64,000 nt of DNA, taken from Roseicitreum antarcticum. Lineage in GTDB: Bacteria; Pseudomonadota; Alphaproteobacteria; Rhodobacterales; Rhodobacteraceae. The notes beneath the pieces are model-generated. The model did not search any database. It had not been told where the DNA came from and was given only the letters and a program-made list of their open reading frames with translations. The stretch is taken from positions 361,209-425,208 of the forward strand of contig NZ_CP061502.1 of NCBI RefSeq assembly GCF_014681765.1. The letters run 5' to 3'. Below are positions 1-64,000 of this stretch, one piece after another. The position numbers and the translations under genes are program-made. Position 1 is the stretch's first letter, and every line of letters begins with the position of its first letter.

Positions 1-1
1 C

Positions 2-463
2 GCCATCTTCCCCGATCTGCCCGCCCGCGCGGCCACCTGTGCCACTGCGGGTGTCATGGGGCCGGTGGTCGGCGCTGTCGGCGCGTTGCAGGCGCAGATG
101 GCGCTGTCGGTGGTGCTGGGCCTGACGCCCAGCCCGCTGGGACAGTTGATCCGGCTGGATGCGGGTAACTGGCGCATGGCGGGTTTCCGGTTTGACGGCG
201 CGCCGGAACCAGACCGCCCGCTGCCCTTCATCGCGCGCAGCCAGACCGAGGCACAGGATCTGCTGATCGACCTGCGAACCGAGGCCGCGCCCTTCAGCCC
301 ATCCGCGCGCCATATCCCGCCCGAGGAGATCACCCGCCTGACCCCGCCGCCAGACGCCCGCGTCGTGCTGGCCTGCCGCACCGGGCTGCGCGCCCATAAC
401 GCCGGGCAGGTGCTGCAAGGTCACTGGCCGGGTCGCATCGCGCTGCTGGCGCTGAACGACTGA
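2..463 (+). CDS. ThiF/MoeB-family adenylyltransferase with C-terminal rhodanese domain (3' end only)
   Basis: This is the last 153 codons of a gene that begins before the window; the reading frame is open from base 2. The first visible residues include the MoeB/ThiF-type stretch around ATCATAGVMGPVVGAVGALQA, which lies near the end of the E1-like adenylylation domain. The C-terminal ~80 residues are rhodanese-like and end in a CRTGLRA active-site loop with the likely catalytic cysteine. Enzymes of this architecture activate the C-terminal Gly-Gly of a sulfur carrier such as ThiS or MoaD. It sits 27 bp upstream of thiY, so a role in thiamine thiazole synthesis (ThiF) is likely, but MoeB cannot be excluded from this fragment. 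Confidence 0.85.
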   Translation, partial: AIFPDLPARAATCATAGVMGPVVGAVGALQAQMALSVVLGLTPSPLGQLIRLDAGNWRMAGFRFDGAPEPDRPLPFIARSQTEAQDLLIDLRTEAAPFSPSARHIPPEEITRLTPPPDARVVLACRTGLRAHNAGQVLQGHWPGRIALLALND

Positions 464-490
464 AACACCCACCCCCTGAAAGGAAACACC

Positions 491-1447
491 ATGCACCGTC
501 TGCTTTCCACTGTTGCGCTTTGCGCGACGCTTGCCACCCCTGCTGCCGCGCAGGACCGGCTGACCTTGATGCTGGACTGGTTCGTCAACCCCGACCATGC
601 GCCGATCATTCTGGCACAGGAACTGGGGTATTTCACCGAGGCCGGGCTGGAGGTAGAGATCGTCACCCCTTCGGACCCCAACGCCCCGCCCCGCATGGCC
701 GCGGCGGGGCGCGTCGATCTGGCGGTCAGCTACCAGCCGCAACTGCACCTCAGCCGCCATGCCGGGCTGGACCTGCGCCGGGTCGGAACGCTGATTTCCA
801 GCCCGCTCACCTGCCTTGTGGTGCTGGCCGATGGCCCGGTGCGCAGCGTCGATGATCTGCGCGGCGGCAAGGTCGGTTTCGCCGTCGCGGGCGTGCAAGA
901 GGTGATGCTGGATGCCATGCTGGCGCATAACGGCGTGGCCCCCGAAGAGGTCGAGCAGATCAACATTGGCTGGTCGATCTCGCCCGCCTTGATGTCGGGG
1001 CAGGTGGATGGCGTGATCGGCGCATTCCGAAACTTCGAGCTGAACCAACTGGCGCTTGAGGGCATTGAAGGGCGTTGTTTCTACCCCGAGGCCGAGGGCG
1101 TGCCCGCCTATGATGAGCTGATCTATGTCGCCAGTCCTGCGGACATGGATGCAGGCGCCATCGCACGGTTTCTGGATGCGACAGAACGCGCGGCGGGCTA
1201 TATCCTGAACCAGCCCGATGCCGCATGGGACACTTTTGCCGCCACCGCATCCGAACTGCAGACGGAACTGAACGCCCGCGCGTGGGGCGATACATGGCCG
1301 CGCTTTGCCACCCGCCCCGCCGCGCTGGACGCGGGCCGCTATGCACGGTTCGAGGCGTTTCTGGCCGCGCGCGGCGCAACACCCGGCGGCCTTGGCGTCG
1401 GAGAACTGGCGCTGGATGTGACGGCGCTGGACGGTGCGGTTCCATGA
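491..1447 (+). CDS. thiY: ThiY-like periplasmic pyrimidine-precursor-binding protein
   Basis: A 318-residue NMT1/THI5-like substrate-binding protein. Residues 1-20 form a signal peptide ending in AAA before Gln. The mature start has the family motif DWFVNPDHAPIILAQELGYF, typical of binding proteins for formylaminopyrimidine or HMP thiamine precursors. AAAGGA lies just upstream of the ATG. The stop overlaps the tenA start (ATGA), and thiZ and thiX follow, giving a complete ThiXYZ importer plus salvage enzyme. It would deliver base-degraded thiamine pyrimidine from the periplasm to ThiX. The other NMT1-type substrates (nitrate, sulfonate, riboflavin) are less likely in this context. Confidence 0.9.
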   Translation: MHRLLSTVALCATLATPAAAQDRLTLMLDWFVNPDHAPIILAQELGYFTEAGLEVEIVTPSDPNAPPRMAAAGRVDLAVSYQPQLHLSRHAGLDLRRVGTLISSPLTCLVVLADGPVRSVDDLRGGKVGFAVAGVQEVMLDAMLAHNGVAPEEVEQINIGWSISPALMSGQVDGVIGAFRNFELNQLALEGIEGRCFYPEAEGVPAYDELIYVASPADMDAGAIARFLDATERAAGYILNQPDAAWDTFAATASELQTELNARAWGDTWPRFATRPAALDAGRYARFEAFLAARGATPGGLGVGELALDVTALDGAVP

Positions 1448-2136
1448 GCGCGCCCGATTATGGCCGCGCCTTTGCGTTGTGGCGCACTGCTGCGCCCGAT
1501 TGGCAGGCCTATACGCATCATGGCTTTGTCGAAGGACTGCGCCGGGGCGAACTGCCCCGGGCGGCCTTCCTGCACTACCTGCGGCAAGATTATGTCTTCC
1601 TGATCCACTTTGCCCGCGCCTGGGCGCTGGCCGCCGCCAAGGCCGATACGCTGGCCGAGATGCAGGCGGCATCTGCCACGGTTCACGCGCTGGTCCACCA
1701 TGAGATGCCGCTGCATGTGCAGATCTGCGCGGGCGAAGGGATCAACGCGGCGGCATTGGAGGCAACGCTGGAGGCGCCCGAAACCCTCGCCTACACCCGC
1801 TATGTGCTGGAGGCCGGGTATTCGGGCGATTCTCTGGACCTGATGGCGGCGCTTGCGCCCTGCGTGCTGGGCTATGGCGAGATTGGCGCGCGACTGGCGG
1901 GAAGCGGTGGGCCATACGCAGGCTGGATCGACACCTATGGTGGCGCGGAATATCAGGCGCTGTGCCGCGATGTGGGCGCGCTGATCGACGGCGCGCTGGA
2001 CCACAGGCTGGGCACGGACTGGGCGCGCGTGCCGCGCTTTGCCCGGTTGACGGGGCGCTTTGCAACCGCAACCCGGCTGGAGGTTGGCTTCTGGCAGATG
2101 GGGCTGCTGGGGCATGAAGACCCCTGCGCCACATGA
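1444..2136 (+). CDS. tenA: Aminopyrimidine aminohydrolase / thiaminase II (TenA)
   Basis: A 230-residue TenA-family protein that hydrolyses aminomethyl-HMP (and thiamine in some members) to HMP for thiamine salvage in the cytoplasm. Expected active-site positions are visible: Asp49 in RQDY, Tyr120, catalytic Cys140 in APCVLGYGEIG and Glu213 in RLEVGFWQMG. This places it in the TenA_C (cysteine) class. The reading frame is open further upstream, but the ATG at 1444 is chosen because it overlaps the thiY stop as ATGA and gives the normal family length. It also overlaps thiZ by ATGA, which indicates translational coupling in a thiY-tenA-thiZ-thiX operon. Confidence 0.92.
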   Translation: MSAPDYGRAFALWRTAAPDWQAYTHHGFVEGLRRGELPRAAFLHYLRQDYVFLIHFARAWALAAAKADTLAEMQAASATVHALVHHEMPLHVQICAGEGINAAALEATLEAPETLAYTRYVLEAGYSGDSLDLMAALAPCVLGYGEIGARLAGSGGPYAGWIDTYGGAEYQALCRDVGALIDGALDHRLGTDWARVPRFARLTGRFATATRLEVGFWQMGLLGHEDPCAT

Positions 2137-2861
2137 CCGCCCCGGGCCTGACGTTGTGCGGTGATCTGACCATGGCGGGCGCGCCCCTGTTGCGCGGCCT
2201 TGCGCTGAGCATGCCAGCGGGGCAGTGGAGCTGCCTTCTGGGCCCGTCGGGCATCGGGAAATCTACCATCGGGCGGCTGATCGGCGGGCTGCCCGGGGCA
2301 CATGGTTTGACGGGCAGTCTGCGCGCCAGCGACGGGCAGCCACTGGCGGGCCGGGTCGCCATGGTGGCGCAGGACGGGCAGTTGCTGCCCTGGGCCGATC
2401 TGGTCGGCAATGTCACCATCGGGGCACGGCTGCGGGGCACCCGGCCCGATCTGGCGCGCGCCCGCAGCTTGCTGGCCGATCTGGGCCTGCGCGGGCTGGA
2501 AGGGCGGCGCCCCGGCGAACTTTCCGGCGGGCAGCGCCAGCGCGTCGCACTGGCCCGCGCGCTGATCGAGGATTGCCCGGTCGTGGTGCTGGATGAAGCA
2601 TTCTCGGCCCTCGACGCTGCCACGCGACTGACCATGCAGGACATGGCCGCGCGGGTGCTGGCAGGGCGTACGGTGATCCTGATTACCCATGACCCGCTGG
2701 AGGCCGTGCGCATGGCGCACTGCGGCTGGCTGCTGGAAAAAGATGCCACTCAGCCGCTGCATCTGCCGGATACGCCCACGCCCCGCGACTACCGAGCACC
2801 AGCCGTGCAGCGGGCGCAGGCAGATCTGCTGGCGCAATTGCACGGCATGGTGCCTGCATGA
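2133..2861 (+). CDS. thiZ: ThiZ-like ABC transporter ATP-binding protein
   Basis: A 242-residue nucleotide-binding subunit of the thiamine-pyrimidine importer. Walker A is GPSGIGKST (residues 37-45), the signature is LSGGQRQRV (about 130-138), Walker B is VVVLDE (150-155) followed by the D-loop SALD, and an ITHD switch His lies near 186. It resembles the nitrate/sulfonate/taurine ATPase group. The start overlaps the tenA stop and the stop overlaps the thiX start, so it is co-translated with both. It would energise ThiX at the inner membrane. Confidence 0.9.
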   Translation: MTAPGLTLCGDLTMAGAPLLRGLALSMPAGQWSCLLGPSGIGKSTIGRLIGGLPGAHGLTGSLRASDGQPLAGRVAMVAQDGQLLPWADLVGNVTIGARLRGTRPDLARARSLLADLGLRGLEGRRPGELSGGQRQRVALARALIEDCPVVVLDEAFSALDAATRLTMQDMAARVLAGRTVILITHDPLEAVRMAHCGWLLEKDATQPLHLPDTPTPRDYRAPAVQRAQADLLAQLHGMVPA

Positions 2862-3616
2862 CCGGGCTTCTTTCCACGCTGTTGCGCGGGGGGCTGGCGC
2901 TGGCCGTGGCCCTGCTGATCTGGGCGGGCGTTGTCTGGGCCAGCGGCGTGCCGCCCTTCATCCTGCCCGGGCCGGGGCGGGTGGCGGCTGCGCTGATGTC
3001 AAACGCCGGGATGCTGGCGGAGCATGCACGTTTCACCGCCCTGAACCTGTTGAGCGGGCTGGCGGCGGGGGTGGCGCTGGGGGTTCTGAGCGCGCTCAAC
3101 CTTGCGCTGTCACCCGGCGCGCGGCTCTTGCTGCGCCCCATGCTGATCTTTGCGCAGGCGGTGCCGGTCTTCGCGCTGGCGCCAGTCATCACGTTGTGGC
3201 TGGGGTATGGTGCGGCGTCAAAGATCGTGGTGGTGATGCTGGTGGTATATTTCCCCGTCACCTCGGCGTTTTTTGATGGGCTGATGCGCCTGCCGCCCGC
3301 GCTGGCGGATATGGCCCAACTGATGCGCGCGACACCGTTGCGCCGCCTGCTGTTCTTGCAACTGCCACATGCGCTGCCCGCGCTGGCGTCGGGCCTGCGG
3401 CTGGCAATCATCTACGCGCCGTTCGCGGTGGTGATCGGCGAATGGGTAGGATCGTCGCGCGGGCTGGGCTATCTGATGTTGATGGCAAACGGGCGCGGGA
3501 AGACCGACCTGATGTTCGCAGCCCTGATGGTGCTGGCCGCGCAAAGCCTGATCCTGTTTGCGCTGTTCGAGAAGGCGCTGCACTGGCGCGGTCCGCCACA
3601 GGATGCGTCTGGATAA
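2858..3616 (+). CDS. thiX: ThiX-like ABC transporter permease
   Basis: A 252-residue inner-membrane permease of the BPD_transp_1 (nitrate/taurine-type) family with about six hydrophobic segments. The cytoplasmic coupling region (MAQLMRATPLRRLLFLQLPH followed by ALPALASGLRLA) is the EAA-type loop that contacts ThiZ. It is the last gene of the thiY-tenA-thiZ-thiX operon and overlaps thiZ by four bases. It would form the channel for the pyrimidine precursor bound by ThiY. Confidence 0.9.
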   Translation: MTGLLSTLLRGGLALAVALLIWAGVVWASGVPPFILPGPGRVAAALMSNAGMLAEHARFTALNLLSGLAAGVALGVLSALNLALSPGARLLLRPMLIFAQAVPVFALAPVITLWLGYGAASKIVVVMLVVYFPVTSAFFDGLMRLPPALADMAQLMRATPLRRLLFLQLPHALPALASGLRLAIIYAPFAVVIGEWVGSSRGLGYLMLMANGRGKTDLMFAALMVLAAQSLILFALFEKALHWRGPPQDASG

Positions 3617-3653
3617 AGCACGCGGGACAAGACAGCGCGTTGCCAAACGAAAA

Positions 3654-3681
3654 CGGCCCCCGGGCAGATGCTCGGGGGCCG
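3654..3681 (-). terminator. Rho-independent terminator of the outer-membrane protein gene
   Basis: A perfect 9-bp stem (CGGCCCCCG at 3654-3662 with CGGGGGCCG at 3673-3681), extended by three more pairs including one G-T. On the minus strand it is followed by TTTTCGTTT. It lies 30 bp past the stop of the minus-strand gene at 3712. It may also end the plus-strand thi operon, but the T-rich tail is only on the minus side. Confidence 0.8.
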
Positions 3682-3711
3682 CAAACAGCTTACGTCAGAC
3701 GTGGTTCAACT

Positions 3712-4332
3712 TCAGAATTTGAAGCCGATGCCGACGGACGCATTCGTGGTGCCGGTTTCCAGGTTGGTGCTGCCCACATCGTCGATCGACGTGTAGGACA
3801 GACCGCCGCGCAGCATCATCGAGTCGGTGATCATGTGATCGACGCCCAGACCCACGGTTGCGCCGACGGCGCTATCGGACCCGCCAGCACCGCTTGTGCG
3901 GATCATCGACGGGCCGGCCGTGAGATAGGCCAGCGTGCGACGGTCCTGCGTTACCGGCATCCCGGCCGAGAACAGGAGCGAAGCGCCCGAATCGATCTCA
4001 TCACCGCCCGGCAGGGTAGGATCGCCAAAGCCGGGGACCACAACCAGCTCGGTGCCGAACACATAGTTGCCCGTGTCATAGCGGTAGCCGCCGAACAGCG
4101 CGCCCGTAGCCGAGCTTTGGCTGTCAGCGGGGCCGTCAAAGCTCATGCTGCCATAGCCCAGACCAACACCGGCGTAAGCGCCGTTCCAGTCAAAGGTCGG
4201 TGCCGATACTGGTGCGACGGCAACCGTCGGCTCGACAACCGGATCGGCCATTTTCGAATAGTCTTGCGCGACTGCGGATGTCGCAAAAACACCTGCTGCC
4301 GATACGCCTGCGATTACACGGATCATGTTCAT
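3712..4332 (-). CDS. Outer-membrane beta-barrel protein (porin/opacity-like)
   Basis: About 206 residues. A signal peptide ends at the ATSAVAQ region, then comes a Pro/Val-rich linker and a beta-barrel-like body with alternating aromatic/Gly strands (FDWNGAYAGVGLGYGSM is a classic first strand of OMP_b-brl / Opa-like proteins). The last residue is Phe, as usual for BAM-inserted barrels. Two other in-frame ATGs lie two codons either side (4338 and 4326). AAGGAG on the minus strand is seven bases before the ATG at 4332, which is therefore preferred; 4338 would leave almost no spacing. It is monocistronic, with a terminator downstream. Exact function is unknown. Confidence 0.85.
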   Translation of the reverse strand: MNMIRVIAGVSAAGVFATSAVAQDYSKMADPVVEPTVAVAPVSAPTFDWNGAYAGVGLGYGSMSFDGPADSQSSATGALFGGYRYDTGNYVFGTELVVVPGFGDPTLPGGDEIDSGASLLFSAGMPVTQDRRTLAYLTAGPSMIRTSGAGGSDSAVGATVGLGVDHMITDSMMLRGGLSYTSIDDVGSTNLETGTTNASVGIGFKF

Positions 4333-4962
4333 GTCCATACTCCTTTTTTATACTTCCAATGGCAAAACGCGCCGCGGCGGGATCTGGTTCCCGATAAACG
4401 ACCCGGACGCGAAATACTGCCCGACAGGCATCCCGCAGCGGGTTTGCCTTCCGTACACAAATGATCCGACACGGCCCCGTGCGCAATGGCAGCAGAGATC
4501 AATTCAGGCCCCGGGCCGAACACAACCGGACACCATTGCGTGTGCGAGGGAAGCAGCAGACGGCCCCGCCACAGACCCTTGGCCATTGCTTTACTTTGGG
4601 TAAACGGGGGCTGATGGAAACAAACAAACCCAAACGGCAGGGCGGACGGCGTGCCCCGCACATCAAGACCAAGACTATTGCAATTAAAGGAAAATTTCGG
4701 GTTCGTCGATGCTGTGGCAGCATGGACGTGGCGCACAATGGGCCAGGGAAGCGCAGACCTTCGATCACCTGAGCCCATTGGCCAGGCGGCGACAGCCCCG
4801 GTCCAACCGGGTTGCTGGACGCAACCCCAGGACGAATGGAGCGGCGCAGACAGCTCTGGAAGCCTACCGCTGCCCCGCCCCAATCATCGACCGAAACGCC
4901 ACCGCGATCATTCCGACCAGCGGCAGCACCGTGTGAAGTCATCACCCCCGAAGGGGACCGTG
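4333..4962. other. Intergenic region without a convincing gene
   Basis: About 630 bp between two leftward genes. It must hold the promoter of the outer-membrane protein. Short frames on both strands are open here, but none has a recognisable domain, a good ribosome-binding site or a convincing protein composition. It may carry a degraded gene or a small RNA; nothing specific is seen. Confidence 0.5.
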
Positions 4963-6096
4963 TCAGACAGCTTCGTCAGCGTCGCGGATGAAATCCATGT
5001 CCAGCGATAAGCCATGGCCCGGCAAATCAGGTACTGTCATATAGCCGTCTACGGGCAAAGGCGCATCCTTGAACACTTTGTCGGTCACATCCTCAAACAG
5101 CCGGAGTCGCTCCAGGAACGGGGCATTCGGGACGGCGCTGACTAGATGCAGATGCATATGCTCCATCGCATGAGGTGCAAATTTCAGGTTCCATGCCTGC
5201 GTCATCCCGGCAATTTTCAGCATTTCGGTGTAGCCACCCGCTCGTGTGCCATCGATTTGAATGATGTCAGCGGCATCAGCGATGATCAGGTCGCGAGCGC
5301 CATATTTGGTGTATTCATGCTCGCCTGTTGCCAATGGGATGTCGGTGCCGCGCTTGAACCGGGCAAGGCCGGGAATGTCATCAGCCAGTACGGGCTCTTC
5401 GAAAAGCATGATGTCACATTCGCGCACCGTATTCGCGAATTGTACGGCAGTTGCGGCATCCCAGCAGTTGTTTGCGTCGAGTAGCAATTTGATGTCCGGC
5501 CCCACGGCATCGCGCACTTTGCGGACCCGCACTGCATCCCGCCGAGGATTGGCTGCGCCGTCTACACCGACCTTGAATTTGACGTGCTTGTAGCCTTGCG
5601 CAACCATGTCCTGCATTTCAGCGACCAGTTCATCGTCGCTGTAGGACGTCCAGCCGCCACTGGCATAGATCGGCACGCGTGTCCGGTTTCCACCAAGCAA
5701 GCGATAGAGCGGCAGATCGACGATCTTGCCTTTCAGATCCCACAGAGCCAGATCAACCGCGCTGAGTGCGCCAAAGGTCAGCCCCTTGCGGCCCACCCCG
5801 CGCAGGTAGTGGAACAGGTCTTCCCAAATTACCTCGGTTTCCAGTGGATCACGCCCGATGATCTTGGGGGCGATATTGTTCAAGATCAGCGCACGCGTGG
5901 CTTCGCCGCCGACCTCATGATATGTCAAGCCGAGCCCTTCCAGACCCTGATCGGTCGTCACACGCACGACGGTGAAGCCCACGCATTCCACCTTGCGCGT
6001 CGCATCGGCAAGCCCGCCTGTGACAGGGGTCGATACCAGGTGCACATCAACTTTCGCGATTTTATGGCTGCGGCTGCCGGAGGCATTCAAATGCAT
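4963..6096 (-). CDS. Mandelate racemase/muconate lactonizing enzyme family protein (sugar-acid dehydratase-like)
   Basis: A 377-residue enolase-superfamily enzyme of the mandelate-racemase subgroup. Visible active-site elements are KFK (Lys173/Lys175), metal ligands Asp207 (LLDANN), Glu in FEEP (233-234) and Glu259 (TGEH), and the Asp282/His309 pair (IDGTRAGG and APHAMEH). Such enzymes abstract the alpha proton of a carboxylate and usually dehydrate aldonates or aldarates. The frame is open to 6336, but the ATG at 6096 starts the conserved N-terminal domain and follows a purine-rich stretch. A LacI-type operator lies 45 bp upstream. It is divergent from the TRAP operon. The substrate cannot be deduced. 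Confidence 0.88.
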   Translation of the reverse strand: MHLNASGSRSHKIAKVDVHLVSTPVTGGLADATRKVECVGFTVVRVTTDQGLEGLGLTYHEVGGEATRALILNNIAPKIIGRDPLETEVIWEDLFHYLRGVGRKGLTFGALSAVDLALWDLKGKIVDLPLYRLLGGNRTRVPIYASGGWTSYSDDELVAEMQDMVAQGYKHVKFKVGVDGAANPRRDAVRVRKVRDAVGPDIKLLLDANNCWDAATAVQFANTVRECDIMLFEEPVLADDIPGLARFKRGTDIPLATGEHEYTKYGARDLIIADAADIIQIDGTRAGGYTEMLKIAGMTQAWNLKFAPHAMEHMHLHLVSAVPNAPFLERLRLFEDVTDKVFKDAPLPVDGYMTVPDLPGHGLSLDMDFIRDADEAV

Positions 6097-6140
6097 TGGT
6101 CTTTTCCACTTTGCTGGAGAATTTCGCCAGAGAATAGCAA

Positions 6141-6154
6141 TGTAAGCGCTTTGC
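6141..6154 (-). promoter_or_regulatory. Putative LacI-family operator (enolase-type dehydratase gene)
   Basis: TGTAAGCGCTTTGC contains the perfect palindrome AAGCGCTT and matches the TGTAAGCGCTTACA sites elsewhere in this island at 11 of 14 positions. It lies 45 bp upstream of the minus-strand start at 6096, a position suited to repression. The likely regulator is the LacI protein at 12038-13102. Confidence 0.6.
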
Positions 6155-6435
6155 ACAAGACCTTGGAGCAGCAATTCTGCTTGTTGAGTGTTGGGGGCAT
6201 CAGCTGGCACGCGGAATGTCAGACGCACAATTGCGTCCAGAGAGGGGGGAGGCGCTGTGCCTGAGCGTTCACGCGCTGAGTCTTGCAAGCCTGGCTGCAG
6301 TGGCGCCAGGATCGGCGGCCCGGGACAGCCCGTCACCGGTTGGTATTCTAGGATAAAACCCGCAGCAGAACTGACAGTTTAGCGTTGTTTCAGGCGAATT
6401 GCGCCACGCAACCATAAGCCGAGTCGGTGCGCGCA

Positions 6436-6464
6436 GATGATTCGCATCATCGCTGTTCCGGAAC
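6436..6464. promoter_or_regulatory. Two adjacent palindromes in the divergent control region
   Basis: GATGAT-TCGC-ATCATC (6436-6451) and the perfect palindrome GTTCCGGAAC (6455-6464) are three bases apart, in a ~660 bp gene-free region between divergent transcription units. They look like protein-binding sites distinct from the LacI-type operators, but the binding factor is unknown. Confidence 0.35.
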
Positions 6465-6608
6465 ATGCGGAACGGAAGACCCCTTCAGGAATACCGCGGA
6501 CAATGCCTGCCATCACCCTTGTGCGCCGCTACCATTCACGGACATTCACGCCGAAAATCACAAGATACTGAAAAAATGATTGACCCGCAGAGACAAGCTT
6601 GCCATCTA

Positions 6609-6622
6609 TGTAAGCGATTACA
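6609..6622 (+). promoter_or_regulatory. Putative LacI-family operator (TRAP transporter operon)
   Basis: TGTAAGCGATTACA, differing from the perfect 14-bp palindrome TGTAAGCGCTTACA at one position. It lies about 135 bp upstream of the TRAP binding-protein start. This is one of the best matches in the island. Confidence 0.7.
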
Positions 6623-6756
6623 GAATGGGGCTCTGCCGGGAGGCGCGGATTCAGACTTGGCATCAAGCGGGCACAATTCCATCTTGTCGCAGGTCTGGGG
6701 CGCAGCGGCCTCGTAGTCAAAACAGGAAATGGCATATCGTGCCAAGGGAGGAACAT

Positions 6757-7743
6757 ATGAGATATTCTAACATCATCGTTGGTGCAGCATCGGTTATTGC
6801 ATTGTCGACGGCAGCCACTTTCGCTGCTGACGTCACGATGCGGGTGGGCACGGTATATCAGACCAGCCACACGATTTCGCAGGGCAGCGCAGAGTTTGAG
6901 CGGCTCGTTGAAGAACGGTCGAACGGCGAAATCGACGTTCAGGTGTTCTACGCCGAAGAGCTGGGCTCGGAACGCGAAATGGCAGAGATGACCCGCGCCG
7001 GCGGCCTTGAAATGGTGCTGAGCGGCCTGCCCGGAACAGGCGCATTCGTGCCGCAGATCGAGGTGATGGAAGCCTTCTACACCTACGACAACCTAGAAGA
7101 GCTGGCCACCGTGGTTGGCGCGATTGCAGACGACCTCAACGCCTTCATGGAGCCACAGGGCTTCCATCTGGTCGGCTACATGTACCAGGGGCCGCGCAAC
7201 CTGCTGTCGACCCGTCCGGTACGGGAATTTGACGACATGGCGGGGCTGCGCCTGCGTATCCCGCAAACCCCCCTGTTCGTTGCGCTGGCACAAAGCTGGA
7301 ACGCAACGCCCACGGCGATCAGCCTTGGCGAAGTGTATACCTCGCTTGAATCCGGTGTTATCGATGCGGTCGAAGGCACCTCGGAGACGATCGTTTCCAG
7401 CCGGTTCTACGAGAATGCGAACTATCTGACTGTGACGCGCCACAACTTCTACCCGCAGCCGATGGTTGTGAACAAGGGTTGGTGGGACGGGCTGAGCGAA
7501 GAGCATCAGGCCGTGATCAACGAGTCCGCGCAAGACGCTGCCGCCTACCAGCTTTCGCTGCACAAGGACGCCGAAGCTGCTGCAATGCAGACGATGCGTG
7601 ACAGCGGTGTGGAAATCATCGAGGTTGACACAGCGCCCTTCAGCGAACCGGTTCTTGCTGCGATGGACGAGTACATCAAAAGCAAGGGCGAAGAGGTCTA
7701 TGCGGTCTATCAGAAAATGCTCGAAACCGCAGCTGAGCAATAA
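6757..7743 (+). CDS. TRAP transporter substrate-binding protein (DctP family)
   Basis: A 328-residue periplasmic binding protein with a signal peptide of about 23 residues (TFAA before Asp). The conserved ligand-binding core is visible: GLRLRIPQTPLF (Arg167 is expected to salt-bridge the substrate carboxylate) followed by ISLGEVYTSLESGVIDAVEG. The ATG at 6757 is chosen because GGGAGGA sits just upstream and it begins the signal peptide; the open frame extends further but encodes nothing signal-like. It is the first gene of a dctP-dctQ-dctM set, with an intergenic hairpin after it. The likely ligand is an organic or sugar acid, given the neighbours. Confidence 0.92.
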   Translation: MRYSNIIVGAASVIALSTAATFAADVTMRVGTVYQTSHTISQGSAEFERLVEERSNGEIDVQVFYAEELGSEREMAEMTRAGGLEMVLSGLPGTGAFVPQIEVMEAFYTYDNLEELATVVGAIADDLNAFMEPQGFHLVGYMYQGPRNLLSTRPVREFDDMAGLRLRIPQTPLFVALAQSWNATPTAISLGEVYTSLESGVIDAVEGTSETIVSSRFYENANYLTVTRHNFYPQPMVVNKGWWDGLSEEHQAVINESAQDAAAYQLSLHKDAEAAAMQTMRDSGVEIIEVDTAPFSEPVLAAMDEYIKSKGEEVYAVYQKMLETAAEQ

Positions 7744-7753
7744 GCCGACTTCA

Positions 7754-7789
7754 GGGCCCGAACCTTGGCGGGGTTCGGGCCCGTTTTTT
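7754..7789 (+). terminator. Strong intra-operon hairpin with U-tract after the TRAP binding-protein gene
   Basis: GGGCCCGAACC (7754-7764) and GGTTCGGGCCC (7772-7782) form a perfect 11-bp stem with a 7-base loop, followed by GTTTTTTGTTTT. It lies between the binding-protein gene and the two membrane-subunit genes. It probably gives partial termination or 3'-end protection, so that the binding protein is made in excess over the permease. Confidence 0.85.
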
Positions 7790-7839
7790 GTTTTATGCCC
7801 CCATGCGCCGATCAGAAACATCATCTAAGGGATCACGAT

Positions 7840-8325
7840 ATGACGAAGTTTTACATACAGACCGTCGAAGCGCTGATTATCCTTGGGCTGTGCGTCATGG
7901 TCGGCCTGACGTTCACCTCGGCGATGATGCGTTTCATCCCCGGCGTGGGCGGAATTTTCTGGGCTGAGGAGATCACCCGCTATGTCAGCATCTGGGTGGT
8001 GTTTCTGGCCGCTGGTGTGGGCATGCGTTTTGGTGTGCATCTGAGCGTGGATATGCTGGCGCTCGCCGTGCCCGAGGGGCTGCGCCGCGCGCTGTTCATC
8101 TTCGCCTACATCATGTCGATCCTGTTTCAGGGCGTGCTGGTCTACTATGGAACACAGCTGGCGATTTCGAATTACGCACAGCAATCAGCGTCTTTGCAGA
8201 TACCCATGACATATGCTTACGCCGCCATTCCGGTTGGTGCGTTCATCATGCTGTGTGAGACCTTGCGCCTGATTTATCTGGAACTAACCGGCCATTCGAC
8301 CGCAGCTCAGCCACAGGCTGACTGA
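7840..8325 (+). CDS. TRAP transporter small permease (DctQ family)
   Basis: A 161-residue inner-membrane protein with four hydrophobic segments (about residues 8-30, 45-67, 82-105 and 125-147), as expected for DctQ. It has the family-like stretch FWAEEITRYVSIWVVFLAAG. The ATG at 7840 is preferred over an upstream in-frame ATG because that would add a non-conserved tail overlapping the terminator; AAGGGATC precedes it. It works with the large permease DctM downstream in sodium-driven solute uptake. Confidence 0.9.
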   Translation: MTKFYIQTVEALIILGLCVMVGLTFTSAMMRFIPGVGGIFWAEEITRYVSIWVVFLAAGVGMRFGVHLSVDMLALAVPEGLRRALFIFAYIMSILFQGVLVYYGTQLAISNYAQQSASLQIPMTYAYAAIPVGAFIMLCETLRLIYLELTGHSTAAQPQAD

Positions 8326-8361
8326 CAGAAACTCACCCTATACCACAAGGTCAGAAGTCAA

Positions 8362-9648
8362 ATGATCGGCATACTCTTCAGCTCCTTCCTGATTCTGCTT
8401 GTCCTGGGCGTGCCGATTGCCTTCGCTATCGGTCTCGGCGCCTTGGTCCCGATAATCTTGCAGGGCAACATTCCACTAAGCCTTGTCGTCAGCCGCATGT
8501 TCGGCGGCATCGATTCTTTCCCGCTGATGGCCATTCCGTTCTTCGTACTAACGGGCACTTTGGCAGGGGCCTGCAAGCTGACCGACCGGATCGCTGCGCT
8601 TGCAGCCTTCATGGTCGGGAATCTGCGGGCGGGCCTGGCCCATGTGAACATTGTGGCCTCGATGCTTTTTGGTGGCGTCACAGGGTCGGCTGTGGCCGAT
8701 GCTGCGGCGACCGGGTCGATGATGATCCCCGCGATGCGGTCCCAAGGTTACCCCGCAGCGTATTCCGCCGCAGTAACAGCCGCTTCGTCCGTGATTGGAT
8801 CAATCATCCCGCCCAGCACGATGATGATCATATATGGGTTCCTCACCGGGGTTTCGACCGGGCGGATGTTCGTGGGTGCAATCATTCCCGGTATCATGGT
8901 CGGATTGGCGCTGATGCTGGTCGCACATTTTCAGGCCATTCGGCTGGGGATCGGCTATGACGCCAACGCGAAACCCCGCACATTGAGTGGCTTTTGGCTG
9001 ATCTTGAAAGATTCTGGACCGGCAATGGTGGTGCCCGTCATCATCATCGGCGGGATCGTCGGCGGGTTCTTCACCCCAACCGAAGCGGGCGTGGTTGCCG
9101 TTGTCACCATTCTGGTGTTGGGCAGCATTTATTATCGCAGTTTTACCTGGGCACGTCTGCGCGCGGCATTCATGACCGCAGGGTACACCACGGCGATGGT
9201 GATGATGATCCTTGCTGCATCGACGGTATTCGCCAACCTTCTGACCCGTGCACGATTTCAGTCAACCCTGATCGACATGCTTTCGACGGTCAGCTCCGTG
9301 CCTGAAATCCAGATGCTGCTTGTCATCGCACTCTTGCTGTTCCTGACCTTGTTCATTGACGCAACTGCCGTGCTGATCATGTTCGCAGCACCTTTGGCGG
9401 CTGTCTTTTCAACGCTGGGCTATGATCCGGTGCATTCGGGTATCGTGGTTGTCGTGGCCTGCCTGATCGGTGGGGTGACCCCGCCCGTTGGCACCCTTTT
9501 GTTCATTGCCGCAGGAATTGCGAGGATATCCGTCGGTGCAGCATCCCGCGCCATTCTGCCATTCGTTTTGGCACTTATAGCGGTGACACTGATCATCCTG
9601 TTCATTCCACCGCTTGCGACGTGGCTGCCCTCAATTGCCTTCGACTGA
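8362..9648 (+). CDS. TRAP transporter large permease (DctM family)
   Basis: A 428-residue, highly hydrophobic protein with about 12 predicted membrane segments, the normal size for DctM. Typical features are the N-terminal LLVLGVPIAFAIGLGALVP, a GSAVADAAATGSMMIPAM segment, the IIPPSTMMIIYG loop and TPTEAGVVAV. It is the transport subunit of the TRAP system and follows DctQ by 36 bp. It probably imports the acid catabolised by the neighbouring enzymes. Confidence 0.93.
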   Translation: MIGILFSSFLILLVLGVPIAFAIGLGALVPIILQGNIPLSLVVSRMFGGIDSFPLMAIPFFVLTGTLAGACKLTDRIAALAAFMVGNLRAGLAHVNIVASMLFGGVTGSAVADAAATGSMMIPAMRSQGYPAAYSAAVTAASSVIGSIIPPSTMMIIYGFLTGVSTGRMFVGAIIPGIMVGLALMLVAHFQAIRLGIGYDANAKPRTLSGFWLILKDSGPAMVVPVIIIGGIVGGFFTPTEAGVVAVVTILVLGSIYYRSFTWARLRAAFMTAGYTTAMVMMILAASTVFANLLTRARFQSTLIDMLSTVSSVPEIQMLLVIALLLFLTLFIDATAVLIMFAAPLAAVFSTLGYDPVHSGIVVVVACLIGGVTPPVGTLLFIAAGIARISVGAASRAILPFVLALIAVTLIILFIPPLATWLPSIAFD

Positions 9649-9704
9649 ATGAAAAATCAGGGCGCGGTAGTCACATGACCCGGCCCTGAGAAAGGAATAC
9701 CATC

Positions 9705-10619
9705 GTGACCATCCGGTTTGCCGTTTGCGGAACTGCCTTCTGGGCTGAGCAGGTTCACTTGCCGGGCCTGATGGCCCACAGCGATCTGACGGTTGCAGGC
9801 GTTTGGGGCAGGACCCCTGAACGTACGAGGGCGCTGGCCGATCCCTTGGGGATCACCGCCTTTGACAGCTTCGACTCGATGCTTGACGCCGTCGACGCAG
9901 TGTCCTTTGCCGTGCCACCGTCAGTCCAGGCCGAACTTGCGCCCATCGCCATCGCGCGCGGAAAGCATGTGATACTGGAAAAGCCGCTGGGCCCAACCAT
10001 CGATGGCGCACTGACGATTCTGCGCGGTTTGGCGGAAAACAAGGTGGCGGGCCTGTGCTTCCTGACCCGCATGTTTGTCGACGAGATGGATGCCTTCGTT
10101 TCCGAAGCCCGCGCGATCAATCCGCGCGAAGGCTTTGCGACATTCCGGTCTGGCGCGTTGCTGGACGGGCCTTACGCAGGTTCGGCATGGCGACAGGAAG
10201 AGCATGGCGCATTGTGGGATGCGGCGCCGCATGGGTTATCCGTCCTTGTTTCAGTGTTGGGGCCCATTGCGGAAATCGCCGCGTCGCTCGGGGACGACGG
10301 GACCTATGAATTTACCTGCCGTCACGTCAATGGCGGGCAGTCCAGCTTTGGCCTGAACCTGCGGGACGCATCGGTGAAGCTGGCCGAAAGCTATCGTTTC
10401 CAGAATGGAAAGACGGTTGAGCTGCCAAGTCTGCCGTACAATCGGAAAGAGACCTTCAGGAAAGCGGCAGATGTGCTTTTGCAGGAGATCTCGGGCAGAT
10501 CTGACGGGAAAAGTGCGCAGCTTGATCTGGCGTTGCATCTGGTCTGTGTCGCCACGGCGGCGCAGCAAAGCCTTTCATCTGCGGACGCCTTCGTTCGGGT
10601 TCAGACACCCAAACCCTAG
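9705..10619 (+). CDS. Gfo/Idh/MocA-family NAD(P)-dependent oxidoreductase
   Basis: A 304-residue protein starting with GTG, seven bases after AAAGGA. An N-terminal Rossmann domain begins FAVCGTAFWAEQVHLPGL, and the family EKP motif is present as ILEKPLGPT with the lysine expected to take part in catalysis. Members oxidise sugars, inositols or sugar acids, or reduce the keto forms. It follows the TRAP operon by 56 bp and precedes the MmgE/PrpD gene, so all are probably co-transcribed. The substrate is unknown. Confidence 0.85.
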   Translation: MTIRFAVCGTAFWAEQVHLPGLMAHSDLTVAGVWGRTPERTRALADPLGITAFDSFDSMLDAVDAVSFAVPPSVQAELAPIAIARGKHVILEKPLGPTIDGALTILRGLAENKVAGLCFLTRMFVDEMDAFVSEARAINPREGFATFRSGALLDGPYAGSAWRQEEHGALWDAAPHGLSVLVSVLGPIAEIAASLGDDGTYEFTCRHVNGGQSSFGLNLRDASVKLAESYRFQNGKTVELPSLPYNRKETFRKAADVLLQEISGRSDGKSAQLDLALHLVCVATAAQQSLSSADAFVRVQTPKP

Positions 10620-10658
10620 CCTCCCGCCTTCCCCTGAAACATGTGAACGGAGGGCACT

Positions 10659-12032
10659 ATGCCTGAGACGCTGAACCATGGCCGGGCACTCGCCCGGCAC
10701 GCCGCCACTTGGCAAGACCGCGAGATCCCGGCGGATGTCGCGCTCAAGACGCGGCTTCATGTAATCGACACGCTGAGCGCCATTGTATCAGGCGCGACAC
10801 TGGAAGCAGGTCGCGCGGGACAAGCATATGTTGCGGGGCTTGGTGGCAGGGGTTCGGCATCGGTATTGGGAACAGCGTTGCGGGTGCCGCTGATCGAGGC
10901 CGCCCTCGCCAATGGCATGGCAGCGCATGCCGATGAATCTGACGATTCGCACGAGACCAGCCAGACCCATCCCGGTTGCGGCGTTCTGCCCGCAGCACTA
11001 AGCGTCGCGGAAGAGGTCGGTGCCTCGGGCGAGGCATTCTTGCGCGCAGTCAACCTGGGATACGAGATGACCATTCGCTTTGGTGAAGCCATGGCGCCCG
11101 CCATGAGCTTTGCCCGGTCTTCGCTGTCTTGTCACGCCTGGGGGCCGTTATTTGGCGCGGGCTTTGCTGCCGGGAACTTGATGAAGTTTGACGAAGACCA
11201 GTATCTGGTGCTGCTGAACTATCTGGTGCAGGAGGCGTCCGGCCTGACGACATGGCGGCTGGACCGCGCGCACACGCTGAAAAGTTACGTGTTCGCAGGG
11301 ATGCCCGCAAGCAATGCCGTCAAGGTGGCGGCACTGGTCCGGGCAGGTTTCACCGGCGCAGGCGATGTCCTGAGCCCTGCAGACCGGAATTTTTTCGACG
11401 CAATGCCCGCGGATATGCAACCCGCTGCCCTGTATCGGGGGTTGGGACGTGACTTTCGCATCCTAGAGACCGACATCAAGAAATACAGCGTAGGCTTTCC
11501 CATTGCTGCCCCGATTTCAGCGCTGGAAGACATTCTGGCGCGAGCCAACCCGCAGCCTGACGCGATCACAGCGGTGCGCATCCGCTATGCGCAGGATTGG
11601 TACAAGGTGATTGGCGATGAAAATGGCATGCCGGACCTGAACCTGCGCTACTGTTTGGCCGTCACGATCCTGGACAATGGCTTGTCATTCGCCGCGTCAC
11701 ATGACGAGTCCCGGATGAAAGCCCCGGACGTCAAGAGCCTCGGCCAGAAAATCACCTTCCTGCCGCCTGATGCGGATCAGGACCGTTTCGAAGCGCGTGT
11801 GGAGGTCGACACGCCAGCGGGGACCCTAACGGCACGGCAGGGATTGCATGTGCTGGGTCGCAAAGACAATCCAATGAGCGCCTTGCAAATCGAAGCTAAA
11901 GCCCTTGAGTTATTTGAGATGGCGCTGTCACCCGCCCAGGCCCGTGTTCTTGTCACGCGCTGTCATGAGCTGCCCGATGCCCCAAATATCCACCAGCTTA
12001 TCGCCGCAACGATCCCAGACAGCGCCCGGTAA
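10659..12032 (+). CDS. MmgE/PrpD family protein
   Basis: A 457-residue protein of the MmgE/PrpD superfamily, which includes 2-methylcitrate dehydratase PrpD and cis-aconitate decarboxylase. Family-typical stretches include the early hydrophobic helix (DTLSAIVSGATLEAG), ANGMAAHADESDDSHETSQTHPG, written here as spaced blocks (ANGMAAHADESDD, then HETSQTHPG), and a central ALVRAGFTGAG segment. Starts at ATG after GGAGG. Members usually act on tricarboxylates or related hydroxy/unsaturated acids. It converges on the LacI gene with only five bases between stops. Confidence 0.85.
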   Translation: MPETLNHGRALARHAATWQDREIPADVALKTRLHVIDTLSAIVSGATLEAGRAGQAYVAGLGGRGSASVLGTALRVPLIEAALANGMAAHADESDDSHETSQTHPGCGVLPAALSVAEEVGASGEAFLRAVNLGYEMTIRFGEAMAPAMSFARSSLSCHAWGPLFGAGFAAGNLMKFDEDQYLVLLNYLVQEASGLTTWRLDRAHTLKSYVFAGMPASNAVKVAALVRAGFTGAGDVLSPADRNFFDAMPADMQPAALYRGLGRDFRILETDIKKYSVGFPIAAPISALEDILARANPQPDAITAVRIRYAQDWYKVIGDENGMPDLNLRYCLAVTILDNGLSFAASHDESRMKAPDVKSLGQKITFLPPDADQDRFEARVEVDTPAGTLTARQGLHVLGRKDNPMSALQIEAKALELFEMALSPAQARVLVTRCHELPDAPNIHQLIAATIPDSAR

Positions 12033-12037
12033 CACCC

Positions 12038-13102
12038 CTATACCTTGGGCGCGGCGGTGGACTTGCGGATGATAAGTTGCGCATCCAGCCGGATTGGCAA
12101 GGCCGCTTCGCCACCGTCGAGGGCAGAAATGACATAATCCGCGATTGTCTTGCCCATCCTTGCCGCCGGAACGTGGACGGTAGTCAGGGGCGGGTCGATA
12201 TGAGATGCCAGTTCGTTGTCGTCAAAGCCTGAAACACTGATATCGTCGGGGACGCAGAGTCCGCGTGCGCGTGCCTCTATCAGTGCGCCGGACGCAAGGT
12301 AGTCATTGGTGCAGACCACGGCAGTGGGGCGCGCGTCCTGTTCAAGGATCGCACGCATTCCCTCACGGCCGCAAGCAATGGTCCATTGCGGCACCACACG
12401 AAAATGCTGTGGCCGCACGGCTATGCCTTCGCGGGCCAAGGTGTCGCGGATCGCATTGATCCGCAGCCGGATACGATCATTGTGATCGAAATTGGCGGCG
12501 ATGACCCCGAAGGATTGATGGCCCAGATCCAAGAGGTACTTCACCATCTTGGACATCTCGTCGTAATTGTCGATGCCGATACAGTTGGTGCGCTCACCCG
12601 CGCCCGTGGTATAAGCGATGACATGGAAGATGCTCCGCTGCTCCAGCATCTCGAACAATTCGGGGGGGTGATCTTCGCCCATCAGAACCAGGCACTCCAC
12701 ACCGTTCTGGATCATCTTGGAGACTTGCACGATCGTGCGATCGCGCGACGCATCTGGACGGCCCAGCAACAAGGTATATCCGGCATCCCCCAGCGATTTT
12801 TGCAGGCTTTCCAGCATGGTGGCGATCGTCTGGTGTCCAAGTGTCGGGATCAGCGCACCAACGGTCCGCGTCCGCAGGCTGGCCAACGCCTGTGCCGCAC
12901 CGTGCGGAATCCAGCCCAGCTCTGCAATGGCTTTTTCTACGCGCGCGCGCGTCTTTTCAGTGACGGCATTGGGCGAATTGATCACGCGTGATGCTGTCGC
13001 CGTGGATACTTCGGCAAGGCGCGCAACGTCTTCCAATTTCACGGATGATTGAAACGCGCGCCGCGAACGCGGCCTTTTGGGGGCGGGCGATTCGTTGGTC
13101 AA
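12038..13102 (-). CDS. LacI-family transcriptional regulator
   Basis: A 354-residue repressor-type protein. The HTH lies at residues 22-45 (LEDVARLAEVSTATASRVIN, with an extra ~20 basic residues before it), followed by the LacI hinge region and a periplasmic-binding-like effector domain. The start appears to be TTG at 13102, seven bases after GGAGA. LacI proteins bind 14-20 bp palindromes centred on CG, and several such sites (TGTAAGCGCTTACA type) occur at 6.1, 6.6, 13.9, 14.0, 25.3 and 25.5 kb. It is therefore the most probable local regulator of the whole island, responding to a pathway sugar acid (inference). Confidence 0.92.
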   Translation of the reverse strand: MTNESPAPKRPRSRRAFQSSVKLEDVARLAEVSTATASRVINSPNAVTEKTRARVEKAIAELGWIPHGAAQALASLRTRTVGALIPTLGHQTIATMLESLQKSLGDAGYTLLLGRPDASRDRTIVQVSKMIQNGVECLVLMGEDHPPELFEMLEQRSIFHVIAYTTGAGERTNCIGIDNYDEMSKMVKYLLDLGHQSFGVIAANFDHNDRIRLRINAIRDTLAREGIAVRPQHFRVVPQWTIACGREGMRAILEQDARPTAVVCTNDYLASGALIEARARGLCVPDDISVSGFDDNELASHIDPPLTTVHVPAARMGKTIADYVISALDGGEAALPIRLDAQLIIRKSTAAPKV

Positions 13103-13120
13103 TAAATCGTCTCCGTCAAT

Positions 13121-13134
13121 TGATAAGCGCAGAA
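13121..13134. promoter_or_regulatory. Weak LacI-type half-site upstream of the regulator gene
   Basis: TGATAAGCGCAGAA, 19 bp upstream of the regulator start, keeps only the TAAGCGC half of the island's operator. It could allow weak autoregulation, or be chance. Confidence 0.3.
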
Positions 13135-13189
13135 CATACTCTGTTTCGCTGCGAACGTGAAGAAGGCCGCGCGCGCCTGCCTGGCACGA

Positions 13190-13843
13190 TTATCCGCGAC
13201 CCACGTTGAGGATCTTCAATGCGGCGGCTGCCGCACCAAAGCCATTGTCGATGTTCACCACCAAGACCCCGGGTGCACAAGACGCCAAAGCCGATGAAAG
13301 CGCTGCATGTCCTCCTTCAGACACACCGTACCCGACCGAAGTTGGTACCGCGATCACAGGCGCACGCACAAGCCCAGCCAGCACACTGAAAATGGCACCT
13401 TCCATCCCGGCAACCGCAATGACCACAGGAAACTGCCGGATTTCTTCCAGCCGCTCGGTCAACCGCCAAAGCCCCGCGACACCGATATCGGCGAAGAGCG
13501 TCGCAGATTCGCCAAAGAAGGCCAATGTCCGCAATGCCTGCTGCGCAACCGACATGTCGGAAGTTCCCGCCGCGACCACGGCAACGGCTGGCACGGATGA
13601 CACGATCCGCGGCACGCCGACTTCTGCCGTACCCGACAGAGCATCATAGCGGACCTGTTCTCCAAACCGGCCCAGGGCACGGGCTTTCTCGGGGTCGAGC
13701 CGCGTAATCAGCATGCGCGCTTCTGCCGACAGCACGGTTTCAACGATACTGGCGATCTGCTCTGCCGATTTTCCAGACCCCAGAATCGCCTCGGCCACGC
13801 CCGTTCTTTCCTCACGCGCAAAGTCGAGCTTGTGATCGATCAC
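13190..13843 (-). CDS. larB: LarB, pyridinium-3,5-biscarboxylic acid mononucleotide synthase
   Basis: A 217-residue protein with a PurE/AIR-carboxylase-like C-terminal domain (VAVVAAGTSDMSVAQQA, VIAVAGMEGAIFSVLAGLV, VIAVPTSVGYGVSEGG), diagnostic of LarB. LarB carboxylates nicotinate adenine dinucleotide at C5 and cleaves the phosphoanhydride, the first step of nickel-pincer-nucleotide cofactor synthesis. It starts at GTG 13843 after GAGGG. It is divergent from the IlvD/Edd-larA operon, with two operator-like sites in the shared region. It is somewhat shorter than Lactiplantibacillus LarB. larC and larE lie 7-9 kb downstream on the other strand. Confidence 0.9.
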   Translation of the reverse strand: MIDHKLDFAREERTGVAEAILGSGKSAEQIASIVETVLSAEARMLITRLDPEKARALGRFGEQVRYDALSGTAEVGVPRIVSSVPAVAVVAAGTSDMSVAQQALRTLAFFGESATLFADIGVAGLWRLTERLEEIRQFPVVIAVAGMEGAIFSVLAGLVRAPVIAVPTSVGYGVSEGGHAALSSALASCAPGVLVVNIDNGFGAAAAALKILNVGRG

Positions 13844-13895
13844 TACACCGTCCCTCTTTTTACGGCCTGTCTTTCAACAATCCGATCATGTCATT

Positions 13896-13909
13896 CTTCA
13901 TCGCTTACA
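13896..13909 (-). promoter_or_regulatory. Putative LacI-family operator (larB side)
   Basis: On the minus strand this reads TGTAAGCGATGAAG: a full left half-site with a degenerate right half. It lies 53 bp upstream of the larB start and 63 bp from the next site, in the divergent larB / dehydratase promoter region. Two spaced sites would permit DNA looping. Confidence 0.5.
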
Positions 13910-13971
13910 CTAAGAAATTATAGGTGATCTGCGATGGACATTTTCTAAAGCATATCATAACGTCTCCCCAT

Positions 13972-13985
13972 TGTAAGCGCTTACT
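13972..13985 (+). promoter_or_regulatory. Putative LacI-family operator (IlvD/Edd-larA operon)
   Basis: TGTAAGCGCTTACT, a near-perfect 14-bp palindrome 28 bp upstream of the dehydratase start. It defines the consensus for the other sites in the island. Confidence 0.75.
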
Positions 13986-14013
13986 TTTTGGCGCCGCAGA
14001 ACAGGAAACGATC

Positions 14014-15732
14014 ATGAGCGAAAAAACCACAGGTATGCGCAAAGGGCTCGCCGGGTATGGCGACGCGGGCTTTTCCCTGTTTTTGCGCAAGGCTTTCATC
14101 AAGGCCATGGGCTATTCCGACGATGCGTTGGATCGTCCGATCATCGGCATTACCAACACGTTTTCCGGCTACAATGCCTGTCACCGTAACGTGCCTGACA
14201 TGATCGAAGCGATCAAGCGCGGCGTGATGCTGGCTGGCGGCCTGCCGATCGAGTTTCCGGTCATCTCGATGCACGAGGCGTTTTCACATCCCACCAGCAT
14301 GTACCTGCGCAATCTAATGGCCATGGATGTTGAAGAAATGGTCCGCGCACAGCCGATGGACGCCGTGGTGCTCATCGGCGGTTGCGACAAGACGGTGCCC
14401 GCGCTGTTGATGGGCGCCGCCAGCGCCAAAGTCCCCGCGATCCTTACCGTAACCGGCCCGATGATCACCGGCAGCCACAAAGGCGAACGACTCGGCGCTT
14501 GCACGGATTGTCGGCGGCTTTGGGGGCAGCATCGTGCAGGCAACATTGACGAGGCTGAAATCGAAGAAATCAGCGGCAAGCTGGCGCCAGGTCCCGGCAC
14601 ATGCATGGTGATGGGTACGGCCAGCACCATGGCGTTGGTTTCAGAAGCAATGGGCATGATGTTGCCCGGCGGCGCGGCGATTCCGGCCGTTCACGCCGAC
14701 CGCATGCGCCACGCTGAGGCAACCGGCGCACGCGCGGTGTCGCTTGCGGCTGACAGAATCCTGCCCGAACAGATCATGACGCCCGCGTCTTTGCGCAACG
14801 CCATGCGGGTTTTGCAGGCTGTCGGCGGATCTACCAACGCGGTGGTGCACCTGGCGGCAATCGCAGGTCGGCTGGGGTTCGATCTGAACCTTGAAGAACT
14901 GGACGCGCTGGGGGCGGAGACCCCGGTTCTGGTTGATCTGAAGCCGTCAGGTCAGCATTACATGGAAGATTTGTTTCGGGCGGGTGGACTGGTCACGGTA
15001 TTGCGCGAGATCGACACAATGATTGACCGAGACTGTCTGACGGTGACAGGCCGCACCTTGGGTCAAGAGATCGACGCACAGCCGCAATCCTGGCCACAGG
15101 ACGCCGTGCGAACCGTTGCAGATCCTATCCATTCCGGCGGTGGCATCCGACTACTGCGCGGGAACCTTGCCCCGCAGGGGGCCATCATCAAGCAAGCGGC
15201 CGCCACGCCTGAACTGTTGCGTCACACGGGGCGGGCAGTCGTGTTTTCCTCCCTTGCTGACATGGCAGAGCGTCTGGACGACCCCGCGCTGGATGTGCGT
15301 GCCGATGATGTGCTGGTGCTTCAGAACGCAGGACCCAAGGGCGCACCCGGCATGCCGGAGGCTGGATATATCCCGATTCCCAAAAAGTTGGCCGCGGCGG
15401 GGGTCAAGGACATGGTCCGTATCTCGGATGCCAGAATGAGCGGCACCGCGTTCGGCGCAATCGTGCTACATGTTTCACCAGAAGCGGCAGTCGGCGGGCC
15501 ACTGGGTCTGGTCCGGGACGGCGACGTGATAGCACTGGATGTCGAAGCTGGGACGCTTTCGTTACAGGTAGATGATGCGGAATTGCAGGCCCGTCGTGCG
15601 CAATGGTCGGCACCGGATCATGTCAATGTCAGCCGGGGCTATGCGAAGCTGTATTTCGACGAGGTTCTACAAGCGGAAGACGGCTGTGATTTCAACTTCC
15701 TGCGCGCAAATCCGCGCAACCTTGGGCAGTAA
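14014..15732 (+). CDS. IlvD/Edd-family dehydratase (sugar-acid dehydratase type)
   Basis: A 572-residue Fe-S dehydratase. Cluster ligands are visible as Cys56 (NACHRNV), Cys124 (GGCDKT) and Cys197 (GTCMVMGTAST), with Lys126 as the carbamylated Mg-binding lysine. The spacing matches L-arabinonate dehydratase (C59/C127/C200) with a constant offset. It has the GACTDCRRLW region of the pentonate/hexonate dehydratases rather than that of amino-acid IlvD. The ATG at 14014 follows AGGAAACG; an upstream in-frame ATG would run through the operator. It converts an aldonate to a 2-keto-3-deoxy acid. larA follows 11 bp later. Confidence 0.88.
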   Translation: MSEKTTGMRKGLAGYGDAGFSLFLRKAFIKAMGYSDDALDRPIIGITNTFSGYNACHRNVPDMIEAIKRGVMLAGGLPIEFPVISMHEAFSHPTSMYLRNLMAMDVEEMVRAQPMDAVVLIGGCDKTVPALLMGAASAKVPAILTVTGPMITGSHKGERLGACTDCRRLWGQHRAGNIDEAEIEEISGKLAPGPGTCMVMGTASTMALVSEAMGMMLPGGAAIPAVHADRMRHAEATGARAVSLAADRILPEQIMTPASLRNAMRVLQAVGGSTNAVVHLAAIAGRLGFDLNLEELDALGAETPVLVDLKPSGQHYMEDLFRAGGLVTVLREIDTMIDRDCLTVTGRTLGQEIDAQPQSWPQDAVRTVADPIHSGGGIRLLRGNLAPQGAIIKQAAATPELLRHTGRAVVFSSLADMAERLDDPALDVRADDVLVLQNAGPKGAPGMPEAGYIPIPKKLAAAGVKDMVRISDARMSGTAFGAIVLHVSPEAAVGGPLGLVRDGDVIALDVEAGTLSLQVDDAELQARRAQWSAPDHVNVSRGYAKLYFDEVLQAEDGCDFNFLRANPRNLGQ

Positions 15733-15743
15733 GGGGCCGCCGC

Positions 15744-17066
15744 ATGACTTCCCCAACGTTTCCCGCACTTCACTTCCCGCTGCTAGATTCGGTTGTCCTG
15801 CCGCAGGTTGCGCGGGTCAACCTGAAGCACAAGGCGGGTACCCCCGTCGCCGATGTGCCGGGGGCTGTACGGGATGCCATCAAGTTGTCCGCGCGCCTTG
15901 CTGCACTACGCCCAGGCAGCAGCGTGGCGATTGCCCTCGGCTCTCGTGGGATCTCGCAGATCGTGACCGTCGCGCGGGCAGCCATCGACACTGTCAGAGA
16001 CATGGGGCATCTGCCCTTCGTGGTACCCGCAATGGGCAGCCACGGGGGTGGTACCGCAGATGGGCAGGTTGGCGTACTGGCGAAACTTGGCCTGACCGAA
16101 GAAGCCCTTGGTGTTGAGATCCGATCCTCCATGGAGGTCGTCGATTATGGCGAGACGGACGTGGGCGCGCGCTGCAAATTCGACAAACATGCCGCCCACG
16201 CCGACGCCGTAATCGTTGTAAACCGAGTGAAGTCGCATACGACCTTCGACCGCCCGATTGAAAGCGGTCTCGTCAAGATGACCGCTGTGGGATTGGGCAA
16301 GGCCGACGGGGCACGGTCGGTGCACCGGACCGGGCCTGTTGCGCTCAGCGACACCTTGCCCGCGCTGGCGCGGATTGCGCTGGCCCGCTCGCCCATTGCT
16401 CTGGGCATCGCGCTGGTGGAAGATTCTGACAAAGCGCTGGTCGCGATAGAAGGCGTTGCACCGGAAGACTTCTTCGCCTCGGACGAACGATTGTTGAAAC
16501 TGGCCAAGACATTTATTGCGCGGCTGCCGTTTTCGCATATTGATGCCCTCGCCGTGGAGCAGATCGGCAAGGATATTTCTGGCGCGGGCATGGATCACGC
16601 GGTCACCGGACGCGCGGATTTACGGTCCATCCCCAACCCACCGCCCTTTGTGGCACGAATCGCAGTCCTGGGGCTTTCCAAGGCGACAGGGGGCAATGGG
16701 CTGGGTGTCGGCCTGGCAGACTTCACCACCGTGTCAGTAGCATCGTCGATCGATCTACGGCAGATCTACATGAACTCGCTGACTTCCACCTTGGTGGAAA
16801 AATCGCGTTTTCCTATAGTTCTGGCGAACGATCTTGACGTGATGCGCGCCCTTGTCTCGACCTCCTGGTCGGCTGACAATGCAAGTACGGGCCTTTGCAT
16901 CGTCGCATCCACGCTGCATCTGAACCAAGTGCTTTTGTCCGGGCCGTTGCTGGAACAGATCCGGCAGAGCGAAATCTATGTCTCCGAAGGACCGCTACAA
17001 GATTTGCGTTTCGACGCCGACGGAAAGCTACTGACGCGCGCCTATGAGCGCGATGAAATATCCTGA
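15744..17066 (+). CDS. larA: LarA-family nickel-pincer-nucleotide-dependent racemase/epimerase
   Basis: A 440-residue LarA homologue (DUF2088 plus C-terminal domain). The active-site pattern fits the family: a Gly-Ser-His turn (His100 in MGSHGGGT), His165 (KSHTTF), Lys178 (SGLVKMTAVGLGK; the lysine that holds the NPN cofactor) and His194, exactly 16 residues after that lysine as in lactate racemase. LarA enzymes move a hydride at the alpha carbon of 2-hydroxy acids. Its place between an aldonate-type dehydratase and a sugar oxidoreductase argues for a sugar-acid C2 epimerase or other hydroxyacid racemase rather than lactate. larB, larC and larE are all in the same island. Confidence 0.87.
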   Translation: MTSPTFPALHFPLLDSVVLPQVARVNLKHKAGTPVADVPGAVRDAIKLSARLAALRPGSSVAIALGSRGISQIVTVARAAIDTVRDMGHLPFVVPAMGSHGGGTADGQVGVLAKLGLTEEALGVEIRSSMEVVDYGETDVGARCKFDKHAAHADAVIVVNRVKSHTTFDRPIESGLVKMTAVGLGKADGARSVHRTGPVALSDTLPALARIALARSPIALGIALVEDSDKALVAIEGVAPEDFFASDERLLKLAKTFIARLPFSHIDALAVEQIGKDISGAGMDHAVTGRADLRSIPNPPPFVARIAVLGLSKATGGNGLGVGLADFTTVSVASSIDLRQIYMNSLTSTLVEKSRFPIVLANDLDVMRALVSTSWSADNASTGLCIVASTLHLNQVLLSGPLLEQIRQSEIYVSEGPLQDLRFDADGKLLTRAYERDEIS

Positions 17067-18195
17067 CGAGATGGCGAACACGATGAATACGAAAAACAAA
17101 AACCATGATGCCACGCGTCCGCTGCGGGTTGGAATCGTAGGTTGCGGCTGGGTCGCAGGCAGCCAGATCGAGCGGGGGTTTTCCCAGCTGCGAGACCGCT
17201 TTACCGTCGCTGCTTGCTGCGACGCTGATCACGCGCGCGCCGAAGATTTCGCATTGCGCCACGGCATCGAGGTTGTGAGCGAGGATTTCGCGGCACTTCT
17301 TGCCGAAGATCTGGACGTCATAAGCATCTGCACCCCGCCGTCGCTGCATCACTCCATGGTTCTGGGCGCGCTTGCCGCAGGTAAGCATGTGATCTGTGAG
17401 AAGCCGTTCACAAGTTCGCTGCGGCTGATGGATCAGGTTATCGCAGCCGAGGCCGCATCGGATCGGCGCATCATGCCAATTTTTCAGTACCGCTTCGATG
17501 ATGGTATCGCGAAGGTACGGTCGCTGATTGCATCCGGTTTATGCGGCAAGGCCTATCTGTCGTCGGTAGAAACCGCATGGCTACGTGGTGCCGACTATTA
17601 TGACGTACCGTGGCGGGGGAAGTTTGCGACTGAATTGGGCGGCGTGCTGCTGACACAGTCGATCCATATCCACGACCTTTTCTTATGGTTGATGGGACCG
17701 GCGGCGCAGATCAATGGCTTCAAGACAACGCGGGTCAATCCGATCGAAGTCGAAGACTGCGCAGTTGCAAGCGTCCAGATGGCGGATGGGTCGCTTGCTA
17801 CGTTGTCGGCAACACTTGGGTCGGCGCTGCCGGTCACGCGCATCCGGCTTTGCTTTGAAAATCTGGTGATCGAGCGGCAGTGCTTCGGCACCGAGGCGAA
17901 GAACCCGGGCGCCGAGCCTTGGACGATCACCGCGCGCACCCCCGACCTTCAGGCGCACGCAGAACGCATCATGTCTGAAGCACACCTAGGCCCACGTGAT
18001 TTCGCGGGGCAGTTTGCCGATTTTGCTACTGCGCTTGCAGAAGATCGTGCTTTTGCCGTCACGCTTCAGGATGCACGGCGGTCGCTTGAATTGATCAGCG
18101 CCGTGTTCCACGCCGCTGAGACTGGGCAGACCGTCCAGCTTCCGATCACTGCCGACCATGTTCGATACGATGGATGGGCCCCCAGTCATGAATGA
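17044..18195 (+). CDS. Gfo/Idh/MocA-family oxidoreductase
   Basis: A protein of up to 383 residues. Its Rossmann fold begins RVGIVGCGWVAGSQIERG, and the family motif CEKPFTSS carries the conserved lysine. The C-terminal half contains the alpha/beta substrate domain with TELGGVLLTQSIHIHDLFLW, where paired histidines are typical. The start is uncertain: ATG 17044 overlaps larA by 23 bases, while ATGs at 17071 and 17083 are possible and give a shorter tail before the Rossmann domain. It probably oxidises or reduces a hydroxyl of the same substrate handled by the dehydratase and LarA. Confidence 0.85.
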   Translation: MSAMKYPDEMANTMNTKNKNHDATRPLRVGIVGCGWVAGSQIERGFSQLRDRFTVAACCDADHARAEDFALRHGIEVVSEDFAALLAEDLDVISICTPPSLHHSMVLGALAAGKHVICEKPFTSSLRLMDQVIAAEAASDRRIMPIFQYRFDDGIAKVRSLIASGLCGKAYLSSVETAWLRGADYYDVPWRGKFATELGGVLLTQSIHIHDLFLWLMGPAAQINGFKTTRVNPIEVEDCAVASVQMADGSLATLSATLGSALPVTRIRLCFENLVIERQCFGTEAKNPGAEPWTITARTPDLQAHAERIMSEAHLGPRDFAGQFADFATALAEDRAFAVTLQDARRSLELISAVFHAAETGQTVQLPITADHVRYDGWAPSHE

Positions 18196-19933
18196 TGAAA
18201 AGCACGCGAACGATACCTCCCGGTACGATTTCATCATCGTCGGTGGCGGCACCGCAGGGTGCGTGCTTGCCAGCCGCCTCAGCGCCGACCCGCGGTTGCG
18301 TATTCTGGTAATCGAAGCTGGCGAGGATACCGCACCGGGCCGGGTGCCCGCGCCTATCCTCGACAGCTTTGCCGGACTGGCTTATCTCAACTCGCGTTTT
18401 CTGTGGAACGACCTGAAAGCGACAACCGAGAACATTCCGAGCAATCGCCCCGACTACCAGCCTGCGCTGCGAAAATATGAACAGGCACGGGTGCTTGGTG
18501 GCGGGTCAGCCATCAACGGCCAACTGGCCAACCGCGGCGCACCGCATGACTACGACGAATGGCAGGCGCGCGGGGCCAAGGGCTGGTCCTGGGACGCGGT
18601 ACTCCCCTATTTCCGCAAGCTGGAACGCGATGTAGACTTTGACGGTCCGCTGCACGGGCAGGACGGCCCCATCGCGATTTCCCGAATCGGCGAAGATCTT
18701 TGGCCGGAACATGCCAATGCCATGGCCGCGGCTTTCGGGCGCGCTGGGTTTTCATATGTACACGATCAGAACGGCGAATTTGTCGATGGCTATTACCCGG
18801 TCGCGATCTCCAACCTGTACGACCGCCGCGTCTCAACTGCGGTTGGATACCTTGGCTACCGCGTGCGTGCCCGTGCGAATCTGACGATCCTGACCGAAAC
18901 CCACGTGACCGGGTTGCTCATGCACGATCGTGTCTGCAGAGGAGTAACCGCGCGCGGGCCGGATGGCGAAACCCGCGACTACCAGGCGTCCGAAGTCATC
19001 CTGTCCTGCGGCGCGCTGCATTCGCCCGCGCATCTGTTGCGCGCGGGAATAGGGCCCGCGCAGGAGCTTGGCGACCTCGGCATCGAGGTTGTCGCAGACC
19101 GACCGGGGGTCGGCAAACGTCTGACCGATCATCCTTCCGTCGCAATTGCCAGCTACATCAAGCCAAAGGCGCGGATTAACGGGCGAACCCGGCGGCATCT
19201 GCTTTTGGGGCTGCGCTTTTCATCAGGGCACGCCGATGCGCCGCCCTCGGACATGGCGGCATCCATTGCGTCCAAATCTGCTTGGCACGATGTAGGAAGC
19301 CAGCTTGCCACCGTGAATATCTGGGTCAACAAGACGTTTTCCGAGGACGGGTCGGTACGGTTGCGCGATAGTGACTGGCGCACTGAACCACGGATCGACT
19401 TTAACCTTATGTCAGACCGGCGCGATCTGGAGCGGATGATGTCGGCATATCGTCGGCTCGCCGCAATTGTCCTCAGCCCAGAGATGCACGGCGTTGTCAG
19501 CGACACCTTCCCCGCCAGCTACAGCGACAAGGTGCGGCAGGTGGGGGCACTGACACTTCGCAACCGGCTGATGACGGGCTTGCTGGCAAAGCTCTTGGAT
19601 GGCCCCGCCGTCTTGCGGGAGTTCTTGCTCAAATCGTTCATCCTGGAAGGCGACCCCATTGAGGTGCTCATGCGTGACGATGACGCGCTGGAGGCGTTTA
19701 TCCGACGCGCGACTGTTGGGGTCTGGCATGCCTCGTGCTCTTGCCGGATGGGGGATGAAGATGATCCCATGGCGGTGACGGCTGCCGATGGCCGGGTGTA
19801 CGGTGTGGGCGGCCTGCGTGTCGTCGATGCCTCGATCTTCCCCAGCATTCCCAGCGGCAACACCAATCTTCCAACAATCATGGTCGCGGAACGAATCGCT
19901 GACCTGATCCTTGCCGAACGGCAAGCCACCTAA
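18188..19933 (+). CDS. GMC-family FAD-dependent oxidoreductase (choline/glucose dehydrogenase-like)
   Basis: A 581-residue flavoenzyme. The FAD-binding signature YDFIIVGGGTAGCVLASRLS starts near residue 14, the GMC motif QARVLGGGSAING lies near 110, and the C-terminus has WHASCSCRMG and SIPSGNTNLPTIM, where His and Asn normally form the catalytic pair. The first residue of the usual HPxGTC motif region is changed (Ala-Ser for Pro-x), which may shift substrate preference. ATG 18188 overlaps the preceding stop. No signal peptide is seen, so it probably acts in the cytoplasm, oxidising an alcohol to the aldehyde used by the ALDH downstream. Confidence 0.88.
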   Translation: MNDEKHANDTSRYDFIIVGGGTAGCVLASRLSADPRLRILVIEAGEDTAPGRVPAPILDSFAGLAYLNSRFLWNDLKATTENIPSNRPDYQPALRKYEQARVLGGGSAINGQLANRGAPHDYDEWQARGAKGWSWDAVLPYFRKLERDVDFDGPLHGQDGPIAISRIGEDLWPEHANAMAAAFGRAGFSYVHDQNGEFVDGYYPVAISNLYDRRVSTAVGYLGYRVRARANLTILTETHVTGLLMHDRVCRGVTARGPDGETRDYQASEVILSCGALHSPAHLLRAGIGPAQELGDLGIEVVADRPGVGKRLTDHPSVAIASYIKPKARINGRTRRHLLLGLRFSSGHADAPPSDMAASIASKSAWHDVGSQLATVNIWVNKTFSEDGSVRLRDSDWRTEPRIDFNLMSDRRDLERMMSAYRRLAAIVLSPEMHGVVSDTFPASYSDKVRQVGALTLRNRLMTGLLAKLLDGPAVLREFLLKSFILEGDPIEVLMRDDDALEAFIRRATVGVWHASCSCRMGDEDDPMAVTAADGRVYGVGGLRVVDASIFPSIPSGNTNLPTIMVAERIADLILAERQAT

Positions 19934-19953
19934 AGGCCCTGAAAGGAGCTTAC

Positions 19954-21447
19954 ATGCAACATTCAACCGGAGCCGGTCGGCTGCAACTTCCCGAAAAACC
20001 CCGCGAATACGCCGCGCTGATCGATGGGCGTTTCATCCCCGCTCGTGATCGGGAATTGATTGGGCGGGACAATCCGGCGCATAACCACCCCGTCAGCCTA
20101 TACCCAAAGGCCACGCCAGAAGACCTGCGCGACGCCCTGTCAGCGGCGCGGCGAACCGTTGATAACCGTGTCTGGTCGGGTATGTCCTCCGCCGATCGCG
20201 CCCGCATCTTGCTCAAGGTCGCAGCGTTGATCGACACTCACCGTGTCGAACTGCGCGAAATCGAATGCCTGGAAGTTGGCAAACCCATCGGCCTCGTCGA
20301 CCGGGAAATCGGCGGGGCGGTTGCGCATTGGGAATATGCGGCAACCATGGCGCGCCACAGCTATGGGGACACTTACGATACATTCGGCAATGACGCCCTG
20401 GGGCTGGTGATGCGCAATCCCGTCGGGGTCGTCAGCATGATCACCCCTTGGAACTATCCCCTGATGATCAACAGCCAGAAGCTGCCATTTGCATTGGCCG
20501 TGGGCTGTTCTGCTGTCGTCAAACCCAGTGAACTGACATCGGGTTCTGCCCTGAGGTTGGGCGAGCTCTTGATGGAGGCGGGCATTCCCGCTGGTGTCGT
20601 CAACATCATCGCGGGCACCGGACTGGACCTTGGTGAAGGCCTGTGCACCGCGCCCGAAGTTGACATGGTGTCCTTCACCGGCTCAACAGCGGTGGGGCGG
20701 AAGATCGCCGCTCAGGCAGGCGAAAAGCTGAAGAAGATATCCTTGGAACTGGGCGGCAAAAGCGCGCAAATCGTCTGCGCGGATGCCGATCTGGAGCTCG
20801 CGGCAGAGAAGGTCGCGCTGGGGGCAACCCGGAACGCCGGACAGGCCTGCGTTGGCGGGACGCGGCTTATCGTCGAACGATCCATCGCCGACAGCTTTTG
20901 CGCTGCGGTTCAGGCGCATGTCGAACGCCTGCGGATCGGTGACCCGCTGGACCCCGAAACCACCATGGGGCCCCTTATCAGCGCGGTGCAAAAGACCCGC
21001 GTCGAAGGCTACATCAAAGAGGGTGAACGAGATGGCGCCAACCGGTGGACGATGGAAACCAGCCACGCGAAGACATTGCCCGGCCATTTCGTTCAGCCCA
21101 CGATCTTTACCGAGGTCCGCAACGACATGAGCATCGCACAGGATGAGATCTTCGGCCCCGTCCTGACGGTCACGACCTTCGACGCGGTTAGCGACGCGAT
21201 CGATATCGCAAACAACAGCCGGTACGGGCTGGCCGCCGGTGTCTGGAGCACCAACATCAACAAAGCGCTGCAAATGGGGCGCAGGCTTGACGCGGGCAGC
21301 ATCGAGGTCAACACTTTCCTTGCCGGGGTGCCAGAACTTCCCATCGTCGGCCACCGGGACAGCGGTGTCGGCAGCGAACGGGGGCGAAATGCGGTTCAGG
21401 AATTCACCGAGTTGAAGACCATTCAGGTACAGTTGTCCCCGGTTTGA
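19954..21447 (+). CDS. NAD(P)-dependent aldehyde dehydrogenase
   Basis: A 497-residue ALDH-superfamily enzyme. Catalytic residues are visible: Asn167 (TPWNYP), Glu265 (LELGGKS) and nucleophile Cys299 (NAGQACVGG), with the FTGSTAVGRK cofactor loop at 241-250. It starts after AAGGAG, 20 bp from the GMC gene. Together the pair would take an alcohol to a carboxylic acid. It resembles betaine/gamma-aminobutyraldehyde and lactaldehyde-type ALDHs, but the substrate is not determined. Confidence 0.92.
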   Translation: MQHSTGAGRLQLPEKPREYAALIDGRFIPARDRELIGRDNPAHNHPVSLYPKATPEDLRDALSAARRTVDNRVWSGMSSADRARILLKVAALIDTHRVELREIECLEVGKPIGLVDREIGGAVAHWEYAATMARHSYGDTYDTFGNDALGLVMRNPVGVVSMITPWNYPLMINSQKLPFALAVGCSAVVKPSELTSGSALRLGELLMEAGIPAGVVNIIAGTGLDLGEGLCTAPEVDMVSFTGSTAVGRKIAAQAGEKLKKISLELGGKSAQIVCADADLELAAEKVALGATRNAGQACVGGTRLIVERSIADSFCAAVQAHVERLRIGDPLDPETTMGPLISAVQKTRVEGYIKEGERDGANRWTMETSHAKTLPGHFVQPTIFTEVRNDMSIAQDEIFGPVLTVTTFDAVSDAIDIANNSRYGLAAGVWSTNINKALQMGRRLDAGSIEVNTFLAGVPELPIVGHRDSGVGSERGRNAVQEFTELKTIQVQLSPV

Positions 21448-21475
21448 CCGCCGGGCAATAACACAGGAGGCATCC

Positions 21476-22702
21476 TTGCACAGCACCACAGGTGACACAG
21501 GCACCCGGTTGATCCACTTGGATGCTGTCGGCGGCGTCGCAGGCGATATGTTTGTCGCGGCGCTGCTGGATGCCTTCCCGGAACTGACAGACCGGGTCAT
21601 GGCCGATGTCGCAGCCGTTCTGCCCGACGGCTGCGGAACCGCCCAGCTGGAACCCGGTTTTTCGGCGGGCATCCGGTGCCTTCGGTTTGGCCTTCGGCCC
21701 AGTGATGCGCCGCACTCGCACGGCCATGCGGACCACCATTCGCACGGTGCCCGGTTCGCCGATCTGCGTCGCCGGATCAGCGGCGCAGGTCTGTCACCGG
21801 GAACCGCAGCACAGGGCGTGTCGATCCTCACCCATCTGGCGGAAGCCGAAGCGCACATCCACGGCGTCGCGCTGGAAGACGTGCATTTCCACGAAGTTGG
21901 CGACTGGGATTCGTTGATGGATGTTGTCGCGGCGGGAAGCATCGCCGCAGCGCTTGCCCCAGCCATCTGGACCGTGTCCGATCTGCCGCTTGGGTCAGGA
22001 CTGGTACGCACGCAACACGGTCTGCTGCCTGTTCCCGCTCCGGCAACAACGGAAATCCTCAAAGGATTCAGTTGGCGCGACGACAAAATCGCAGGCGAGC
22101 GTGTCACACCAACCGGCGCGGCGATCTTGCGCGCATTATGCGACCCAGCCAATGTAAGGCAAGGTCCCGCCAAGCTGACAGGCAACGGGACAGGTGCAGG
22201 CACCCGCACCTTGCCGGGGATGCCCAACATCTTGCGCGCAACGGTTTTTGAACAGGACCTGAACGGCGGGGATGAGGCCGTAGACATCATCACCTTTGAC
22301 ATCGACGACATGACGGGAGAAGAAATAGCGGTCGCGGCAGATCATATCCGTTCTGCGCCCGGCGTGATCGACGTGACATTGCAGACCCTGACCGGCAAGA
22401 AAGGCCGATCGGCCTACGGATTTCAGATTCTGGCCACGCCAGGGTCCCGTGATGTACTGGCGCCGTTGATCTTTCGCGAAACCTCAACACTCGGGCTGCG
22501 TTGGCGCACGGAGACCCGCGTGACACTGCCTCGTGCTGTGGGGGATCGCGCAGGCTTGCGCATCAAAACCGCAACCCGGCCTGACGGCATTCAGACGACC
22601 AAAGCCGAGTCCGACGATCTGGCGTCAATCGCAGGGTTGTCGCACCGCCGCACCGCAGCCCAAGCGGCCGAAGCACCGACACGGGACCACAAGCATGAAT
22701 GA
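21476..22702 (+). CDS. larC: LarC, nickel-pincer cofactor nickel insertase (single uninterrupted ORF)
   Basis: A 408-residue LarC (DUF111 family), which uses CTP to insert nickel into the pyridinium dithiocarboxylate nucleotide. N-terminal LHLDAVGGVAGDMFVAALLDA-like sequence, the His-rich segment at 80-90 (HSHGHADHHSH) and the VHFHEVGDWDSLMDVV motif are diagnostic. The start is TTG at 21476, supported by AGGAGG five bases upstream. Both the LarC1 and LarC2 parts are in one frame, unlike the programmed frameshift of Lactiplantibacillus larC1/larC2. The stop overlaps larE by eight bases. Confidence 0.92.
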   Translation: MHSTTGDTGTRLIHLDAVGGVAGDMFVAALLDAFPELTDRVMADVAAVLPDGCGTAQLEPGFSAGIRCLRFGLRPSDAPHSHGHADHHSHGARFADLRRRISGAGLSPGTAAQGVSILTHLAEAEAHIHGVALEDVHFHEVGDWDSLMDVVAAGSIAAALAPAIWTVSDLPLGSGLVRTQHGLLPVPAPATTEILKGFSWRDDKIAGERVTPTGAAILRALCDPANVRQGPAKLTGNGTGAGTRTLPGMPNILRATVFEQDLNGGDEAVDIITFDIDDMTGEEIAVAADHIRSAPGVIDVTLQTLTGKKGRSAYGFQILATPGSRDVLAPLIFRETSTLGLRWRTETRVTLPRAVGDRAGLRIKTATRPDGIQTTKAESDDLASIAGLSHRRTAAQAAEAPTRDHKHE

Positions 22703-23486
22703 GATCAAAGCCGCCTTGGACCGACTGGAAACCGTCCTTTACCGTCACGCGCCGCTGGCCGTCGCCGTCTCTGGCGGCGTGGACAGCATGACGCTTGCAC
22801 ATGTGGCGGCGCGCAATGTCGATGTCGTGATGGTGCACGCGGTGTCACCCGCCGTGCCCACAGCTGCAACGCGCCGGGTGCGCGCGCATGCGGCGCACGC
22901 GGGCTGGACGCTGCTGGAAACCGACGCTGGAGAGTTCGCCGACGAACAATATCTAAACAACCCAATTAACCGGTGCTATTTCTGCAAGAACAATCTCTAC
23001 GCGCGCATCGCCGGCCTGACAGAGCGCAACATCGCTTCAGGCGCTAATCTAGATGATCTGCAAGACTTTCGCCCGGGCCTGATCGCCGCAGATGAACACC
23101 GCGTCATACACCCGCTGGTCGAGGCTGGGATCGACAAGAAAACACTGCGCGCGATAGCTGCGCACCTTGGGCTGAATGATCTGTCAGATCTGCCCGCGCA
23201 ACCCTGCCTCGCCAGTCGGGTCGAAACTGGAATCGCAATTTCCGCCGATGACATGACCTTCGTCGATGCTATGGAGGTCGCACTTCATAAAATGGCACCG
23301 TACCTCACGACGCTGCGCTGCCGGATCCTGAAGCGCGGCGTGGTGATCGAAATCGACAGCCTGAACGATCCCGCATTGCCTGCGATCCGAACCTACACGG
23401 CAGCGGCCTGCGCGAAGGACGGCAGACACTTTGCAGGTGTCTTGCCCTATCGCCGGGGCGCGGCGTTTGTGCCGCCCCCCGGTTGA
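22695..23486 (+). CDS. larE: LarE, sulfur transferase for nickel-pincer cofactor synthesis
   Basis: A 263-residue PP-loop ATPase. The ATP pyrophosphatase motif SGGVDS is at 26-31. Cysteines lie at 94 and 97 (NRCYFC) and at 171 in the conserved PCLASR motif. LarE adenylates the P2CMN carboxylates and adds sulfur, in some members by giving up the sulfur of its own conserved cysteine. Three cysteines would also be compatible with an Fe-S-carrying LarE, but that is not certain from sequence. The ATG at 22695 lies inside the larC end, so translation is coupled. Confidence 0.9.
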   Translation: MNEIKAALDRLETVLYRHAPLAVAVSGGVDSMTLAHVAARNVDVVMVHAVSPAVPTAATRRVRAHAAHAGWTLLETDAGEFADEQYLNNPINRCYFCKNNLYARIAGLTERNIASGANLDDLQDFRPGLIAADEHRVIHPLVEAGIDKKTLRAIAAHLGLNDLSDLPAQPCLASRVETGIAISADDMTFVDAMEVALHKMAPYLTTLRCRILKRGVVIEIDSLNDPALPAIRTYTAAACAKDGRHFAGVLPYRRGAAFVPPPG

Positions 23487-23494
23487 ACTGTGCT

Positions 23495-24289
23495 TTACCG
23501 GCCTGTGAACACGGGCGGGCGTTTCTCGGTAAAGGCAGTCATCCCTTCCTGCCGGTCTTCGGTCATGCTGTTGCGCCAGATTGCATCACGCTCAAAGGCG
23601 ATGCCGTTTTCCAGCGTCGCCCCAACGGCGGCACGTACACATGCCTTCGTGTTTCGCACCGCAACAGGCGCCCGCATGGCTACGATTTCCGCAACCGCAA
23701 CGGCACGGGCAACGGTTTGGTCCACTGGGCAGATTTCGACGACAAGGCCCAGCTGATAGGCACGCTCCACACCGATCGGTTCGCCGGTGAATAGCATGAA
23801 GGAAGCCACATTCCCGCCAATCTTGCGCGGCAACCGCTGGGTCCCGCCATCGCCAGCCATCCCACCAATCTTGACTTCAGGCTGACCGAATTGCGCATTT
23901 TCACCGGCGATGATGAAATCACAGACCATTGCGAGTTCGCTGCCCGCGCCGAAGGCGATGCCATTCACTGCCGCGATCAACGGCTTCTGAAACCCCTCGA
24001 TGGCGCGCCAGGCTGCAACACGACGCGGGTTGTTGGACGTGGCCGGAGGGCCGAAGGTTACCATTTCCTTGATGTCCGCGCCTGCGGCAAAGGTGGCGTC
24101 CGTCCCGGTCAGAACAACGCAACGCACGTCGTTGTCCTGTTCCAGTTCTACGATCAGGCGTCCCAGTTCGATCACCATCGAACTGTGGAGCGCATTTTTC
24201 TTCTCGGGCCGGACGATGCGGATCAATGCCACATGCGCCGAAGGGCGCTCTAGGGTGATCTTGTCCGAGTGGTCTTCTTTGGCGTGCAT
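23495..24289 (-). CDS. Enoyl-CoA hydratase/isomerase (crotonase) family protein
   Basis: A 264-residue crotonase-fold protein. The oxyanion-hole region TFAAGADIKEM, the GAGSELAMVCDF segment with the first catalytic Glu and FGQPEVKIGG with the second are all present, so hydratase activity is plausible. The ATG at 24289 is preferred over one 42 bases upstream because GGAAG lies just before it and the conserved domain starts soon after. It is downstream of a DHDPS-like gene in the same leftward operon (42 bp gap) and converges on larE. Substrate unknown; it implies a CoA thioester step. Confidence 0.87.
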   Translation of the reverse strand: MHAKEDHSDKITLERPSAHVALIRIVRPEKKNALHSSMVIELGRLIVELEQDNDVRCVVLTGTDATFAAGADIKEMVTFGPPATSNNPRRVAAWRAIEGFQKPLIAAVNGIAFGAGSELAMVCDFIIAGENAQFGQPEVKIGGMAGDGGTQRLPRKIGGNVASFMLFTGEPIGVERAYQLGLVVEICPVDQTVARAVAVAEIVAMRAPVAVRNTKACVRAAVGATLENGIAFERDAIWRNSMTEDRQEGMTAFTEKRPPVFTGR

Positions 24290-24331
24290 GGTACTTCCAG
24301 ATTTAAGGTACTGATTTAAATGGACGAACAA

Positions 24332-25267
24332 TCAACCCTGCGGCAGGTACTTCGCTTCGCTCAACCCGTGTCGGTCGAACAAGGCGTCAATCTTGCGGCG
24401 GTCGTTGTCCGAGATGCGGGTTTGCGGGGCGCGCGTTACATCGGTCGGAATGATACCCTGCTTCATCAAGACATATTTCATGCGTGGCCGGTAGTCCCGC
24501 AACGGGTTCGACCAGCACACACGCGCGATGGGACCGATCTCGTTCCATATCGTATAGGCTTCGGTTGCCTGGCCTGCTGCTGCGAAACGCTGCATCTTCA
24601 CAATCTCGGCGGTGAACGCCCCAGCCAACCCGATAAGAGCGCCTTCGCACCCCATCAACAAGGCCTCCAGAACAAAGGTGTCGTTCCCGGTCAGCACAGC
24701 CACACGCCCATCAGTTTCACGCGCTTCTTCAAGAATTTCCCAGGTCCTGTCGATGTCGAACGCTGCGTCCTTGATCGCTACAACGCGGTCCAGTTCTGCC
24801 AGTGCCCGTATCGTTCCGACGGGATAACCCGCGTTTGCCGTCTGGAAAGCAATAATCGGGACATCGACAGCATCGACCACTGCGGCGTGATAATCAGTGA
24901 CCACCGATACGGGAAGCGGCTTCGACATAAAGGTGGGTAGCGGCGGAAAGACCACCAGACCCTCTGCGCCCGCGTCAACCAAGCGGCGCGCATGGTCGAC
25001 CGCGCCCGCAGTATGTCCCGCAATCAGCCCCGAAACCATCGGAACGGCGCTCGCAAGGACAGCTTTGGTGCGGGTCAACGCTTCAATTTGCTCTGCGTGA
25101 TCCAGCGCCGTCGCCTCGGCGGCGGCCATGTTCATAGCAAGCGCACTGATTCCTCCAGACGCCATTTGCCCCACGTAACGTTCCATCGTCGGCCAGTCGA
25201 CGGCGGCGTTTTCGGTGAATGGCATGATCGGTGCCGGAATGATCCCGGACTTAAGTGGATGTGTCAT
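24332..25267 (-). CDS. Dihydrodipicolinate synthase (DapA/NanA) superfamily lyase
   Basis: A 311-residue class I aldolase/hydratase-type barrel. The Schiff-base lysine is Lys166 (VVAIKDAAF). The tyrosine usually found about 30 residues before it (YNVP/YDIP) is missing, replaced by IIAFQTANAG, which is unusual and suggests altered chemistry or substrate. Such enzymes cleave or dehydrate 2-keto-3-deoxy sugar acids. It starts after GGAGAG; a LacI-type operator lies 72 bp upstream. It is divergent from the CoA-transferase operon. Confidence 0.85.
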   Translation of the reverse strand: MTHPLKSGIIPAPIMPFTENAAVDWPTMERYVGQMASGGISALAMNMAAAEATALDHAEQIEALTRTKAVLASAVPMVSGLIAGHTAGAVDHARRLVDAGAEGLVVFPPLPTFMSKPLPVSVVTDYHAAVVDAVDVPIIAFQTANAGYPVGTIRALAELDRVVAIKDAAFDIDRTWEILEEARETDGRVAVLTGNDTFVLEALLMGCEGALIGLAGAFTAEIVKMQRFAAAGQATEAYTIWNEIGPIARVCWSNPLRDYRPRMKYVLMKQGIIPTDVTRAPQTRISDNDRRKIDALFDRHGLSEAKYLPQG

Positions 25268-25338
25268 CGGCTCTCCGCGGTTCTAGCCCAGATTGGCTTT
25301 ACCGCCATGCCACAGATAAACCCTAAAGAAAAGTAAAA

Positions 25339-25352
25339 TGTAAGCCTTTACA
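25339..25352 (-). promoter_or_regulatory. Putative LacI-family operator (DHDPS-like / crotonase operon)
   Basis: TGTAAGCCTTTACA has perfect outer arms (TGTAA and TTACA) with an altered centre. It is 72 bp upstream of the leftward lyase gene. Confidence 0.6.
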
Positions 25353-25511
25353 TAATGGGCGCAAAACTTCTGCACCCTGTATGGGGTCGCAATAAACGGC
25401 GTATTGCCCAAGAAAACGGAGAATTTTCTTCCAGTCCAAACCTTCTGCATCGTATCAAAATGAAGCTATGCAGGAAATATCCTGAAATATATGAAACTAA
25501 AATCTTGCCAA

Positions 25512-25525
25512 TGATAGCGCTTTCA
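25512..25525 (+). promoter_or_regulatory. Putative LacI-family operator (CoA-transferase operon)
   Basis: TGATAGCGCTTTCA is a 14-bp near-palindrome around AGCGCT, 44 bp upstream of the CoA-transferase start. It carries the same core as the sites at 6.1 and 14.0 kb, so the second gene block may belong to the same regulon. Confidence 0.55.
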
Positions 25526-25568
25526 AATACGTTTTTTGAACCAGAGCAAGAGGTGCAGGAGAATCGTG

Positions 25569-27131
25569 GTGCGAATAATCAGCGTTAAGGAAGCGGCAGA
25601 TGTGGTGCCGAATGGCGCGACTGTGGCGGTGTCCGGGGGAGGGTACCGGGTTACCCCTGAAGCCCTGACAGAAGCGCTTTCCGAACGTTTCGTACAAACT
25701 GGCGCGCCGCGCAATCTGACCGTTGTGGCCATTGCGATGGTAGAGCGTGGTCGCGGCGGCAAGGGTGGCGCTGCAAGCGGGCTCAATCTGCTGGCGCGCA
25801 AGGGCATGATGTCACGCGTGATCACCTCCAGCTTCAGCCGTGCATCGTCGAATGAGCTGAATATGATGATCAGTTCGAACGCCGCCGCCGCCTACAACCT
25901 GCCAATGGGCACCCTGATCCAACTACTGCGCGCGACTGCGGCCGGGCGGGCCGGGTTTGCGACACCCGTGGGGATCGGCACTTTCGTCGACCCACGGCAG
26001 GGTGGCGGCAAGATGAACACGGCAGCCCACGAAGACTTCTGCCGCATCACGTCGCTCGAGGGGGAGGAAATGATTTACTACCCCCGCCTGCCCATTGATG
26101 TGGCGCTGATCAAGGCCAGCGCGGCGGATGAGCGTGGAAACCTATTCTTCGATCGGGAAGCATTCGATCATGGGACGATCGAACTGGCAATGGCGGCCTT
26201 CCAGTCCGGCGGCAAGGTGATTGCCGAGGTAAATCGCATCGTGAAAGTGGGCGAAATCCATCCTCGCATGGGCCGCATCCCCGCACGCATCGTCGATGCA
26301 ATCGTGGTTCAGCCTGATGCATGGGAAGATGAACAGGACCCTGTACTGACAGGGGCTGAGCGCCGGGTGCTCACACCGCCGTCGGGGCGCAACCTGCCGC
26401 GTGACTTCATCGCGCGGCTTGCCGTGAACCGGCTGCCGACGGAAGCAATGATCAACCTCGGCGCTGGACTACCGATGTATGAGGTGCCCGAACAGGCACG
26501 CAGCGCCAATCGCGACGACCTCTACTTTACTGTCGAACAGGGGCCTATGGGCGGCTGGCCGCAGGTCGGCGGCGTCTCGCGCAACCCCGAACTTATTCTG
26601 GACCAGAACGAAGTGTTCCAGTTTTACGAAGGCGGCGGCCCGGATGTGTCGATCCTTTCCTTCGGCGAGGTAGATGCCAAAGGGAATATCAACGTGAGCC
26701 GCTTCTCGGGTATGATGCCCGGCTGCGGTGGGTTCGTGAACATCGTGCATGGTGTGCGCGACCTGATATTTTGCGGCACGCTGACCACTGGCAGCCTGAA
26801 CGAGACCCTGACGCCTGACGGGCTGGTTATCGCGCAAGAGGGCCGCATCCGGCGCTTTGTGAAAGATGTTGAACAGATCACATTCAACGCTCAAATGGGC
26901 CTTTCCAGCGGCAAGCGGGTCACTATCGTCACGGATCGCGGCATATTCGCAGTTACACCGCAAGGACTGGTGCTGCGGGAAATCGTGCCAGGCGTGGACG
27001 TACAGCGCGACATAATCGACCAGATTCCCTTCGACATCACGGTGGCATCTGACGTTTCGACTGTATCAGCCGCACTGCTTATGCCCGCTCCACAGGAAGT
27101 GGCGCAACCCGACAAGACGAAACGCGCATGA
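25569..27131 (+). CDS. Family I acyl-CoA:acetate/3-ketoacid CoA-transferase (alpha-beta fused)
   Basis: About 520 residues. The N-terminal alpha part has the glycine-rich ATVAVSGGG, and the beta part carries TVEQGPMGGWP, whose Glu is the expected catalytic residue that forms the glutamyl-CoA thioester. Overall it resembles fused propionate/acetoacetate CoA-transferases (YdiF-like). GTG codons at 25566 and 25569 both follow CAGGAG; 25569 has the better spacing and gives the usual start MRIIS. It would activate a carboxylic acid as a CoA ester, fitting the crotonase on the opposite strand. An ABC importer follows 34 bp later. Confidence 0.87.
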   Translation: MRIISVKEAADVVPNGATVAVSGGGYRVTPEALTEALSERFVQTGAPRNLTVVAIAMVERGRGGKGGAASGLNLLARKGMMSRVITSSFSRASSNELNMMISSNAAAAYNLPMGTLIQLLRATAAGRAGFATPVGIGTFVDPRQGGGKMNTAAHEDFCRITSLEGEEMIYYPRLPIDVALIKASAADERGNLFFDREAFDHGTIELAMAAFQSGGKVIAEVNRIVKVGEIHPRMGRIPARIVDAIVVQPDAWEDEQDPVLTGAERRVLTPPSGRNLPRDFIARLAVNRLPTEAMINLGAGLPMYEVPEQARSANRDDLYFTVEQGPMGGWPQVGGVSRNPELILDQNEVFQFYEGGGPDVSILSFGEVDAKGNINVSRFSGMMPGCGGFVNIVHGVRDLIFCGTLTTGSLNETLTPDGLVIAQEGRIRRFVKDVEQITFNAQMGLSSGKRVTIVTDRGIFAVTPQGLVLREIVPGVDVQRDIIDQIPFDITVASDVSTVSAALLMPAPQEVAQPDKTKRA

Positions 27132-27165
27132 CGTGCATCCACGCCCTTGACGCGGAGGTGCCGCA

Positions 27166-28890
27166 ATGAGCATCGCTGCCGTCCCCGCGCCCGCCCCGGC
27201 ACGGTTGCGCCGCGGCTGGAACTGGTCGCTGCTGGCCGCAATAGCGTCAGCAATCGCGCTGACCATCCTAATCGTACTGCCTGTCGGCACCATTTTACTG
27301 TCCAGCATCTACGAAGAAGGGCTCACCCTGTCAGCCTATGGCGATTTCGCCACCAACGGCAGGATGCTGACGGCAACGCTCAACAGCCTTGCCGTTGCCG
27401 GGGGGATCGCAATACTCAGCGTTGCGGTAGGCATGCCACTGGCGTTTGGCGTAGCGCGCACGCACATGCGGTTCAAGGGTCTGGTGCGCGTCACCATGAT
27501 CCTGGCGTTGATCAGTCCCGAATTCCTGTTGGCCATGGGTTACATCCTGATGGCCGGGCCCAATGCAGGCTATGCCAACCTGTTGACGCGCAGCCTTCTG
27601 GACCTTCAGGTCAACACCGGACCTTTCGACATATTCTCGCTATGGGGCCTTGTGTTCACGGCTTTGCCAAATGGTGTGGCGTTTGTGTTTCTGGCTCTGA
27701 CACCAGCCCTTGCGAATATGGACCCCGCGCTTGAAGAGGCCGCGCGGCTGAAAGGCGCATCCCCGCTACGCGCGGTCACCGACGTCACGTTGCCCCTGAT
27801 GCGTCCGGCATTGCTGGCCGGGGCGCTGCTGGCGTTCGCCACGTCGCTCGCAATGTACGGCGCGCCAGAAATGCTGGGGATTGATGTGCTGACAGTGTCG
27901 ATCCGTGAGGCAATGCTGGGGTTGGACTTTTCCGCAGCATCGGTCGCCGCCGTGACCCTTGTCGCGCTTTCCGCCGTGGCACTTGGCGTGCAACGTCTGC
28001 TGCTACGGCATGGCGAGAGATATCGTACCTTGGGCGGCAAGGCATTCGCGGCCAGGACGCTTGATCTGGGGATCGTGACACATATGCTGACAGCGCTGGG
28101 GGTTGCCTATGTCCTCATGGCGCTGGTTCTGCCCTATGGCACAATGATCGCCGTCAGCATGATGAAAAGCATCGGCAATGGTTTTGTGCCCGGCAACTGG
28201 ACGCTGGAGAACTTTGTTGTGGTGTTGTCTGACACTTCAATCCGGAATGCGGTTGTTCTCAGCTTCACCCTGGCGGCGGCAAGTGCCAGCCTTGTGGTGG
28301 TGATCGGGGTGCTGACCTCTTACATCATCCTGCGAACCCGCTACCGCGCACGGTTTCTGCTGGATTACGTGTCTATCCTTCCACTTGCAGTACCCGGCAC
28401 AGCCATCGGTTTCGCGTTGATCGTCGTATACCTGAACTGGCCGGGCAACCTGACCGGAATTTACGGCACGCCCGCGATCTTGCTGGTCGCCTATCTTGCG
28501 CGCTTCATTCCCATCGGCGTGCGGAACGGACAGACGGCATTACTTCAGATCGCCCCCGAACTGGAAGAGGCCGCGCGCGTGTTCGGCTCATCCGAAGCAG
28601 GCGCGCTCTTGCGGATCACCATTCCGCTGATGCTGCCGGTCATCATCTATACATGGTTGCTGGTCTTCATTCTGGCCATTCCAGAGCTCAGCGCATCGAT
28701 CGTTTTGCGCGGCTTCGGGACGCAAACCATATCCACATCACTACTGGGGGTCTGGAACGGGAATGGGGGGTTGGCGGTCGCCTGCGCCTATGGCGTGTGC
28801 ATCTTTGCCGTCGTGTCAGCCCTGTTCATGCTTGCGGCATTTGCCGGGCGGCGTTCGGCGGCGGTAAGCAACAGCCTCTTCGGAAAGTGA
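27166..28890 (+). CDS. Fused ABC transporter permease of the iron(III)/AfuB type
   Basis: A 574-residue inner-membrane protein with two BPD_transp_1 domains of about six segments each, as in FbpB/AfuB/SfuB. EAA-type loops occur in both halves: LEEAARLKGASPLRAVTDVTLP, given in parts as LEEAARLKGASPL then AVTDVTLPL, and LEEAARVFGSSEAGALLRIT. It starts after GGAGG. The family also moves sugar phosphates (AfuABC) and 2-aminoethylphosphonate, so iron is not certain. Given the catabolic neighbours an organic acid or phosphorylated sugar is at least as likely. Confidence 0.88.
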   Translation: MSIAAVPAPAPARLRRGWNWSLLAAIASAIALTILIVLPVGTILLSSIYEEGLTLSAYGDFATNGRMLTATLNSLAVAGGIAILSVAVGMPLAFGVARTHMRFKGLVRVTMILALISPEFLLAMGYILMAGPNAGYANLLTRSLLDLQVNTGPFDIFSLWGLVFTALPNGVAFVFLALTPALANMDPALEEAARLKGASPLRAVTDVTLPLMRPALLAGALLAFATSLAMYGAPEMLGIDVLTVSIREAMLGLDFSAASVAAVTLVALSAVALGVQRLLLRHGERYRTLGGKAFAARTLDLGIVTHMLTALGVAYVLMALVLPYGTMIAVSMMKSIGNGFVPGNWTLENFVVVLSDTSIRNAVVLSFTLAAASASLVVVIGVLTSYIILRTRYRARFLLDYVSILPLAVPGTAIGFALIVVYLNWPGNLTGIYGTPAILLVAYLARFIPIGVRNGQTALLQIAPELEEAARVFGSSEAGALLRITIPLMLPVIIYTWLLVFILAIPELSASIVLRGFGTQTISTSLLGVWNGNGGLAVACAYGVCIFAVVSALFMLAAFAGRRSAAVSNSLFGK

Positions 28891-28925
28891 AAGAGGTTCA
28901 AATGTCATCAACAAGGGAGAGAGTG

Positions 28926-29933
28926 ATGAAAACGAACGTAACTTTGGCCACATTGGCAATGATACTCGCTGCAGGTCATGCGGCGGCACAGGACGGCACA
29001 CTGCGGATCTATTCGGCCTATCCTGACGAACACATGCGCGCGCTGGTGGAGGGCTTCGGCGCGGTGCATCCCGACGTCGAGGTGCTGGTGTCCGTGCAGC
29101 CGGGCGAACAACTGTTGTCCACACTGGAGCTGGAGCTGCGCGCCGGAAGCCCCCAGGCAGATGTCGTCGGGCTGAACCAGGCCTCTATCGGCGCTCTGCA
29201 ACAATCGCATTCCGCCTTCGCTCAGTACACACCCGAAGGCTACGATGCCGTTCGCGCCGAGGTACGTGATGAAAGCGGCACCTCTGTTCCTGCTTGCGTG
29301 AACCTTTACCTGATCCAGTACAATACCAACAGCATCGACGCCGCCGATGCACCGACCCATTGGACCGGGTTGCTGGACCCCAAATGGGCCGATCAGATCG
29401 CACTGGCCGATCCTGCAAGCTCGCAATCCGTGCATTCGTTCATCTGGTTCATCTCGGAATACATGGCTGACAAGGGCGACGATTACGGCTGGAGCTACTT
29501 TGAAAAGCTGTCGGCCAACGCGCCCCGGCTGGAACGGTCGCACGGCACGATCCGCGATATGACAGCCGGTGGGGAACGTCCCATCGCGGTGCAATTGCTG
29601 GCAAACGGCCAAACCTCGGCCAACCGGGGCGACCCTACCAGCCTTGTCTGGCCTGCCGAAGGCTCCCCGGGTGAGATCTCGTCCTTCGCAATGTTTGAGG
29701 CTGCCGCGAACGCCCCAGCAGCACAGGCATGGCTGGATTACATCGTGTCGGCGGATGCGCAGGCACTGATGCCTGATGCCCTGGGCTGCGCGCCGGTTCG
29801 CAACGATGTCGCCTATACCTTCCCCGATGGTACGGCGGTTGGTGACGTGACGATCGTCCCGGTCGATTCAGAGTTCATCGCACGCGAGCGCGAAAGCCAG
29901 ATTGATCGTTTCAACACCGCAATGGGACGCTGA
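28926..29933 (+). CDS. ABC transporter extracellular substrate-binding protein (FbpA/AfuA-like)
   Basis: About 335 residues. The signal peptide MKTNVTLATLAMILAAGHAAAQ is followed by LRIYSAYPDEHMRALVEGF, the characteristic mature start of family 1/iron(III)-type binding proteins. The paired tyrosines that bind ferric iron in FbpA are not evident near the C-terminal half, which weakens an iron assignment. ATG 28926 begins the signal peptide directly and follows GGGAGAG; ATG 28902 is an alternative. It is paired with the permease upstream and the ATPase downstream. Confidence 0.86.
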   Translation: MKTNVTLATLAMILAAGHAAAQDGTLRIYSAYPDEHMRALVEGFGAVHPDVEVLVSVQPGEQLLSTLELELRAGSPQADVVGLNQASIGALQQSHSAFAQYTPEGYDAVRAEVRDESGTSVPACVNLYLIQYNTNSIDAADAPTHWTGLLDPKWADQIALADPASSQSVHSFIWFISEYMADKGDDYGWSYFEKLSANAPRLERSHGTIRDMTAGGERPIAVQLLANGQTSANRGDPTSLVWPAEGSPGEISSFAMFEAAANAPAAQAWLDYIVSADAQALMPDALGCAPVRNDVAYTFPDGTAVGDVTIVPVDSEFIARERESQIDRFNTAMGR

Positions 29934-29938
29934 AGGCC

Positions 29939-31084
29939 ATGATGGCCAATCCTGTCGACAGCAATGTCGCGGAAACCGAAGGACAGGCGCAGGATTTGCG
30001 CCTGTCTGGTGTCCAGAAATCCTTTGGGGCGCTCAAGGCCGTGCATGGCATCGACATTGATGTGCCTGCGGGCAGCATGGTGTCGCTGATCGGGCCCAGT
30101 GGCTGCGGGAAGACCACCACCCTGCGCATGATTGCCGGGCTGGAGACGCTGAACGCAGGTCGGATCACAGTGGGCGGCGTTACCCTGTCGGGGGATGGCG
30201 TGACGGTGCCGCCCGAAAAGCGCGACATGGGCATGGTCTTTCAGTCCTATGCGCTCTGGCCACACATGAACGTCGCAGACAATGTCGGTTACGGCCTGCG
30301 CCGCAAGGGCTTGGGCCAGCAAGACGTGATCCAGCGCGTTGCCGAGGTGCTGGACATGGTCGGCATGTCTGACCTCGGCACCCGCTATCCCGGCCAGTTA
30401 TCTGGCGGGCAGCAGCAACGGGTCGCTTTGGCGCGCGCAATCGCATCGCGGCCACGCATTCTTCTGTTTGATGAACCGCTCAGCAATCTCGATGCGGTGC
30501 TGCGTGAACAGATGCGCTTTGAAATCCGCAACCTTCAACAACGACTTGGGATCACCAGCGTCTATGTCACCCACAGCCAGGAAGAGGCGCTGGCACTTTC
30601 GGACCATATCGTGGTGATGAACGCCGGGCTGGTGGCGCAGGCCGGTTCCCCGACCGAGATCTATGACACCCCCCGCAACGCCTTTGTTGCGGGTTTCATC
30701 GGCCTGACCAACATCCTGACGCTGAACGGCCTGCACGACGATGGCGCAGGGTTGGCCGGCACCGGACCGGGAGGGACGCTGCTCCGTTCAGCATCCGGAG
30801 CCGTCGCCCGGCACCAGCAGGCGCAGACATGCCAGGTTTCGGTTCGCCCGTCAGAAATCCGCCTGATGCCGGCCGATGCGGCGATCCGCGACGGACAAAA
30901 TCGTCTGTCGGGCACAGTTACTGCGACGGTATTCACCGGCGGAGTTGTCGACACTTTTGTCGCGGTGACAAGCAGCCCCGAAACCATAGTCCGTGTGCAA
31001 TCTACGCCGCCTGTCCGGGCCAAGTCCGGTGATGCCGTCATCCTTGAATTTGACCCCGCGCGTACGGTCGCGCTTGAAGACTGA
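29939..31084 (+). CDS. ABC transporter ATP-binding protein (PotA/FbpC/UgpC type)
   Basis: A 381-residue ATPase. Walker A is GPSGCGKTT (about 52-60), the signature LSGGQQQRVALARA, Walker B ILLFDEP followed by LSNLD, then the THSQEEA switch. A C-terminal TOBE-like domain (about 270-380) is typical of carbohydrate/polyamine/iron importers and often has a regulatory role. ATG 29939 or 29942 are both possible. It completes the importer with the two preceding genes. Confidence 0.93.
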   Translation: MMANPVDSNVAETEGQAQDLRLSGVQKSFGALKAVHGIDIDVPAGSMVSLIGPSGCGKTTTLRMIAGLETLNAGRITVGGVTLSGDGVTVPPEKRDMGMVFQSYALWPHMNVADNVGYGLRRKGLGQQDVIQRVAEVLDMVGMSDLGTRYPGQLSGGQQQRVALARAIASRPRILLFDEPLSNLDAVLREQMRFEIRNLQQRLGITSVYVTHSQEEALALSDHIVVMNAGLVAQAGSPTEIYDTPRNAFVAGFIGLTNILTLNGLHDDGAGLAGTGPGGTLLRSASGAVARHQQAQTCQVSVRPSEIRLMPADAAIRDGQNRLSGTVTATVFTGGVVDTFVAVTSSPETIVRVQSTPPVRAKSGDAVILEFDPARTVALED

Positions 31085-31098
31085 AACGGAGCATACCT

Positions 31099-32175
31099 AT
31101 GACCATTCGTACCGCGCAAAGCTGGATTTTGCGGTTCCCCTCGAACCGGCTGGCGGCCGAACGCAGTGACGAGTTCTTTGAACTGATCGGCGTCACTGTC
31201 ACCGATGCAAATGGTGAACAGGGGACGGGTTGGACCTTCACCTCTGATTACGGCGGCGGCGAGGCCATCAAGGCGTTGCTGGATGTCGTATTGCTGGGCC
31301 AGCTTATCGGGCGTGACGCCGATGAAGTCGAGGTCCTGAACGAAGAGCTCTTCCACCGCACCCACCGGCTGGGACATGGCATCGCCTCCATGGCCATCGC
31401 CGCCATCGACGTGGCCCTATGGGACTTGCGGTCGCGCAAGCGGGGCGTTTCGCTGGCCACAATGCTGGGCAAACGGCGCGACCGCGTGCCTGCCTATGGC
31501 AGCGGCAAGGCCAGTCCCTCGTTGCCGATTGACGATCTGATCGAAACCTCGGCAGGTTATATCGCGGAAGGGTTCGATGCAGTGAAAATCCGCGTCGGGC
31601 GAGAGCCTGACCGCGACGTAGAGCGCGTGCGCGCGGTGCGCAACGCCATCGGACCGGCACCGCGCATCCTATGCGACGCGAACGAACGCCTCAGCCTGCC
31701 CGCCGCGCTATGGCTGGGCAAGCAGCTTGGCGATCTGGATATCTACTGGTTTGAGGAACCCGTGCTGTCGCAGGATATTGAAGGCTACCGCCGTCTGCGC
31801 GCGCAGCTACCCATGGCAATCGCATCGGGCGAGCATTTCCATTCCCGCCGCGATTTCGCACCTTTTGTCTCTGCCGGCGCGCTGGATGTTCTGCAGCCCG
31901 ACCTCTGTTTCGTCGGCGGTTTTACCGAGGCGCTGCGCATCGGCGAACTGGCGGATACCTTTGGCCTGGCCGTCGCACCGCATTTCATGACTGTGCTGCA
32001 TATTCATCTGGCCGCAGCGCTGCCGCGCGCCACCTACGTGGAATACTATCCCTTCATGGATGATCTGATGGAACACGGCCTTACCGTCGAGGAAGGTCAT
32101 ATCCTGGTGCCTGACCGCTCCGGCCATGGCGTAACCTTCACACAAGATGCCTGGGATCGCTATCTCGTCCGCTGA
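31099..32175 (+). CDS. Mandelate racemase/muconate lactonizing enzyme family protein (second copy, KxR type)
   Basis: A 358-residue enolase-superfamily enzyme. The base motif is KIR (Lys163/Arg165) rather than KxK, metal ligands are Asp193 (LCDANE), Glu219 (FEEP) and Glu245 (SGEHF), and His295 (APHFMT) with Asp268 form the second acid-base pair. This pattern fits acid-sugar dehydratases better than racemases. It shares little beyond motifs with the enzyme at 4963-6096. It sits between an ABC importer and a DHDPS-like lyase, suggesting dehydration followed by cleavage of an imported sugar acid. Confidence 0.88.
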   Translation: MTIRTAQSWILRFPSNRLAAERSDEFFELIGVTVTDANGEQGTGWTFTSDYGGGEAIKALLDVVLLGQLIGRDADEVEVLNEELFHRTHRLGHGIASMAIAAIDVALWDLRSRKRGVSLATMLGKRRDRVPAYGSGKASPSLPIDDLIETSAGYIAEGFDAVKIRVGREPDRDVERVRAVRNAIGPAPRILCDANERLSLPAALWLGKQLGDLDIYWFEEPVLSQDIEGYRRLRAQLPMAIASGEHFHSRRDFAPFVSAGALDVLQPDLCFVGGFTEALRIGELADTFGLAVAPHFMTVLHIHLAAALPRATYVEYYPFMDDLMEHGLTVEEGHILVPDRSGHGVTFTQDAWDRYLVR

Positions 32176-32206
32176 TTCAAGCCGCCCGTACACCCCCGAG
32201 GTAAAC

Positions 32207-33100
32207 ATGACAAAAACACCCGTTCTCCACGTTCCACTGGTCACACCGCTGACACCAGGGGGCACGCTGGACCTGCCGTCCCTTGCGCGACTGGCCCAAG
32301 ATATGCTGTCTGAGGGTGCCGCAGGTGTCGTCCTCTTTGGCACATTGGGCGAGGCACAGTCGTTCTCTGTCGCCGAACGCAAGGCAGGTCTCGACGCCCT
32401 TCTGTCTGCCGGGATCGACCCTGAACAGATCATGGTGGGCATCGGTGCCGCCGCACTGCCCGACACGATCGAGCTTTCTCGTCATGCGCTGGGGTCAGGC
32501 TGCGCGCGCCAGTTGCTATTGCCACCGTTTTTCTTCAAGGGCGTCTCAGATGAGGGGCTCTTCCGCTTTATCGCGGCCACGGTCGAGGGCGCAGATGATC
32601 CCCGCCTGCGTCTGATGCTCTATGACATTCCGGGTCTTGTATCCGTTGCCATTTCGCAAGATGTAATCGCGCGGCTGACCGACCGCTTAGGTCCCGTCAT
32701 CACGGGCCTGAAAGACAGCGTACCCGATTGGGCGCATGTGGAAAGCAGTATCCGAACATTCCCACACCTGGATGTCTTCGTCGGCAATGAGATTTTTTTG
32801 CCGCGCGCCATCAAGCTGGGTGGCGCAGGTGCCATTTCGGGCCTCGGCAATATCGCACCGCGCCAGATGTCGGCCCTTGTTGCGAGCAAAGGCGATGATG
32901 CACACCTTTTTTCAGCCGTCTGCACGCTTTATGATTGCATCGCACGCCATCCAGTTGTCCCGACAGTGAAGGCCCTGACTGCCCGCAGCCGCGAAGACGC
33001 GACTATGGCGGCAGTGCGCGCACCGCTCGACATGGTGAATCTTGACCAGATGCCCGAAGTCACCGCCGCCGCGGATGCCTTGCTTGCTATCGGCAGCTGA
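32207..33100 (+). CDS. Dihydrodipicolinate synthase/N-acetylneuraminate lyase family protein
   Basis: A 297-residue barrel lyase. It has the Schiff-base Lys169 (TGLKDS), Tyr139 in LMLYDIPG and a GTLGEAQS substrate loop, so the catalytic set is complete. The ATG at 32207 follows GAGG and gives normal family length; an in-frame ATG upstream overlaps the preceding gene. It would act on the 2-keto-3-deoxy acid made by the enolase-type dehydratase just upstream. Confidence 0.88.
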   Translation: MTKTPVLHVPLVTPLTPGGTLDLPSLARLAQDMLSEGAAGVVLFGTLGEAQSFSVAERKAGLDALLSAGIDPEQIMVGIGAAALPDTIELSRHALGSGCARQLLLPPFFFKGVSDEGLFRFIAATVEGADDPRLRLMLYDIPGLVSVAISQDVIARLTDRLGPVITGLKDSVPDWAHVESSIRTFPHLDVFVGNEIFLPRAIKLGGAGAISGLGNIAPRQMSALVASKGDDAHLFSAVCTLYDCIARHPVVPTVKALTARSREDATMAAVRAPLDMVNLDQMPEVTAAADALLAIGS

Positions 33101-33105
33101 ACCCG

Positions 33106-34098
33106 ATGCAGCCCCCGCCTGATCTGCCGCCCTGCCGCATGGTGCGCGTGGTCCACTACGCGCGCACCGAACTGGCGGCGCAGCAGATCGCGCGGGCCAT
33201 GCAGCGGGTGGACGTTGCCTATCATCGCATCGACAGTTTCGATGCGCTGCTTGACGCAATCCAAAACGCCGATCTGGTGCTTCTGACCGACCCGGGCCCG
33301 GCGATGGCGCAGCGTCTGTGCGCCGCGTTGGAAGCCGCCGCCCCGCGCCGCATTGCCCTGCATATCCTGTCGGCCGGGCGCGAGGGGTTTGCCCACTGGC
33401 ACCCCCCCACGCATGTCACAATGTCATGGGTCGGCAGCGCGCTGGCAACAACAGTTGCAGAACATGCGCTTGCGCTGATCCTGAGCTTGCTGCGGGGCCT
33501 GCACCGGTTTGGCAAAGCCGCAGAATGGATCGACGACCGGGACTGCGCGCAACAGTTGCGCACGCTCGAAGGCGCGCAGTTGCTGATTATAGGCTGTGGA
33601 CAAATCGGGCAGGAGGTGGCGCGCCGTGCCCGCCCCTTTGGCCCGCAGATCACCGGACTGAACCGCACGCCACCCGAAACCGATGCCTTCGACCGCGTCG
33701 CCCCCCTGTCCGCACTGAACGCCGAGGTGAGCGCGGCAGATGTCGTCGTGCTATGCCTGCCGCTGACCGCCGACACAAAAGGTTTGATCGGGCGCAGCGT
33801 GATCAGGAAGATGCGCCGCGGCGCTATCGTGATAAACGTCGGACGCGGCGGCCTTTTGGATGAAACGGCACTGGCCGAGGCTCTGGCCTCCGGGCATCTG
33901 AGCGGCGCGGGCCTTGACGTTTTCGCGAATGAACCGCTTTCACCAGACAGTCCGCTATGGCAGGCGCCCAATGCCCTCCTGACCCCGCATATTGCGGGTC
34001 TTGGCGGTCAGGGCGAAGCCCGCATCGCAGCGTCCGCCGAACGCGCGCTTGTCCGAATCCTGTCTGCCCCGCAGGACGGCCACAATGATACCAAGTAA
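33106..34098 (+). CDS. D-isomer-specific 2-hydroxyacid dehydrogenase
   Basis: A 330-residue NAD(P)-dependent enzyme. The Rossmann motif GCGQIG is at 163-168, and the catalytic triad is Arg247 (NVGRGGLLDE), Glu276 (ANEPL) and His295 (TPHIAG). It interconverts a 2-keto acid and a D-2-hydroxy acid in the cytoplasm; in this place it would reduce glyoxylate, pyruvate-like or hydroxypyruvate products of the lyase. It follows the lyase by five bases, so it is in the same operon. Confidence 0.9.
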   Translation: MQPPPDLPPCRMVRVVHYARTELAAQQIARAMQRVDVAYHRIDSFDALLDAIQNADLVLLTDPGPAMAQRLCAALEAAAPRRIALHILSAGREGFAHWHPPTHVTMSWVGSALATTVAEHALALILSLLRGLHRFGKAAEWIDDRDCAQQLRTLEGAQLLIIGCGQIGQEVARRARPFGPQITGLNRTPPETDAFDRVAPLSALNAEVSAADVVVLCLPLTADTKGLIGRSVIRKMRRGAIVINVGRGGLLDETALAEALASGHLSGAGLDVFANEPLSPDSPLWQAPNALLTPHIAGLGGQGEARIAASAERALVRILSAPQDGHNDTK

Positions 34099-34180
34099 GG
34101 CCAGATGCACAGCGCGCGGCGTCCTTTGCCAGTCTCTGCTACACCGTTGGCGGATGTCCGTCCCGCTTTTTCCATCAGAT

Positions 34181-34969
34181 CTACATGCCGCCTTCAGCCC
34201 GATATCCCAGCTTCTGCGACACCGCCTGAGCGTGAAACCGCACCAGGTCGGCATAGGCCGAGATACGATCCGGCGTGAACCGGTCGGGGTGCCCACTGAC
34301 ACTGATCGCTGCAAACACTGCACCAGACACATTGCGGATCGGGGCACCGACACATTTTGTCGCGGGAACCAGCTCTTCATCGTCGATGGCAAAACCCCGG
34401 GCGCGAATAAGCGCCAGATCATCCTTCAGCGCCTGTGGGTCAGTGATCGTGTTGGGCGCGATGCGCGGCAGCCCCCGCCCAATGAAGCGGTCAATCGCCT
34501 CAGACGACTGGAATGCCAGCGCAACCTTGCCAGAGGCGGTCGCATGCGCGGGCGAAGATTCCAGCACGAACAATGTATTCACGCGAACCCCATCCGGGTC
34601 TGTGCGGTTGATGACGGTCGAGGATTTGCCGTCAAACACCGACAGATGCACGGTTTCGCCTGTGGCCCGCGTCAGCGCCTCAATGGTGGCGCTTGCCTCG
34701 CGGTGCAGTTCCATATTGGCCAGCACAGTCGTGCCAAGCTCGAACAGTTTCATGCCCAGCCGGTACTGATCTCGGTCGCGCCCCTGTTCGACAAGTCCCA
34801 GATCGCGCATGGTCCGCAATATCCGATGAACCGTGCCGCGGGGGATCGTGGTGCGCGCGGCGATGTCTGCCGCGGACAGCTTTCGATCTATCGTCGAGAA
34901 ACAATCCAGGATCGCCATCATCTTGGCCAGGCTCTTGAGGTTGTCAGCGCTCATCGCTCCACCCGACAT
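34181..34969 (-). CDS. IclR-family transcriptional regulator
   Basis: A 262-residue regulator with an N-terminal winged helix (KLSAADIAARTTIPRGTVHR, about 26-46) and a C-terminal effector domain of the GAF-like IclR type. IclR proteins commonly control aromatic or sugar-acid catabolism. ATGs at 34969 and 34954 are both possible. It is divergent from the DHDPS-DhaKL operon; a direct repeat in the intergenic region is its likely target. Confidence 0.9.
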   Translation of the reverse strand: MSGGAMSADNLKSLAKMMAILDCFSTIDRKLSAADIAARTTIPRGTVHRILRTMRDLGLVEQGRDRDQYRLGMKLFELGTTVLANMELHREASATIEALTRATGETVHLSVFDGKSSTVINRTDPDGVRVNTLFVLESSPAHATASGKVALAFQSSEAIDRFIGRGLPRIAPNTITDPQALKDDLALIRARGFAIDDEELVPATKCVGAPIRNVSGAVFAAISVSGHPDRFTPDRISAYADLVRFHAQAVSQKLGYRAEGGM

Positions 34970-35083
34970 GCATTAGAGATTTTCAATCCGGCTACCCCCG
35001 CATTTGCGGACTGACATCGGCGCTTACTCTATTTGGCCAAGCACCGGGGAAATGCCAAGCCCCAAATATTGATATTCACATTG

Positions 35084-35112
35084 CGAACATATTGACCGGT
35101 ATCCGAACATAT
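35084..35112 (+). promoter_or_regulatory. Direct repeat CGAACATAT, spaced by 20 bp
   Basis: CGAACATAT occurs at 35084-35092 and again at 35104-35112, exactly 20 bp (about two helical turns) apart, in the intergenic region between the IclR gene and the divergent lyase-DhaKL operon. It is a good candidate operator for the IclR regulator. Confidence 0.5.
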
Positions 35113-35172
35113 GTAAAGTAGAGCACAAGAAGCCAGCCGCTTCGCCCCAACCTCGGTACAAAAGGACACGTC

Positions 35173-36099
35173 ATGCCCAAACTTCTGACGAAAGAAGACA
35201 TAGTCGGAATTTTCCCCCCGGTAGTTTCACCATTCACAAAGGACGAAGAGCTCGACCTCGACGCTCTACGGCGCGAAATCGACTACAACATCTCTTTGGG
35301 TGTGACGGGCGTTTGCGTCGGCGGATCGACAGGCGAAGGCCACGCACTGGATGCCGAAGACCTAGGCCATCTGGTCAAGACTGCGCAGGACACCGCCGCA
35401 GGCCGCGTGCCGGTCATGGCAGGCATCATCACCACATCAACCCGCGAGGCGGTGAAACGCGCCAAGGCAGCACGCGATGCAGGCGCCCAGTGCGTAATGG
35501 TGACGCCGCCCATCTACCAGATCTGCTCGGATGAGGGGATCTATGACTTCTACGCCACGATTCACAAGGAATCAGGCCTGCCCACGATGGTCTACAACGT
35601 GCTGACCTTCGCGCCGGTTACCGTCCCGCTGATGCAGCGCATGGCGGCGAACCAGCATGAAACTGGGTTGATCGCCACTAAGGAATCCATCGGCGGGTCG
35701 CTTGAAACGCTGACGGCGCTGCTGGATACCATCGGCGACCAGATTTCGGTGACCTGGGCGCATGATTGGTTACTCTATCCGGGGCTGGCTATCGGTGCGA
35801 CAGGGTCTGTTTCGGGCGCGGCCGCGCTGTTGCCACGCCACTGCCTGGCGCTTTGGGACGCCGTTCAGACCGGCGATATCGCTTACGCCCAGCAACTGCA
35901 CTTCGCCATAACCGATGTATGCAGCCAGATCAGCCGCTATAACTGGCCCGCTGGCGTCAAGGCCTGCATCAACATGCAAGATGGCCGAGATGTCGGTCCT
36001 TGCCGCGCGCCCTTCAACCGGGTGCCCGATGAGCAGCTGGAGCGTATCGCCGCCGCGCTGAAACGTGCCGATGCGATGACACTGCCGAAAGTAGCCTGA
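35173..36099 (+). CDS. Dihydrodipicolinate synthase family protein (third copy)
   Basis: A 308-residue barrel lyase with Schiff-base Lys170 (IATKES), Tyr141 (MVYNVL) and the substrate loop GGSTGEGHAL. It starts at ATG after AAAGGA. It begins an operon with dhaK and dhaL (22 bp gap), divergent from the IclR regulator. An aldolase giving dihydroxyacetone or another short ketone, followed by a DhaKL-type kinase, is a sensible order of steps, but this is inference. Confidence 0.88.
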   Translation: MPKLLTKEDIVGIFPPVVSPFTKDEELDLDALRREIDYNISLGVTGVCVGGSTGEGHALDAEDLGHLVKTAQDTAAGRVPVMAGIITTSTREAVKRAKAARDAGAQCVMVTPPIYQICSDEGIYDFYATIHKESGLPTMVYNVLTFAPVTVPLMQRMAANQHETGLIATKESIGGSLETLTALLDTIGDQISVTWAHDWLLYPGLAIGATGSVSGAAALLPRHCLALWDAVQTGDIAYAQQLHFAITDVCSQISRYNWPAGVKACINMQDGRDVGPCRAPFNRVPDEQLERIAAALKRADAMTLPKVA

Positions 36100-36120
36100 T
36101 CCAATCGACAGAGGTGACCG

Positions 36121-37119
36121 ATGAAAAAGATCCTGAACGATCCCTTCGCCTATGCGGACGAGACTTTGCAAGGATTGGTTCGCGCCTATCCCCAGTACTA
36201 CCGACTGGTCGAGGGCACAACGCGCGTCATCGCGCGCGCCGAAACCCCAAAAAATGGCAAAGTGGGTATCGTTTCAGGGGGCGGGTCGGGCCACCTGCCC
36301 ATCTTCACTGGCTATGTCGGTCCCGGTTTTCTGGACGCGGTGGCCAGTGGGGATGTGTTTGCATCGCCCTCGGCGGATGAGATGGCCACTGCAATAAGGG
36401 CGGCGGATACGGGCGCGGGCGTGTTGCGCCTCTATGGCAATTATGGCGGCGACGTAATGAATTTCGACATGGCCGGTGATCTTGCCGAAATGGACGGGAT
36501 CACCTGCGCCACAGTGCTGCTGGCCGATGACGTTGCCAGCGCATCCTTGGCCGAGCGTGAGAAACGGCGCGGCGTCGCAGGCATGGTCCTTGCCTTCAAA
36601 ATCGCAGGTGCCGCCGCCGAAGCGGGGCTGGACCTGGCAGGCGTGACCGAGGTCGCGCAGCGCGCAGCGGACGGATGCCGCACGATGGGCGTGGCGCTGT
36701 CCTCCTGCACCGTGCCGCAGGCGGGCAAGCCCACCTTCTCGCTGGGCGAGGATGAAATGGAAGTCGGCATGGGCATCCACGGCGAGCCCGGCGTGATGCG
36801 GGGCAAATTGCAAACTGCCAATCAAATTGCCGATGCGATGCTGGACCCGATCCTAGCAGACCTGAACCTCCCGCGCGGGGCACAAGTCGCGGTGCTGGTG
36901 AACAGTCTTGGGGCCACCCCAGTGGAAGAATTATTCATTCTGTATAACCGCATCGCAGATCGCCTTGAAGCGGAGGGTATCACGCCCACTCGCCGGATCG
37001 TCGGGCGCTACGCGACTTCGATGGAAATGGCGGGTGTTTCGCTCACGCTGCTGCCTTTGGACGACACGCTGGACGGATTTCTAGCCGCCCCGGCGGAGTG
37101 CGCGTTCTGGAAGGTGTGA
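36121..37119 (+). CDS. dhaK: Dihydroxyacetone kinase subunit DhaK (or related ketose kinase)
   Basis: A 332-residue DhaK-type substrate-binding subunit. Visible features are the GGGSGH loop (53-58), Asp111 in GNYGGDVMNF and His220 in GMGIHGEPG, the histidine that binds the ketone as a hemiaminal. It follows the lyase in an operon and is followed by dhaL. The phosphotransferase subunit DhaM is not seen in the window, so either the pair uses ATP or DhaM lies elsewhere. Related proteins phosphorylate erythrulose, so dihydroxyacetone is not the only candidate. Confidence 0.9.
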   Translation: MKKILNDPFAYADETLQGLVRAYPQYYRLVEGTTRVIARAETPKNGKVGIVSGGGSGHLPIFTGYVGPGFLDAVASGDVFASPSADEMATAIRAADTGAGVLRLYGNYGGDVMNFDMAGDLAEMDGITCATVLLADDVASASLAEREKRRGVAGMVLAFKIAGAAAEAGLDLAGVTEVAQRAADGCRTMGVALSSCTVPQAGKPTFSLGEDEMEVGMGIHGEPGVMRGKLQTANQIADAMLDPILADLNLPRGAQVAVLVNSLGATPVEELFILYNRIADRLEAEGITPTRRIVGRYATSMEMAGVSLTLLPLDDTLDGFLAAPAECAFWKV

Positions 37120-37121
37120 CC

Positions 37122-37739
37122 ATGGGACTGACGACGCCCGCCCTTCGCCACGGCATCGCGGTGATCCGCACGCATCTGGAAGGCCAGCATGCCGCCCTGT
37201 CCGAACTTGACGGTCAGGTGGGCGATGGCGATCTGGGCATCACGTTGATCAAGGCTTTCCGCGAACTTGACGGCATCGCGCCAGATCTGCCGGAAGATCT
37301 GGGTCAGGCCTTCATGATGATGGCGTCAGCGGTCTCCAAGGTCTCCAGTTCCAGCTTCGGGACATTGCTCGCCACCAGCCTGATGAGCGCGGCGAAAGCC
37401 ACCCGCGGCGAAACCGCGCTGGACTGGGCGACAGTACCGACCTTGATGGACGCCGCATGCGCGGCGATGTCGGCGCGCGGCAAGGCGCAATTGGGTGACA
37501 AGACAGTGCTCGACGCGCTGGACGCCGCCGCGCGGGAGGCCACGAAGGCCAGCGACCCCGACGCCATGGCGATTGCCGCAGTTAAGGGCATCAACGCGGC
37601 ACTGGACACCTTCCGCGATCAACCCGCAAAGGTCGGTCGGGCGCGCATTTTCGGAGACAGGACTATCGGCCTCGACGACCCCGGCATGGTGGCCTTGCGG
37701 GAAATGGCGCATGCGTTGACGTGCTCGATCGCAGAATAA
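37122..37739 (+). CDS. dhaL: Dihydroxyacetone kinase subunit DhaL
   Basis: A 205-residue DhaL protein. The nucleotide/Mg-binding motif DGQVGDGDLGITL is present near residues 30-42, and the ASAVSKVSSSSFGTL helix is typical of the ADP-binding barrel. ATG 37122 is two bases after the dhaK stop. It carries the nucleotide that phosphorylates the ketone held by DhaK. It is the last gene of this operon; an IS66 end begins 17 bp downstream. Confidence 0.9.
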   Translation: MGLTTPALRHGIAVIRTHLEGQHAALSELDGQVGDGDLGITLIKAFRELDGIAPDLPEDLGQAFMMMASAVSKVSSSSFGTLLATSLMSAAKATRGETALDWATVPTLMDAACAAMSARGKAQLGDKTVLDALDAAAREATKASDPDAMAIAAVKGINAALDTFRDQPAKVGRARIFGDRTIGLDDPGMVALREMAHALTCSIAE

Positions 37740-37784
37740 AGGTTCCGAACACATCGTAAGCGGTGGCTGGAGACGACGTCTATT

Positions 37785-38059
37785 TCAGTTTGATGGCGTG
37801 AAGTTCCAGGGCAGCAGATCGTCGATGCGGTTTTGGGGATACCCGGCAGCGATGGCCTCGAGTATGGCCTTGAGATAGGCGAAGGGTTCGACGCCATTGA
37901 TCTTGCACGTTTCGATGAGCGACGCGATGCGACCCCAGGCTTTTCCGCCCTCGTCGTGACCCGCGAACAGAGCATTCTTGCGATTCAGCGCAATCGGGCG
38001 GATCAGATTTTCCACGCTGTTGGAATCGATCTCGACCCGGCCATCGGTCAGGAACCTGC
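37785..38059 (-). pseudogene. IS66 transposase (TnpC) C-terminal fragment
   Basis: About 90 residues that match the end of IS66 TnpC, reading FLTDGRVEIDSNSVENLIRP, then IALNRKNALFAGHDEGG and IASLIETCKINGVEPFAYL. This is the last part of the DDE domain plus the C-terminal helices. A stop codon occurs just upstream in frame (near 38062), and the catalytic Asp residues are absent, so it is inactive. Confidence 0.8.
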
Positions 38060-38067
38060 CTTAACAT

Positions 38068-38289
38068 TTGCCGCGCATCGAGCAGGTGGTCGAGCCCGAT
38101 AGCCTGAGGTGCCCATGCGGCTGCGGGCAGATGCACAAGATCGGCGAGGATCGCACCGAGCGGTTGGACATCGTGCCGGCCCAGCTGCGCGTGATCGTCA
38201 CCGTGCGCCCGAAATATGCCTGCCGCGCCTGCACAGATGGCGTCACCCAATCCGCGCCGCCGAAGTGCCCGCGTCAAGGCGGATCATGA
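38068..38289 (+). pseudogene. IS66 transposase zinc-finger region fragment
   Basis: About 60 residues matching the IS66 TnpC zinc-binding region, with CPCGCGQMHKIGEDRTERLD and paired cysteines CRAC. The match ends at about 38255 (DGVTQ), after which the frame reads into non-IS sequence and stops. It is on the opposite strand to the C-terminal fragment. Confidence 0.75.
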
Positions 38290-38714
38290 CGTCGCCAACC
38301 GCAATCTCGATCAGAGGCTCAACCGTGGTCGACCTGGCTTCCGACGATGGCGCCCCGGGGCACGCGGGACAGAAGGTCACTCATCTCGCGCCGGGCACGA
38401 CCCTGTGCGAAGCTTTCGAGGAAGGTGCCGCCCGAATACATGAGCGCGACCACCGCCGCAGCCAGCGTCTCGCCGAACAGAAGTGCTGCCGACATCGACA
38501 GCGCCGCCACGATGTCGAGCCCGACTTCGCCCTTCCAGAGGCTGCGCACGATTTCGACGAAGAGCGCCGCAAGGACGGGAATGACACCTGCCGTCCACGC
38601 TATCGCGGCATAATCCAGCTGCCCCACCAGCCAGAATACAAGGCCGGACACCAGACCGAGCAAAGCAAAACCCAACAGGGCGACGTTCAGACGATCATGA
38701 AACAATGCTGTCAT
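38281..38714 (-). pseudogene. Truncated heavy-metal P-type ATPase (N-terminal part)
   Basis: About 125 residues of the membrane entry of a metal-transporting P1B ATPase: four hydrophobic helices (for example LLGFALLGLVSGLVFWLVG and IVAALSMSAALLFGETL) and the helix ending ARREMSDLLSRVPR. The frame then hits a stop at 38319, but the next frame continues with VEPLIEIAVGDVMI, the actuator-domain start, so there is also a frameshift near 38330. All catalytic domains (DKTG, nucleotide-binding) are gone, replaced by the IS66 remnant. It follows apbE closely and was probably co-transcribed. Confidence 0.75.
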
Positions 38715-39706
38715 TTGGTGCTTATCCCGGCGTCAACCACGCGCTCGGGGCCTGGACGGGGTTCGAACAGCCGTCCAACTCGCGTTTCGCGAAGCAGATC
38801 GCCCTCACGATCAATGAAGAGAGCGCTCAGGTTGCTTCTACGCGCCAATTGCACGCCCTCCAAGCTTCCTTTCACCATGCACGCCGTAGCCCAGGCGTCA
38901 GCCTCGGCACATGTCAGCGCGACGACCGTGACCGAGGCTGGCGACGCGAGCACGGGCGCGCCGCGATCTGGGTCCATGGTGTGCGACAGGCGGCGGCCCT
39001 GAACCTCGACCCAGTGGCGATAGTCCCCTGATGTCGCCACGGCGGCGTCCTGAAGCGCCAGGATGGAATGGGGAGCGCGGCGATCCGCGTTTGGGGCCTC
39101 GACCGCGATGGTCCAGGCTTGCCCGTCGGGCCGAAGCCCGAGCGCGCGCATCTCGCCGTCGATGCCGACGAGTGCGTCGTCGATGCCATACGCCGCCAGC
39201 GTCTCGGCCAGCCGGTCGACGCCATACCCCTTCGCGATGCCGTTCAGGTCCAATGCAACCGGGGACGTTTTTCGGACAAGGCCGCTGCCCGCGTCGATCT
39301 CCAACGCTTGATGCGTTGGAACCCGGTCGGTCCTCATCGCGGTACGAATGCGGGCGGGTGTCGCCGCAAGAGGTCCGAAACCCCAGGCGGTCCCCACATC
39401 GCCCATGCCGATATCGAAGGCTCCGTCAGAGGCACGGCCGATCTCGAGCCCGAGTCGCAGAACCCGCCCGAGCCCATCCGGCACCGCCACCCACGCGCCC
39501 AACGGCGCCGCGTTCAGGCGCATGAGATTGCTGTCGGGCTTCCAGGTGGACATCTGCGCGTCCACCTCATCGACGGCGGCCTGCAGCGCTGCGCGAACCG
39601 GCGCCGGATCAAAACCAGCTTGCGCGAATAACAGCGCAGACCAGCGCGTGCCCATGGTTGGACCGTTCAGGGCATGGCGCATCGGTTCAGTACACATCTT
39701 CGACAT
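38711..39706 (-). CDS. apbE: FAD:protein FMN transferase (ApbE)
   Basis: About 331 residues of the ApbE family, which attaches FMN to a Thr/Ser of target proteins outside the cytoplasm. Family features are the N-terminal GPTMGTRWSALL, the central LDLNGIAKGYGVDRLAE and the C-terminal LSHTMDPDRG with metal/FAD-binding residues. ATG 39706 overlaps the preceding gene by 20 bases; a second ATG at 39682 is possible. No clear signal peptide is visible, so export is not proven. Its likely target is the DUF2271 protein upstream in the same operon. Confidence 0.88.
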   Translation of the reverse strand: MSKMCTEPMRHALNGPTMGTRWSALLFAQAGFDPAPVRAALQAAVDEVDAQMSTWKPDSNLMRLNAAPLGAWVAVPDGLGRVLRLGLEIGRASDGAFDIGMGDVGTAWGFGPLAATPARIRTAMRTDRVPTHQALEIDAGSGLVRKTSPVALDLNGIAKGYGVDRLAETLAAYGIDDALVGIDGEMRALGLRPDGQAWTIAVEAPNADRRAPHSILALQDAAVATSGDYRHWVEVQGRRLSHTMDPDRGAPVLASPASVTVVALTCAEADAWATACMVKGSLEGVQLARRSNLSALFIDREGDLLRETRVGRLFEPRPGPERVVDAGISTK

Positions 39707-41891
39707 AACGTCCCTCGGCTTTCAGCACTGCGGGCGAGAGCCCGGTGGGAGCAAGGATTTCAGCCAGCGCGTCGGCGACGCCCGCAGCCATGTCGCGCCC
39801 ACCGCAGACCATCACCCGCGCGCCATCTCTGATCAGGCGGGCCACCTCGGCAGCCTCATTGCGAAGCGCGTCCTGGACGTAATGCGGCCGCGCCCCGCGC
39901 GAGACGGCGGTGACAAGCTGGGCCAGATGGCCCTCGTCCTGCCAGACGGGCATCTCTTCACCGTAGAGGAAGTCGCTGTCCGGGTGACGCATCCCGAAGA
40001 AGAGGTGGATGGGCCGCCGCCTGGAGTTACCGCGCACGAAACCCGCCAATGGGCCGATGCCGGTTCCGGCGCCGATCAGGATCAGCGGCGCTTGGCCTCG
40101 GCCCGGTTGGAACCCCGGATTGCGGCGCAGGAATGCGGTGACGGTCTGCCCGGGTTCCAGCGCGGTCAGTTGGCCGGAACACAGTCCGCCAGGCTGCTTC
40201 TTCACCACGATCTCGACGAACCCATCGCGGCGCGCGGAGGCGAGCGAGTAGAGGCGCGGCACGGAGCTCCCTTCGGGCATGATGCCGATCAGGTCGCCTG
40301 CGTCGAACCGGGCGAACCCGACCCCGACGAGCCGCCACCAGAGCGTCGCGCGCGGCAGGGCGAAGCGCAGGATCGCGGTCGGGGCCTGCACTTCTGCGCC
40401 GTAGTCTCGGCGCGAGACGAGGGTCAACGTCTCGGTTGCCGGGTGAACGGGCTGGTGGGACAGATCGAGATCGACCCCCATAGCGTCTCCGAGGGCGCGG
40501 CCCCAGCGGGCGAAGTCCTGCGGCGACTGACGGTCGATGGTGTCGATGGCCATGAGCTGCGGCCAGCCCTTCGCCTGCGCCGCTGCCGCGACAGCATTGG
40601 CGAAGGCGCAATAAGCCGGAAAGCTGCGGTCGCCGAAGCCGAGCACGGCCACCGGCGCGTCGGGTGCGTGGTCGGCTGCTGCCAGCCGGTCGAGAAAGCC
40701 CTTGGCCGAGGCAGGCGCCGCGCCGTCGCCATAGGTTGCGGCCAGCACGATGATCCGGTTGGCCGCGGCATAACGTTCCGGCGCGAAGGCGGACATGGGG
40801 GCTGCGTGCACTCTCTGCCCGGCGTTCGTCAGCGCGGCGTGGAGCGTCGCGGCGAAACCCCAAGTGCTGCCACCCTCGCTGCCGACGAGCAGGATCGTCT
40901 CGGCGCGTCCCGCGGGCTGATTGCCCCGGATGCGCGGCCGCCCCCTCCGACCCGCGAGCCAGACGAAAACGCCGGTCACGCCCATTGCCGGGACGCCGAG
41001 CGCCATCAGGCCCAGAACGAGGCCGAGCGTCGCCGCACCCTGTCCGGTGTGCAGCATGTAGATGGTCTCTGACACGCGTTCCCACCCGGTCAGGTCGGTC
41101 CAGGCCAGCAGCGCACCGGTGCCCTGATCGAGATACCCGGTCCCGCCGTCGGTCTTTAGCGTGAAGGCGTCCGTCGCATCGCCGGGATAGGGAAAGCTCA
41201 ACTCCCGCAGCTCGGCGACGGGCGTCTCCACCAGAAGGAGCATCTGACCAGGTGCGAACCCAGTCTCGCCGCTCACCTCAACCGGCATGGCTGGCACGCC
41301 GCCACCGGGAAGCAGATCGAAGGTGGACGCCGTCATCCACAAAGCGGTGGTGGACGACAGGACAAGGCCGACCACCGCGATGCGGGCGATCTCGACATGC
41401 AGCCGGCCAGCAAGGGGTCCGCGCAGCCGCGCGAACCAGTGCCGCCAGCCTCCCACACGCCGGGTGACCAACAGGACACCCGAAAGCGCGAGGGTCAGCA
41501 TCGCCGCGGCGCCCGCAGCCATGGCGATGCGCCCGCCATCGCCGAGGAACAGCGAGCGGTGCAGGTTGGTGAGCCAGCGTTGAGTCTGGTTGGGGTCGGC
41601 CGAGGCCACGCCCTGACCCGTGGCAGGGTCGATCACGGCGGCACCGGGCGTGCCTTGATCGAACCAGTAGGCCGTGATCCGGCCCGAGGGCGCGCGGCGG
41701 ATCTGTTCAACGCCCGGATAGGCGCCCTGAATGCGTTCGGCGAGCGTTCCGACAGTCAGGCTCGTCGCTGCTTGCGGCGCGGTCAGGCGCTCGGCCGCCG
41801 GGAAGACCGACAACGCAGCGCCGCTGAGCGTCAGCACCGTGATGAGAGCCAAGGCCAGAAGACCCGGCCAGCGATGAAGAGCGCGGATCAT
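39687..41891 (-). CDS. PepSY-associated membrane flavodoxin/NADPH-flavin reductase fusion
   Basis: A 734-residue fusion protein. The N-terminal half (about 1-330) is a PepSY-TM protein with several membrane helices and periplasmic PepSY-like domains. It continues into a flavodoxin-like domain (about 345-490; ILLVGSEGGSTWGFA) and a ferredoxin-NADP-reductase-like module (about 500-734; LYSLASARRDG for FAD, LILIGAGTGIGPLAGFV for NADPH). The likely job is to move electrons from cytoplasmic NADPH across the membrane. The ATG at 41891 follows AGGAG; a long upstream open stretch is arginine-rich and not protein-like. It is co-transcribed with DUF2271 and apbE. Confidence 0.88.
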   Translation of the reverse strand: MIRALHRWPGLLALALITVLTLSGAALSVFPAAERLTAPQAATSLTVGTLAERIQGAYPGVEQIRRAPSGRITAYWFDQGTPGAAVIDPATGQGVASADPNQTQRWLTNLHRSLFLGDGGRIAMAAGAAAMLTLALSGVLLVTRRVGGWRHWFARLRGPLAGRLHVEIARIAVVGLVLSSTTALWMTASTFDLLPGGGVPAMPVEVSGETGFAPGQMLLLVETPVAELRELSFPYPGDATDAFTLKTDGGTGYLDQGTGALLAWTDLTGWERVSETIYMLHTGQGAATLGLVLGLMALGVPAMGVTGVFVWLAGRRGRPRIRGNQPAGRAETILLVGSEGGSTWGFAATLHAALTNAGQRVHAAPMSAFAPERYAAANRIIVLAATYGDGAAPASAKGFLDRLAAADHAPDAPVAVLGFGDRSFPAYCAFANAVAAAAQAKGWPQLMAIDTIDRQSPQDFARWGRALGDAMGVDLDLSHQPVHPATETLTLVSRRDYGAEVQAPTAILRFALPRATLWWRLVGVGFARFDAGDLIGIMPEGSSVPRLYSLASARRDGFVEIVVKKQPGGLCSGQLTALEPGQTVTAFLRRNPGFQPGRGQAPLILIGAGTGIGPLAGFVRGNSRRRPIHLFFGMRHPDSDFLYGEEMPVWQDEGHLAQLVTAVSRGARPHYVQDALRNEAAEVARLIRDGARVMVCGGRDMAAGVADALAEILAPTGLSPAVLKAEGRYVEDVY

Positions 41892-41902
41892 GGCCTGTCT
41901 CC

Positions 41903-42379
41903 TCACATGTCGTAGGCGAAACTGGCGACATAGCGACGCCCGGTCACAGGCGTGCCCGCGCCGGTCGTCGTCAGCGGGACCGCTACCTCGTTGGGGCTGT
42001 CGCGCATGTCTTCGACGGCCGCGTCGATGTGCAGGGTGTATCCTGCATCGAACAGCGCATCGGCGAGATCGAGCGTGATCTCGAGCGTGCGGCCCGCGCC
42101 GACGCTGGCGCCGGTGATGCCGTTTACCTGCGCGGTGTCGCCGGAAGTGGCGCGGTACCAGTCGCTCAGGTGCTCGTAGTACTTCGACTTGTCTCCCGCC
42201 ATCCACAGGCTGCCCATGTACGCGCCGGAGGCGTCGGTGACGTAGAGCGCGAGATAGGCTCCATCGCCACCGTAATTGTTAAGGGTCGTGGTGAGCGTCA
42301 CCGGCCTTGCCATGGCGAGGCCGGGAAGCGTCAGCGCAGTGGTGAGCGCGAGCGTTGCGAGAAGAGATTTCAATTTCAT
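41903..42379 (-). CDS. DUF2271 domain protein with a flavinylation-like motif
   Basis: A 158-residue exported protein: signal peptide of about 24 residues (LTLPGLAMA before Arg), then a beta-rich DUF2271 domain. Residues 86-92 (NGITGAS) match the ApbE target pattern Asp/Asn-x-x-Ser/Thr-Gly-Ala-Ser/Thr, so Ser92 is a candidate FMN attachment site. It sits 11 bp upstream of the PepSY-reductase and in the same operon as apbE, which fits a periplasmic flavin electron carrier (inference). DUF2271 itself has no firmly known activity. Confidence 0.85.
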   Translation of the reverse strand: MKLKSLLATLALTTALTLPGLAMARPVTLTTTLNNYGGDGAYLALYVTDASGAYMGSLWMAGDKSKYYEHLSDWYRATSGDTAQVNGITGASVGAGRTLEITLDLADALFDAGYTLHIDAAVEDMRDSPNEVAVPLTTTGAGTPVTGRRYVASFAYDM

Positions 42380-42417
42380 CGGATCGGTCCTTGTTCGGAG
42401 AGTTGCTATGGGGCGGC

Positions 42418-42777
42418 TCAGTTCACCTGGACCTGCGGCGGGGCGCCGCTTCCGAAGAGACCATTCTGCGGGGGTGCAACTGTTCCAGCGGGCGCGGGAT
42501 TGGGAGCGCCGCCGCGGCAGTCGTCATCGTCATCATCGTCGCAGTCTTCGTCGTCATCATCGTCGTCGTGATCACGCCGCGAGCCGTGGTTTTCCTCGTC
42601 GTCGTCATCGTCGTCGCTGGCGAGGATGAGGGGTAAGGACTGCGCTGCGTCCTGCAAGATCGCCGCGAAGGGCTGAGGGCTCCCATCGGGGGTGGCGTTC
42701 ATCGCACTCCACGCGGTGGTGCCGATCACGGCGGTCAGCGCGGTGGAGGCGGCAAGAAGAGTGAGGGTCTTTCGCAT
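42418..42777 (-). CDS. Secreted Asp-rich protein
   Basis: A 119-residue protein with a signal peptide (LTLLAASTALTAVIGTTAWS) followed by a short neutral region and then two blocks of Asp/Glu (for example DDDDDDEEN and HDDDDDDEDCDDDDDDDC), with two cysteines in the second block. The C-terminus is Pro/Gly-rich. The DNA behind it is a GTC/ATC-type repeat (about 42520-42615). Poly-acidic segments could bind Ca2+ or iron at the cell surface. It starts after AAGGAG and heads the DUF2271 - reductase - apbE operon. No domain is recognised. Confidence 0.75.
   Translation of the reverse strand: MRKTLTLLAASTALTAVIGTTAWSAMNATPDGSPQPFAAILQDAAQSLPLILASDDDDDDEENHGSRRDHDDDDDDEDCDDDDDDDCRGGAPNPAPAGTVAPPQNGLFGSGAPPQVQVN
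42520..42615. repeat. Imperfect GTC/ATC trinucleotide repeat coding for poly-Asp
   Basis: An interrupted run of GTC and ATC triplets (GAC/GAT on the coding minus strand) within the Asp-rich gene. Mixed GAC/GAT usage shows selection for Asp rather than a pure DNA repeat. It may still change length by slippage. Confidence 0.8.
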
Positions 42778-42873
42778 CGGAGGGTCTCCTTTTCGTTTGA
42801 TGAGACCGATATGCAGACCTGACCTGAGGCCTTCCTGACGGCCCTGCGATTCCTGCTTCAGCTTGCCGTCAGG

Positions 42874-42903
42874 AAAAAAACGCCCCGCCGATCTGGCGGG
42901 GCG
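42874..42903 (-). terminator. Rho-independent terminator of the ferric-reductase operon
   Basis: CGCCCCGCC (42881-42889) and GGCGGGGCG (42895-42903) form a perfect 9-bp stem with a 5-base loop; on the minus strand it is followed by seven T (42874-42880). It separates the ferric-reductase-like operon from the Asp-rich/DUF2271 operon. Confidence 0.9.
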
Positions 42904-42955
42904 AAAAGCTGGGTACGGGTGACGCATGGTTCGTGCAGAACTGATGGTCTGAGCG

Positions 42956-44311
42956 TTAGGCGAACTCGAAATGCTCGAAACGGACGCGTCGCGGCGTCTG
43001 GTCCAGCGCCTTCAGACCCTTCAGGATCCCGTCTTTCAGGCCCTTCGGGCCACAGAACCACAGATCGGCACCCCGGACCGCGAAGGGCACCATACCGGTC
43101 AGACGCTCGGCCGTCAGGCGTCCATCGCGCTCGGTCGCCACCACCTGATAGCTGAACCTCGGGTTGCGAGCTGCTGCCGCTTGCAGGATCTCCACCCCAA
43201 TCTCCTCTTCGGGAGTGCGGACACAATAAACGAGGTGAATGTTTCGCCGCTCCGCCTCGGTCAGGCTTTCCGCCCACGCAAGGAACGGCGTGATGCCGAT
43301 GCCGCCCGCAAGCCAGATCTGGCGCGCGCCACCCTTGCGGAAGTCGAACCGGCCATAGGGCCCCTCGACCTGCACGCTCATCCCGGTCCGAAGGGCGTCA
43401 GGCAAGCGCCGGGTCCAGCCACCCAGCCCCTTGATTGACAGGGTAAGCGCGCCGTCAGGGCGTGGGGCGCTGGCGATCGTGAACGGGTGCGGTTCGGAAA
43501 AACCCGCTTCCGGCGCGCGGAAGAAGGCGAACTGCCCAGGCCGCCAGCGCATGGCCCGCCCATTGGGGCTGAGCGTCAACGCGGTGGTGTCGCCATGTCG
43601 GCTGATGTCGCTGACCGTGTACTCCCTGCGCCGCAGGCGCGGTGCGACGAATTCGGTATGCAACCAGGCGATCACTCCACCGAGCCCGAACGTGTTCAGC
43701 ATCACCGACAGCGACGGATCGACCCCGGTCGGCATGTCGACGAAGAACTGATGGAACACGATGACGGAGAAAAGGACGCCCATGAACCGATGGCTGAAAC
43801 GCCAGATCTGATAAGGGATCTCCAGTGGAATGAACGGCAAGCGCCGGAACCAGCTGATCGCGATCAGCACGAGTAGCGCATTGAAGGCGAACTCCCCTGC
43901 CTCCTCGGCCAGCTCCCCCAGCCCGGTCTCGCGCACCGTCCGCTCGAAATCGGGCTCGATCTGCTGGTGCAGGATCATCAGGACCATCGCTGAAATACCC
44001 AACCACTTGTGGACCCGGTACATGCGGTCGAGCCCACCGAATAACGGCTCCAACAGACGCGGTCGTGCGGCGAGGATCAGGGTCTGGCTCATGGCGACCA
44101 CCGCCGCCGCCCCGACGGCAATCCCGATGGCCGCATCTGAACCGTAGGAAGCATACGTAGTGAAGCCGAGCAGCCCCGCCAGAACGCAAAGCGAGGCGAC
44201 CAGCAAGGGGCCAGACAGATTTAGAACTTTGCCAACAGCAGTGGTCCAACAAATTGACGACTGGACTGGCCCCAAGGTGACGTTCTTTGCGAGCTGCGCC
44301 AGATCAGTCAT
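42956..44311 (-). CDS. Ferric-reductase-like transmembrane flavocytochrome
   Basis: About 451 residues. The N-terminal half is a ferric-reductase-like membrane domain with paired histidines for heme (HKWLGISAMVLMILHQ and HRFMGVLFSVIVFHQ). The C-terminal half is an FAD/NAD(P)H-binding reductase: RWRPGQFAFF and EPHPFTIAS bind FAD, IWLAGGIGITPFLAW binds the nucleotide. It is like bacterial NOX/FRE or MsrQ-type reductases. ATG 44311 is chosen because it overlaps the end of the PepSY gene. It would send electrons to the periplasm, as part of the same redox locus. Confidence 0.85.
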   Translation of the reverse strand: MTDLAQLAKNVTLGPVQSSICWTTAVGKVLNLSGPLLVASLCVLAGLLGFTTYASYGSDAAIGIAVGAAAVVAMSQTLILAARPRLLEPLFGGLDRMYRVHKWLGISAMVLMILHQQIEPDFERTVRETGLGELAEEAGEFAFNALLVLIAISWFRRLPFIPLEIPYQIWRFSHRFMGVLFSVIVFHQFFVDMPTGVDPSLSVMLNTFGLGGVIAWLHTEFVAPRLRRREYTVSDISRHGDTTALTLSPNGRAMRWRPGQFAFFRAPEAGFSEPHPFTIASAPRPDGALTLSIKGLGGWTRRLPDALRTGMSVQVEGPYGRFDFRKGGARQIWLAGGIGITPFLAWAESLTEAERRNIHLVYCVRTPEEEIGVEILQAAAARNPRFSYQVVATERDGRLTAERLTGMVPFAVRGADLWFCGPKGLKDGILKGLKALDQTPRRVRFEHFEFA

Positions 44312-44627
44312 CGCTTCGCTGCTCCCGATCCCTGCGAGAGCGATCGTCTTCGTCCTCATCGTCTTCGTATTCGAACTCGATAACTTCCAGCGTGGCAGGA
44401 TGAACCGTCACCTCGATCCGGCGCCCCTCGGCATCCCGGCCGTCGATCTCGTAGCAGCCGTCGTCGATCTTGATGCGGCGCACAGACCAACCGTTGTCTT
44501 CGGCGAGGCGCTGAACGGCATCCCTCGGCTGCCAGTCCGCCATGGGCACGAAGCAGTCGTCATCGGCAAGCGCTAACCCCGCCGGGAAGACCGCGAGAAA
44601 GCCGAGAATTGTCAATGTCTTCTTCAT
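44304..44627 (-). CDS. Small secreted PepSY-domain protein
   Basis: A 107-residue protein: signal peptide of about 20 residues (LAVFPAGLALA), then one PepSY domain (WSVRRIKIDDGCYEIDGRDA) and a C-terminal acidic/basic tail EYEDDEDEDDRSRRDREQRS. It is first in an operon with the ferric-reductase-like gene (overlap of eight bases) and divergent from the response regulator. PepSY proteins of this type often modulate partner enzymes or sense metals, but the role here is not known. Confidence 0.85.
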   Translation of the reverse strand: MKKTLTILGFLAVFPAGLALADDDCFVPMADWQPRDAVQRLAEDNGWSVRRIKIDDGCYEIDGRDAEGRRIEVTVHPATLEVIEFEYEDDEDEDDRSRRDREQRSDD

Positions 44628-44771
44628 GGGGCAAACTCCTGCTGGCACGCCTCTTGATGCAACATATGCGCGGCGAAGCTGACGGGAGCCTGAAGCTCGG
44701 AGCCCGGCGGTGTCAGCTTTGCGTCAGCCAGACAAGTCATGGAGGGTCATCGGGAAAGGATCGGGACCAAC

Positions 44772-45431
44772 ATGCGCATTCTGCTGATCGAGGACGACAC
44801 GGTTCTGGGCGCTGCCGTGCGCGACCAGATCGCAGGCGACGGTCAGTCGGTAGACTGGGTCACGCGGCTTGATGCGGCGGGAGATGCCATGGCCGGTGCC
44901 GCTTACGATCTCGTGCTGCTCGACCTGATGCTGCCCGATGGCCGCGGCATCGGCTTTCTCAAGACCCTGCGCGCGCGCGGCGACGTGACACCCGTGATCA
45001 TCCTGACCGCGCTCGACCAGGTGTCGGACCGGATCGATGGATTGAATGCCGGGGCCGACGACTACCTCGTGAAGCCGTTCGACCTGTCGGAACTGTCGGC
45101 GCGCATCGGCTCGGTTGCCCGGCGCTACACCGGCAATCCTAACCCGATCATCAGCCATGGCGCGCTGGAGATCGACCTTGCCGCGCGCAGCATTCATCGT
45201 GATGGCAAGCCGGTCGCGCTGACCGCACGCGAGTGGGCGCTGTTCGAGGCGCTTCTGTCCCGCCCAGGGCAGCTTCTGTCGAAGGCGCAGCTGGAAGAGA
45301 AACTCTACGCCTTCGACTCCGAGGTGGAGAGCAACACCATCGAGGTCCATGTCAGCCGCCTGCGCAAGAAGCTCGGGCCACGATTCATCGAGACCGAGCG
45401 CGGCATGGGTTACCGCTTAGGCAAGCCATGA
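44772..45431 (+). CDS. OmpR/PhoB-family response regulator
   Basis: A 219-residue regulator: receiver domain with Asp8/Asp9 and phospho-acceptor Asp51 (VLLDLMLPDG), then a winged-helix DNA-binding domain (about 125-219; LTAREWALFEALLSRPGQLL, HVSRLRKKLG). ATG 44772 is chosen because it begins the receiver (MRILLIEDD); an upstream ATG lacks family support. It overlaps the histidine kinase by ATGA. Divergent from the PepSY/ferric-reductase operon, it is the likely controller of the whole redox locus. Confidence 0.92.
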   Translation: MRILLIEDDTVLGAAVRDQIAGDGQSVDWVTRLDAAGDAMAGAAYDLVLLDLMLPDGRGIGFLKTLRARGDVTPVIILTALDQVSDRIDGLNAGADDYLVKPFDLSELSARIGSVARRYTGNPNPIISHGALEIDLAARSIHRDGKPVALTAREWALFEALLSRPGQLLSKAQLEEKLYAFDSEVESNTIEVHVSRLRKKLGPRFIETERGMGYRLGKP

Positions 45432-46795
45432 GGTGGCCCGCGAGCCTTCAGGCCCGGCTCGGATTGTTCCTTGGCATTCTGTTGACCGTGCTGTGGATCG
45501 CTGCCGCCTCCGTGACGGCTTTGATCCTGCGGGGTGAGATGGACGAGGTCTTTGACTCCGCGCTGCAGGAGACTGCGCAGCGCCTGTTGCCGCTGGCCGT
45601 CGTGGATATCGTCGGGCGCGAAGAGGATGGGCTCACGCAGCGGCTCGGCGTCATCCGCGAGCATGACGAGCTCTTCACCTACATCGTGCGTGACGCCGAA
45701 GGGCGCATCCTGCTTCAGTCGCACACTGCGGACATGGCGGTTTTTCCGGCCTACGACGGTCCGGGCTTCCGCCTGACCGCAACCCACCGCCTTTACAACG
45801 AAGACGCGCTCCAGGGGACGATCAGGATCACGGTCGCGGAACCCTTGGAGCACCGCGGCTCCGTCGCGCGCGAGATACGGATGGGTCTTGGGCTACCCCT
45901 GCTGATCGTGGTGCCCCTGGCGTTGCTGTCCATCGTTTTCGCCGTAAAGGCGAGCCTCGCACCCCTTCGACGCTTCGGCGAACGACTGGATGCGCGCAAT
46001 GCCCGGGACCTGTCACCCGTTCCAGGCGGTGACATTCCATCCGAAATCGCTCCTGTGGCAGCCACCCTGAACAGGCTGCTCGACCGGCTGAAGGCCGCCT
46101 TTGATGCCGAACGAAGCTTTGCCGCGAACGCCGCGCATGAGCTGCGCACGCCCTTGGCCGGCGCCATCGCGCAGGCTCAGCGCCTGCAGTCGGAAACTGG
46201 CGACATGGCCGCCAGGGCGCGGGCGGCCGAAATAGAAGCCACTCTCAAGCGACTGACCCGGCTGTCCGAACGCCTGATGCAACTCGCGCGGGCCGAAGGC
46301 GGACAGCTTCGCTTGGATCGATGCTCCGATCTCAGGATCGTTGCGCGACTGGTGGTCGAGGATGTCGCCCGAACTGGATCGCCTGGCCGCATCTTGTTGA
46401 CGCTGCCAGAGGCACCGGTGATGTCGGACCTCGATCCCGACGCGTTCGGGATCCTGTGTCGAAACCTCGTGGAGAACGCTCTGCGTCATGGCTCGGACGC
46501 GGCCCCGGTCGATGTGACCTTGACGCGGGATGGCCAGTTGATCGTCGCGAACGACGGGCCCGTCCTGCGACCTGAAACTCTGGACCGTCTCACAGCCCGC
46601 TTCGAGCGCGCGGGCGCAAGTGGAGATGGCAGCGGGCTGGGTCTCGCGATTGTCGCCGCCATCGCGGATCGCATCGAAAGCCCGCTGGTTCTGAGATCCC
46701 CGCGTCCCGGCGCTGCTTCGGGTTTTGAAGCGTCCGTCAAACTGCCTATAGACGATTCCATTGCTTCGTCGCGGTCAGGCCTGTCCAAACACTGA
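45428..46795 (+). CDS. Sensor histidine kinase (QseC/PmrB-like)
   Basis: A 455-residue inner-membrane kinase: TM1 about 9-34, a periplasmic sensor domain to about 150, TM2 about 155-175, HAMP-like linker, H-box with His237 (ANAAHELRTPL), N-box NLVENALRHG and a G-box GSGLGLAIV. The start overlaps the response-regulator stop. The sensed signal is unknown, but location next to PepSY and ferric-reductase genes suggests a metal or redox cue. Confidence 0.92.
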   Translation: MRWPASLQARLGLFLGILLTVLWIAAASVTALILRGEMDEVFDSALQETAQRLLPLAVVDIVGREEDGLTQRLGVIREHDELFTYIVRDAEGRILLQSHTADMAVFPAYDGPGFRLTATHRLYNEDALQGTIRITVAEPLEHRGSVAREIRMGLGLPLLIVVPLALLSIVFAVKASLAPLRRFGERLDARNARDLSPVPGGDIPSEIAPVAATLNRLLDRLKAAFDAERSFAANAAHELRTPLAGAIAQAQRLQSETGDMAARARAAEIEATLKRLTRLSERLMQLARAEGGQLRLDRCSDLRIVARLVVEDVARTGSPGRILLTLPEAPVMSDLDPDAFGILCRNLVENALRHGSDAAPVDVTLTRDGQLIVANDGPVLRPETLDRLTARFERAGASGDGSGLGLAIVAAIADRIESPLVLRSPRPGAASGFEASVKLPIDDSIASSRSGLSKH

Positions 46796-46840
46796 ACATC
46801 TGCGAACAGGCAAGGCACCTACCGATTTCGATTTTGAAGC

Positions 46841-47089
46841 TCAGCAGCTTCGCGCTTGGTCGCGCATCACAGCGTAGTCGCTCAGCATCTCGCTAATGGC
46901 CGAACCATGCGGCAGCAGGGCCAGTTCCTCGGCCGCCCGGGCCTGGAGCTCGCGGCTATACTCGAAAACCGGCGGACACGCCCCTGGCACGCTGCCGTCA
47001 GAACTGACCGTCGCGCAGCCGCTCAGCAAGCTCGTTGCGATCACGAAGACAGCGAGCCGCCGCTTCCAGCATCCGGCGTTGGACGTCAT
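46841..47089 (-). CDS. Small lipoprotein, o-spanin-like, of an old phage lysis cassette
   Basis: About 82 residues with a lipoprotein signal (VIATSLLSGC) and a short helical body ending YAVMRDQARSC. It follows an i-spanin-like gene, which it overlaps by 92 bases. An earlier in-frame ATG exists at 47110. Two-gene overlapping spanins (Rz/Rz1) look like this, but a Pro-rich mature region typical of Rz1 is not obvious. Confidence 0.6.
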   Translation of the reverse strand: MTSNAGCWKRRLAVFVIATSLLSGCATVSSDGSVPGACPPVFEYSRELQARAAEELALLPHGSAISEMLSDYAVMRDQARSC

Positions 47090-47255
47090 GGGCCTTCTCC
47101 GTGGTCTCAAGGCGTTCAGCGAGGCGACCCGTGAGTTCGCCTGATCGCCGAAGGGCGAGCAGGAACAGGAGCACCGAGAGCGCGATGGCTCCGTAGCTGA
47201 GGGCGGCCCGCATCCACGGGCTGGCGACCATCCCGCCGAGCAACGTGGCGATCAT
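46998..47255 (-). CDS. i-spanin (Rz)-like small membrane protein
   Basis: An 85-residue protein with one N-terminal transmembrane segment (LSYGAIALSVLLFLLALRRS) and a charged helical C-terminus suited to a coiled coil. Its start overlaps the stop of the M15 endolysin gene by ATGA, and it overlaps the lipoprotein gene downstream. Order endolysin - i-spanin - lipoprotein matches a phage lysis cassette. Confidence 0.65.
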   Translation of the reverse strand: MIATLLGGMVASPWMRAALSYGAIALSVLLFLLALRRSGELTGRLAERLETTEKAHDVQRRMLEAAARCLRDRNELAERLRDGQF

Positions 47256-48505
47256 CGCTGCCCCCGTTTCCAGTCGTCGAGCCGCGCGTAGATCGTGACC
47301 GCGATCCCACCGAGCGCCACCGCGATGAACACCCAGCGTAGGGTGTCGAGATATGGTAGGAGCGGCAGGATTGCGGACTGCGTCTCGGCCAGGACGTTCT
47401 GAGCGACCTCGACGCCCGCGGCGCCCAGCGTAGCCACACCGGCGGCCCCGCCGCCCTTCATGGTGCGGCTGTCGGCCAGCACTTCGCGCGCAGGCGGCGT
47501 TTCAGCCGCGAAAGCTGTCGCCTGGATTGGGAAGCGCTCGCCCCACTGGCGAGCGGGCCCGAGATCGACATGGATGAATCCCGAGCGCGGATAGAAGCCG
47601 AAGCCGAGGAACCCAACCTCGCGCGCCGCCGCCTCGCAGGCTACCGGGTCGTGGTTCGCCATGGCGATGTCGAAGGCGGCGCCGTCGAGATGCTTCGACC
47701 GGGTCGCGCCGCCAACGGCGCGGTTGTGCTCGGGGCTGTCCGCGCAGACCTCGATCTGCCGCATCGAGGGCGTGTAGATCAGCGTCGCCTCGTTCGGCGG
47801 GCGGTAGTAGATGGTTCCCCGCCGTCCGTCTTGCCGATGATCGTAGACGCTCGAAAGCGGGCCACCATGCCGGACGATCAGCATGATGGACGCAGGGTGC
47901 GTATCGGTGGCAGGTAGATCAAGCGCCTTGACCGTGCAGGATATCTCGGGCTTCAGCTCGAGCATGCCCTTGATCTTGGACGCCAGCGCCTTTTCGTCGA
48001 TGGCCGCTGCATCGAGGGCTACCTGGTTCTCCAGTTCGACCTCGAAAGCGTCGTAGAGCTTGCCGTGGTCGCGAAACTGCCGGGCGAAGTGAAAGCTCTC
48101 CGCATCCTCGAATGTTTCGCGTTCATGGAGATAGGCCCAGATGCTTCTGCACAGTTCATCCGGCTGTCGGTGAAACTCCTGCGACCGGGTGTTGTCGAGC
48201 TGTTGATCGACAATCGTGGTGAGAGAGGTGACGCCTTTTTTCTCTGCGAGGGCTCGGATCCTTCGTGATCGCTGCTCCGCAGGTCGCAGGTCATCACGGT
48301 CGAAATCCGATAGCGTCTCGACAAGTGTTTGCCGAAACGCCTCGACCGCTTCTTCGTCGGTGAGATCGGGAACGTCCACGGATAACTTGAAATCCGGCTC
48401 GTTGTCGCCTTCTCGCACGGCAAGGGCAGATCGGGCGAGGTCGACGCGCGCATCCTCGATCAGCGCCAGAACATGGGGACCGATTGGGGATGCTTTGCGC
48501 GCCAT
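47252..48505 (-). CDS. Chimeric protein: unknown domain fused to M15-type endolysin with C-terminal membrane segment
   Basis: A 417-residue frame made of two unrelated parts. Residues 1-256 belong to no family I recognise (soluble, acidic, helical). From about Ser257 the sequence is a phage/GTA-like M15 peptidase: SPEHNRAVGGATRSKHLDGA gives Zn ligands His272 and Asp279, with His312 in FIHVDLGP. The usual first ~45 residues of the peptidase are missing. The C-terminus has a TM helix (LDTLRWVFIAVALGGIAVTI). The junction lies near 47735-47741. It may be an inactive recombination product. Confidence 0.7.
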   Translation of the reverse strand: MARKASPIGPHVLALIEDARVDLARSALAVREGDNEPDFKLSVDVPDLTDEEAVEAFRQTLVETLSDFDRDDLRPAEQRSRRIRALAEKKGVTSLTTIVDQQLDNTRSQEFHRQPDELCRSIWAYLHERETFEDAESFHFARQFRDHGKLYDAFEVELENQVALDAAAIDEKALASKIKGMLELKPEISCTVKALDLPATDTHPASIMLIVRHGGPLSSVYDHRQDGRRGTIYYRPPNEATLIYTPSMRQIEVCADSPEHNRAVGGATRSKHLDGAAFDIAMANHDPVACEAAAREVGFLGFGFYPRSGFIHVDLGPARQWGERFPIQATAFAAETPPAREVLADSRTMKGGGAAGVATLGAAGVEVAQNVLAETQSAILPLLPYLDTLRWVFIAVALGGIAVTIYARLDDWKRGQR

Positions 48506-48540
48506 GAACTTACCTCAATGAACTACTGCTCTCGATTGAT

Positions 48541-49611
48541 TCAACCTGCGATAATCATGGACAAATCCGTGATCGGCAAGCCCTGATGTTCTCTCCCTGT
48601 TCGCATTTCGGCATCCCGTTCCACTGAGTTGTCCCGTCTCGGGCGGCCGGGTGGCTTTTGATCGGTAACGACACCACCGAACACGGCCACGAGACATGAA
48701 ACGCCCCAATCCGCTCCCACGTGACCAGATGACCGCCGCCGAGCGCCGCGCCGAACTGTGCGGCCTGCTGGCGCTCGGTCTGGTTCGGCTGCTCGGGCAG
48801 GATGAGCGCGAAGTATCTGACAATACTGGAGAACGTTGCCTACACTATCCCGAAGACCAATGCCGTCATGCAACTCCAACTCACCGGAGAAACGCATGAC
48901 GAAGCCCGATCCCACGGCCAGTTCGTTGCGGGTGATGTGGAAGGGCGTGCGCTCCCATCCGTTCGTCGTCTTGACCTCGATCAGCCGGGGCAGACCGTCC
49001 AGGGCGAAACTCGCGATGTCGTAACCCGCGCCATCTCCATCCTCCTCCGACACCCAGCGCACCTTGCGCGCCAGATCGTCCCGTCCCGCCGTCCGCAAGG
49101 CCGCCCGCTCATGCGCCAGTACGCGCTCCTCGCCCGCCCGGCCGAGGGCCCGGTTGCGCTCGTCCCGGCCAGCCACATCGAACTTACGGGCGATGTGCAG
49201 CATCTGGTTCAGCTCCTGCGGAGGCGGCTGGTTCGACAGCGTCGGTGGCGGCCCGATCCAGATCTGCGCCGCCTCGCGTAGGCCCGCGGCCGGTTGCAGA
49301 CCAGATTGGCGCCCGAGCCAGGCGGGGTTCAGCGCCAGCCATCGGGCAACGGCATCCACTAAGGTCATCTGGAAATTGAACGCGGGCTTGTAGCCGGGGA
49401 TCCAGTCTTCGCCGAGGCCCTTCAGCACCGCGCTGATGTTCTGGTGCTTGAACTCGACCGATCCCTCGGACCGGTCGTTCAGCAGCGGCAGGAGCGCCCG
49501 GCGGTGTTCGGCCTTGCTGTAGCGGCGCGCGGAGATGTCGTCGGCGAGCATCGCGAAGTAATCCGCGACGATCAGGTCGTTCTCTTCATCCGTCCAGGGC
49601 CCGTTCGACAT
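48541..49611 (-). pseudogene. DUF3883 nuclease-fold protein with replaced C-terminus
   Basis: A 356-residue frame. Residues 1-235 look genuine: the C-terminal part has a DUF3883 domain with a PD-(D/E)xK-like pattern (Asp198 in GYDI, Glu212-x-Lys214 in LIEVKTT), found in restriction and defence proteins. After HITRNELAVG, near position 48909, the sequence stops resembling the family and becomes Arg/Gly-rich. At that point a plus-strand small gene starts to read in the other direction. The gene is therefore probably truncated by recombination. Confidence 0.6.
48696..48899 (+). CDS. Small conserved-looking protein, possibly remnant of a recombinase module
   Basis: A 67-residue protein with a helical core QMTAAERRAELCGLLALGLV and a C-terminal HATPTHRR motif. 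From memory, short proteins of this type precede DUF2924 and serine-recombinase genes in Rhodobacterales; this could not be checked. Here neither partner follows; sequence after its stop matches the truncated DUF3883 gene on the other strand. It is likely a stray piece of a mobile module. Confidence 0.5.
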   Translation: MKRPNPLPRDQMTAAERRAELCGLLALGLVRLLGQDEREVSDNTGERCLHYPEDQCRHATPTHRRNA

Positions 49612-50106
49612 TGCGCCAGGCTATGGGCACGAAGTGTGTTTGTCATCAGAGACTTCCGGCAGGGTTTTCGCTGCTGTCGCTGGCCCCATGCACCAGCGCC
49701 GCGGCCTGGTGATCGGCCGCCACGGAGCCGTCCTTCTGACCGCCCTGCGCCTTCGTGTCGGTCTCCGTCACCGGATTATCTTACGAACGGGGCGAACCCA
49801 TGAACGCGGCAACCCATTGGAAATGCGCAGATGTTTTTCGCCGTCCCATGGCCGTCGAGGGGCGCTTGAAGAGAGACGCAGGCCATTCGGAGACCCGTTC
49901 TGCGTCAAGCTCCCTGTCTCCGAAGGGCGGATGGCCCTGCCAACGCCCTTTGAAACAAAAAAAAGAGGCCCCAATCGGGGCCTATGGTCGGATTCAGTAT
50001 CTGAATGTGGCGGATGGGGTGTCCGTCATACCAAAACGTTATGGCTTGTATTTAAACTAAAAATATCTATTTTTTCATTCTGATGTGCAGCAAGGAGTGA
50101 TGCAAA
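49612..50106. other. Gene-free junction at the prophage boundary
   Basis: About 495 bp with no supported gene. It contains the minus-strand terminator at 49957-49983 and then an AT-rich stretch (50046-50080) much lower in GC than its surroundings, which probably holds the promoter of the plus-strand phage genes. The prophage left end may lie here. No tRNA or clear attachment repeat was recognised. Confidence 0.5.
49957..49983 (-). terminator. Rho-independent terminator reading leftwards
   Basis: AGGCCCC (49966-49972) and GGGGCCT (49977-49983) form a 7-bp stem with a 4-base loop. On the minus strand it is followed by C and then eight T (49957-49964). It may end the leftward late transcript of the prophage, past the small plus-strand genes. 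Confidence 0.85.
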
Positions 50107-50445
50107 ATGGAACGGGAAAAGGTCGAGGACGCGGTGAAGACCGGGCAGGGCGCGTTTTATGTTCAGCACAAGCCTTCATCCGAATGGGGTCAGCCTGAAC
50201 CAGTCCACACCGCGCCTGCGGGCCAGATGGACGCGTCACTGGTCACCGATAGTATTGGCCTGCGGCGGATGAGTAACGGCGGCTGGGTGATCGAGGCGGC
50301 GCATGCCAGAAACTCCATGATGATGGGCAACAGCCTCGGCGCCTTCACCGATACCGACAGCATGCTGGTGGCCTTGGGTGACCTGCTGCGGCGCAAGGAC
50401 GTGAAGCGGAAGGAGACGCACGACGATGCCAAGCAAGCAGGTTGA
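50107..50445 (+). CDS. Phage protein of unknown function
   Basis: A 112-residue protein with AAGGAG nine bases before its ATG, after an AT-rich leader. No recognised domain. The middle region (GGWVIEAAHARNSMMMGNSL) is neutral and looks folded. It starts a short rightward operon of three genes (20-base overlap with the next). Position at the edge of the prophage suggests a moron or regulatory gene, but this is a guess. Confidence 0.65.
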   Translation: MEREKVEDAVKTGQGAFYVQHKPSSEWGQPEPVHTAPAGQMDASLVTDSIGLRRMSNGGWVIEAAHARNSMMMGNSLGAFTDTDSMLVALGDLLRRKDVKRKETHDDAKQAG

Positions 50446-50617
50446 AGACGTCTACAACGCCGGTGGGTTTGATGGTGGACCGCTTGGCAGGCCGGAAACC
50501 AATAAGGTAACTCCGGCCAGCCCGGAAGTGATGCGCGCCGCCCTGCGTCGGATCACGACCACTCCAATCGCATCAGAGGCGCAGCGGATCGCGCGGGAGG
50601 CGCTGGGGGATGAATGA
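50426..50617 (+). CDS. Small phage protein of unknown function
   Basis: A 63-residue hydrophilic protein overlapping both neighbours (ATG inside the previous gene; stop overlapping the next by eight bases). Helical C-terminal part (SEAQRIAREALGDE). No domain recognised. Confidence 0.55.
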   Translation: MPSKQVEDVYNAGGFDGGPLGRPETNKVTPASPEVMRAALRRITTTPIASEAQRIAREALGDE

Positions 50618-50792
50618 GGATATGCTGCGTAGGGCTTGGAGTGTGATAATTCATGGCACAATGAAGGCATCAGATGCACTCATTTGGCGAGCACTAAATG
50701 ACCCGACATGGAAGCGGGTAGCAATGCTGACATCAAGAGAATTTGCTTATTACTTGGTGGCAACTGCATCCCGAACCCCGTCAAAGCCCTGA
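50610..50792 (+). CDS. Small phage protein of unknown function
   Basis: A 60-residue protein starting inside the end of the previous gene. GGGG precedes the ATG. Trp-rich and helical. Its last 43 bases overlap the 3' end of the leftward spanin gene, so the annotated end could be accidental. Confidence 0.45.
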   Translation: MNEDMLRRAWSVIIHGTMKASDALIWRALNDPTWKRVAMLTSREFAYYLVATASRTPSKP

Positions 50793-51016
50793 ACGGCCAG
50801 CCCCCGGCGCTGTTCGCACCTGATCAGCTCGTCGCCCATCCGGCCCGCGATAATCTCGAAATCCCCGGCGCGCAGAAATGCGGCCGGGGATTTGCATTCC
50901 AGCCGGGCTGCGGGCGGCAGGTCGGAGACTTCAACGCCCTTCCCAACGCTCCTCCAGCCGTCGCAGGCTGTCAGGGCTGGGAATACGACACACATCAGGA
51001 TCACGGCGCGCAGCAT
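50750..51016 (-). CDS. Phage o-spanin (Rz1-like lipoprotein)
   Basis: An 88-residue lipoprotein: signal with lipobox LTAC at about 17-20, then a short helical region (GDFEIIAGRMGDELIRC). It overlaps the i-spanin gene upstream by 86 bases in another frame, the classic Rz/Rz1 arrangement. It would sit in the outer membrane and join the i-spanin to fuse membranes at lysis. Last gene of the leftward lysis cassette. Confidence 0.7.
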   Translation of the reverse strand: MLRAVILMCVVFPALTACDGWRSVGKGVEVSDLPPAARLECKSPAAFLRAGDFEIIAGRMGDELIRCEQRRGLAVQGFDGVRDAVATK

Positions 51017-51251
51017 CTTCGGCCTCCATGGCACGGGCGGAAAGGTCCGCGTCGAGTTGTTCCAGTTCCAGCGCCCGGATAGACAGCGCCTCGGCGGATC
51101 GAAACAGATCAGCCTGCACCTTGTCCTGGGCGGCGCGGTATCGTTCTTCAGTGCGATCAATGCCGGTGGACAAGCCGTGCCACCACGTCGCGCCGTAGCT
51201 GGCAGCCACGGCCACTGCGGCGACAGCGTAGGCGGACATGCGCAAGCTCAT
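50931..51251 (-). CDS. Phage i-spanin (Rz-like)
   Basis: A 106-residue protein with an N-terminal membrane helix (MSAYAVAAVAVAASYGATWW) and a long charged helix (about 35-95) fit for a coiled coil. ATG 51251 overlaps the stop of the amidase gene as ATGA. Acts with the lipoprotein downstream in the last step of host lysis. Confidence 0.75.
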   Translation of the reverse strand: MSLRMSAYAVAAVAVAASYGATWWHGLSTGIDRTEERYRAAQDKVQADLFRSAEALSIRALELEQLDADLSARAMEAEDAARRDPDVCRIPSPDSLRRLEERWEGR

Positions 51252-51991
51252 TGGTCGGCGCCCAGCAAATTGTCCCATGTCATGGTCCCAACCACGCCAT
51301 CCGGCAGCAGGTTGGTGCGTTTCTGATAGGCAGCCACAGCAGCGCGGGTTTCAGGGCCAAAGATACCATCGGCTTCCAAGCCCAGCTTGGCTTGCAGCAG
51401 CCGCACGTCGTTGCCGTGTGAGCCTTGCCGCAGGATCGGGCGCGGCGCGGTTGCAGGCGCGATAGGCGCTGGCCGGTTCGCCATGTGCTTGATCCGATAT
51501 GCCAACTCCTGGCGCAGCTCATTGCCGATCGCGACGGGATCACGCGTGTTGGTTTTGACGAAGCCGACCGGATAATCAAAATCCCACTTCTGGCGCTGCT
51601 TTACGCCCAGTGTCGGCTCGACCTCAGCGTGGGTCAGCGTGAACCGCGGATCCGGGGCGATGCCATATGCCACGCACAACCGCGCGCTGTTATTCATCAG
51701 TGCGTCGATCTGTTCGGGCTTTGGGAATGCACGGCTGGCGCGCGGATCCGCCCATTTACCGCCCGCCATGGAAGCGACAGAAATTCCGATATTGCCGGTG
51801 TTCAGTCGGGCGGTATGCGCAGCATAGGCGCCGGGCCGCATGGCTTGGCCGGGCGCGTTCGCCTCGATCTGGTGCAGCCCCTGGACAAAGCCCCCGTCAC
51901 CGTCAATGACGCCATGATATGCCGCAAGATCAATGGCATTGGGCACATACCCGCCGCCTGTGTGATGCCATGTCAATCGGTTCATGCCCAT
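51248..51991 (-). CDS. Phage endolysin: N-acetylmuramoyl-L-alanine amidase with peptidoglycan-binding domain
   Basis: A 247-residue enzyme. N-terminal amidase_2-type domain with LTWHHTGGGYVPN (Zn-binding His) and a THAEV His in the second half (about residue 121). C-terminal PG_binding_1 domain (about 190-245; LRQGSHGNDVRLLQAKLG, DGIFGPETRAAV). ATGs at residues 1 and 3 are both possible. No signal peptide, so a holin is needed for release. It lies between a small membrane ORF and the spanin pair in the lysis cassette. Confidence 0.88.
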   Translation of the reverse strand: MGMNRLTWHHTGGGYVPNAIDLAAYHGVIDGDGGFVQGLHQIEANAPGQAMRPGAYAAHTARLNTGNIGISVASMAGGKWADPRASRAFPKPEQIDALMNNSARLCVAYGIAPDPRFTLTHAEVEPTLGVKQRQKWDFDYPVGFVKTNTRDPVAIGNELRQELAYRIKHMANRPAPIAPATAPRPILRQGSHGNDVRLLQAKLGLEADGIFGPETRAAVAAYQKRTNLLPDGVVGTMTWDNLLGADQ

Positions 51992-51992
51992 T

Positions 51993-52115
51993 TCACAACA
52001 CCCATATCCAGATCGCGACTATTCCAGCCGCAACCAACCATGTGCGGGCTTCCTCGCGCGCCAACCGCTTGAACGGGTGGCGGCATTGATCATTCTGGTC
52101 GTTACGGTGTGCCAT
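51993..52115 (-). CDS. 40-residue membrane protein between holin-like gene and endolysin
   Basis: A very short frame: a basic, polar N-terminus (MAHRNDQNDQCRHPF) and one hydrophobic C-terminal segment (TWLVAAGIVAIWIWVL). It overlaps the end of the holin-like gene by 14 bases and its stop lies two bases before the endolysin start. Position and shape suggest a pinholin, antiholin or other small lysis membrane protein, but function is inferred only from context. Confidence 0.55.
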   Translation of the reverse strand: MAHRNDQNDQCRHPFKRLAREEARTWLVAAGIVAIWIWVL

Positions 52116-52473
52116 TGTCGCGCCCTCCTGCCCGCGCCTCGATCATCGCCAGTGCAATTTTCGCCGCAGAGATACCGACCAGACCGGACACGAATCCTGC
52201 CATCACCTTGGAGTCGGGTTCGCCACCCAAAGACGGCAGAGCAACGGTCATCACCGCCAGCGTCCACGGCCACATGTAATGCGCCAGCAGTGACCCCGTG
52301 ATCACTTGCACCGCGCCATCACGGATGCGGCGACGTTCGGAAAACAGCCAGCGCGTCAGGCTACCCGCGCCCCCGGCCACAAAGATGCGACCGGCCTCGC
52401 CCGACGCCCAAGCCAGAACCAGCCCGGCCCACAGCATGATTTGCTCCAAAATTTGCACCACAAATTCCTTCAT
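52102..52473 (-). CDS. Holin-like phage membrane protein
   Basis: A 123-residue protein with several hydrophobic segments (about 10-25, 60-80 and 90-110). It resembles phage holins of class II/III. It overlaps the previous gene by ATGA and precedes the endolysin after a tiny ORF. It would form lesions in the inner membrane for endolysin release. Confidence 0.65.
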   Translation of the reverse strand: MKEFVVQILEQIMLWAGLVLAWASGEAGRIFVAGGAGSLTRWLFSERRRIRDGAVQVITGSLLAHYMWPWTLAVMTVALPSLGGEPDSKVMAGFVSGLVGISAAKIALAMIEARAGGRDNGTP

Positions 52474-52769
52474 TCAGTCGCGCGGAAAAGCGCATCGTTG
52501 CGCGCCAGCACCTTGCGCGCCCTGTTGACCTCTGATGCCCACGCCTCGACGCAGTGATCTTGCTGCCAGAAGAAAATCGCGTTGATCGCCCGACGCCCGC
52601 GCGCCCAACCTTCGCTGTGAAAGCTCTCCACATACGCCCGGCTTGATGTTGTCTGATGCATTGACCCGCGCAGCAGCAGCGCATTGAGCGTCCGCGACAG
52701 GATCGAGGTCACCGCATAGACCACCTCATAGGCGACGTGGCCGAGTTGATGGATTGCGCCCCGGCTCAT
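52470..52769 (-). CDS. Phage protein of unknown function
   Basis: A 99-residue protein; ends with an ATGA overlap to the holin-like gene and overlaps its upstream neighbour likewise. Aromatic-rich middle part (SFHSEGWARGRRAINAIFFW). No family recognised. Context: between tail-fibre and lysis genes. Confidence 0.65.
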   Translation of the reverse strand: MSRGAIHQLGHVAYEVVYAVTSILSRTLNALLLRGSMHQTTSSRAYVESFHSEGWARGRRAINAIFFWQQDHCVEAWASEVNRARKVLARNDALFRATE

Positions 52770-53188
52770 GTGTCAGGCTCCGCGACTGGCACCACCCCCA
52801 GCGTGGCCATGATCGACAGCGCCACATCAGGCGGCATCGCGACCAACGCGATTATCTGGGTGCCGTCCCATATCGGCAGCGGGTTAGCCTCGCCCTCGGC
52901 GTCCAACGGGCGCCAGAACACGGTCGCGGCCAACGCCCGAGCAGCGCCGGTCATGTTGATCACCTGATCGCTGTCCCAGACGGGCCGGTCGCCCACCGGT
53001 GCTCGCGCCCGGGCCAGCCAGGCGTCCGACTTCGGCCCGGAGGCGGCGACACAATCCGCGCCCTCGGCGTCAATGTAGCCCGGCACGAACGTGCCCAGCC
53101 CCCCGATGTCATCATCGAGGTATGCGGCCAGCGCGCGGGCATCATCAACCTGATCGGCGCGGCAAAATACGGTAACACGGGTGCTCAC
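52766..53188 (-). CDS. Phage protein of unknown function
   Basis: A 140-residue soluble protein with alternating strands and helices (VTVFCRADQVDDARALAAYL). No signal or membrane segment and no recognised family. Overlaps both neighbours by ATGA, so it belongs to the late operon. May be a tail-fibre assembly or structural protein. Confidence 0.65.
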   Translation of the reverse strand: MSTRVTVFCRADQVDDARALAAYLDDDIGGLGTFVPGYIDAEGADCVAASGPKSDAWLARARAPVGDRPVWDSDQVINMTGAARALAATVFWRPLDAEGEANPLPIWDGTQIIALVAMPPDVALSIMATLGVVPVAEPDT

Positions 53189-54888
53189 AGTGAAATTCCT
53201 CCTATGCTGGCGAGATAGCGTTGCAGCATCCGCCGCTGCGGCTCAGAGATGGCTTTGGGGACAAGGGCGCCACCATAGTAGCGCGATGAGCCGTAGCTGC
53301 CGCCGGAGCGGAACAGGGTGTCGAACCCTGCTACATCAAGAATGTCCCCGGTGATCGTCGGCGTGCCCGCGTATTTCTGCCCGTTTCGCCAGGTTTCGGC
53401 AGAGGCCGCGCCGTTGATCCTGGAGAGGTCAACCCGCCTGCTCCCCTCCAACGCGGGCCATGCAGGGTCGCTTGCCGCGTCAAAGGTGACACTGTTCCCG
53501 TTGCCGTCCATGCGCACGCCCGCGCCATGCGCGAGATTGTATGACGACAGGCCCCCGGCAGAACCGAAGCACATCGGCGCCGGAAACCCTGTTCCGCCGT
53601 TCACGATCGCAGCCAGCGTGAACGGCCCGCCCGGGGCAAACGGGGTAGCGAAAGACATCCAGTCGTCAATACCGTCGGGCTTCAGGTAATAGACGTCCCG
53701 CTGCCCCGCCTCACTGATGTCGAACTCGGACAAGGCGGCCTGGTAGACTGACCGCACGCCGCCTTGCTCGAATTGCAGCGCCTTGATCTTCACGCGGAAG
53801 TCGACCGTATCCCCGTTCTCGACCCGAATTGCGAGGTTCGCACGCACCTGGTTTGTGGCGGCGTTATCAAGAGTGCGGGAGATCGTGCGCAGCGTCTCTG
53901 TCGCAGGGGCAACCGGCTCACCAAATGTCGCCTCAGTCTCGGAGTTGGGGGCGGTCTCGCCGCGCACGTCGATGCGCACACCCGTCTGCGCGTTGCCAGG
54001 CGCTGCCCCTGAGACGCGCTGAACCAGATAGCTTCCGGTCCACGTCTGCCCCGACAACGCGGCCGAGCGGGTCAGATCCGAACTCACAATGGAGAAGAAG
54101 GAAACCGCTGTGGCGGTCCCCACGACATCATATAGCACGAACGGCAGCCCGTCAGTGTCGATGCCCGAACCGGCCTTCGTACAGGTGATGCCGTTTGCGA
54201 CATTCGTTTCCGGCCATGCGACAGCCGAACCGACATCCGCGCTGCGTTTGGCGCGGTTGCGGATGCCCGACGCCGGGTGCCGCCCGTATGTCTGCCGGGC
54301 GGCACTGGTGGCCTGTGTGGCCACGACGGCCCCGTTGCCATCGCGCAGCGCCGCCACCGCCTGCCCGGGCTGCGCCAGCAATGTGCCCGCCGTGTCGGTA
54401 TAGGCCAGATCGAGGCGGGACAGATCCACGACCCCGGCCCCCAGTGCCTGCGGCTGCCAGTTGTTGATCATGCGCAGCCCGCCTGCAGGGGCGGCATATT
54501 CCCACCACCCCGCCGGGACCGGCTGATCATCGGGTTGCTGTGCCATGATGCCGAACGGGATGACCTCGGGGCTGATCCATCCCCGGGCGAGGTGCGGCGT
54601 GCCCACGGCCGCGCGCGGCACGCGGTCAGCAGTGGGGGCGACCGTCGCCAAGGCCGCTGCGGCCTCGGTGTTCTCCAGGAACCCCTCAGTGGCATCCCGG
54701 GCGGCCACCGACGCATCGCGCGCGGCCTCGGACCCCGTGCGGGCCGTTTCCGCAGCCCCCTGTGCGGTTTCAGCGCCGGTGCGCGCCGTTGTCGCGGCGG
54801 TCACATCTGCCGCCGTCGCAGCGGTCAGCGCGTCGATCGTCGGTTGCAGAGCCGATTTCTTCAGCAGCTCGAATTGTTGCACGCTCAT
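53185..54888 (-). CDS. Phage tail-fibre-like protein with LamG/concanavalin-type C-terminus
   Basis: A 567-residue protein. The N-terminal ~75 residues are an Ala-rich helical stalk (TARTGAETAQGAAETARTGS). A middle beta-rich region (about 220-390) resembles carbohydrate-binding modules, and the C-terminus (about 400-567) looks like a LamG/concanavalin-type fold starting DGIDDWMSFATPF and ending EPQRRMLQRYLASIGG. This fits a host-binding tail fibre or appendage. The stalk shares a motif with the next two genes upstream. Confidence 0.75.
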   Translation of the reverse strand: MSVQQFELLKKSALQPTIDALTAATAADVTAATTARTGAETAQGAAETARTGSEAARDASVAARDATEGFLENTEAAAALATVAPTADRVPRAAVGTPHLARGWISPEVIPFGIMAQQPDDQPVPAGWWEYAAPAGGLRMINNWQPQALGAGVVDLSRLDLAYTDTAGTLLAQPGQAVAALRDGNGAVVATQATSAARQTYGRHPASGIRNRAKRSADVGSAVAWPETNVANGITCTKAGSGIDTDGLPFVLYDVVGTATAVSFFSIVSSDLTRSAALSGQTWTGSYLVQRVSGAAPGNAQTGVRIDVRGETAPNSETEATFGEPVAPATETLRTISRTLDNAATNQVRANLAIRVENGDTVDFRVKIKALQFEQGGVRSVYQAALSEFDISEAGQRDVYYLKPDGIDDWMSFATPFAPGGPFTLAAIVNGGTGFPAPMCFGSAGGLSSYNLAHGAGVRMDGNGNSVTFDAASDPAWPALEGSRRVDLSRINGAASAETWRNGQKYAGTPTITGDILDVAGFDTLFRSGGSYGSSRYYGGALVPKAISEPQRRMLQRYLASIGGISL

Positions 54889-55511
54889 ACCGGCAGCTCC
54901 AATGTCAAAGTGGGGATGGAAAAGGTCTCGCCAGAGACCTCGATGTCAGTGGCGCCGTCAGCGGCAACCATCAGGGTGCCAACACCCATGCGCACGCTGG
55001 TCGCGTCATCATCGACGTACCAGATGCTGCGCTCTTGCAGCGCCACCAGCGCGGCGGCGGCCGCTTCCTCTGAGGCCAGCGCATCGACCTTCGCGCCGGT
55101 GGCGATGCCCGCTTGTGCCAGCGCGACGTCGGCGCGTGTTGCCGCCAGGGCAGCAGCCTCTTGTGATGCCACGCGCGCCGCATCCGACCCGACAGCCGAT
55201 TGAGACGCGGCAGTCGCGGCCTGCGTGGCCTGCCCTGCCTGCGTCGTGGCGATGCCAGCCTGCGCCTCTGCGGTACCCGACGCTGATTGTGCGAGGTCAG
55301 CGCGGGAGATGGCCACGTCGCGCGCGGCCTCGGCATCAGCCCGTTGCTGCGTCGCCACGGACGCCTGCCCCGCTGCCGCGTCTGCCTGGGCGTCTGCGGT
55401 CTGTGCGGCGGCCTCGGCCAGCGCGCGATCCGACGCGACGACACCGGCAAGATCATCCGCGATCTGGGTGACGGCTTCTGCCTTCAGCAGTGTGATCTGG
55501 GGGCGCATCAT
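54885..55511 (-). CDS. Ala-rich phage tail stalk protein
   Basis: A 208-residue protein that is mostly an alanine-rich coiled coil with repeated ARxx/AQAG units, followed by a short beta C-terminus with the segment SIWYVDDDATSVRMGVG. That segment is paralogous to one at the end of the next gene (SVWYLADDADSVTLGVG). Overlaps both neighbours by ATGA. Likely part of the tail-fibre assembly. Confidence 0.75.
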   Translation of the reverse strand: MMRPQITLLKAEAVTQIADDLAGVVASDRALAEAAAQTADAQADAAAGQASVATQQRADAEAARDVAISRADLAQSASGTAEAQAGIATTQAGQATQAATAASQSAVGSDAARVASQEAAALAATRADVALAQAGIATGAKVDALASEEAAAAALVALQERSIWYVDDDATSVRMGVGTLMVAADGATDIEVSGETFSIPTLTLELPV

Positions 55512-56161
55512 GTCAGAAACGCCAGTGTGACCGAGGGATAGGGACCGGAGGCCTCGGCCACGATCACCTGATCGCCGACGCCAAGCGTCACGCTGTCGGC
55601 ATCATCGGCCAGGTACCAGACGCTGTTGCCCTCGATCTGATCGCGCGCGTCCACTGCATCATCCCGGGCGGCCTCGGACCCTGTCTGCGCATCCACCGCG
55701 CCGACGCGCGCGGCCTGTGCCAGCAGCCGGTCGGCCTCGGCGCTGCCCGCGCTGGTGGCGGCACCCTGTTCCGAGGACAGCGCATCAGCCGCCGACGTGG
55801 CCGCCGATACGCTTGCTTGTATCGCGTCCAGGGCGGCCTGTTGTGCGACGGAAAGCTCCGGCGGCGCCATTGCGCCGATAAGCGCTGACAAATCGACAGT
55901 ATCAATCGCGGGAACGATGATCGGGACGGGAGGATACTCAGCGTTTCTGTCGCGCACGATCAACTGATATGCGCCCGGCGCTACCTGGATTGAAAATTCA
56001 CCCGCCGCATCAGTGACGGTGGTTTCGTTGGCCGGAATACCGATCTTGCCGTCGGTGCTGAAAATCCGGTTCGGTCGCCTGTCAAAAACCAAAGAGACAC
56101 CGGCCTTGGGTGTCAGTCCCAAGGTCACGGTATCTCCATAAACTGTGCAGGGCCCTGCCAT
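55508..56161 (-). CDS. Phage tail-fibre-like protein with N-terminal beta-sandwich
   Basis: A 217-residue protein: an N-terminal carboxypeptidase-regulatory-like beta domain (about 1-95; TVTDAAGEFSIQVAPGAYQL), an Ala-rich helical stalk (about 105-180) and a C-terminal SVWYLADDADSVTLGVG segment. ATG 56161 is preferred over one 33 bases upstream because TTGGAGCC precedes it. Probably the base that connects the fibre to the tail. First of three related genes. Confidence 0.75.
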   Translation of the reverse strand: MAGPCTVYGDTVTLGLTPKAGVSLVFDRRPNRIFSTDGKIGIPANETTVTDAAGEFSIQVAPGAYQLIVRDRNAEYPPVPIIVPAIDTVDLSALIGAMAPPELSVAQQAALDAIQASVSAATSAADALSSEQGAATSAGSAEADRLLAQAARVGAVDAQTGSEAARDDAVDARDQIEGNSVWYLADDADSVTLGVGDQVIVAEASGPYPSVTLAFLT

Positions 56162-56232
56162 TATCGGCTCCAAATGCTGCTCGTTTTGCAGCACATTAAC
56201 ACAACATATAGTGGTCGTCAGTAGTGAAACAT

Positions 56233-59200
56233 CTACTGATAGATTGTCGGTGCCGCGCCTTCTCGTATCGACTGGTCCAGCCTGCTGTTGATCCTGATGC
56301 CGTCGACCGTCTCGATCTGCCCGCGCTGCCGCGCCGCCATAGACTGACGCAGCGTGTCCGCTGTGATCGGATATTCGGGGTGTTCCGCATTCCAGTCTCG
56401 GATTGCATCACGCGAACGCGCGCTGACGGGATTGCCCGCGCTGACATCATCCCAGACACCGCCAAGGATACGGCTGCGCTGCCTTCTAATCCTCAGCTCT
56501 GCGTTCTTCATGACGCTATTGGTCTGGTATCGCTCGGAAACCTTGGCAGGAGTGAAGCCCAACGCCTGAGTGAGTGCATCGCCCGCGCTAATATCTTCGA
56601 TGATCGTGTTGCCATTGAAGGTGGTGACGCCTTCTTGCGAGTAGCGTGCTGCCCGCATGTAGTCGCGCACGAATTTGGGCGATGCCGTCTCTACGCCGCG
56701 CCAGATTTCGCCCTCTTTTGCCATGCTGTAGCCACGGAAAGCATTGCTGGCAATCGCAGGAACCGGGCCGATCAACTGCTCCACCCAGTATTGGTAAAGC
56801 TCTTGCCCTTCTTCCTGACGCTGCGGGCGACGGAACCACAATTCCGGCATACCGATGCGGCTGGAAAGATTGGTCCCAGTCAGGTGCCCGGGCACGCCCT
56901 TGAGGATCAAGCCAGCGACATCAGCCCCCAAGGTGTTGACCAAGCCTTCCTTGATTTCTTCCTCGATCTCTTCCGCGCCGCCTTCGGCAAAGACGCCAAG
57001 CAGCGTCATCAGCAGCGCGTAGCCCCATGTCCCGCTGACGCCCGCCATCAACATCATCATGCCGGTAATGCCGATCACCTGCGCGCGCGCCTCCCGCTTC
57101 GCCTCGGGGGTTTCACCATTGAAAGACTGGTGCGTGTCCCTGAACAAGCGATACAGCATATTGAGCTGAAAATTTCTGAAGGTTGTAAAAACCCTAATAG
57201 TATCATTGAATTGCAGCCTTGGGCGGCTGTCGGATTCGTAGTTGAAATGGATCTTCCACGTCAGCCGCGCGCCATCGGTATATGCCTGATCAGCGGTCTT
57301 TCCATGCTGCCGCGCAAGGCGGAACGCGGCAATGAACGTGATTTCGCGGTTCATGCGCTCGGCATTATGGAACATCCATGCGATAGGCCGCATCATGCGC
57401 GCCCGGACGTCGGAATATTCGACGCCCGACTCCGCGATACCGGCCAGATCATGCGCCTGACTTTTCTCGATGATACCGGCATCGTGGGCGCGTTGCAGGG
57501 CGGCACGATCATCAGGGCTCAGGTGCTTGGAGTTGGACAGCCTGCCTTTACCCATAGCAAACTCACGCAGGCCGCGCATCATCTGCCGGGACGCTTGCCC
57601 CACGGTCGCGCCTTTGAACGCTGCTGCAAGAACCGGGATACCCACGATCACGGATTGCGACAAGTTGACCAGCGCCGCCCCTGGGGTCGCGCCAAGATAG
57701 TACACGAAGGCCGCGCTGGTGGCCCAGGTCGACCATGCACTGGTCTGGGGGTTCATGATCCACTGATGGCGCTTGTCCATTTCGTTGACCACCAGTGTTG
57801 CCCGGTTGGGATCATCTGCGCCATCGGCCTCGCGCCGCGCGTCATCAAGTGCCATCTGCATGTCTTGGCCGTACTTCAGCCGCGCCAGCTGGTGGGCGCT
57901 GTGGAACATCTGCCGCGCATAGTTGCGGAAGGCGTCATTGGTGAAGCCGGGTGTGCCCTTGCGGTGCATGCGGGATTTGCGCATCGAGAAGTCAGGCAGC
58001 GTTTCCAAGTACCGCTGCCAAATCGCGTCCATCAGGACAGGATCTGCGACCGTCGCGCCGATCAGCGCCTCAACATCGGCAACAAAATTCGGATCCACCT
58101 CGGGGGCCGCCCCGTCGCGCCCCGCCATTGTCCCCAGCTTGATCGTTTCATCGGGGTACTCGCGGCGCAGCTCTGCCACTGCCTTGCGTTGAGCCGCCTC
58201 GCTCTCAAATTTCGAGAACGCCACCACCTTGCCATCGGCATCCTTGACCGTGGCGTAGTAGTTGCCATGCCGCATCAGCGGGAAGTATGGGGCGTCTACC
58301 TCGTTCTGCTCGAACATCAGGCGCAGTGAATTGAGCCGCGACTTCCGGCCATAGCCGTCGCGCTTTTGGACGGCCGCCAGTCGTTCCTTGGCCTCGGCCA
58401 CTGCAACTTCGCGGACATCGCCGGTCAGACCATCTTCCTTGATCCGCTCCAGATCATCGGCATACCGCTGCTTCGCGCGCTTCAGGTTCAGCTCCATAGC
58501 CTTGCTGACGTTATCCAAGATGATCCCACGTTCAGTATAGGCAGCCTCGCGGTAAGCGCCCCTGACCTTGCGATAGATCGCCTGCGCAGGCTTTGGCATT
58601 ACCTCCCAGCGTTGGCGCAGCGTCTTAAACTCTTCCTGCTTGCCCTTGATGTCGCGGTCATACTCAGCCTTAGGCTCGTTGTTGCGCTTGGGCCGCGCTT
58701 CAAATTCGGCCTCCGGGTCCAACCCCGCAATGGTCGCATCGTGCATCAACTCCATCAGGCGGGTGTTGGATTTGGGGTTTTTACTCATGAACCCGCGCCA
58801 TTCATCCATCACGTCAGCGGCAGTCGCCTGCCTTTCGTTACGCATTGCGCTGAGGGCATGCTTCATGCCGACATACTTCCGCGCCGAGGGCAGGTTCTTG
58901 CCAAGTTCTTCGAACAGCGGTTCACCTGGCATCAACGCCAGAATGTTGTAGCGGTCGCTTTTGCCGCCCATGGCGTCGGTCAGCATTTGGCCGATCACAC
59001 CGCGTTCCTTGGCGCCTGTGATCTTGCCGCCGTCGGAGACCAGCTGGCGGGAATACCTCGCCGCATTCGAGGCGAAGCAGCCATCCGGGCGGCGCGCACC
59101 CGCCCCGCTGGGACCGCCCGGCCCGCGCCCGCCCATGCGGCCAGACGCGATGCTTTCAAAGGTCTGCGCAGCACTGTTGAAGCCTTGCCCCCGAAATGCG

Positions 59201-62200
59201 CCGGCCAATGCGCTGAAGAAAGCCCTCATCTTCTGAAACGCCCGGTCCAGCCCGCTGCGCTGGTCCATGTTGCGCGCCCACATGCGATACATCTCTGCCA
59301 CGCCCTCTTCCAGGCGCGCGGCTTGGTTCAGGTCAGGATAGGTCAGGTCAATACGCGTCATCAGGGGACGGTTCGCGCGGGCTGCGGCTACCAGCCCCTG
59401 CCATTCCGCCTTGGTGAAGAGGCCATAAGGCTTGCCCCAGACACCCGGATCGCGCAGGGCATGGACAATCTCATGGCGCAGCGTTCCCACCGGGCTGTCC
59501 GCGCTGTCTGGGTTTACCAATATCTCCGTGCGCCCGCTTTGGTATGTGCGGAACGCGCCTTGGATCGAGATGCCAGAAGCCGTGCTAAGACCCTCGACAA
59601 CCTTTGCCGGAATCTTGCCATCCAGCCCGGCGCTCTTCATCTCAGCGTGCACGTCATGCACGATCTGGCGCATCTGGGCGGGCGTTACAGGCGCATCAGG
59701 CTCAACTTCACCCCAGCCATATGGCATTGCCTCGTTGTCGCGCTCACCCGAAAAGTTCAGGTTGAGGCCGTCTTCATCAAATCGAGACTGCTTTTCTTCT
59801 TTGGTCTCGGACAGCATTTCGCCTTCAAGGTCATCAATACGCTGCTCCAGCTCATCGAGCTTTTCCTGTTCGGCAAAGTCCTTCAGACGCGATTGCGCTT
59901 GACGATACCCCTGAGCCTTCTCTCGATATTCAGCAATGTCGGCCTCCATCGACGCCGGAATCTGCTTGAGGCCCTGGACCGCGTTTTCAAGGCGCCGCAT
60001 CAAACCAACGGGATCAATGGTCCACCCTACATCAATGCTCTTTTCGTCAAGGATCGGGATCAGGAAGGTGGTGGTCTGTGCCCCTCTGCTGATCTTGATC
60101 TGGATGGGGAAGCCGCCGACCTCGCCAACATCAGCGCGTACCGGCCCGTCGGTATCTTGCAGCATATTGTCTGCAATGGAGATCAGCGCATTCCCGGACT
60201 CTGACCTGCTGTCATAGTCGGTATCGCCAACCTTCCCCTTGAATGCGTCACCCTTGGTATCAACCACACGCGCTGCCATTTGCTGCCAAACAGGCAATTC
60301 AGCCTCTTGAGCTTCGGCGGCGCGCGTGGCGCTGCGTTCTTGCTGGTCCAGCCTGCGGCGCTGGCCATAGGAAGCGTTCTTTCTGCGCGTCAAGGTATCG
60401 CGCTGCGCCTTCATATCGGTCAGAACCTGCACGCGCGGGTCGGCAGTCGTCATAGCCTTGGCTTGCTCGAACTGGCTGGCCTCGCCCAGATCCTCCATTT
60501 CGCGAACCGTCGGATCACCACGATAGAACGCCTCGATAAAGGCTGCTTTACGGCCCATCATCTGCCACATGGTGGCGTCGTACGTTCCTTTGGTCGAGTA
60601 ATCGTTGATCTCGATTTCAGGGTTCATGTTGCCCTGACGAATGCCGCGACCGTTGCGCTGTTCATCGTCGGACGGATACCACAGCGGGTCCAGATTGTGG
60701 ATCGCTGCGATGCGCCGCTGTGCGTTCATCCCGGTGAAAAGGGTCTTCGATCCGATCAGGATGCGCTTTTTCCCGTCATTCAGGTCGTTGAACGCGCGCT
60801 GCCTCTTGCCGTGACTGTTCAGGTCTTCGGCCAGCAGGATTTCATCCGCAGCAACGCCCAGCCGGATCAGCTCGCTCTTGATGAAGCGATGCACAGAAAA
60901 GCCCGGGTTGTGCCTGCTGGGGTTCACGCCAAGCGTTGAGAATACGATCTGGGTGCTTGGCCCGCGCATGACGGGCTTGTCGGTATAGCCGCCCTCCTTC
61001 TTGACCCCGTAAAACGGGGTATCTGCACCCTTTTGCCAGTTGCGAAACACCTTCTGGATCGCGGCTTCCAGCTTCGAGCCATCGCCGGTTGCGTCGGGGT
61101 CCACCAAGCGCATGTCAATGGCGGCCAAGCGGCCATCGTTGATGACGCTCAACAAGATGTCATCACCCTTCTTCACCGGGCCCTTGCGCTGCGATATGGC
61201 CTCCATCCGCGCCGCAAGGCCCTGCTGATAGGCTTTGACATGCGGCGAGGGTTCAACCACGACCAGATTGCGCTTGCCACCTTTCAGTTTCGGGCGCGTG
61301 ACATACTGCTCAAGGTCCGCGCCGGAAACGATGTCCATGGTCTGACGCACCATGAGCGAAAGCTCCGGGGTATTGAGGAACTTCGCGAACCGTGTCACCT
61401 GCTTATAACCGCCAGCCGGGTCTTGCTCCAGGGCGGTTTCGGTCATACCGAACGTTGCCGCCCAAGCATCGAAGGACGAAACCCCGCGATCAGCCAGCGC
61501 TTGCGGCTGGATATAGCGGGACAGCGAATACAGCTCGGCCATGGTGTTGGTGATCGGCGTCCCGGATGCGAGGATCAGGCCCCGGCCCGGGTTGTTCTGC
61601 TCGACCACCCGCGTTTTTATGAACAGGTCCATCGAGGCCGCGCTGCCATTCGGGTCGATACCCTTGATGTTGCCATTCTGCGTGGCGAAAGACAGCTTGC
61701 GGAACAGGTGCGCCTCATCGACAAAGAGCATGTCAACGCCGATTTCATCAAAGCTAAACACCTGATCCTTGTTCGCGGACGAGGTTTGCCGCTGAATCTT
61801 CTGCTCTGCGGCTTCGAGAAGCTGCTCGATCTTCTTGCGTGTGTTCGTCTTTGCACCTTCGATGTCCTTGACGTTGACGCCAAGAGAACCGGCAATGGAT
61901 TTGATAGACCCAAGAAGTGCCTGGTCGATGCCACGATCACCAGCTCCGGTGCTGTCGTAAACCTCGCGCACGTCTTGCAGCATGTCGGCAACGGCAAGCC
62001 CGACAGCGCTTTCGCTGGGCGGAATCAGCTCAAGTGCAGAGTGCGTGATAACCACGGCATCATAGTCATTCATCGCGATGTCGGCGACGAACTCCTTGCG
62101 CCGCGATGTGTGGAAGCGGCTTTCATCGGCAATCGCGACATTCGCCAGCGGGTATTGCTCGAAAAACTCGGTAGCGAACTGGTCAAGCATATGGTTGGGA

Positions 62201-64000
62201 ACAGAGTACATGGGCTTGCGCGCCAGACCCAGACGACGTGCCTCCATGCCCGCGCCAATCATGGCACTGGTTTTGCCTGCGCCAACGGTATGCGCCATGT
62301 AGGTGTTGCCGGTCTGCAAGATACGGGCGATGACCCCGGATTGGTGCGGCCGCCACGACCAGAGGGAATTGACACCGGGCGTTGTCAGGTAGCTACCATC
62401 GAATTTTGGGGCGACTTCCGAGTTGAAGGTCTCATTGTAAAGCGCCTCCATCTTCGCAGCGCGGCCTTCATCCGACCAGAACCATTCGGAAAAGTCCGAT
62501 CTGATTTCCTGCGCCTTGTCCTGCGCGGCTTGCGTGGCTTCTTCGTCAAGCCGGGTTTCTTTGGTGCCATCAGCATTAGTGTGTGTGCGGCGCACCTGAA
62601 TGGACTTGTTGTTCATGATCAGACGCATCAGGTCGGCAAATGGCAGGTCTTCGGTACCCCAGTCGTTGCGCGCCTCTGCCGATCGGGTGTCACCGTCAAC
62701 GGTCCATATGCCCAAAGACGGCTTGAAGCTCGCGGTCAGCTGAAGGCCCTTCGATCTGGCGAACTCGCCATATGTCGCGGCATCGAACCAATGCGCGCCG
62801 ACAGGCACGCGAATATCGGACGCCGGGATGGGGTCCGGCTGAACGTCGATCAGATCGCGGACGTTGCCAGCATATGTCGGATCGTTCCGCGCCGCTTGCT
62901 CCGCTTCCCGCAACTTCTTGCGGACATTCCCAGACAGGTATTTCGCGCGCGTTTCATAGCCGCCGGTTCCGGGGTTACGGAATATCTTGCCTTTGAGGTC
63001 GGAAATTACCGCCTCTTCGCTAACCTTTGCCAGCTTGGCAATGGCACCAATGTCAATGCGGCCGCGTTCAGCCAGCGTGTACAGCAAGGCATCTTCGGGC
63101 GAATTGATTTCTGGCTTCTTGGTCTTTCGGACAGCGGATTGCGTAAAGACTGCGGCCTTCGAGGCTTCGCCGGTCTCCTTGTTGATGTGCTCAATGGCGC
63201 GAAGGCGATACCCCTCCTGATCACCCAGCCGATCCTGATTGCCAATGAACGGCTCAATATTGGGCCGTTTGACAATGACCATATCGGGCACAGAACTGGG
63301 ATTGAAATCGCCCTCCCTGTAGTCCGGGCTTTCCATGGCTTCGGCGCGCGCGCGCGCGATTTCTGCCATCTTCGCCCCGGCCTCGATCATCGGTCCTGCG
63401 TCAAAGCTACCAATATCGAAGTCTTCACCTCTCGACCTGGCGTCCTCAGCGGCGCGCTGCCGGATGGTTTCGATCTGCACGCGGCTGGGGCGGCGCTCTG
63501 TGCGCACCTCCTTGTTGATCGGGCCGAACCGCTCCACGAATGCATCATAGGCGTCGTTCAGCCGCTTGCGCGCGGCAGATGCATCCTTTTCATCCAGATC
63601 AGCGGCGTAGACGTCGCGCAGGGCCATCTTGATAGGGACAAGCTCCATGATCCGCTCATTATCGGCCTTCGCAATCCCTTTGGGGTTTGCCTTGCTGCGC
63701 AAGCCTATCTCGACACCCTCGGTGCCGTTGAACTGGTGCAGCGTGCCGTCCTTCAGGTAGTAGCCACCGCGCTTGGTTTCCGGGGATGCAGCGTCAATAG
63801 CGCCAAGCTCTGCCGAAGGCGTTGCCACTGACATGATGTCACGCGGGAACGCTTGCGCCGCGCGCGAAAGATCGGCCCGCAGGTCGGCGCCGGGCTTTGG
63901 CCGAACGCCCACACGCGCACCAGTGGTCAAAGTGTCATACAGACCTTGCTCACCAAGGATCATGTCGGGGTTTTCGAGGAAGTACCTGTTGACCAGAGCC
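56233..64000 (-). CDS. Giant polyvalent phage protein: SNF2-type helicase, HEXXH peptidase and PLxRFG regions (5' end outside window)
   Basis: About 2588 residues are visible; the frame is open to the window edge, so the N-terminus is missing. Counting from the internal Met at 63963, it has Walker A HTVGAGKT at about 556-563, DEAH at about 745 (FVDEAHLFRK), SGTPITNT near 804 and a late helicase motif NGRGIRQGN near 1100. A HEIVH metallopeptidase motif lies near 1495, and PLMRHG (PLxRFG type) near 1900. Two hydrophobic regions follow near 2060-2110 and 2295-2340. The first visible residues (NRYFLENPDMILGE) are typical of the methylase-helicase proteins of the DarB type. Such proteins can be injected with phage DNA and block host restriction. 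Confidence 0.85.
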   Translation of the reverse strand, partial: ALVNRYFLENPDMILGEQGLYDTLTTGARVGVRPKPGADLRADLSRAAQAFPRDIMSVATPSAELGAIDAASPETKRGGYYLKDGTLHQFNGTEGVEIGLRSKANPKGIAKADNERIMELVPIKMALRDVYAADLDEKDASAARKRLNDAYDAFVERFGPINKEVRTERRPSRVQIETIRQRAAEDARSRGEDFDIGSFDAGPMIEAGAKMAEIARARAEAMESPDYREGDFNPSSVPDMVIVKRPNIEPFIGNQDRLGDQEGYRLRAIEHINKETGEASKAAVFTQSAVRKTKKPEINSPEDALLYTLAERGRIDIGAIAKLAKVSEEAVISDLKGKIFRNPGTGGYETRAKYLSGNVRKKLREAEQAARNDPTYAGNVRDLIDVQPDPIPASDIRVPVGAHWFDAATYGEFARSKGLQLTASFKPSLGIWTVDGDTRSAEARNDWGTEDLPFADLMRLIMNNKSIQVRRTHTNADGTKETRLDEEATQAAQDKAQEIRSDFSEWFWSDEGRAAKMEALYNETFNSEVAPKFDGSYLTTPGVNSLWSWRPHQSGVIARILQTGNTYMAHTVGAGKTSAMIGAGMEARRLGLARKPMYSVPNHMLDQFATEFFEQYPLANVAIADESRFHTSRRKEFVADIAMNDYDAVVITHSALELIPPSESAVGLAVADMLQDVREVYDSTGAGDRGIDQALLGSIKSIAGSLGVNVKDIEGAKTNTRKKIEQLLEAAEQKIQRQTSSANKDQVFSFDEIGVDMLFVDEAHLFRKLSFATQNGNIKGIDPNGSAASMDLFIKTRVVEQNNPGRGLILASGTPITNTMAELYSLSRYIQPQALADRGVSSFDAWAATFGMTETALEQDPAGGYKQVTRFAKFLNTPELSLMVRQTMDIVSGADLEQYVTRPKLKGGKRNLVVVEPSPHVKAYQQGLAARMEAISQRKGPVKKGDDILLSVINDGRLAAIDMRLVDPDATGDGSKLEAAIQKVFRNWQKGADTPFYGVKKEGGYTDKPVMRGPSTQIVFSTLGVNPSRHNPGFSVHRFIKSELIRLGVAADEILLAEDLNSHGKRQRAFNDLNDGKKRILIGSKTLFTGMNAQRRIAAIHNLDPLWYPSDDEQRNGRGIRQGNMNPEIEINDYSTKGTYDATMWQMMGRKAAFIEAFYRGDPTVREMEDLGEASQFEQAKAMTTADPRVQVLTDMKAQRDTLTRRKNASYGQRRRLDQQERSATRAAEAQEAELPVWQQMAARVVDTKGDAFKGKVGDTDYDSRSESGNALISIADNMLQDTDGPVRADVGEVGGFPIQIKISRGAQTTTFLIPILDEKSIDVGWTIDPVGLMRRLENAVQGLKQIPASMEADIAEYREKAQGYRQAQSRLKDFAEQEKLDELEQRIDDLEGEMLSETKEEKQSRFDEDGLNLNFSGERDNEAMPYGWGEVEPDAPVTPAQMRQIVHDVHAEMKSAGLDGKIPAKVVEGLSTASGISIQGAFRTYQSGRTEILVNPDSADSPVGTLRHEIVHALRDPGVWGKPYGLFTKAEWQGLVAAARANRPLMTRIDLTYPDLNQAARLEEGVAEMYRMWARNMDQRSGLDRAFQKMRAFFSALAGAFRGQGFNSAAQTFESIASGRMGGRGPGGPSGAGARRPDGCFASNAARYSRQLVSDGGKITGAKERGVIGQMLTDAMGGKSDRYNILALMPGEPLFEELGKNLPSARKYVGMKHALSAMRNERQATAADVMDEWRGFMSKNPKSNTRLMELMHDATIAGLDPEAEFEARPKRNNEPKAEYDRDIKGKQEEFKTLRQRWEVMPKPAQAIYRKVRGAYREAAYTERGIILDNVSKAMELNLKRAKQRYADDLERIKEDGLTGDVREVAVAEAKERLAAVQKRDGYGRKSRLNSLRLMFEQNEVDAPYFPLMRHGNYYATVKDADGKVVAFSKFESEAAQRKAVAELRREYPDETIKLGTMAGRDGAAPEVDPNFVADVEALIGATVADPVLMDAIWQRYLETLPDFSMRKSRMHRKGTPGFTNDAFRNYARQMFHSAHQLARLKYGQDMQMALDDARREADGADDPNRATLVVNEMDKRHQWIMNPQTSAWSTWATSAAFVYYLGATPGAALVNLSQSVIVGIPVLAAAFKGATVGQASRQMMRGLREFAMGKGRLSNSKHLSPDDRAALQRAHDAGIIEKSQAHDLAGIAESGVEYSDVRARMMRPIAWMFHNAERMNREITFIAAFRLARQHGKTADQAYTDGARLTWKIHFNYESDSRPRLQFNDTIRVFTTFRNFQLNMLYRLFRDTHQSFNGETPEAKREARAQVIGITGMMMLMAGVSGTWGYALLMTLLGVFAEGGAEEIEEEIKEGLVNTLGADVAGLILKGVPGHLTGTNLSSRIGMPELWFRRPQRQEEGQELYQYWVEQLIGPVPAIASNAFRGYSMAKEGEIWRGVETASPKFVRDYMRAARYSQEGVTTFNGNTIIEDISAGDALTQALGFTPAKVSERYQTNSVMKNAELRIRRQRSRILGGVWDDVSAGNPVSARSRDAIRDWNAEHPEYPITADTLRQSMAARQRGQIETVDGIRINSRLDQSIREGAAPTIYQ

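Follow-up and report, generated by a model that had tools for sequence, protein, structure and literature searches.

In this study, a window of 64,000 nt from Roseicitreum antarcticum (NZ_CP061502.1, positions 361,209 to 425,208, forward strand) was analysed. A gene for a LarA homologue lies directly downstream of an IlvD/Edd dehydratase gene, together with genes for the nickel-pincer nucleotide (NPN) cofactor and further enzyme, transporter and regulator genes. Numbered from the first nucleotide of the window, the features are:

4963..6171, minus strand: enolase-superfamily protein, mandelate-racemase type, sugar-acid dehydratase-like (best NF047820)
6609..6622: predicted LacI operator TGTAAGCGATTACA, between the enolase-family gene and the TRAP operon (also in L111)
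6757..9648, plus strand: TRAP transporter DctP, DctQ, DctM (profile matches; 78–87% identical in L111)
9705..10619, plus strand: second Gfo/Idh oxidoreductase (PF01408; 68% identical in L111)
10659..12032, plus strand: MmgE/PrpD-family protein (PF03972; 61% identical in L110)
12038..13102, minus strand: LacI-family regulator (PF00356/PF13377)
13190..13843, minus strand: LarB, NPN cofactor synthesis (NF033503)
13972..13985: predicted LacI operator TGTAAGCGCTTACT, between larB and ilvD (palindrome search)
14014..15732, plus strand: IlvD/Edd dehydratase, sugar-acid type by its SGTA motif, without the C-terminal His (Pfam, NF004784, motifs, C-termini)
15744..17066, plus strand: LarA homologue, NPN-dependent isomerase group 22, 440 aa (NF052515, predicted LarA fold, residue map)
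17044..18195, plus strand: Gfo/Idh/MocA oxidoreductase (PF01408, PF22725)
18188..19933, plus strand: GMC oxidoreductase (PF00732/PF05199)
19954..21447, plus strand: aldehyde dehydrogenase (PF00171)
21476..22702, plus strand: LarC, nickel insertion, LarC1 and LarC2 in one frame (TIGR00299, NF052512)
22695..23486, plus strand: LarE sulfur transferase, CxxC-C motif (TIGR00268)
23495..24331, minus strand: enoyl-CoA hydratase family (PF00378; also in L108, L111)
24332..25267, minus strand: DHDPS-family aldolase or dehydratase (PF00701; also in L108, L111)
25339..25352: weaker predicted LacI operator TGTAAGCCTTTACA, between the DHDPS-family and CoA-transferase genes (also in L111)
25536..27131, plus strand: CoA-transferase family (PF01144; also in L108, L111)

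The first-pass annotation had described larB, larA, larC and larE as all present, with larA 11 bp behind ilvD and overlapping a Gfo/Idh gene. This layout was confirmed. Each of the four proteins exceeded its curated NCBIfam cut-off: LarB scored 251.5 bits (cut-off 175) and was the sole copy in the genome above the cut-off; LarC1 and LarC2 scored 169.4 and 89.0 bits (cut-offs 90 and 50); and LarE scored 232.3 bits (cut-off 150). LarE carried CYFC and the Cys of PCLASR, the CxxC-C motif of [4Fe-4S]-type LarE as defined in an excerpt of PMC9283937. The stop codon of ilvD finishes at 15732, and larA begins with the ATG at 15744; the Gfo/Idh overlap is 23 bp, given an ATG at 17044. The likely start codons are ATG 14014 for ilvD, ATG 22695 for larE, and TTG 21476, preceded by AGGAGG, for larC. 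LarB, LarC and LarE presumably supply NPN to the window LarA, the sole LarA found in the genome.

LarA scored 443.7 bits against NF052515 (NPN isomerase group 22; curated cut-off 400) and is a member of this family, whose name gives no substrate; a substrate class is proposed here. The group-22 gene of Haloferax volcanii, used as a control, also exceeded the cut-off. Its score against Pfam Lar_N was 19.5 bits, below the cut-off of 23.3. At E 1e-3 it matched neither the classical lactate racemase model NF033504 or the malate racemase models nor the hexonate-epimerase model NF052594. On these scores, identity as a lactate or malate racemase was rejected, which bears out the expected separation from these enzymes, and so was identity as GntE (D-gluconate 2-epimerase: LarAH19, LarAH20, LarAH15). 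The catalytic pattern His100, His165, Lys178 and His194, previously reported as intact, was verified by profile-profile alignment (hhalign). These residues aligned with classical-LarA residues equivalent to L. plantarum His108/His174/Lys184/His200, numbers assigned to the classical LarAs by motif, and were invariant in 96/96 aligned group-22 sequences.

Solved structures were searched by sequence, with LarA or its alignment, and no LarA was found; two TALE proteins and one acetyltransferase were chance matches. A fold comparison was therefore needed. The structure model predicts that the window LarA has the LarA fold, with Foldseek TM-scores against LarA entries of only 0.42–0.51 and low model confidence at residues 277–293. 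Thus, the window LarA has the catalytic residues, the cofactor genes and, by model, the fold in common with lactate racemase LarA and the malate racemases Mar1/Mar2, but differs from them in family score, in a replaced D-x-T-R motif and in its sugar-acid neighbours.

IlvD scored 842 bits against NF004784 (cut-off 539) and 695 bits against the L-arabinonate dehydratase model NF009559, under the cut-off of 882. It carries SGTA, the motif of the sugar-acid dehydratase (SADHT) in excerpts of PMC9314677, and also MGTASTM and ACTD, whose Gly and Thr probably correspond to SADHT positions 261 and 224. The C-terminus is NLGQ; known sugar-acid dehydratases have a C-terminal His, which is absent here and in the orthologues of L108, L110 and L111, so the enzyme is called SADHT-like and not SADHT. 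According to the same excerpts, sugar-acid dehydratases take only C2 (R), C3 (S) substrates, and one of them used D-xylonate and not D-lyxonate, D-ribonate or D-arabinonate (PMC9314677).

The nine-gene cluster was the same in three other genomes, with larE broken by a contig end in one, and LarA was 66–82% identical across the cluster-bearing genomes. Group 22 was present in 10/394 genomes of the family and 11/385 of the class (the window's own in both), and four of these, own included, bore the cluster. Within the window's order, 3/292 genomes contained an IlvD at E ≤ 1e-250; one was the window genome and the other two were at 67%. A LarA at E ≤ 1e-100 occurred in 2/397 genomes of the order to which the Afifella MAG belongs, taken here as Rhizobiales (46 and 50% identical); neither was a close copy, and one was the Afifella MAG itself.

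The wider neighbourhoods of larA were investigated in 100 group-22 loci, the best 80 of at least 582 confirmed stretches plus 20 places from whole genomes; L005 and L116 have an identical larA stretch. IlvD/Edd lay within 5 kb of larA in 21 loci (within 2.2 kb in 18; midpoints, tblastn) and was not found within 5 kb in 79, and 54 loci had no match to six sugar-acid query proteins within 5 kb, with 33 of the 100 having less than 5 kb on one side. IlvD/Edd density decreased from 52 per Mb at 0.65–2.5 kb to 0 at 7.5–10 kb. None of 13 classical larA loci, drawn from three genomes and two of them about 4 kb long, had IlvD/Edd nearby. The predicted co-occurrence of larA with its neighbours in related genomes was thus observed. 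Of the 21 positive loci, nine matched the window IlvD best and the other 12 matched a divergent type of IlvD/Edd with about 735 aa, of which the one representative scored reached no NCBIfam cut-off. The Bacillales IlvD/Edd is of a divergent type. The queries for divergent IlvD/Edd, PdxA, FGGY, FAAH and altronate dehydratase came from the same neighbourhoods, so their counts are descriptive only; the window IlvD did not. On a quick 96-row tree, from which L017, L023, L028, L033 and L070 were left out (stop in extended reading), the IlvD/Edd-neighbour trait, taken at 5.6 kb, requires at least six gains or losses; judged by the starred branches, the window-like IlvD label must have changed only four times and the divergent label once.

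C2 epimerisation ahead of the IlvD/Edd dehydratase is the best reading of the predicted LarA role. We consider it somewhat more probable than its contrary that LarA is a nickel-pincer-dependent C2-epimerase converting a (2S,3S) aldonate into the (2R,3S) epimer, the sole form that IlvD/Edd is predicted to accept. The proposal draws on the observed genes, their order, the conservation in three other genomes, the catalytic residues and the common palindromes, and on the modelled LarA fold. By analogy with lactate racemase, NPN would sit on Lys178 with the nickel held by His194 and would take a hydride from C2, while His100 and His165 would alternate as base and acid. The hydride would come back on the opposite face, inverting C2. 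IlvD/Edd would then form a 2-keto-3-deoxy acid, to be processed by the DHDPS-family enzyme and the aldehyde dehydrogenase, and the Gfo/Idh and GMC oxidoreductases may make or trim the acid. The best solved relatives of the GMC oxidoreductase were 4udp and 6f97 (416 and 415 bits), the latter named 5-(hydroxymethyl)furfural oxidase. PDB relatives of the TRAP binding protein indicated no single ligand. According to Desguin et al., genomic context is not always predictive of LarAH activity (PMC7583248).

The substrate could instead be an aldarate, or an acid whose far end is charged or branched, feeding IlvD or the enolase-superfamily enzyme. Published docking shows the C5/C6 hydroxyls in contact with the C-terminal His, which IlvD lacks (PMC9314677). 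The enolase-family protein was nearest to talarate/galactarate dehydratase, though under the cut-off (best NF047820, 242 bits against 500), and altronate/galactarate dehydratase relatives lay within 5 kb of larA in 10/100 group-22 loci. However, the kin neighbourhoods indicate aldonates, with one representative each: gluconokinase in L017 and galactonate dehydratase in L060, both over curated cut-offs, and PdxA (near larA in 8/100 loci) with a threonate-kinase-like gene. An aldarate, or another acid of this kind, is considered unlikely as the substrate.

In the Weimberg and L-arabinonate pathways, IlvD/Edd is followed by a DHDPS- or FAH-family dehydratase and ketoglutaric semialdehyde dehydrogenase (KGSADH). 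The window resembles them in its IlvD/Edd, DHDPS-family and aldehyde dehydrogenase genes, and L060 in having an FAA-hydrolase-family gene, a KGSADH that exceeds the curated cut-off (one representative) and an IlvD/Edd of the divergent type. In contrast, the window aldehyde dehydrogenase scored 357 against the KGSADH model NF042993 (cut-off 770), an epimerase is added, and GMC and Gfo/Idh genes are present. Since the aldehyde dehydrogenase and IlvD fell short of the curated cut-offs, the idea that the window encodes either pathway in its standard form was rejected. The aldehyde dehydrogenase and the DHDPS-family gene would also suit a LarA acting downstream, racemising lactate, glycerate or a similar small 2-hydroxy acid left by aldol cleavage and subsequent oxidation of the aldehyde, a single dehydrogenase then being enough; classical LarAs accept lactate and glycerate (PMC11770544). 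Against this stand the missing matches to lactate and malate racemase models at E 1e-3, the gluconokinase and sugar-acid dehydratases adjoining kin larA, and the finding that none of 16 window proteins scanned was a lactate dehydrogenase or permease. This role is quite unlikely.

Outside the four catalytic residues, LarA diverges from its characterised relatives. The D-x-T-R motif of classical LarA reads G-S-R-G, with the Asp missing, and S67, R68 and G69 were invariant in 96/96 group-22 sequences. The first-pass annotation did not mention this change. Alignment A3 held 11 of the 13 classical larA places (L129 and L133, where another gene was picked up, were left out). The profile alignment with classical LarA ended at residue 271/440, and no counterparts of Gln295/Lys298 could be mapped. 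After the second His, where GntEs usually show E and V (PMC11770544), the window LarA has T166 (F175 position) and then an alignment gap (F176 position); the W358 and T359 positions, at which the GntE pattern has A and H, fall past the end of the alignment. The altered motif and the early end of the alignment could point to other hydride chemistry in group 22, such as a C2-to-C3 shift or oxidoreduction, but both general bases required for inversion, H100 and H165, are invariant in all 96 sequences, and we regard such chemistry as improbable.

The claim of an undescribed pathway holds only partly, since NPN-dependent D-gluconate 2-epimerases are already published (PMC7583248) and the LarA group is already named in NCBIfam, although with no substrate given. 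No open paper searched combined nickel-pincer nucleotide, epimerase and dehydratase, and none dealt with LarA nickel-pincer group 22. Among the matches listed, DUF2088 was absent for sugar-acid dehydratases and nothing related appeared for LarA, nickel and xylonate. Neither an assay of a group-22 protein nor a substrate for the group and its near kin was found in the literature searched. These made up 7159 of 7998 scored candidates at E ≤ 1e-3 among the matches listed, which may include other groups. C2 epimerisation by the window LarA would give this large group of predicted nickel enzymes a function, and the tie to a C2-strict dehydratase type offers a simple chemical rationale and a short substrate list. 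It would explain cellular use of the 2S sugar acids D-lyxonate, L-ribonate, D-mannonate and D-talonate and, for enzyme cascades that start from sugars, would provide a C2 epimerase independent of added reductant. More tentatively, and with somewhat less than even confidence, all group-22 LarAs may be nickel enzymes that epimerise C4 to C6 aldonates at C2 and so broaden what C2-locked dehydratases and kinases can use. The nickel-pincer step would then be common and overlooked in tetronate, pentonate and hexonate catabolism of bacteria and haloarchaea, and in this island it would open a pathway for a (2S,3S) acid that is under LacI control and so far undescribed.

The palindrome at ≤ 1 mismatch occurred at two places genome-wide, both inside the island. 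The pattern read backwards gave five matches genome-wide, so it is the location of the two sites, and not their number, that stands out. The counterpart of TGTAAGCGCTTACT was present in L111, a poorer match in L110, and not found in L108; the weaker TGTAAGCCTTTACA appeared as TGTAAGGGCTTACA in L108. Sites with three mismatches were frequent elsewhere, the other 97 loci having 69 of them over 1.61 Mb, and were given no weight. That LarA and IlvD serve separate pathways and merely share an island, as the 79/100 loci lacking IlvD/Edd within 5 kb might suggest, is very improbable given the 11 bp spacing, the cluster kept in four genomes, the association repeated on the tree, the 0/13 classical loci and the common predicted operator. 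A single LacI regulator likely switches on the island as a unit.

The nickel-pincer genes and their neighbours in the window are as follows.

Genes of the lar cluster (position, strand, gene)
13190-13843, minus strand, larB
14014-15732, opposite strand to larB, ilvD/edd
15744-17066, opposite strand to larB, larA
17044-18195, opposite strand to larB, gfo/idh
18188-19933, opposite strand to larB, gmc
19954-21447, opposite strand to larB, aldh
21476-22702, opposite strand to larB, larC
22695-23486, opposite strand to larB, larE

The genes from ilvD/edd to larE overlap or are separated by at most 28 bp. LarB, LarC1, LarC2 and LarE all passed the curated NCBIfam cut-offs, and with larA at 15744-17066 the complete lar set reported in the first-pass annotation was confirmed. 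The genome (4.25 Mb, 99.75% complete) contained a single LarB over the cut-off and a single LarA, whichever of the two models was applied. C2 epimerisation for the adjoining IlvD/Edd dehydratase is proposed as the function of LarA from its sequence and predicted fold, together with gene order and palindromes.

The window proteins served as the reference for examining the flanks of larA genes of NPN isomerase group 22 (NF052515), the branch containing the window LarA. The order lacI, larB, ilvD, larA, gfo, gmc, aldh, larC, larE was kept in three loci, L108, L110 (larE cut by the contig end) and L111, whose LarA proteins were 66%, 73% and 82% identical to that of the window, respectively. These neighbours, as a nine-gene set, do co-occur in related genomes. 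Enoyl-CoA hydratase, DHDPS-family and CoA-transferase genes were also common to L108 and L111; in L111 the match extended to the first Gfo/Idh gene and the genes of the TRAP transporter, and in L110 to the PrpD and ABC genes and the enolase-family gene of 31099-32175 (70% identical). The sugar-acid island seems to extend over 31099-37739, which holds this second enolase-superfamily gene, a pair of DHDPS-like genes (a gene near the L108 cluster shares 75% identity with the one at 35173) and, by eye, 2-hydroxyacid dehydrogenase, IclR regulator and dihydroxyacetone-kinase-like genes. Upstream of the island, 491-3616 resembles by eye a thiamine-precursor ABC transporter cluster with a TenA-like gene.

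A LacI-type palindrome, TGTAAGCGCTTACT, lies in the 170-bp larB/ilvD space. It was present in L111, and in L110 with two mismatches. No copy was found between larB and ilvD in L108, where the space is much longer, exceeding those of the other three genomes by several hundred bases, and, by eye, may hold another regulator gene. With up to 2 mismatches, the 13-base core gave 8 strand matches in the window against 0.55 expected, one of them outside the island at 55878. With up to 1 mismatch, a genome-wide scan located it at two palindromic sites, both inside the island.

Predicted LacI sites (site, location, mismatches)
Site 1, larB/ilvD space, at most 1
Site 2, enolase-family gene/TRAP operon space, at most 1
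Site 3, between the DHDPS-family and CoA-transferase genes, 2

The palindrome of site 3 recurs in L111, and in better form in L108. Since the core pattern read backwards gave 5 matches genome-wide, the weight of the two sites lies in their location, not their number. The sites are read as a predicted single regulon that would join uptake and cofactor synthesis with epimerisation, dehydration and the steps that follow. At 25512-25525, directly before the CoA-transferase gene, stands an imperfect palindrome, TGATAGCGCTTTCA (3 mismatches), identical at 18893 of L111; this could be a second, weak operator or a chance match.

The association of larA with IlvD/Edd was investigated in 100 group-22 loci (the best 80 of 582 and 20 from whole genomes; window excluded). 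By midpoint distance, an IlvD/Edd lay within 5 kb of larA in 21 loci, and in 18 it was within 2.2 kb; 0 of 13 classical, lactate-racemase-type larA loci had one. Between 0.65 and 2.5 kb, 18 matches in 343 kb amount to a density of 52 per Mb, which over the three following distance bins dropped to 7.3, then 5.3 and finally 0 per Mb. The best match was the window IlvD in 9 of the 21 positive loci (32-90% identical) and a divergent IlvD/Edd-family protein in 12 (734-739 aa, two lengths checked). "YjhG-like" is a working label for the latter rather than an assignment, because its top NCBIfam score (195 bits, locus L059) was below every cut-off. On a 96-row tree, with the trait scored at 5.6 kb (23 rows positive), at least six gains or losses were counted. 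The window clustered with L111, L110 and L108 (99% SH-aLRT), then with L002 (90%). The 23 trait rows are not independent, because 11 form one clade, whose record titles are of Bacillales type except that of L068 (Pseudomonas).

The window IlvD/Edd scored 842 bits against subfamily NF004784 (cut-off 539), and did not reach the L-arabinonate dehydratase model (695 bits, cut-off 882). Its closest solved chains were 8ej0 and L-arabinonate dehydratase. According to PMC9314677, sugar-acid dehydratases have the SGTA motif, a Thr at position 224, a Gly at position 261 and a His at the C-terminus, and only C2 (R), C3 (S) acids serve as their substrates; the Paralcaligenes enzyme used D-xylonate and not D-lyxonate, D-ribonate or D-arabinonate. 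Hexonates are also dehydrated, provided that the configuration at C2 and C3 is retained (PMC5770437). With such strictness at C2 and C3, a C2-inverting enzyme beside a dehydratase of this kind has an evident use. Alignments showed SGTA and the same Thr and Gly in the window IlvD/Edd; the C-terminal His was absent from it and from its orthologues in L108, L110 and L111. This absence, the presence of GMC and Gfo/Idh genes, and an aldehyde dehydrogenase below the ketoglutaric semialdehyde dehydrogenase cut-off suggest that the substrate is not a plain pentonate.

Nickel epimerases for D-gluconate/D-mannonate have been published (PMC7583248, PMC11770544), as have LarAHs that have one histidine and lie near carbohydrate genes (PMC12611868), and the outgroup in PMC11770544 is ten DUF362 sequences, a label carried by some group-22 proteins in databases. 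Therefore, the chemistry is known, group 22 is an uncharacterised branch, and its use with a dehydratase is a new prediction.

At least one of six sugar-acid metabolism query proteins was found within 5 kb of larA in 46 of the 100 group-22 loci; among the 67 whose flanks reach 5 kb in each direction, the count was 38. In the Bacillales-type clade, the divergent IlvD/Edd comes after larA, and most of these loci also carry IclR, FAA-hydrolase-family and aldehyde dehydrogenase genes. In locus L060, the aldehyde dehydrogenase was a ketoglutaric semialdehyde dehydrogenase (858 bits, cut-off 770) and the enolase-family gene a galactonate dehydratase (678, cut-off 311). In Paenibacillaceae, the genes downstream of larA encode a kinase, which in L017 is a gluconokinase (678, cut-off 649), and a protein of the 6-phosphogluconate dehydrogenase family; a gluconate/mannonate branch outside GntE is possible. 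The row larA, FGGY kinase, SDR and 6-phosphogluconate dehydrogenase family gene was seen in L017, L029, L031, L033, L044, L045 and L061. PdxA is immediately upstream of larA in L009, L010, L013, L018, L019, L039 and L065, possibly a tetronate C2-epimerase branch; a threonate-kinase-like gene accompanies the pair in L018 (330, below the 450 cut-off).

Group-22 LarA matched 113 plasmid records, three of which were inspected. Around larA on the Halocatena plasmid, no sugar-acid neighbour of this sort was found. On the Sulfitobacter sp. D7 plasmid, altronate dehydratase and larC adjoin larA, and a gene annotated as L-arabinonate dehydratase lies at a distance of about 5.6 kb; the Sporomusa termitida plasmid carries UxaA-family genes and an enolase-family gene near larA. 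Relatives occur on haloarchaeal plasmids, and in the genetically tractable archaeon Haloferax volcanii a group-22 match exceeded the cut-off.
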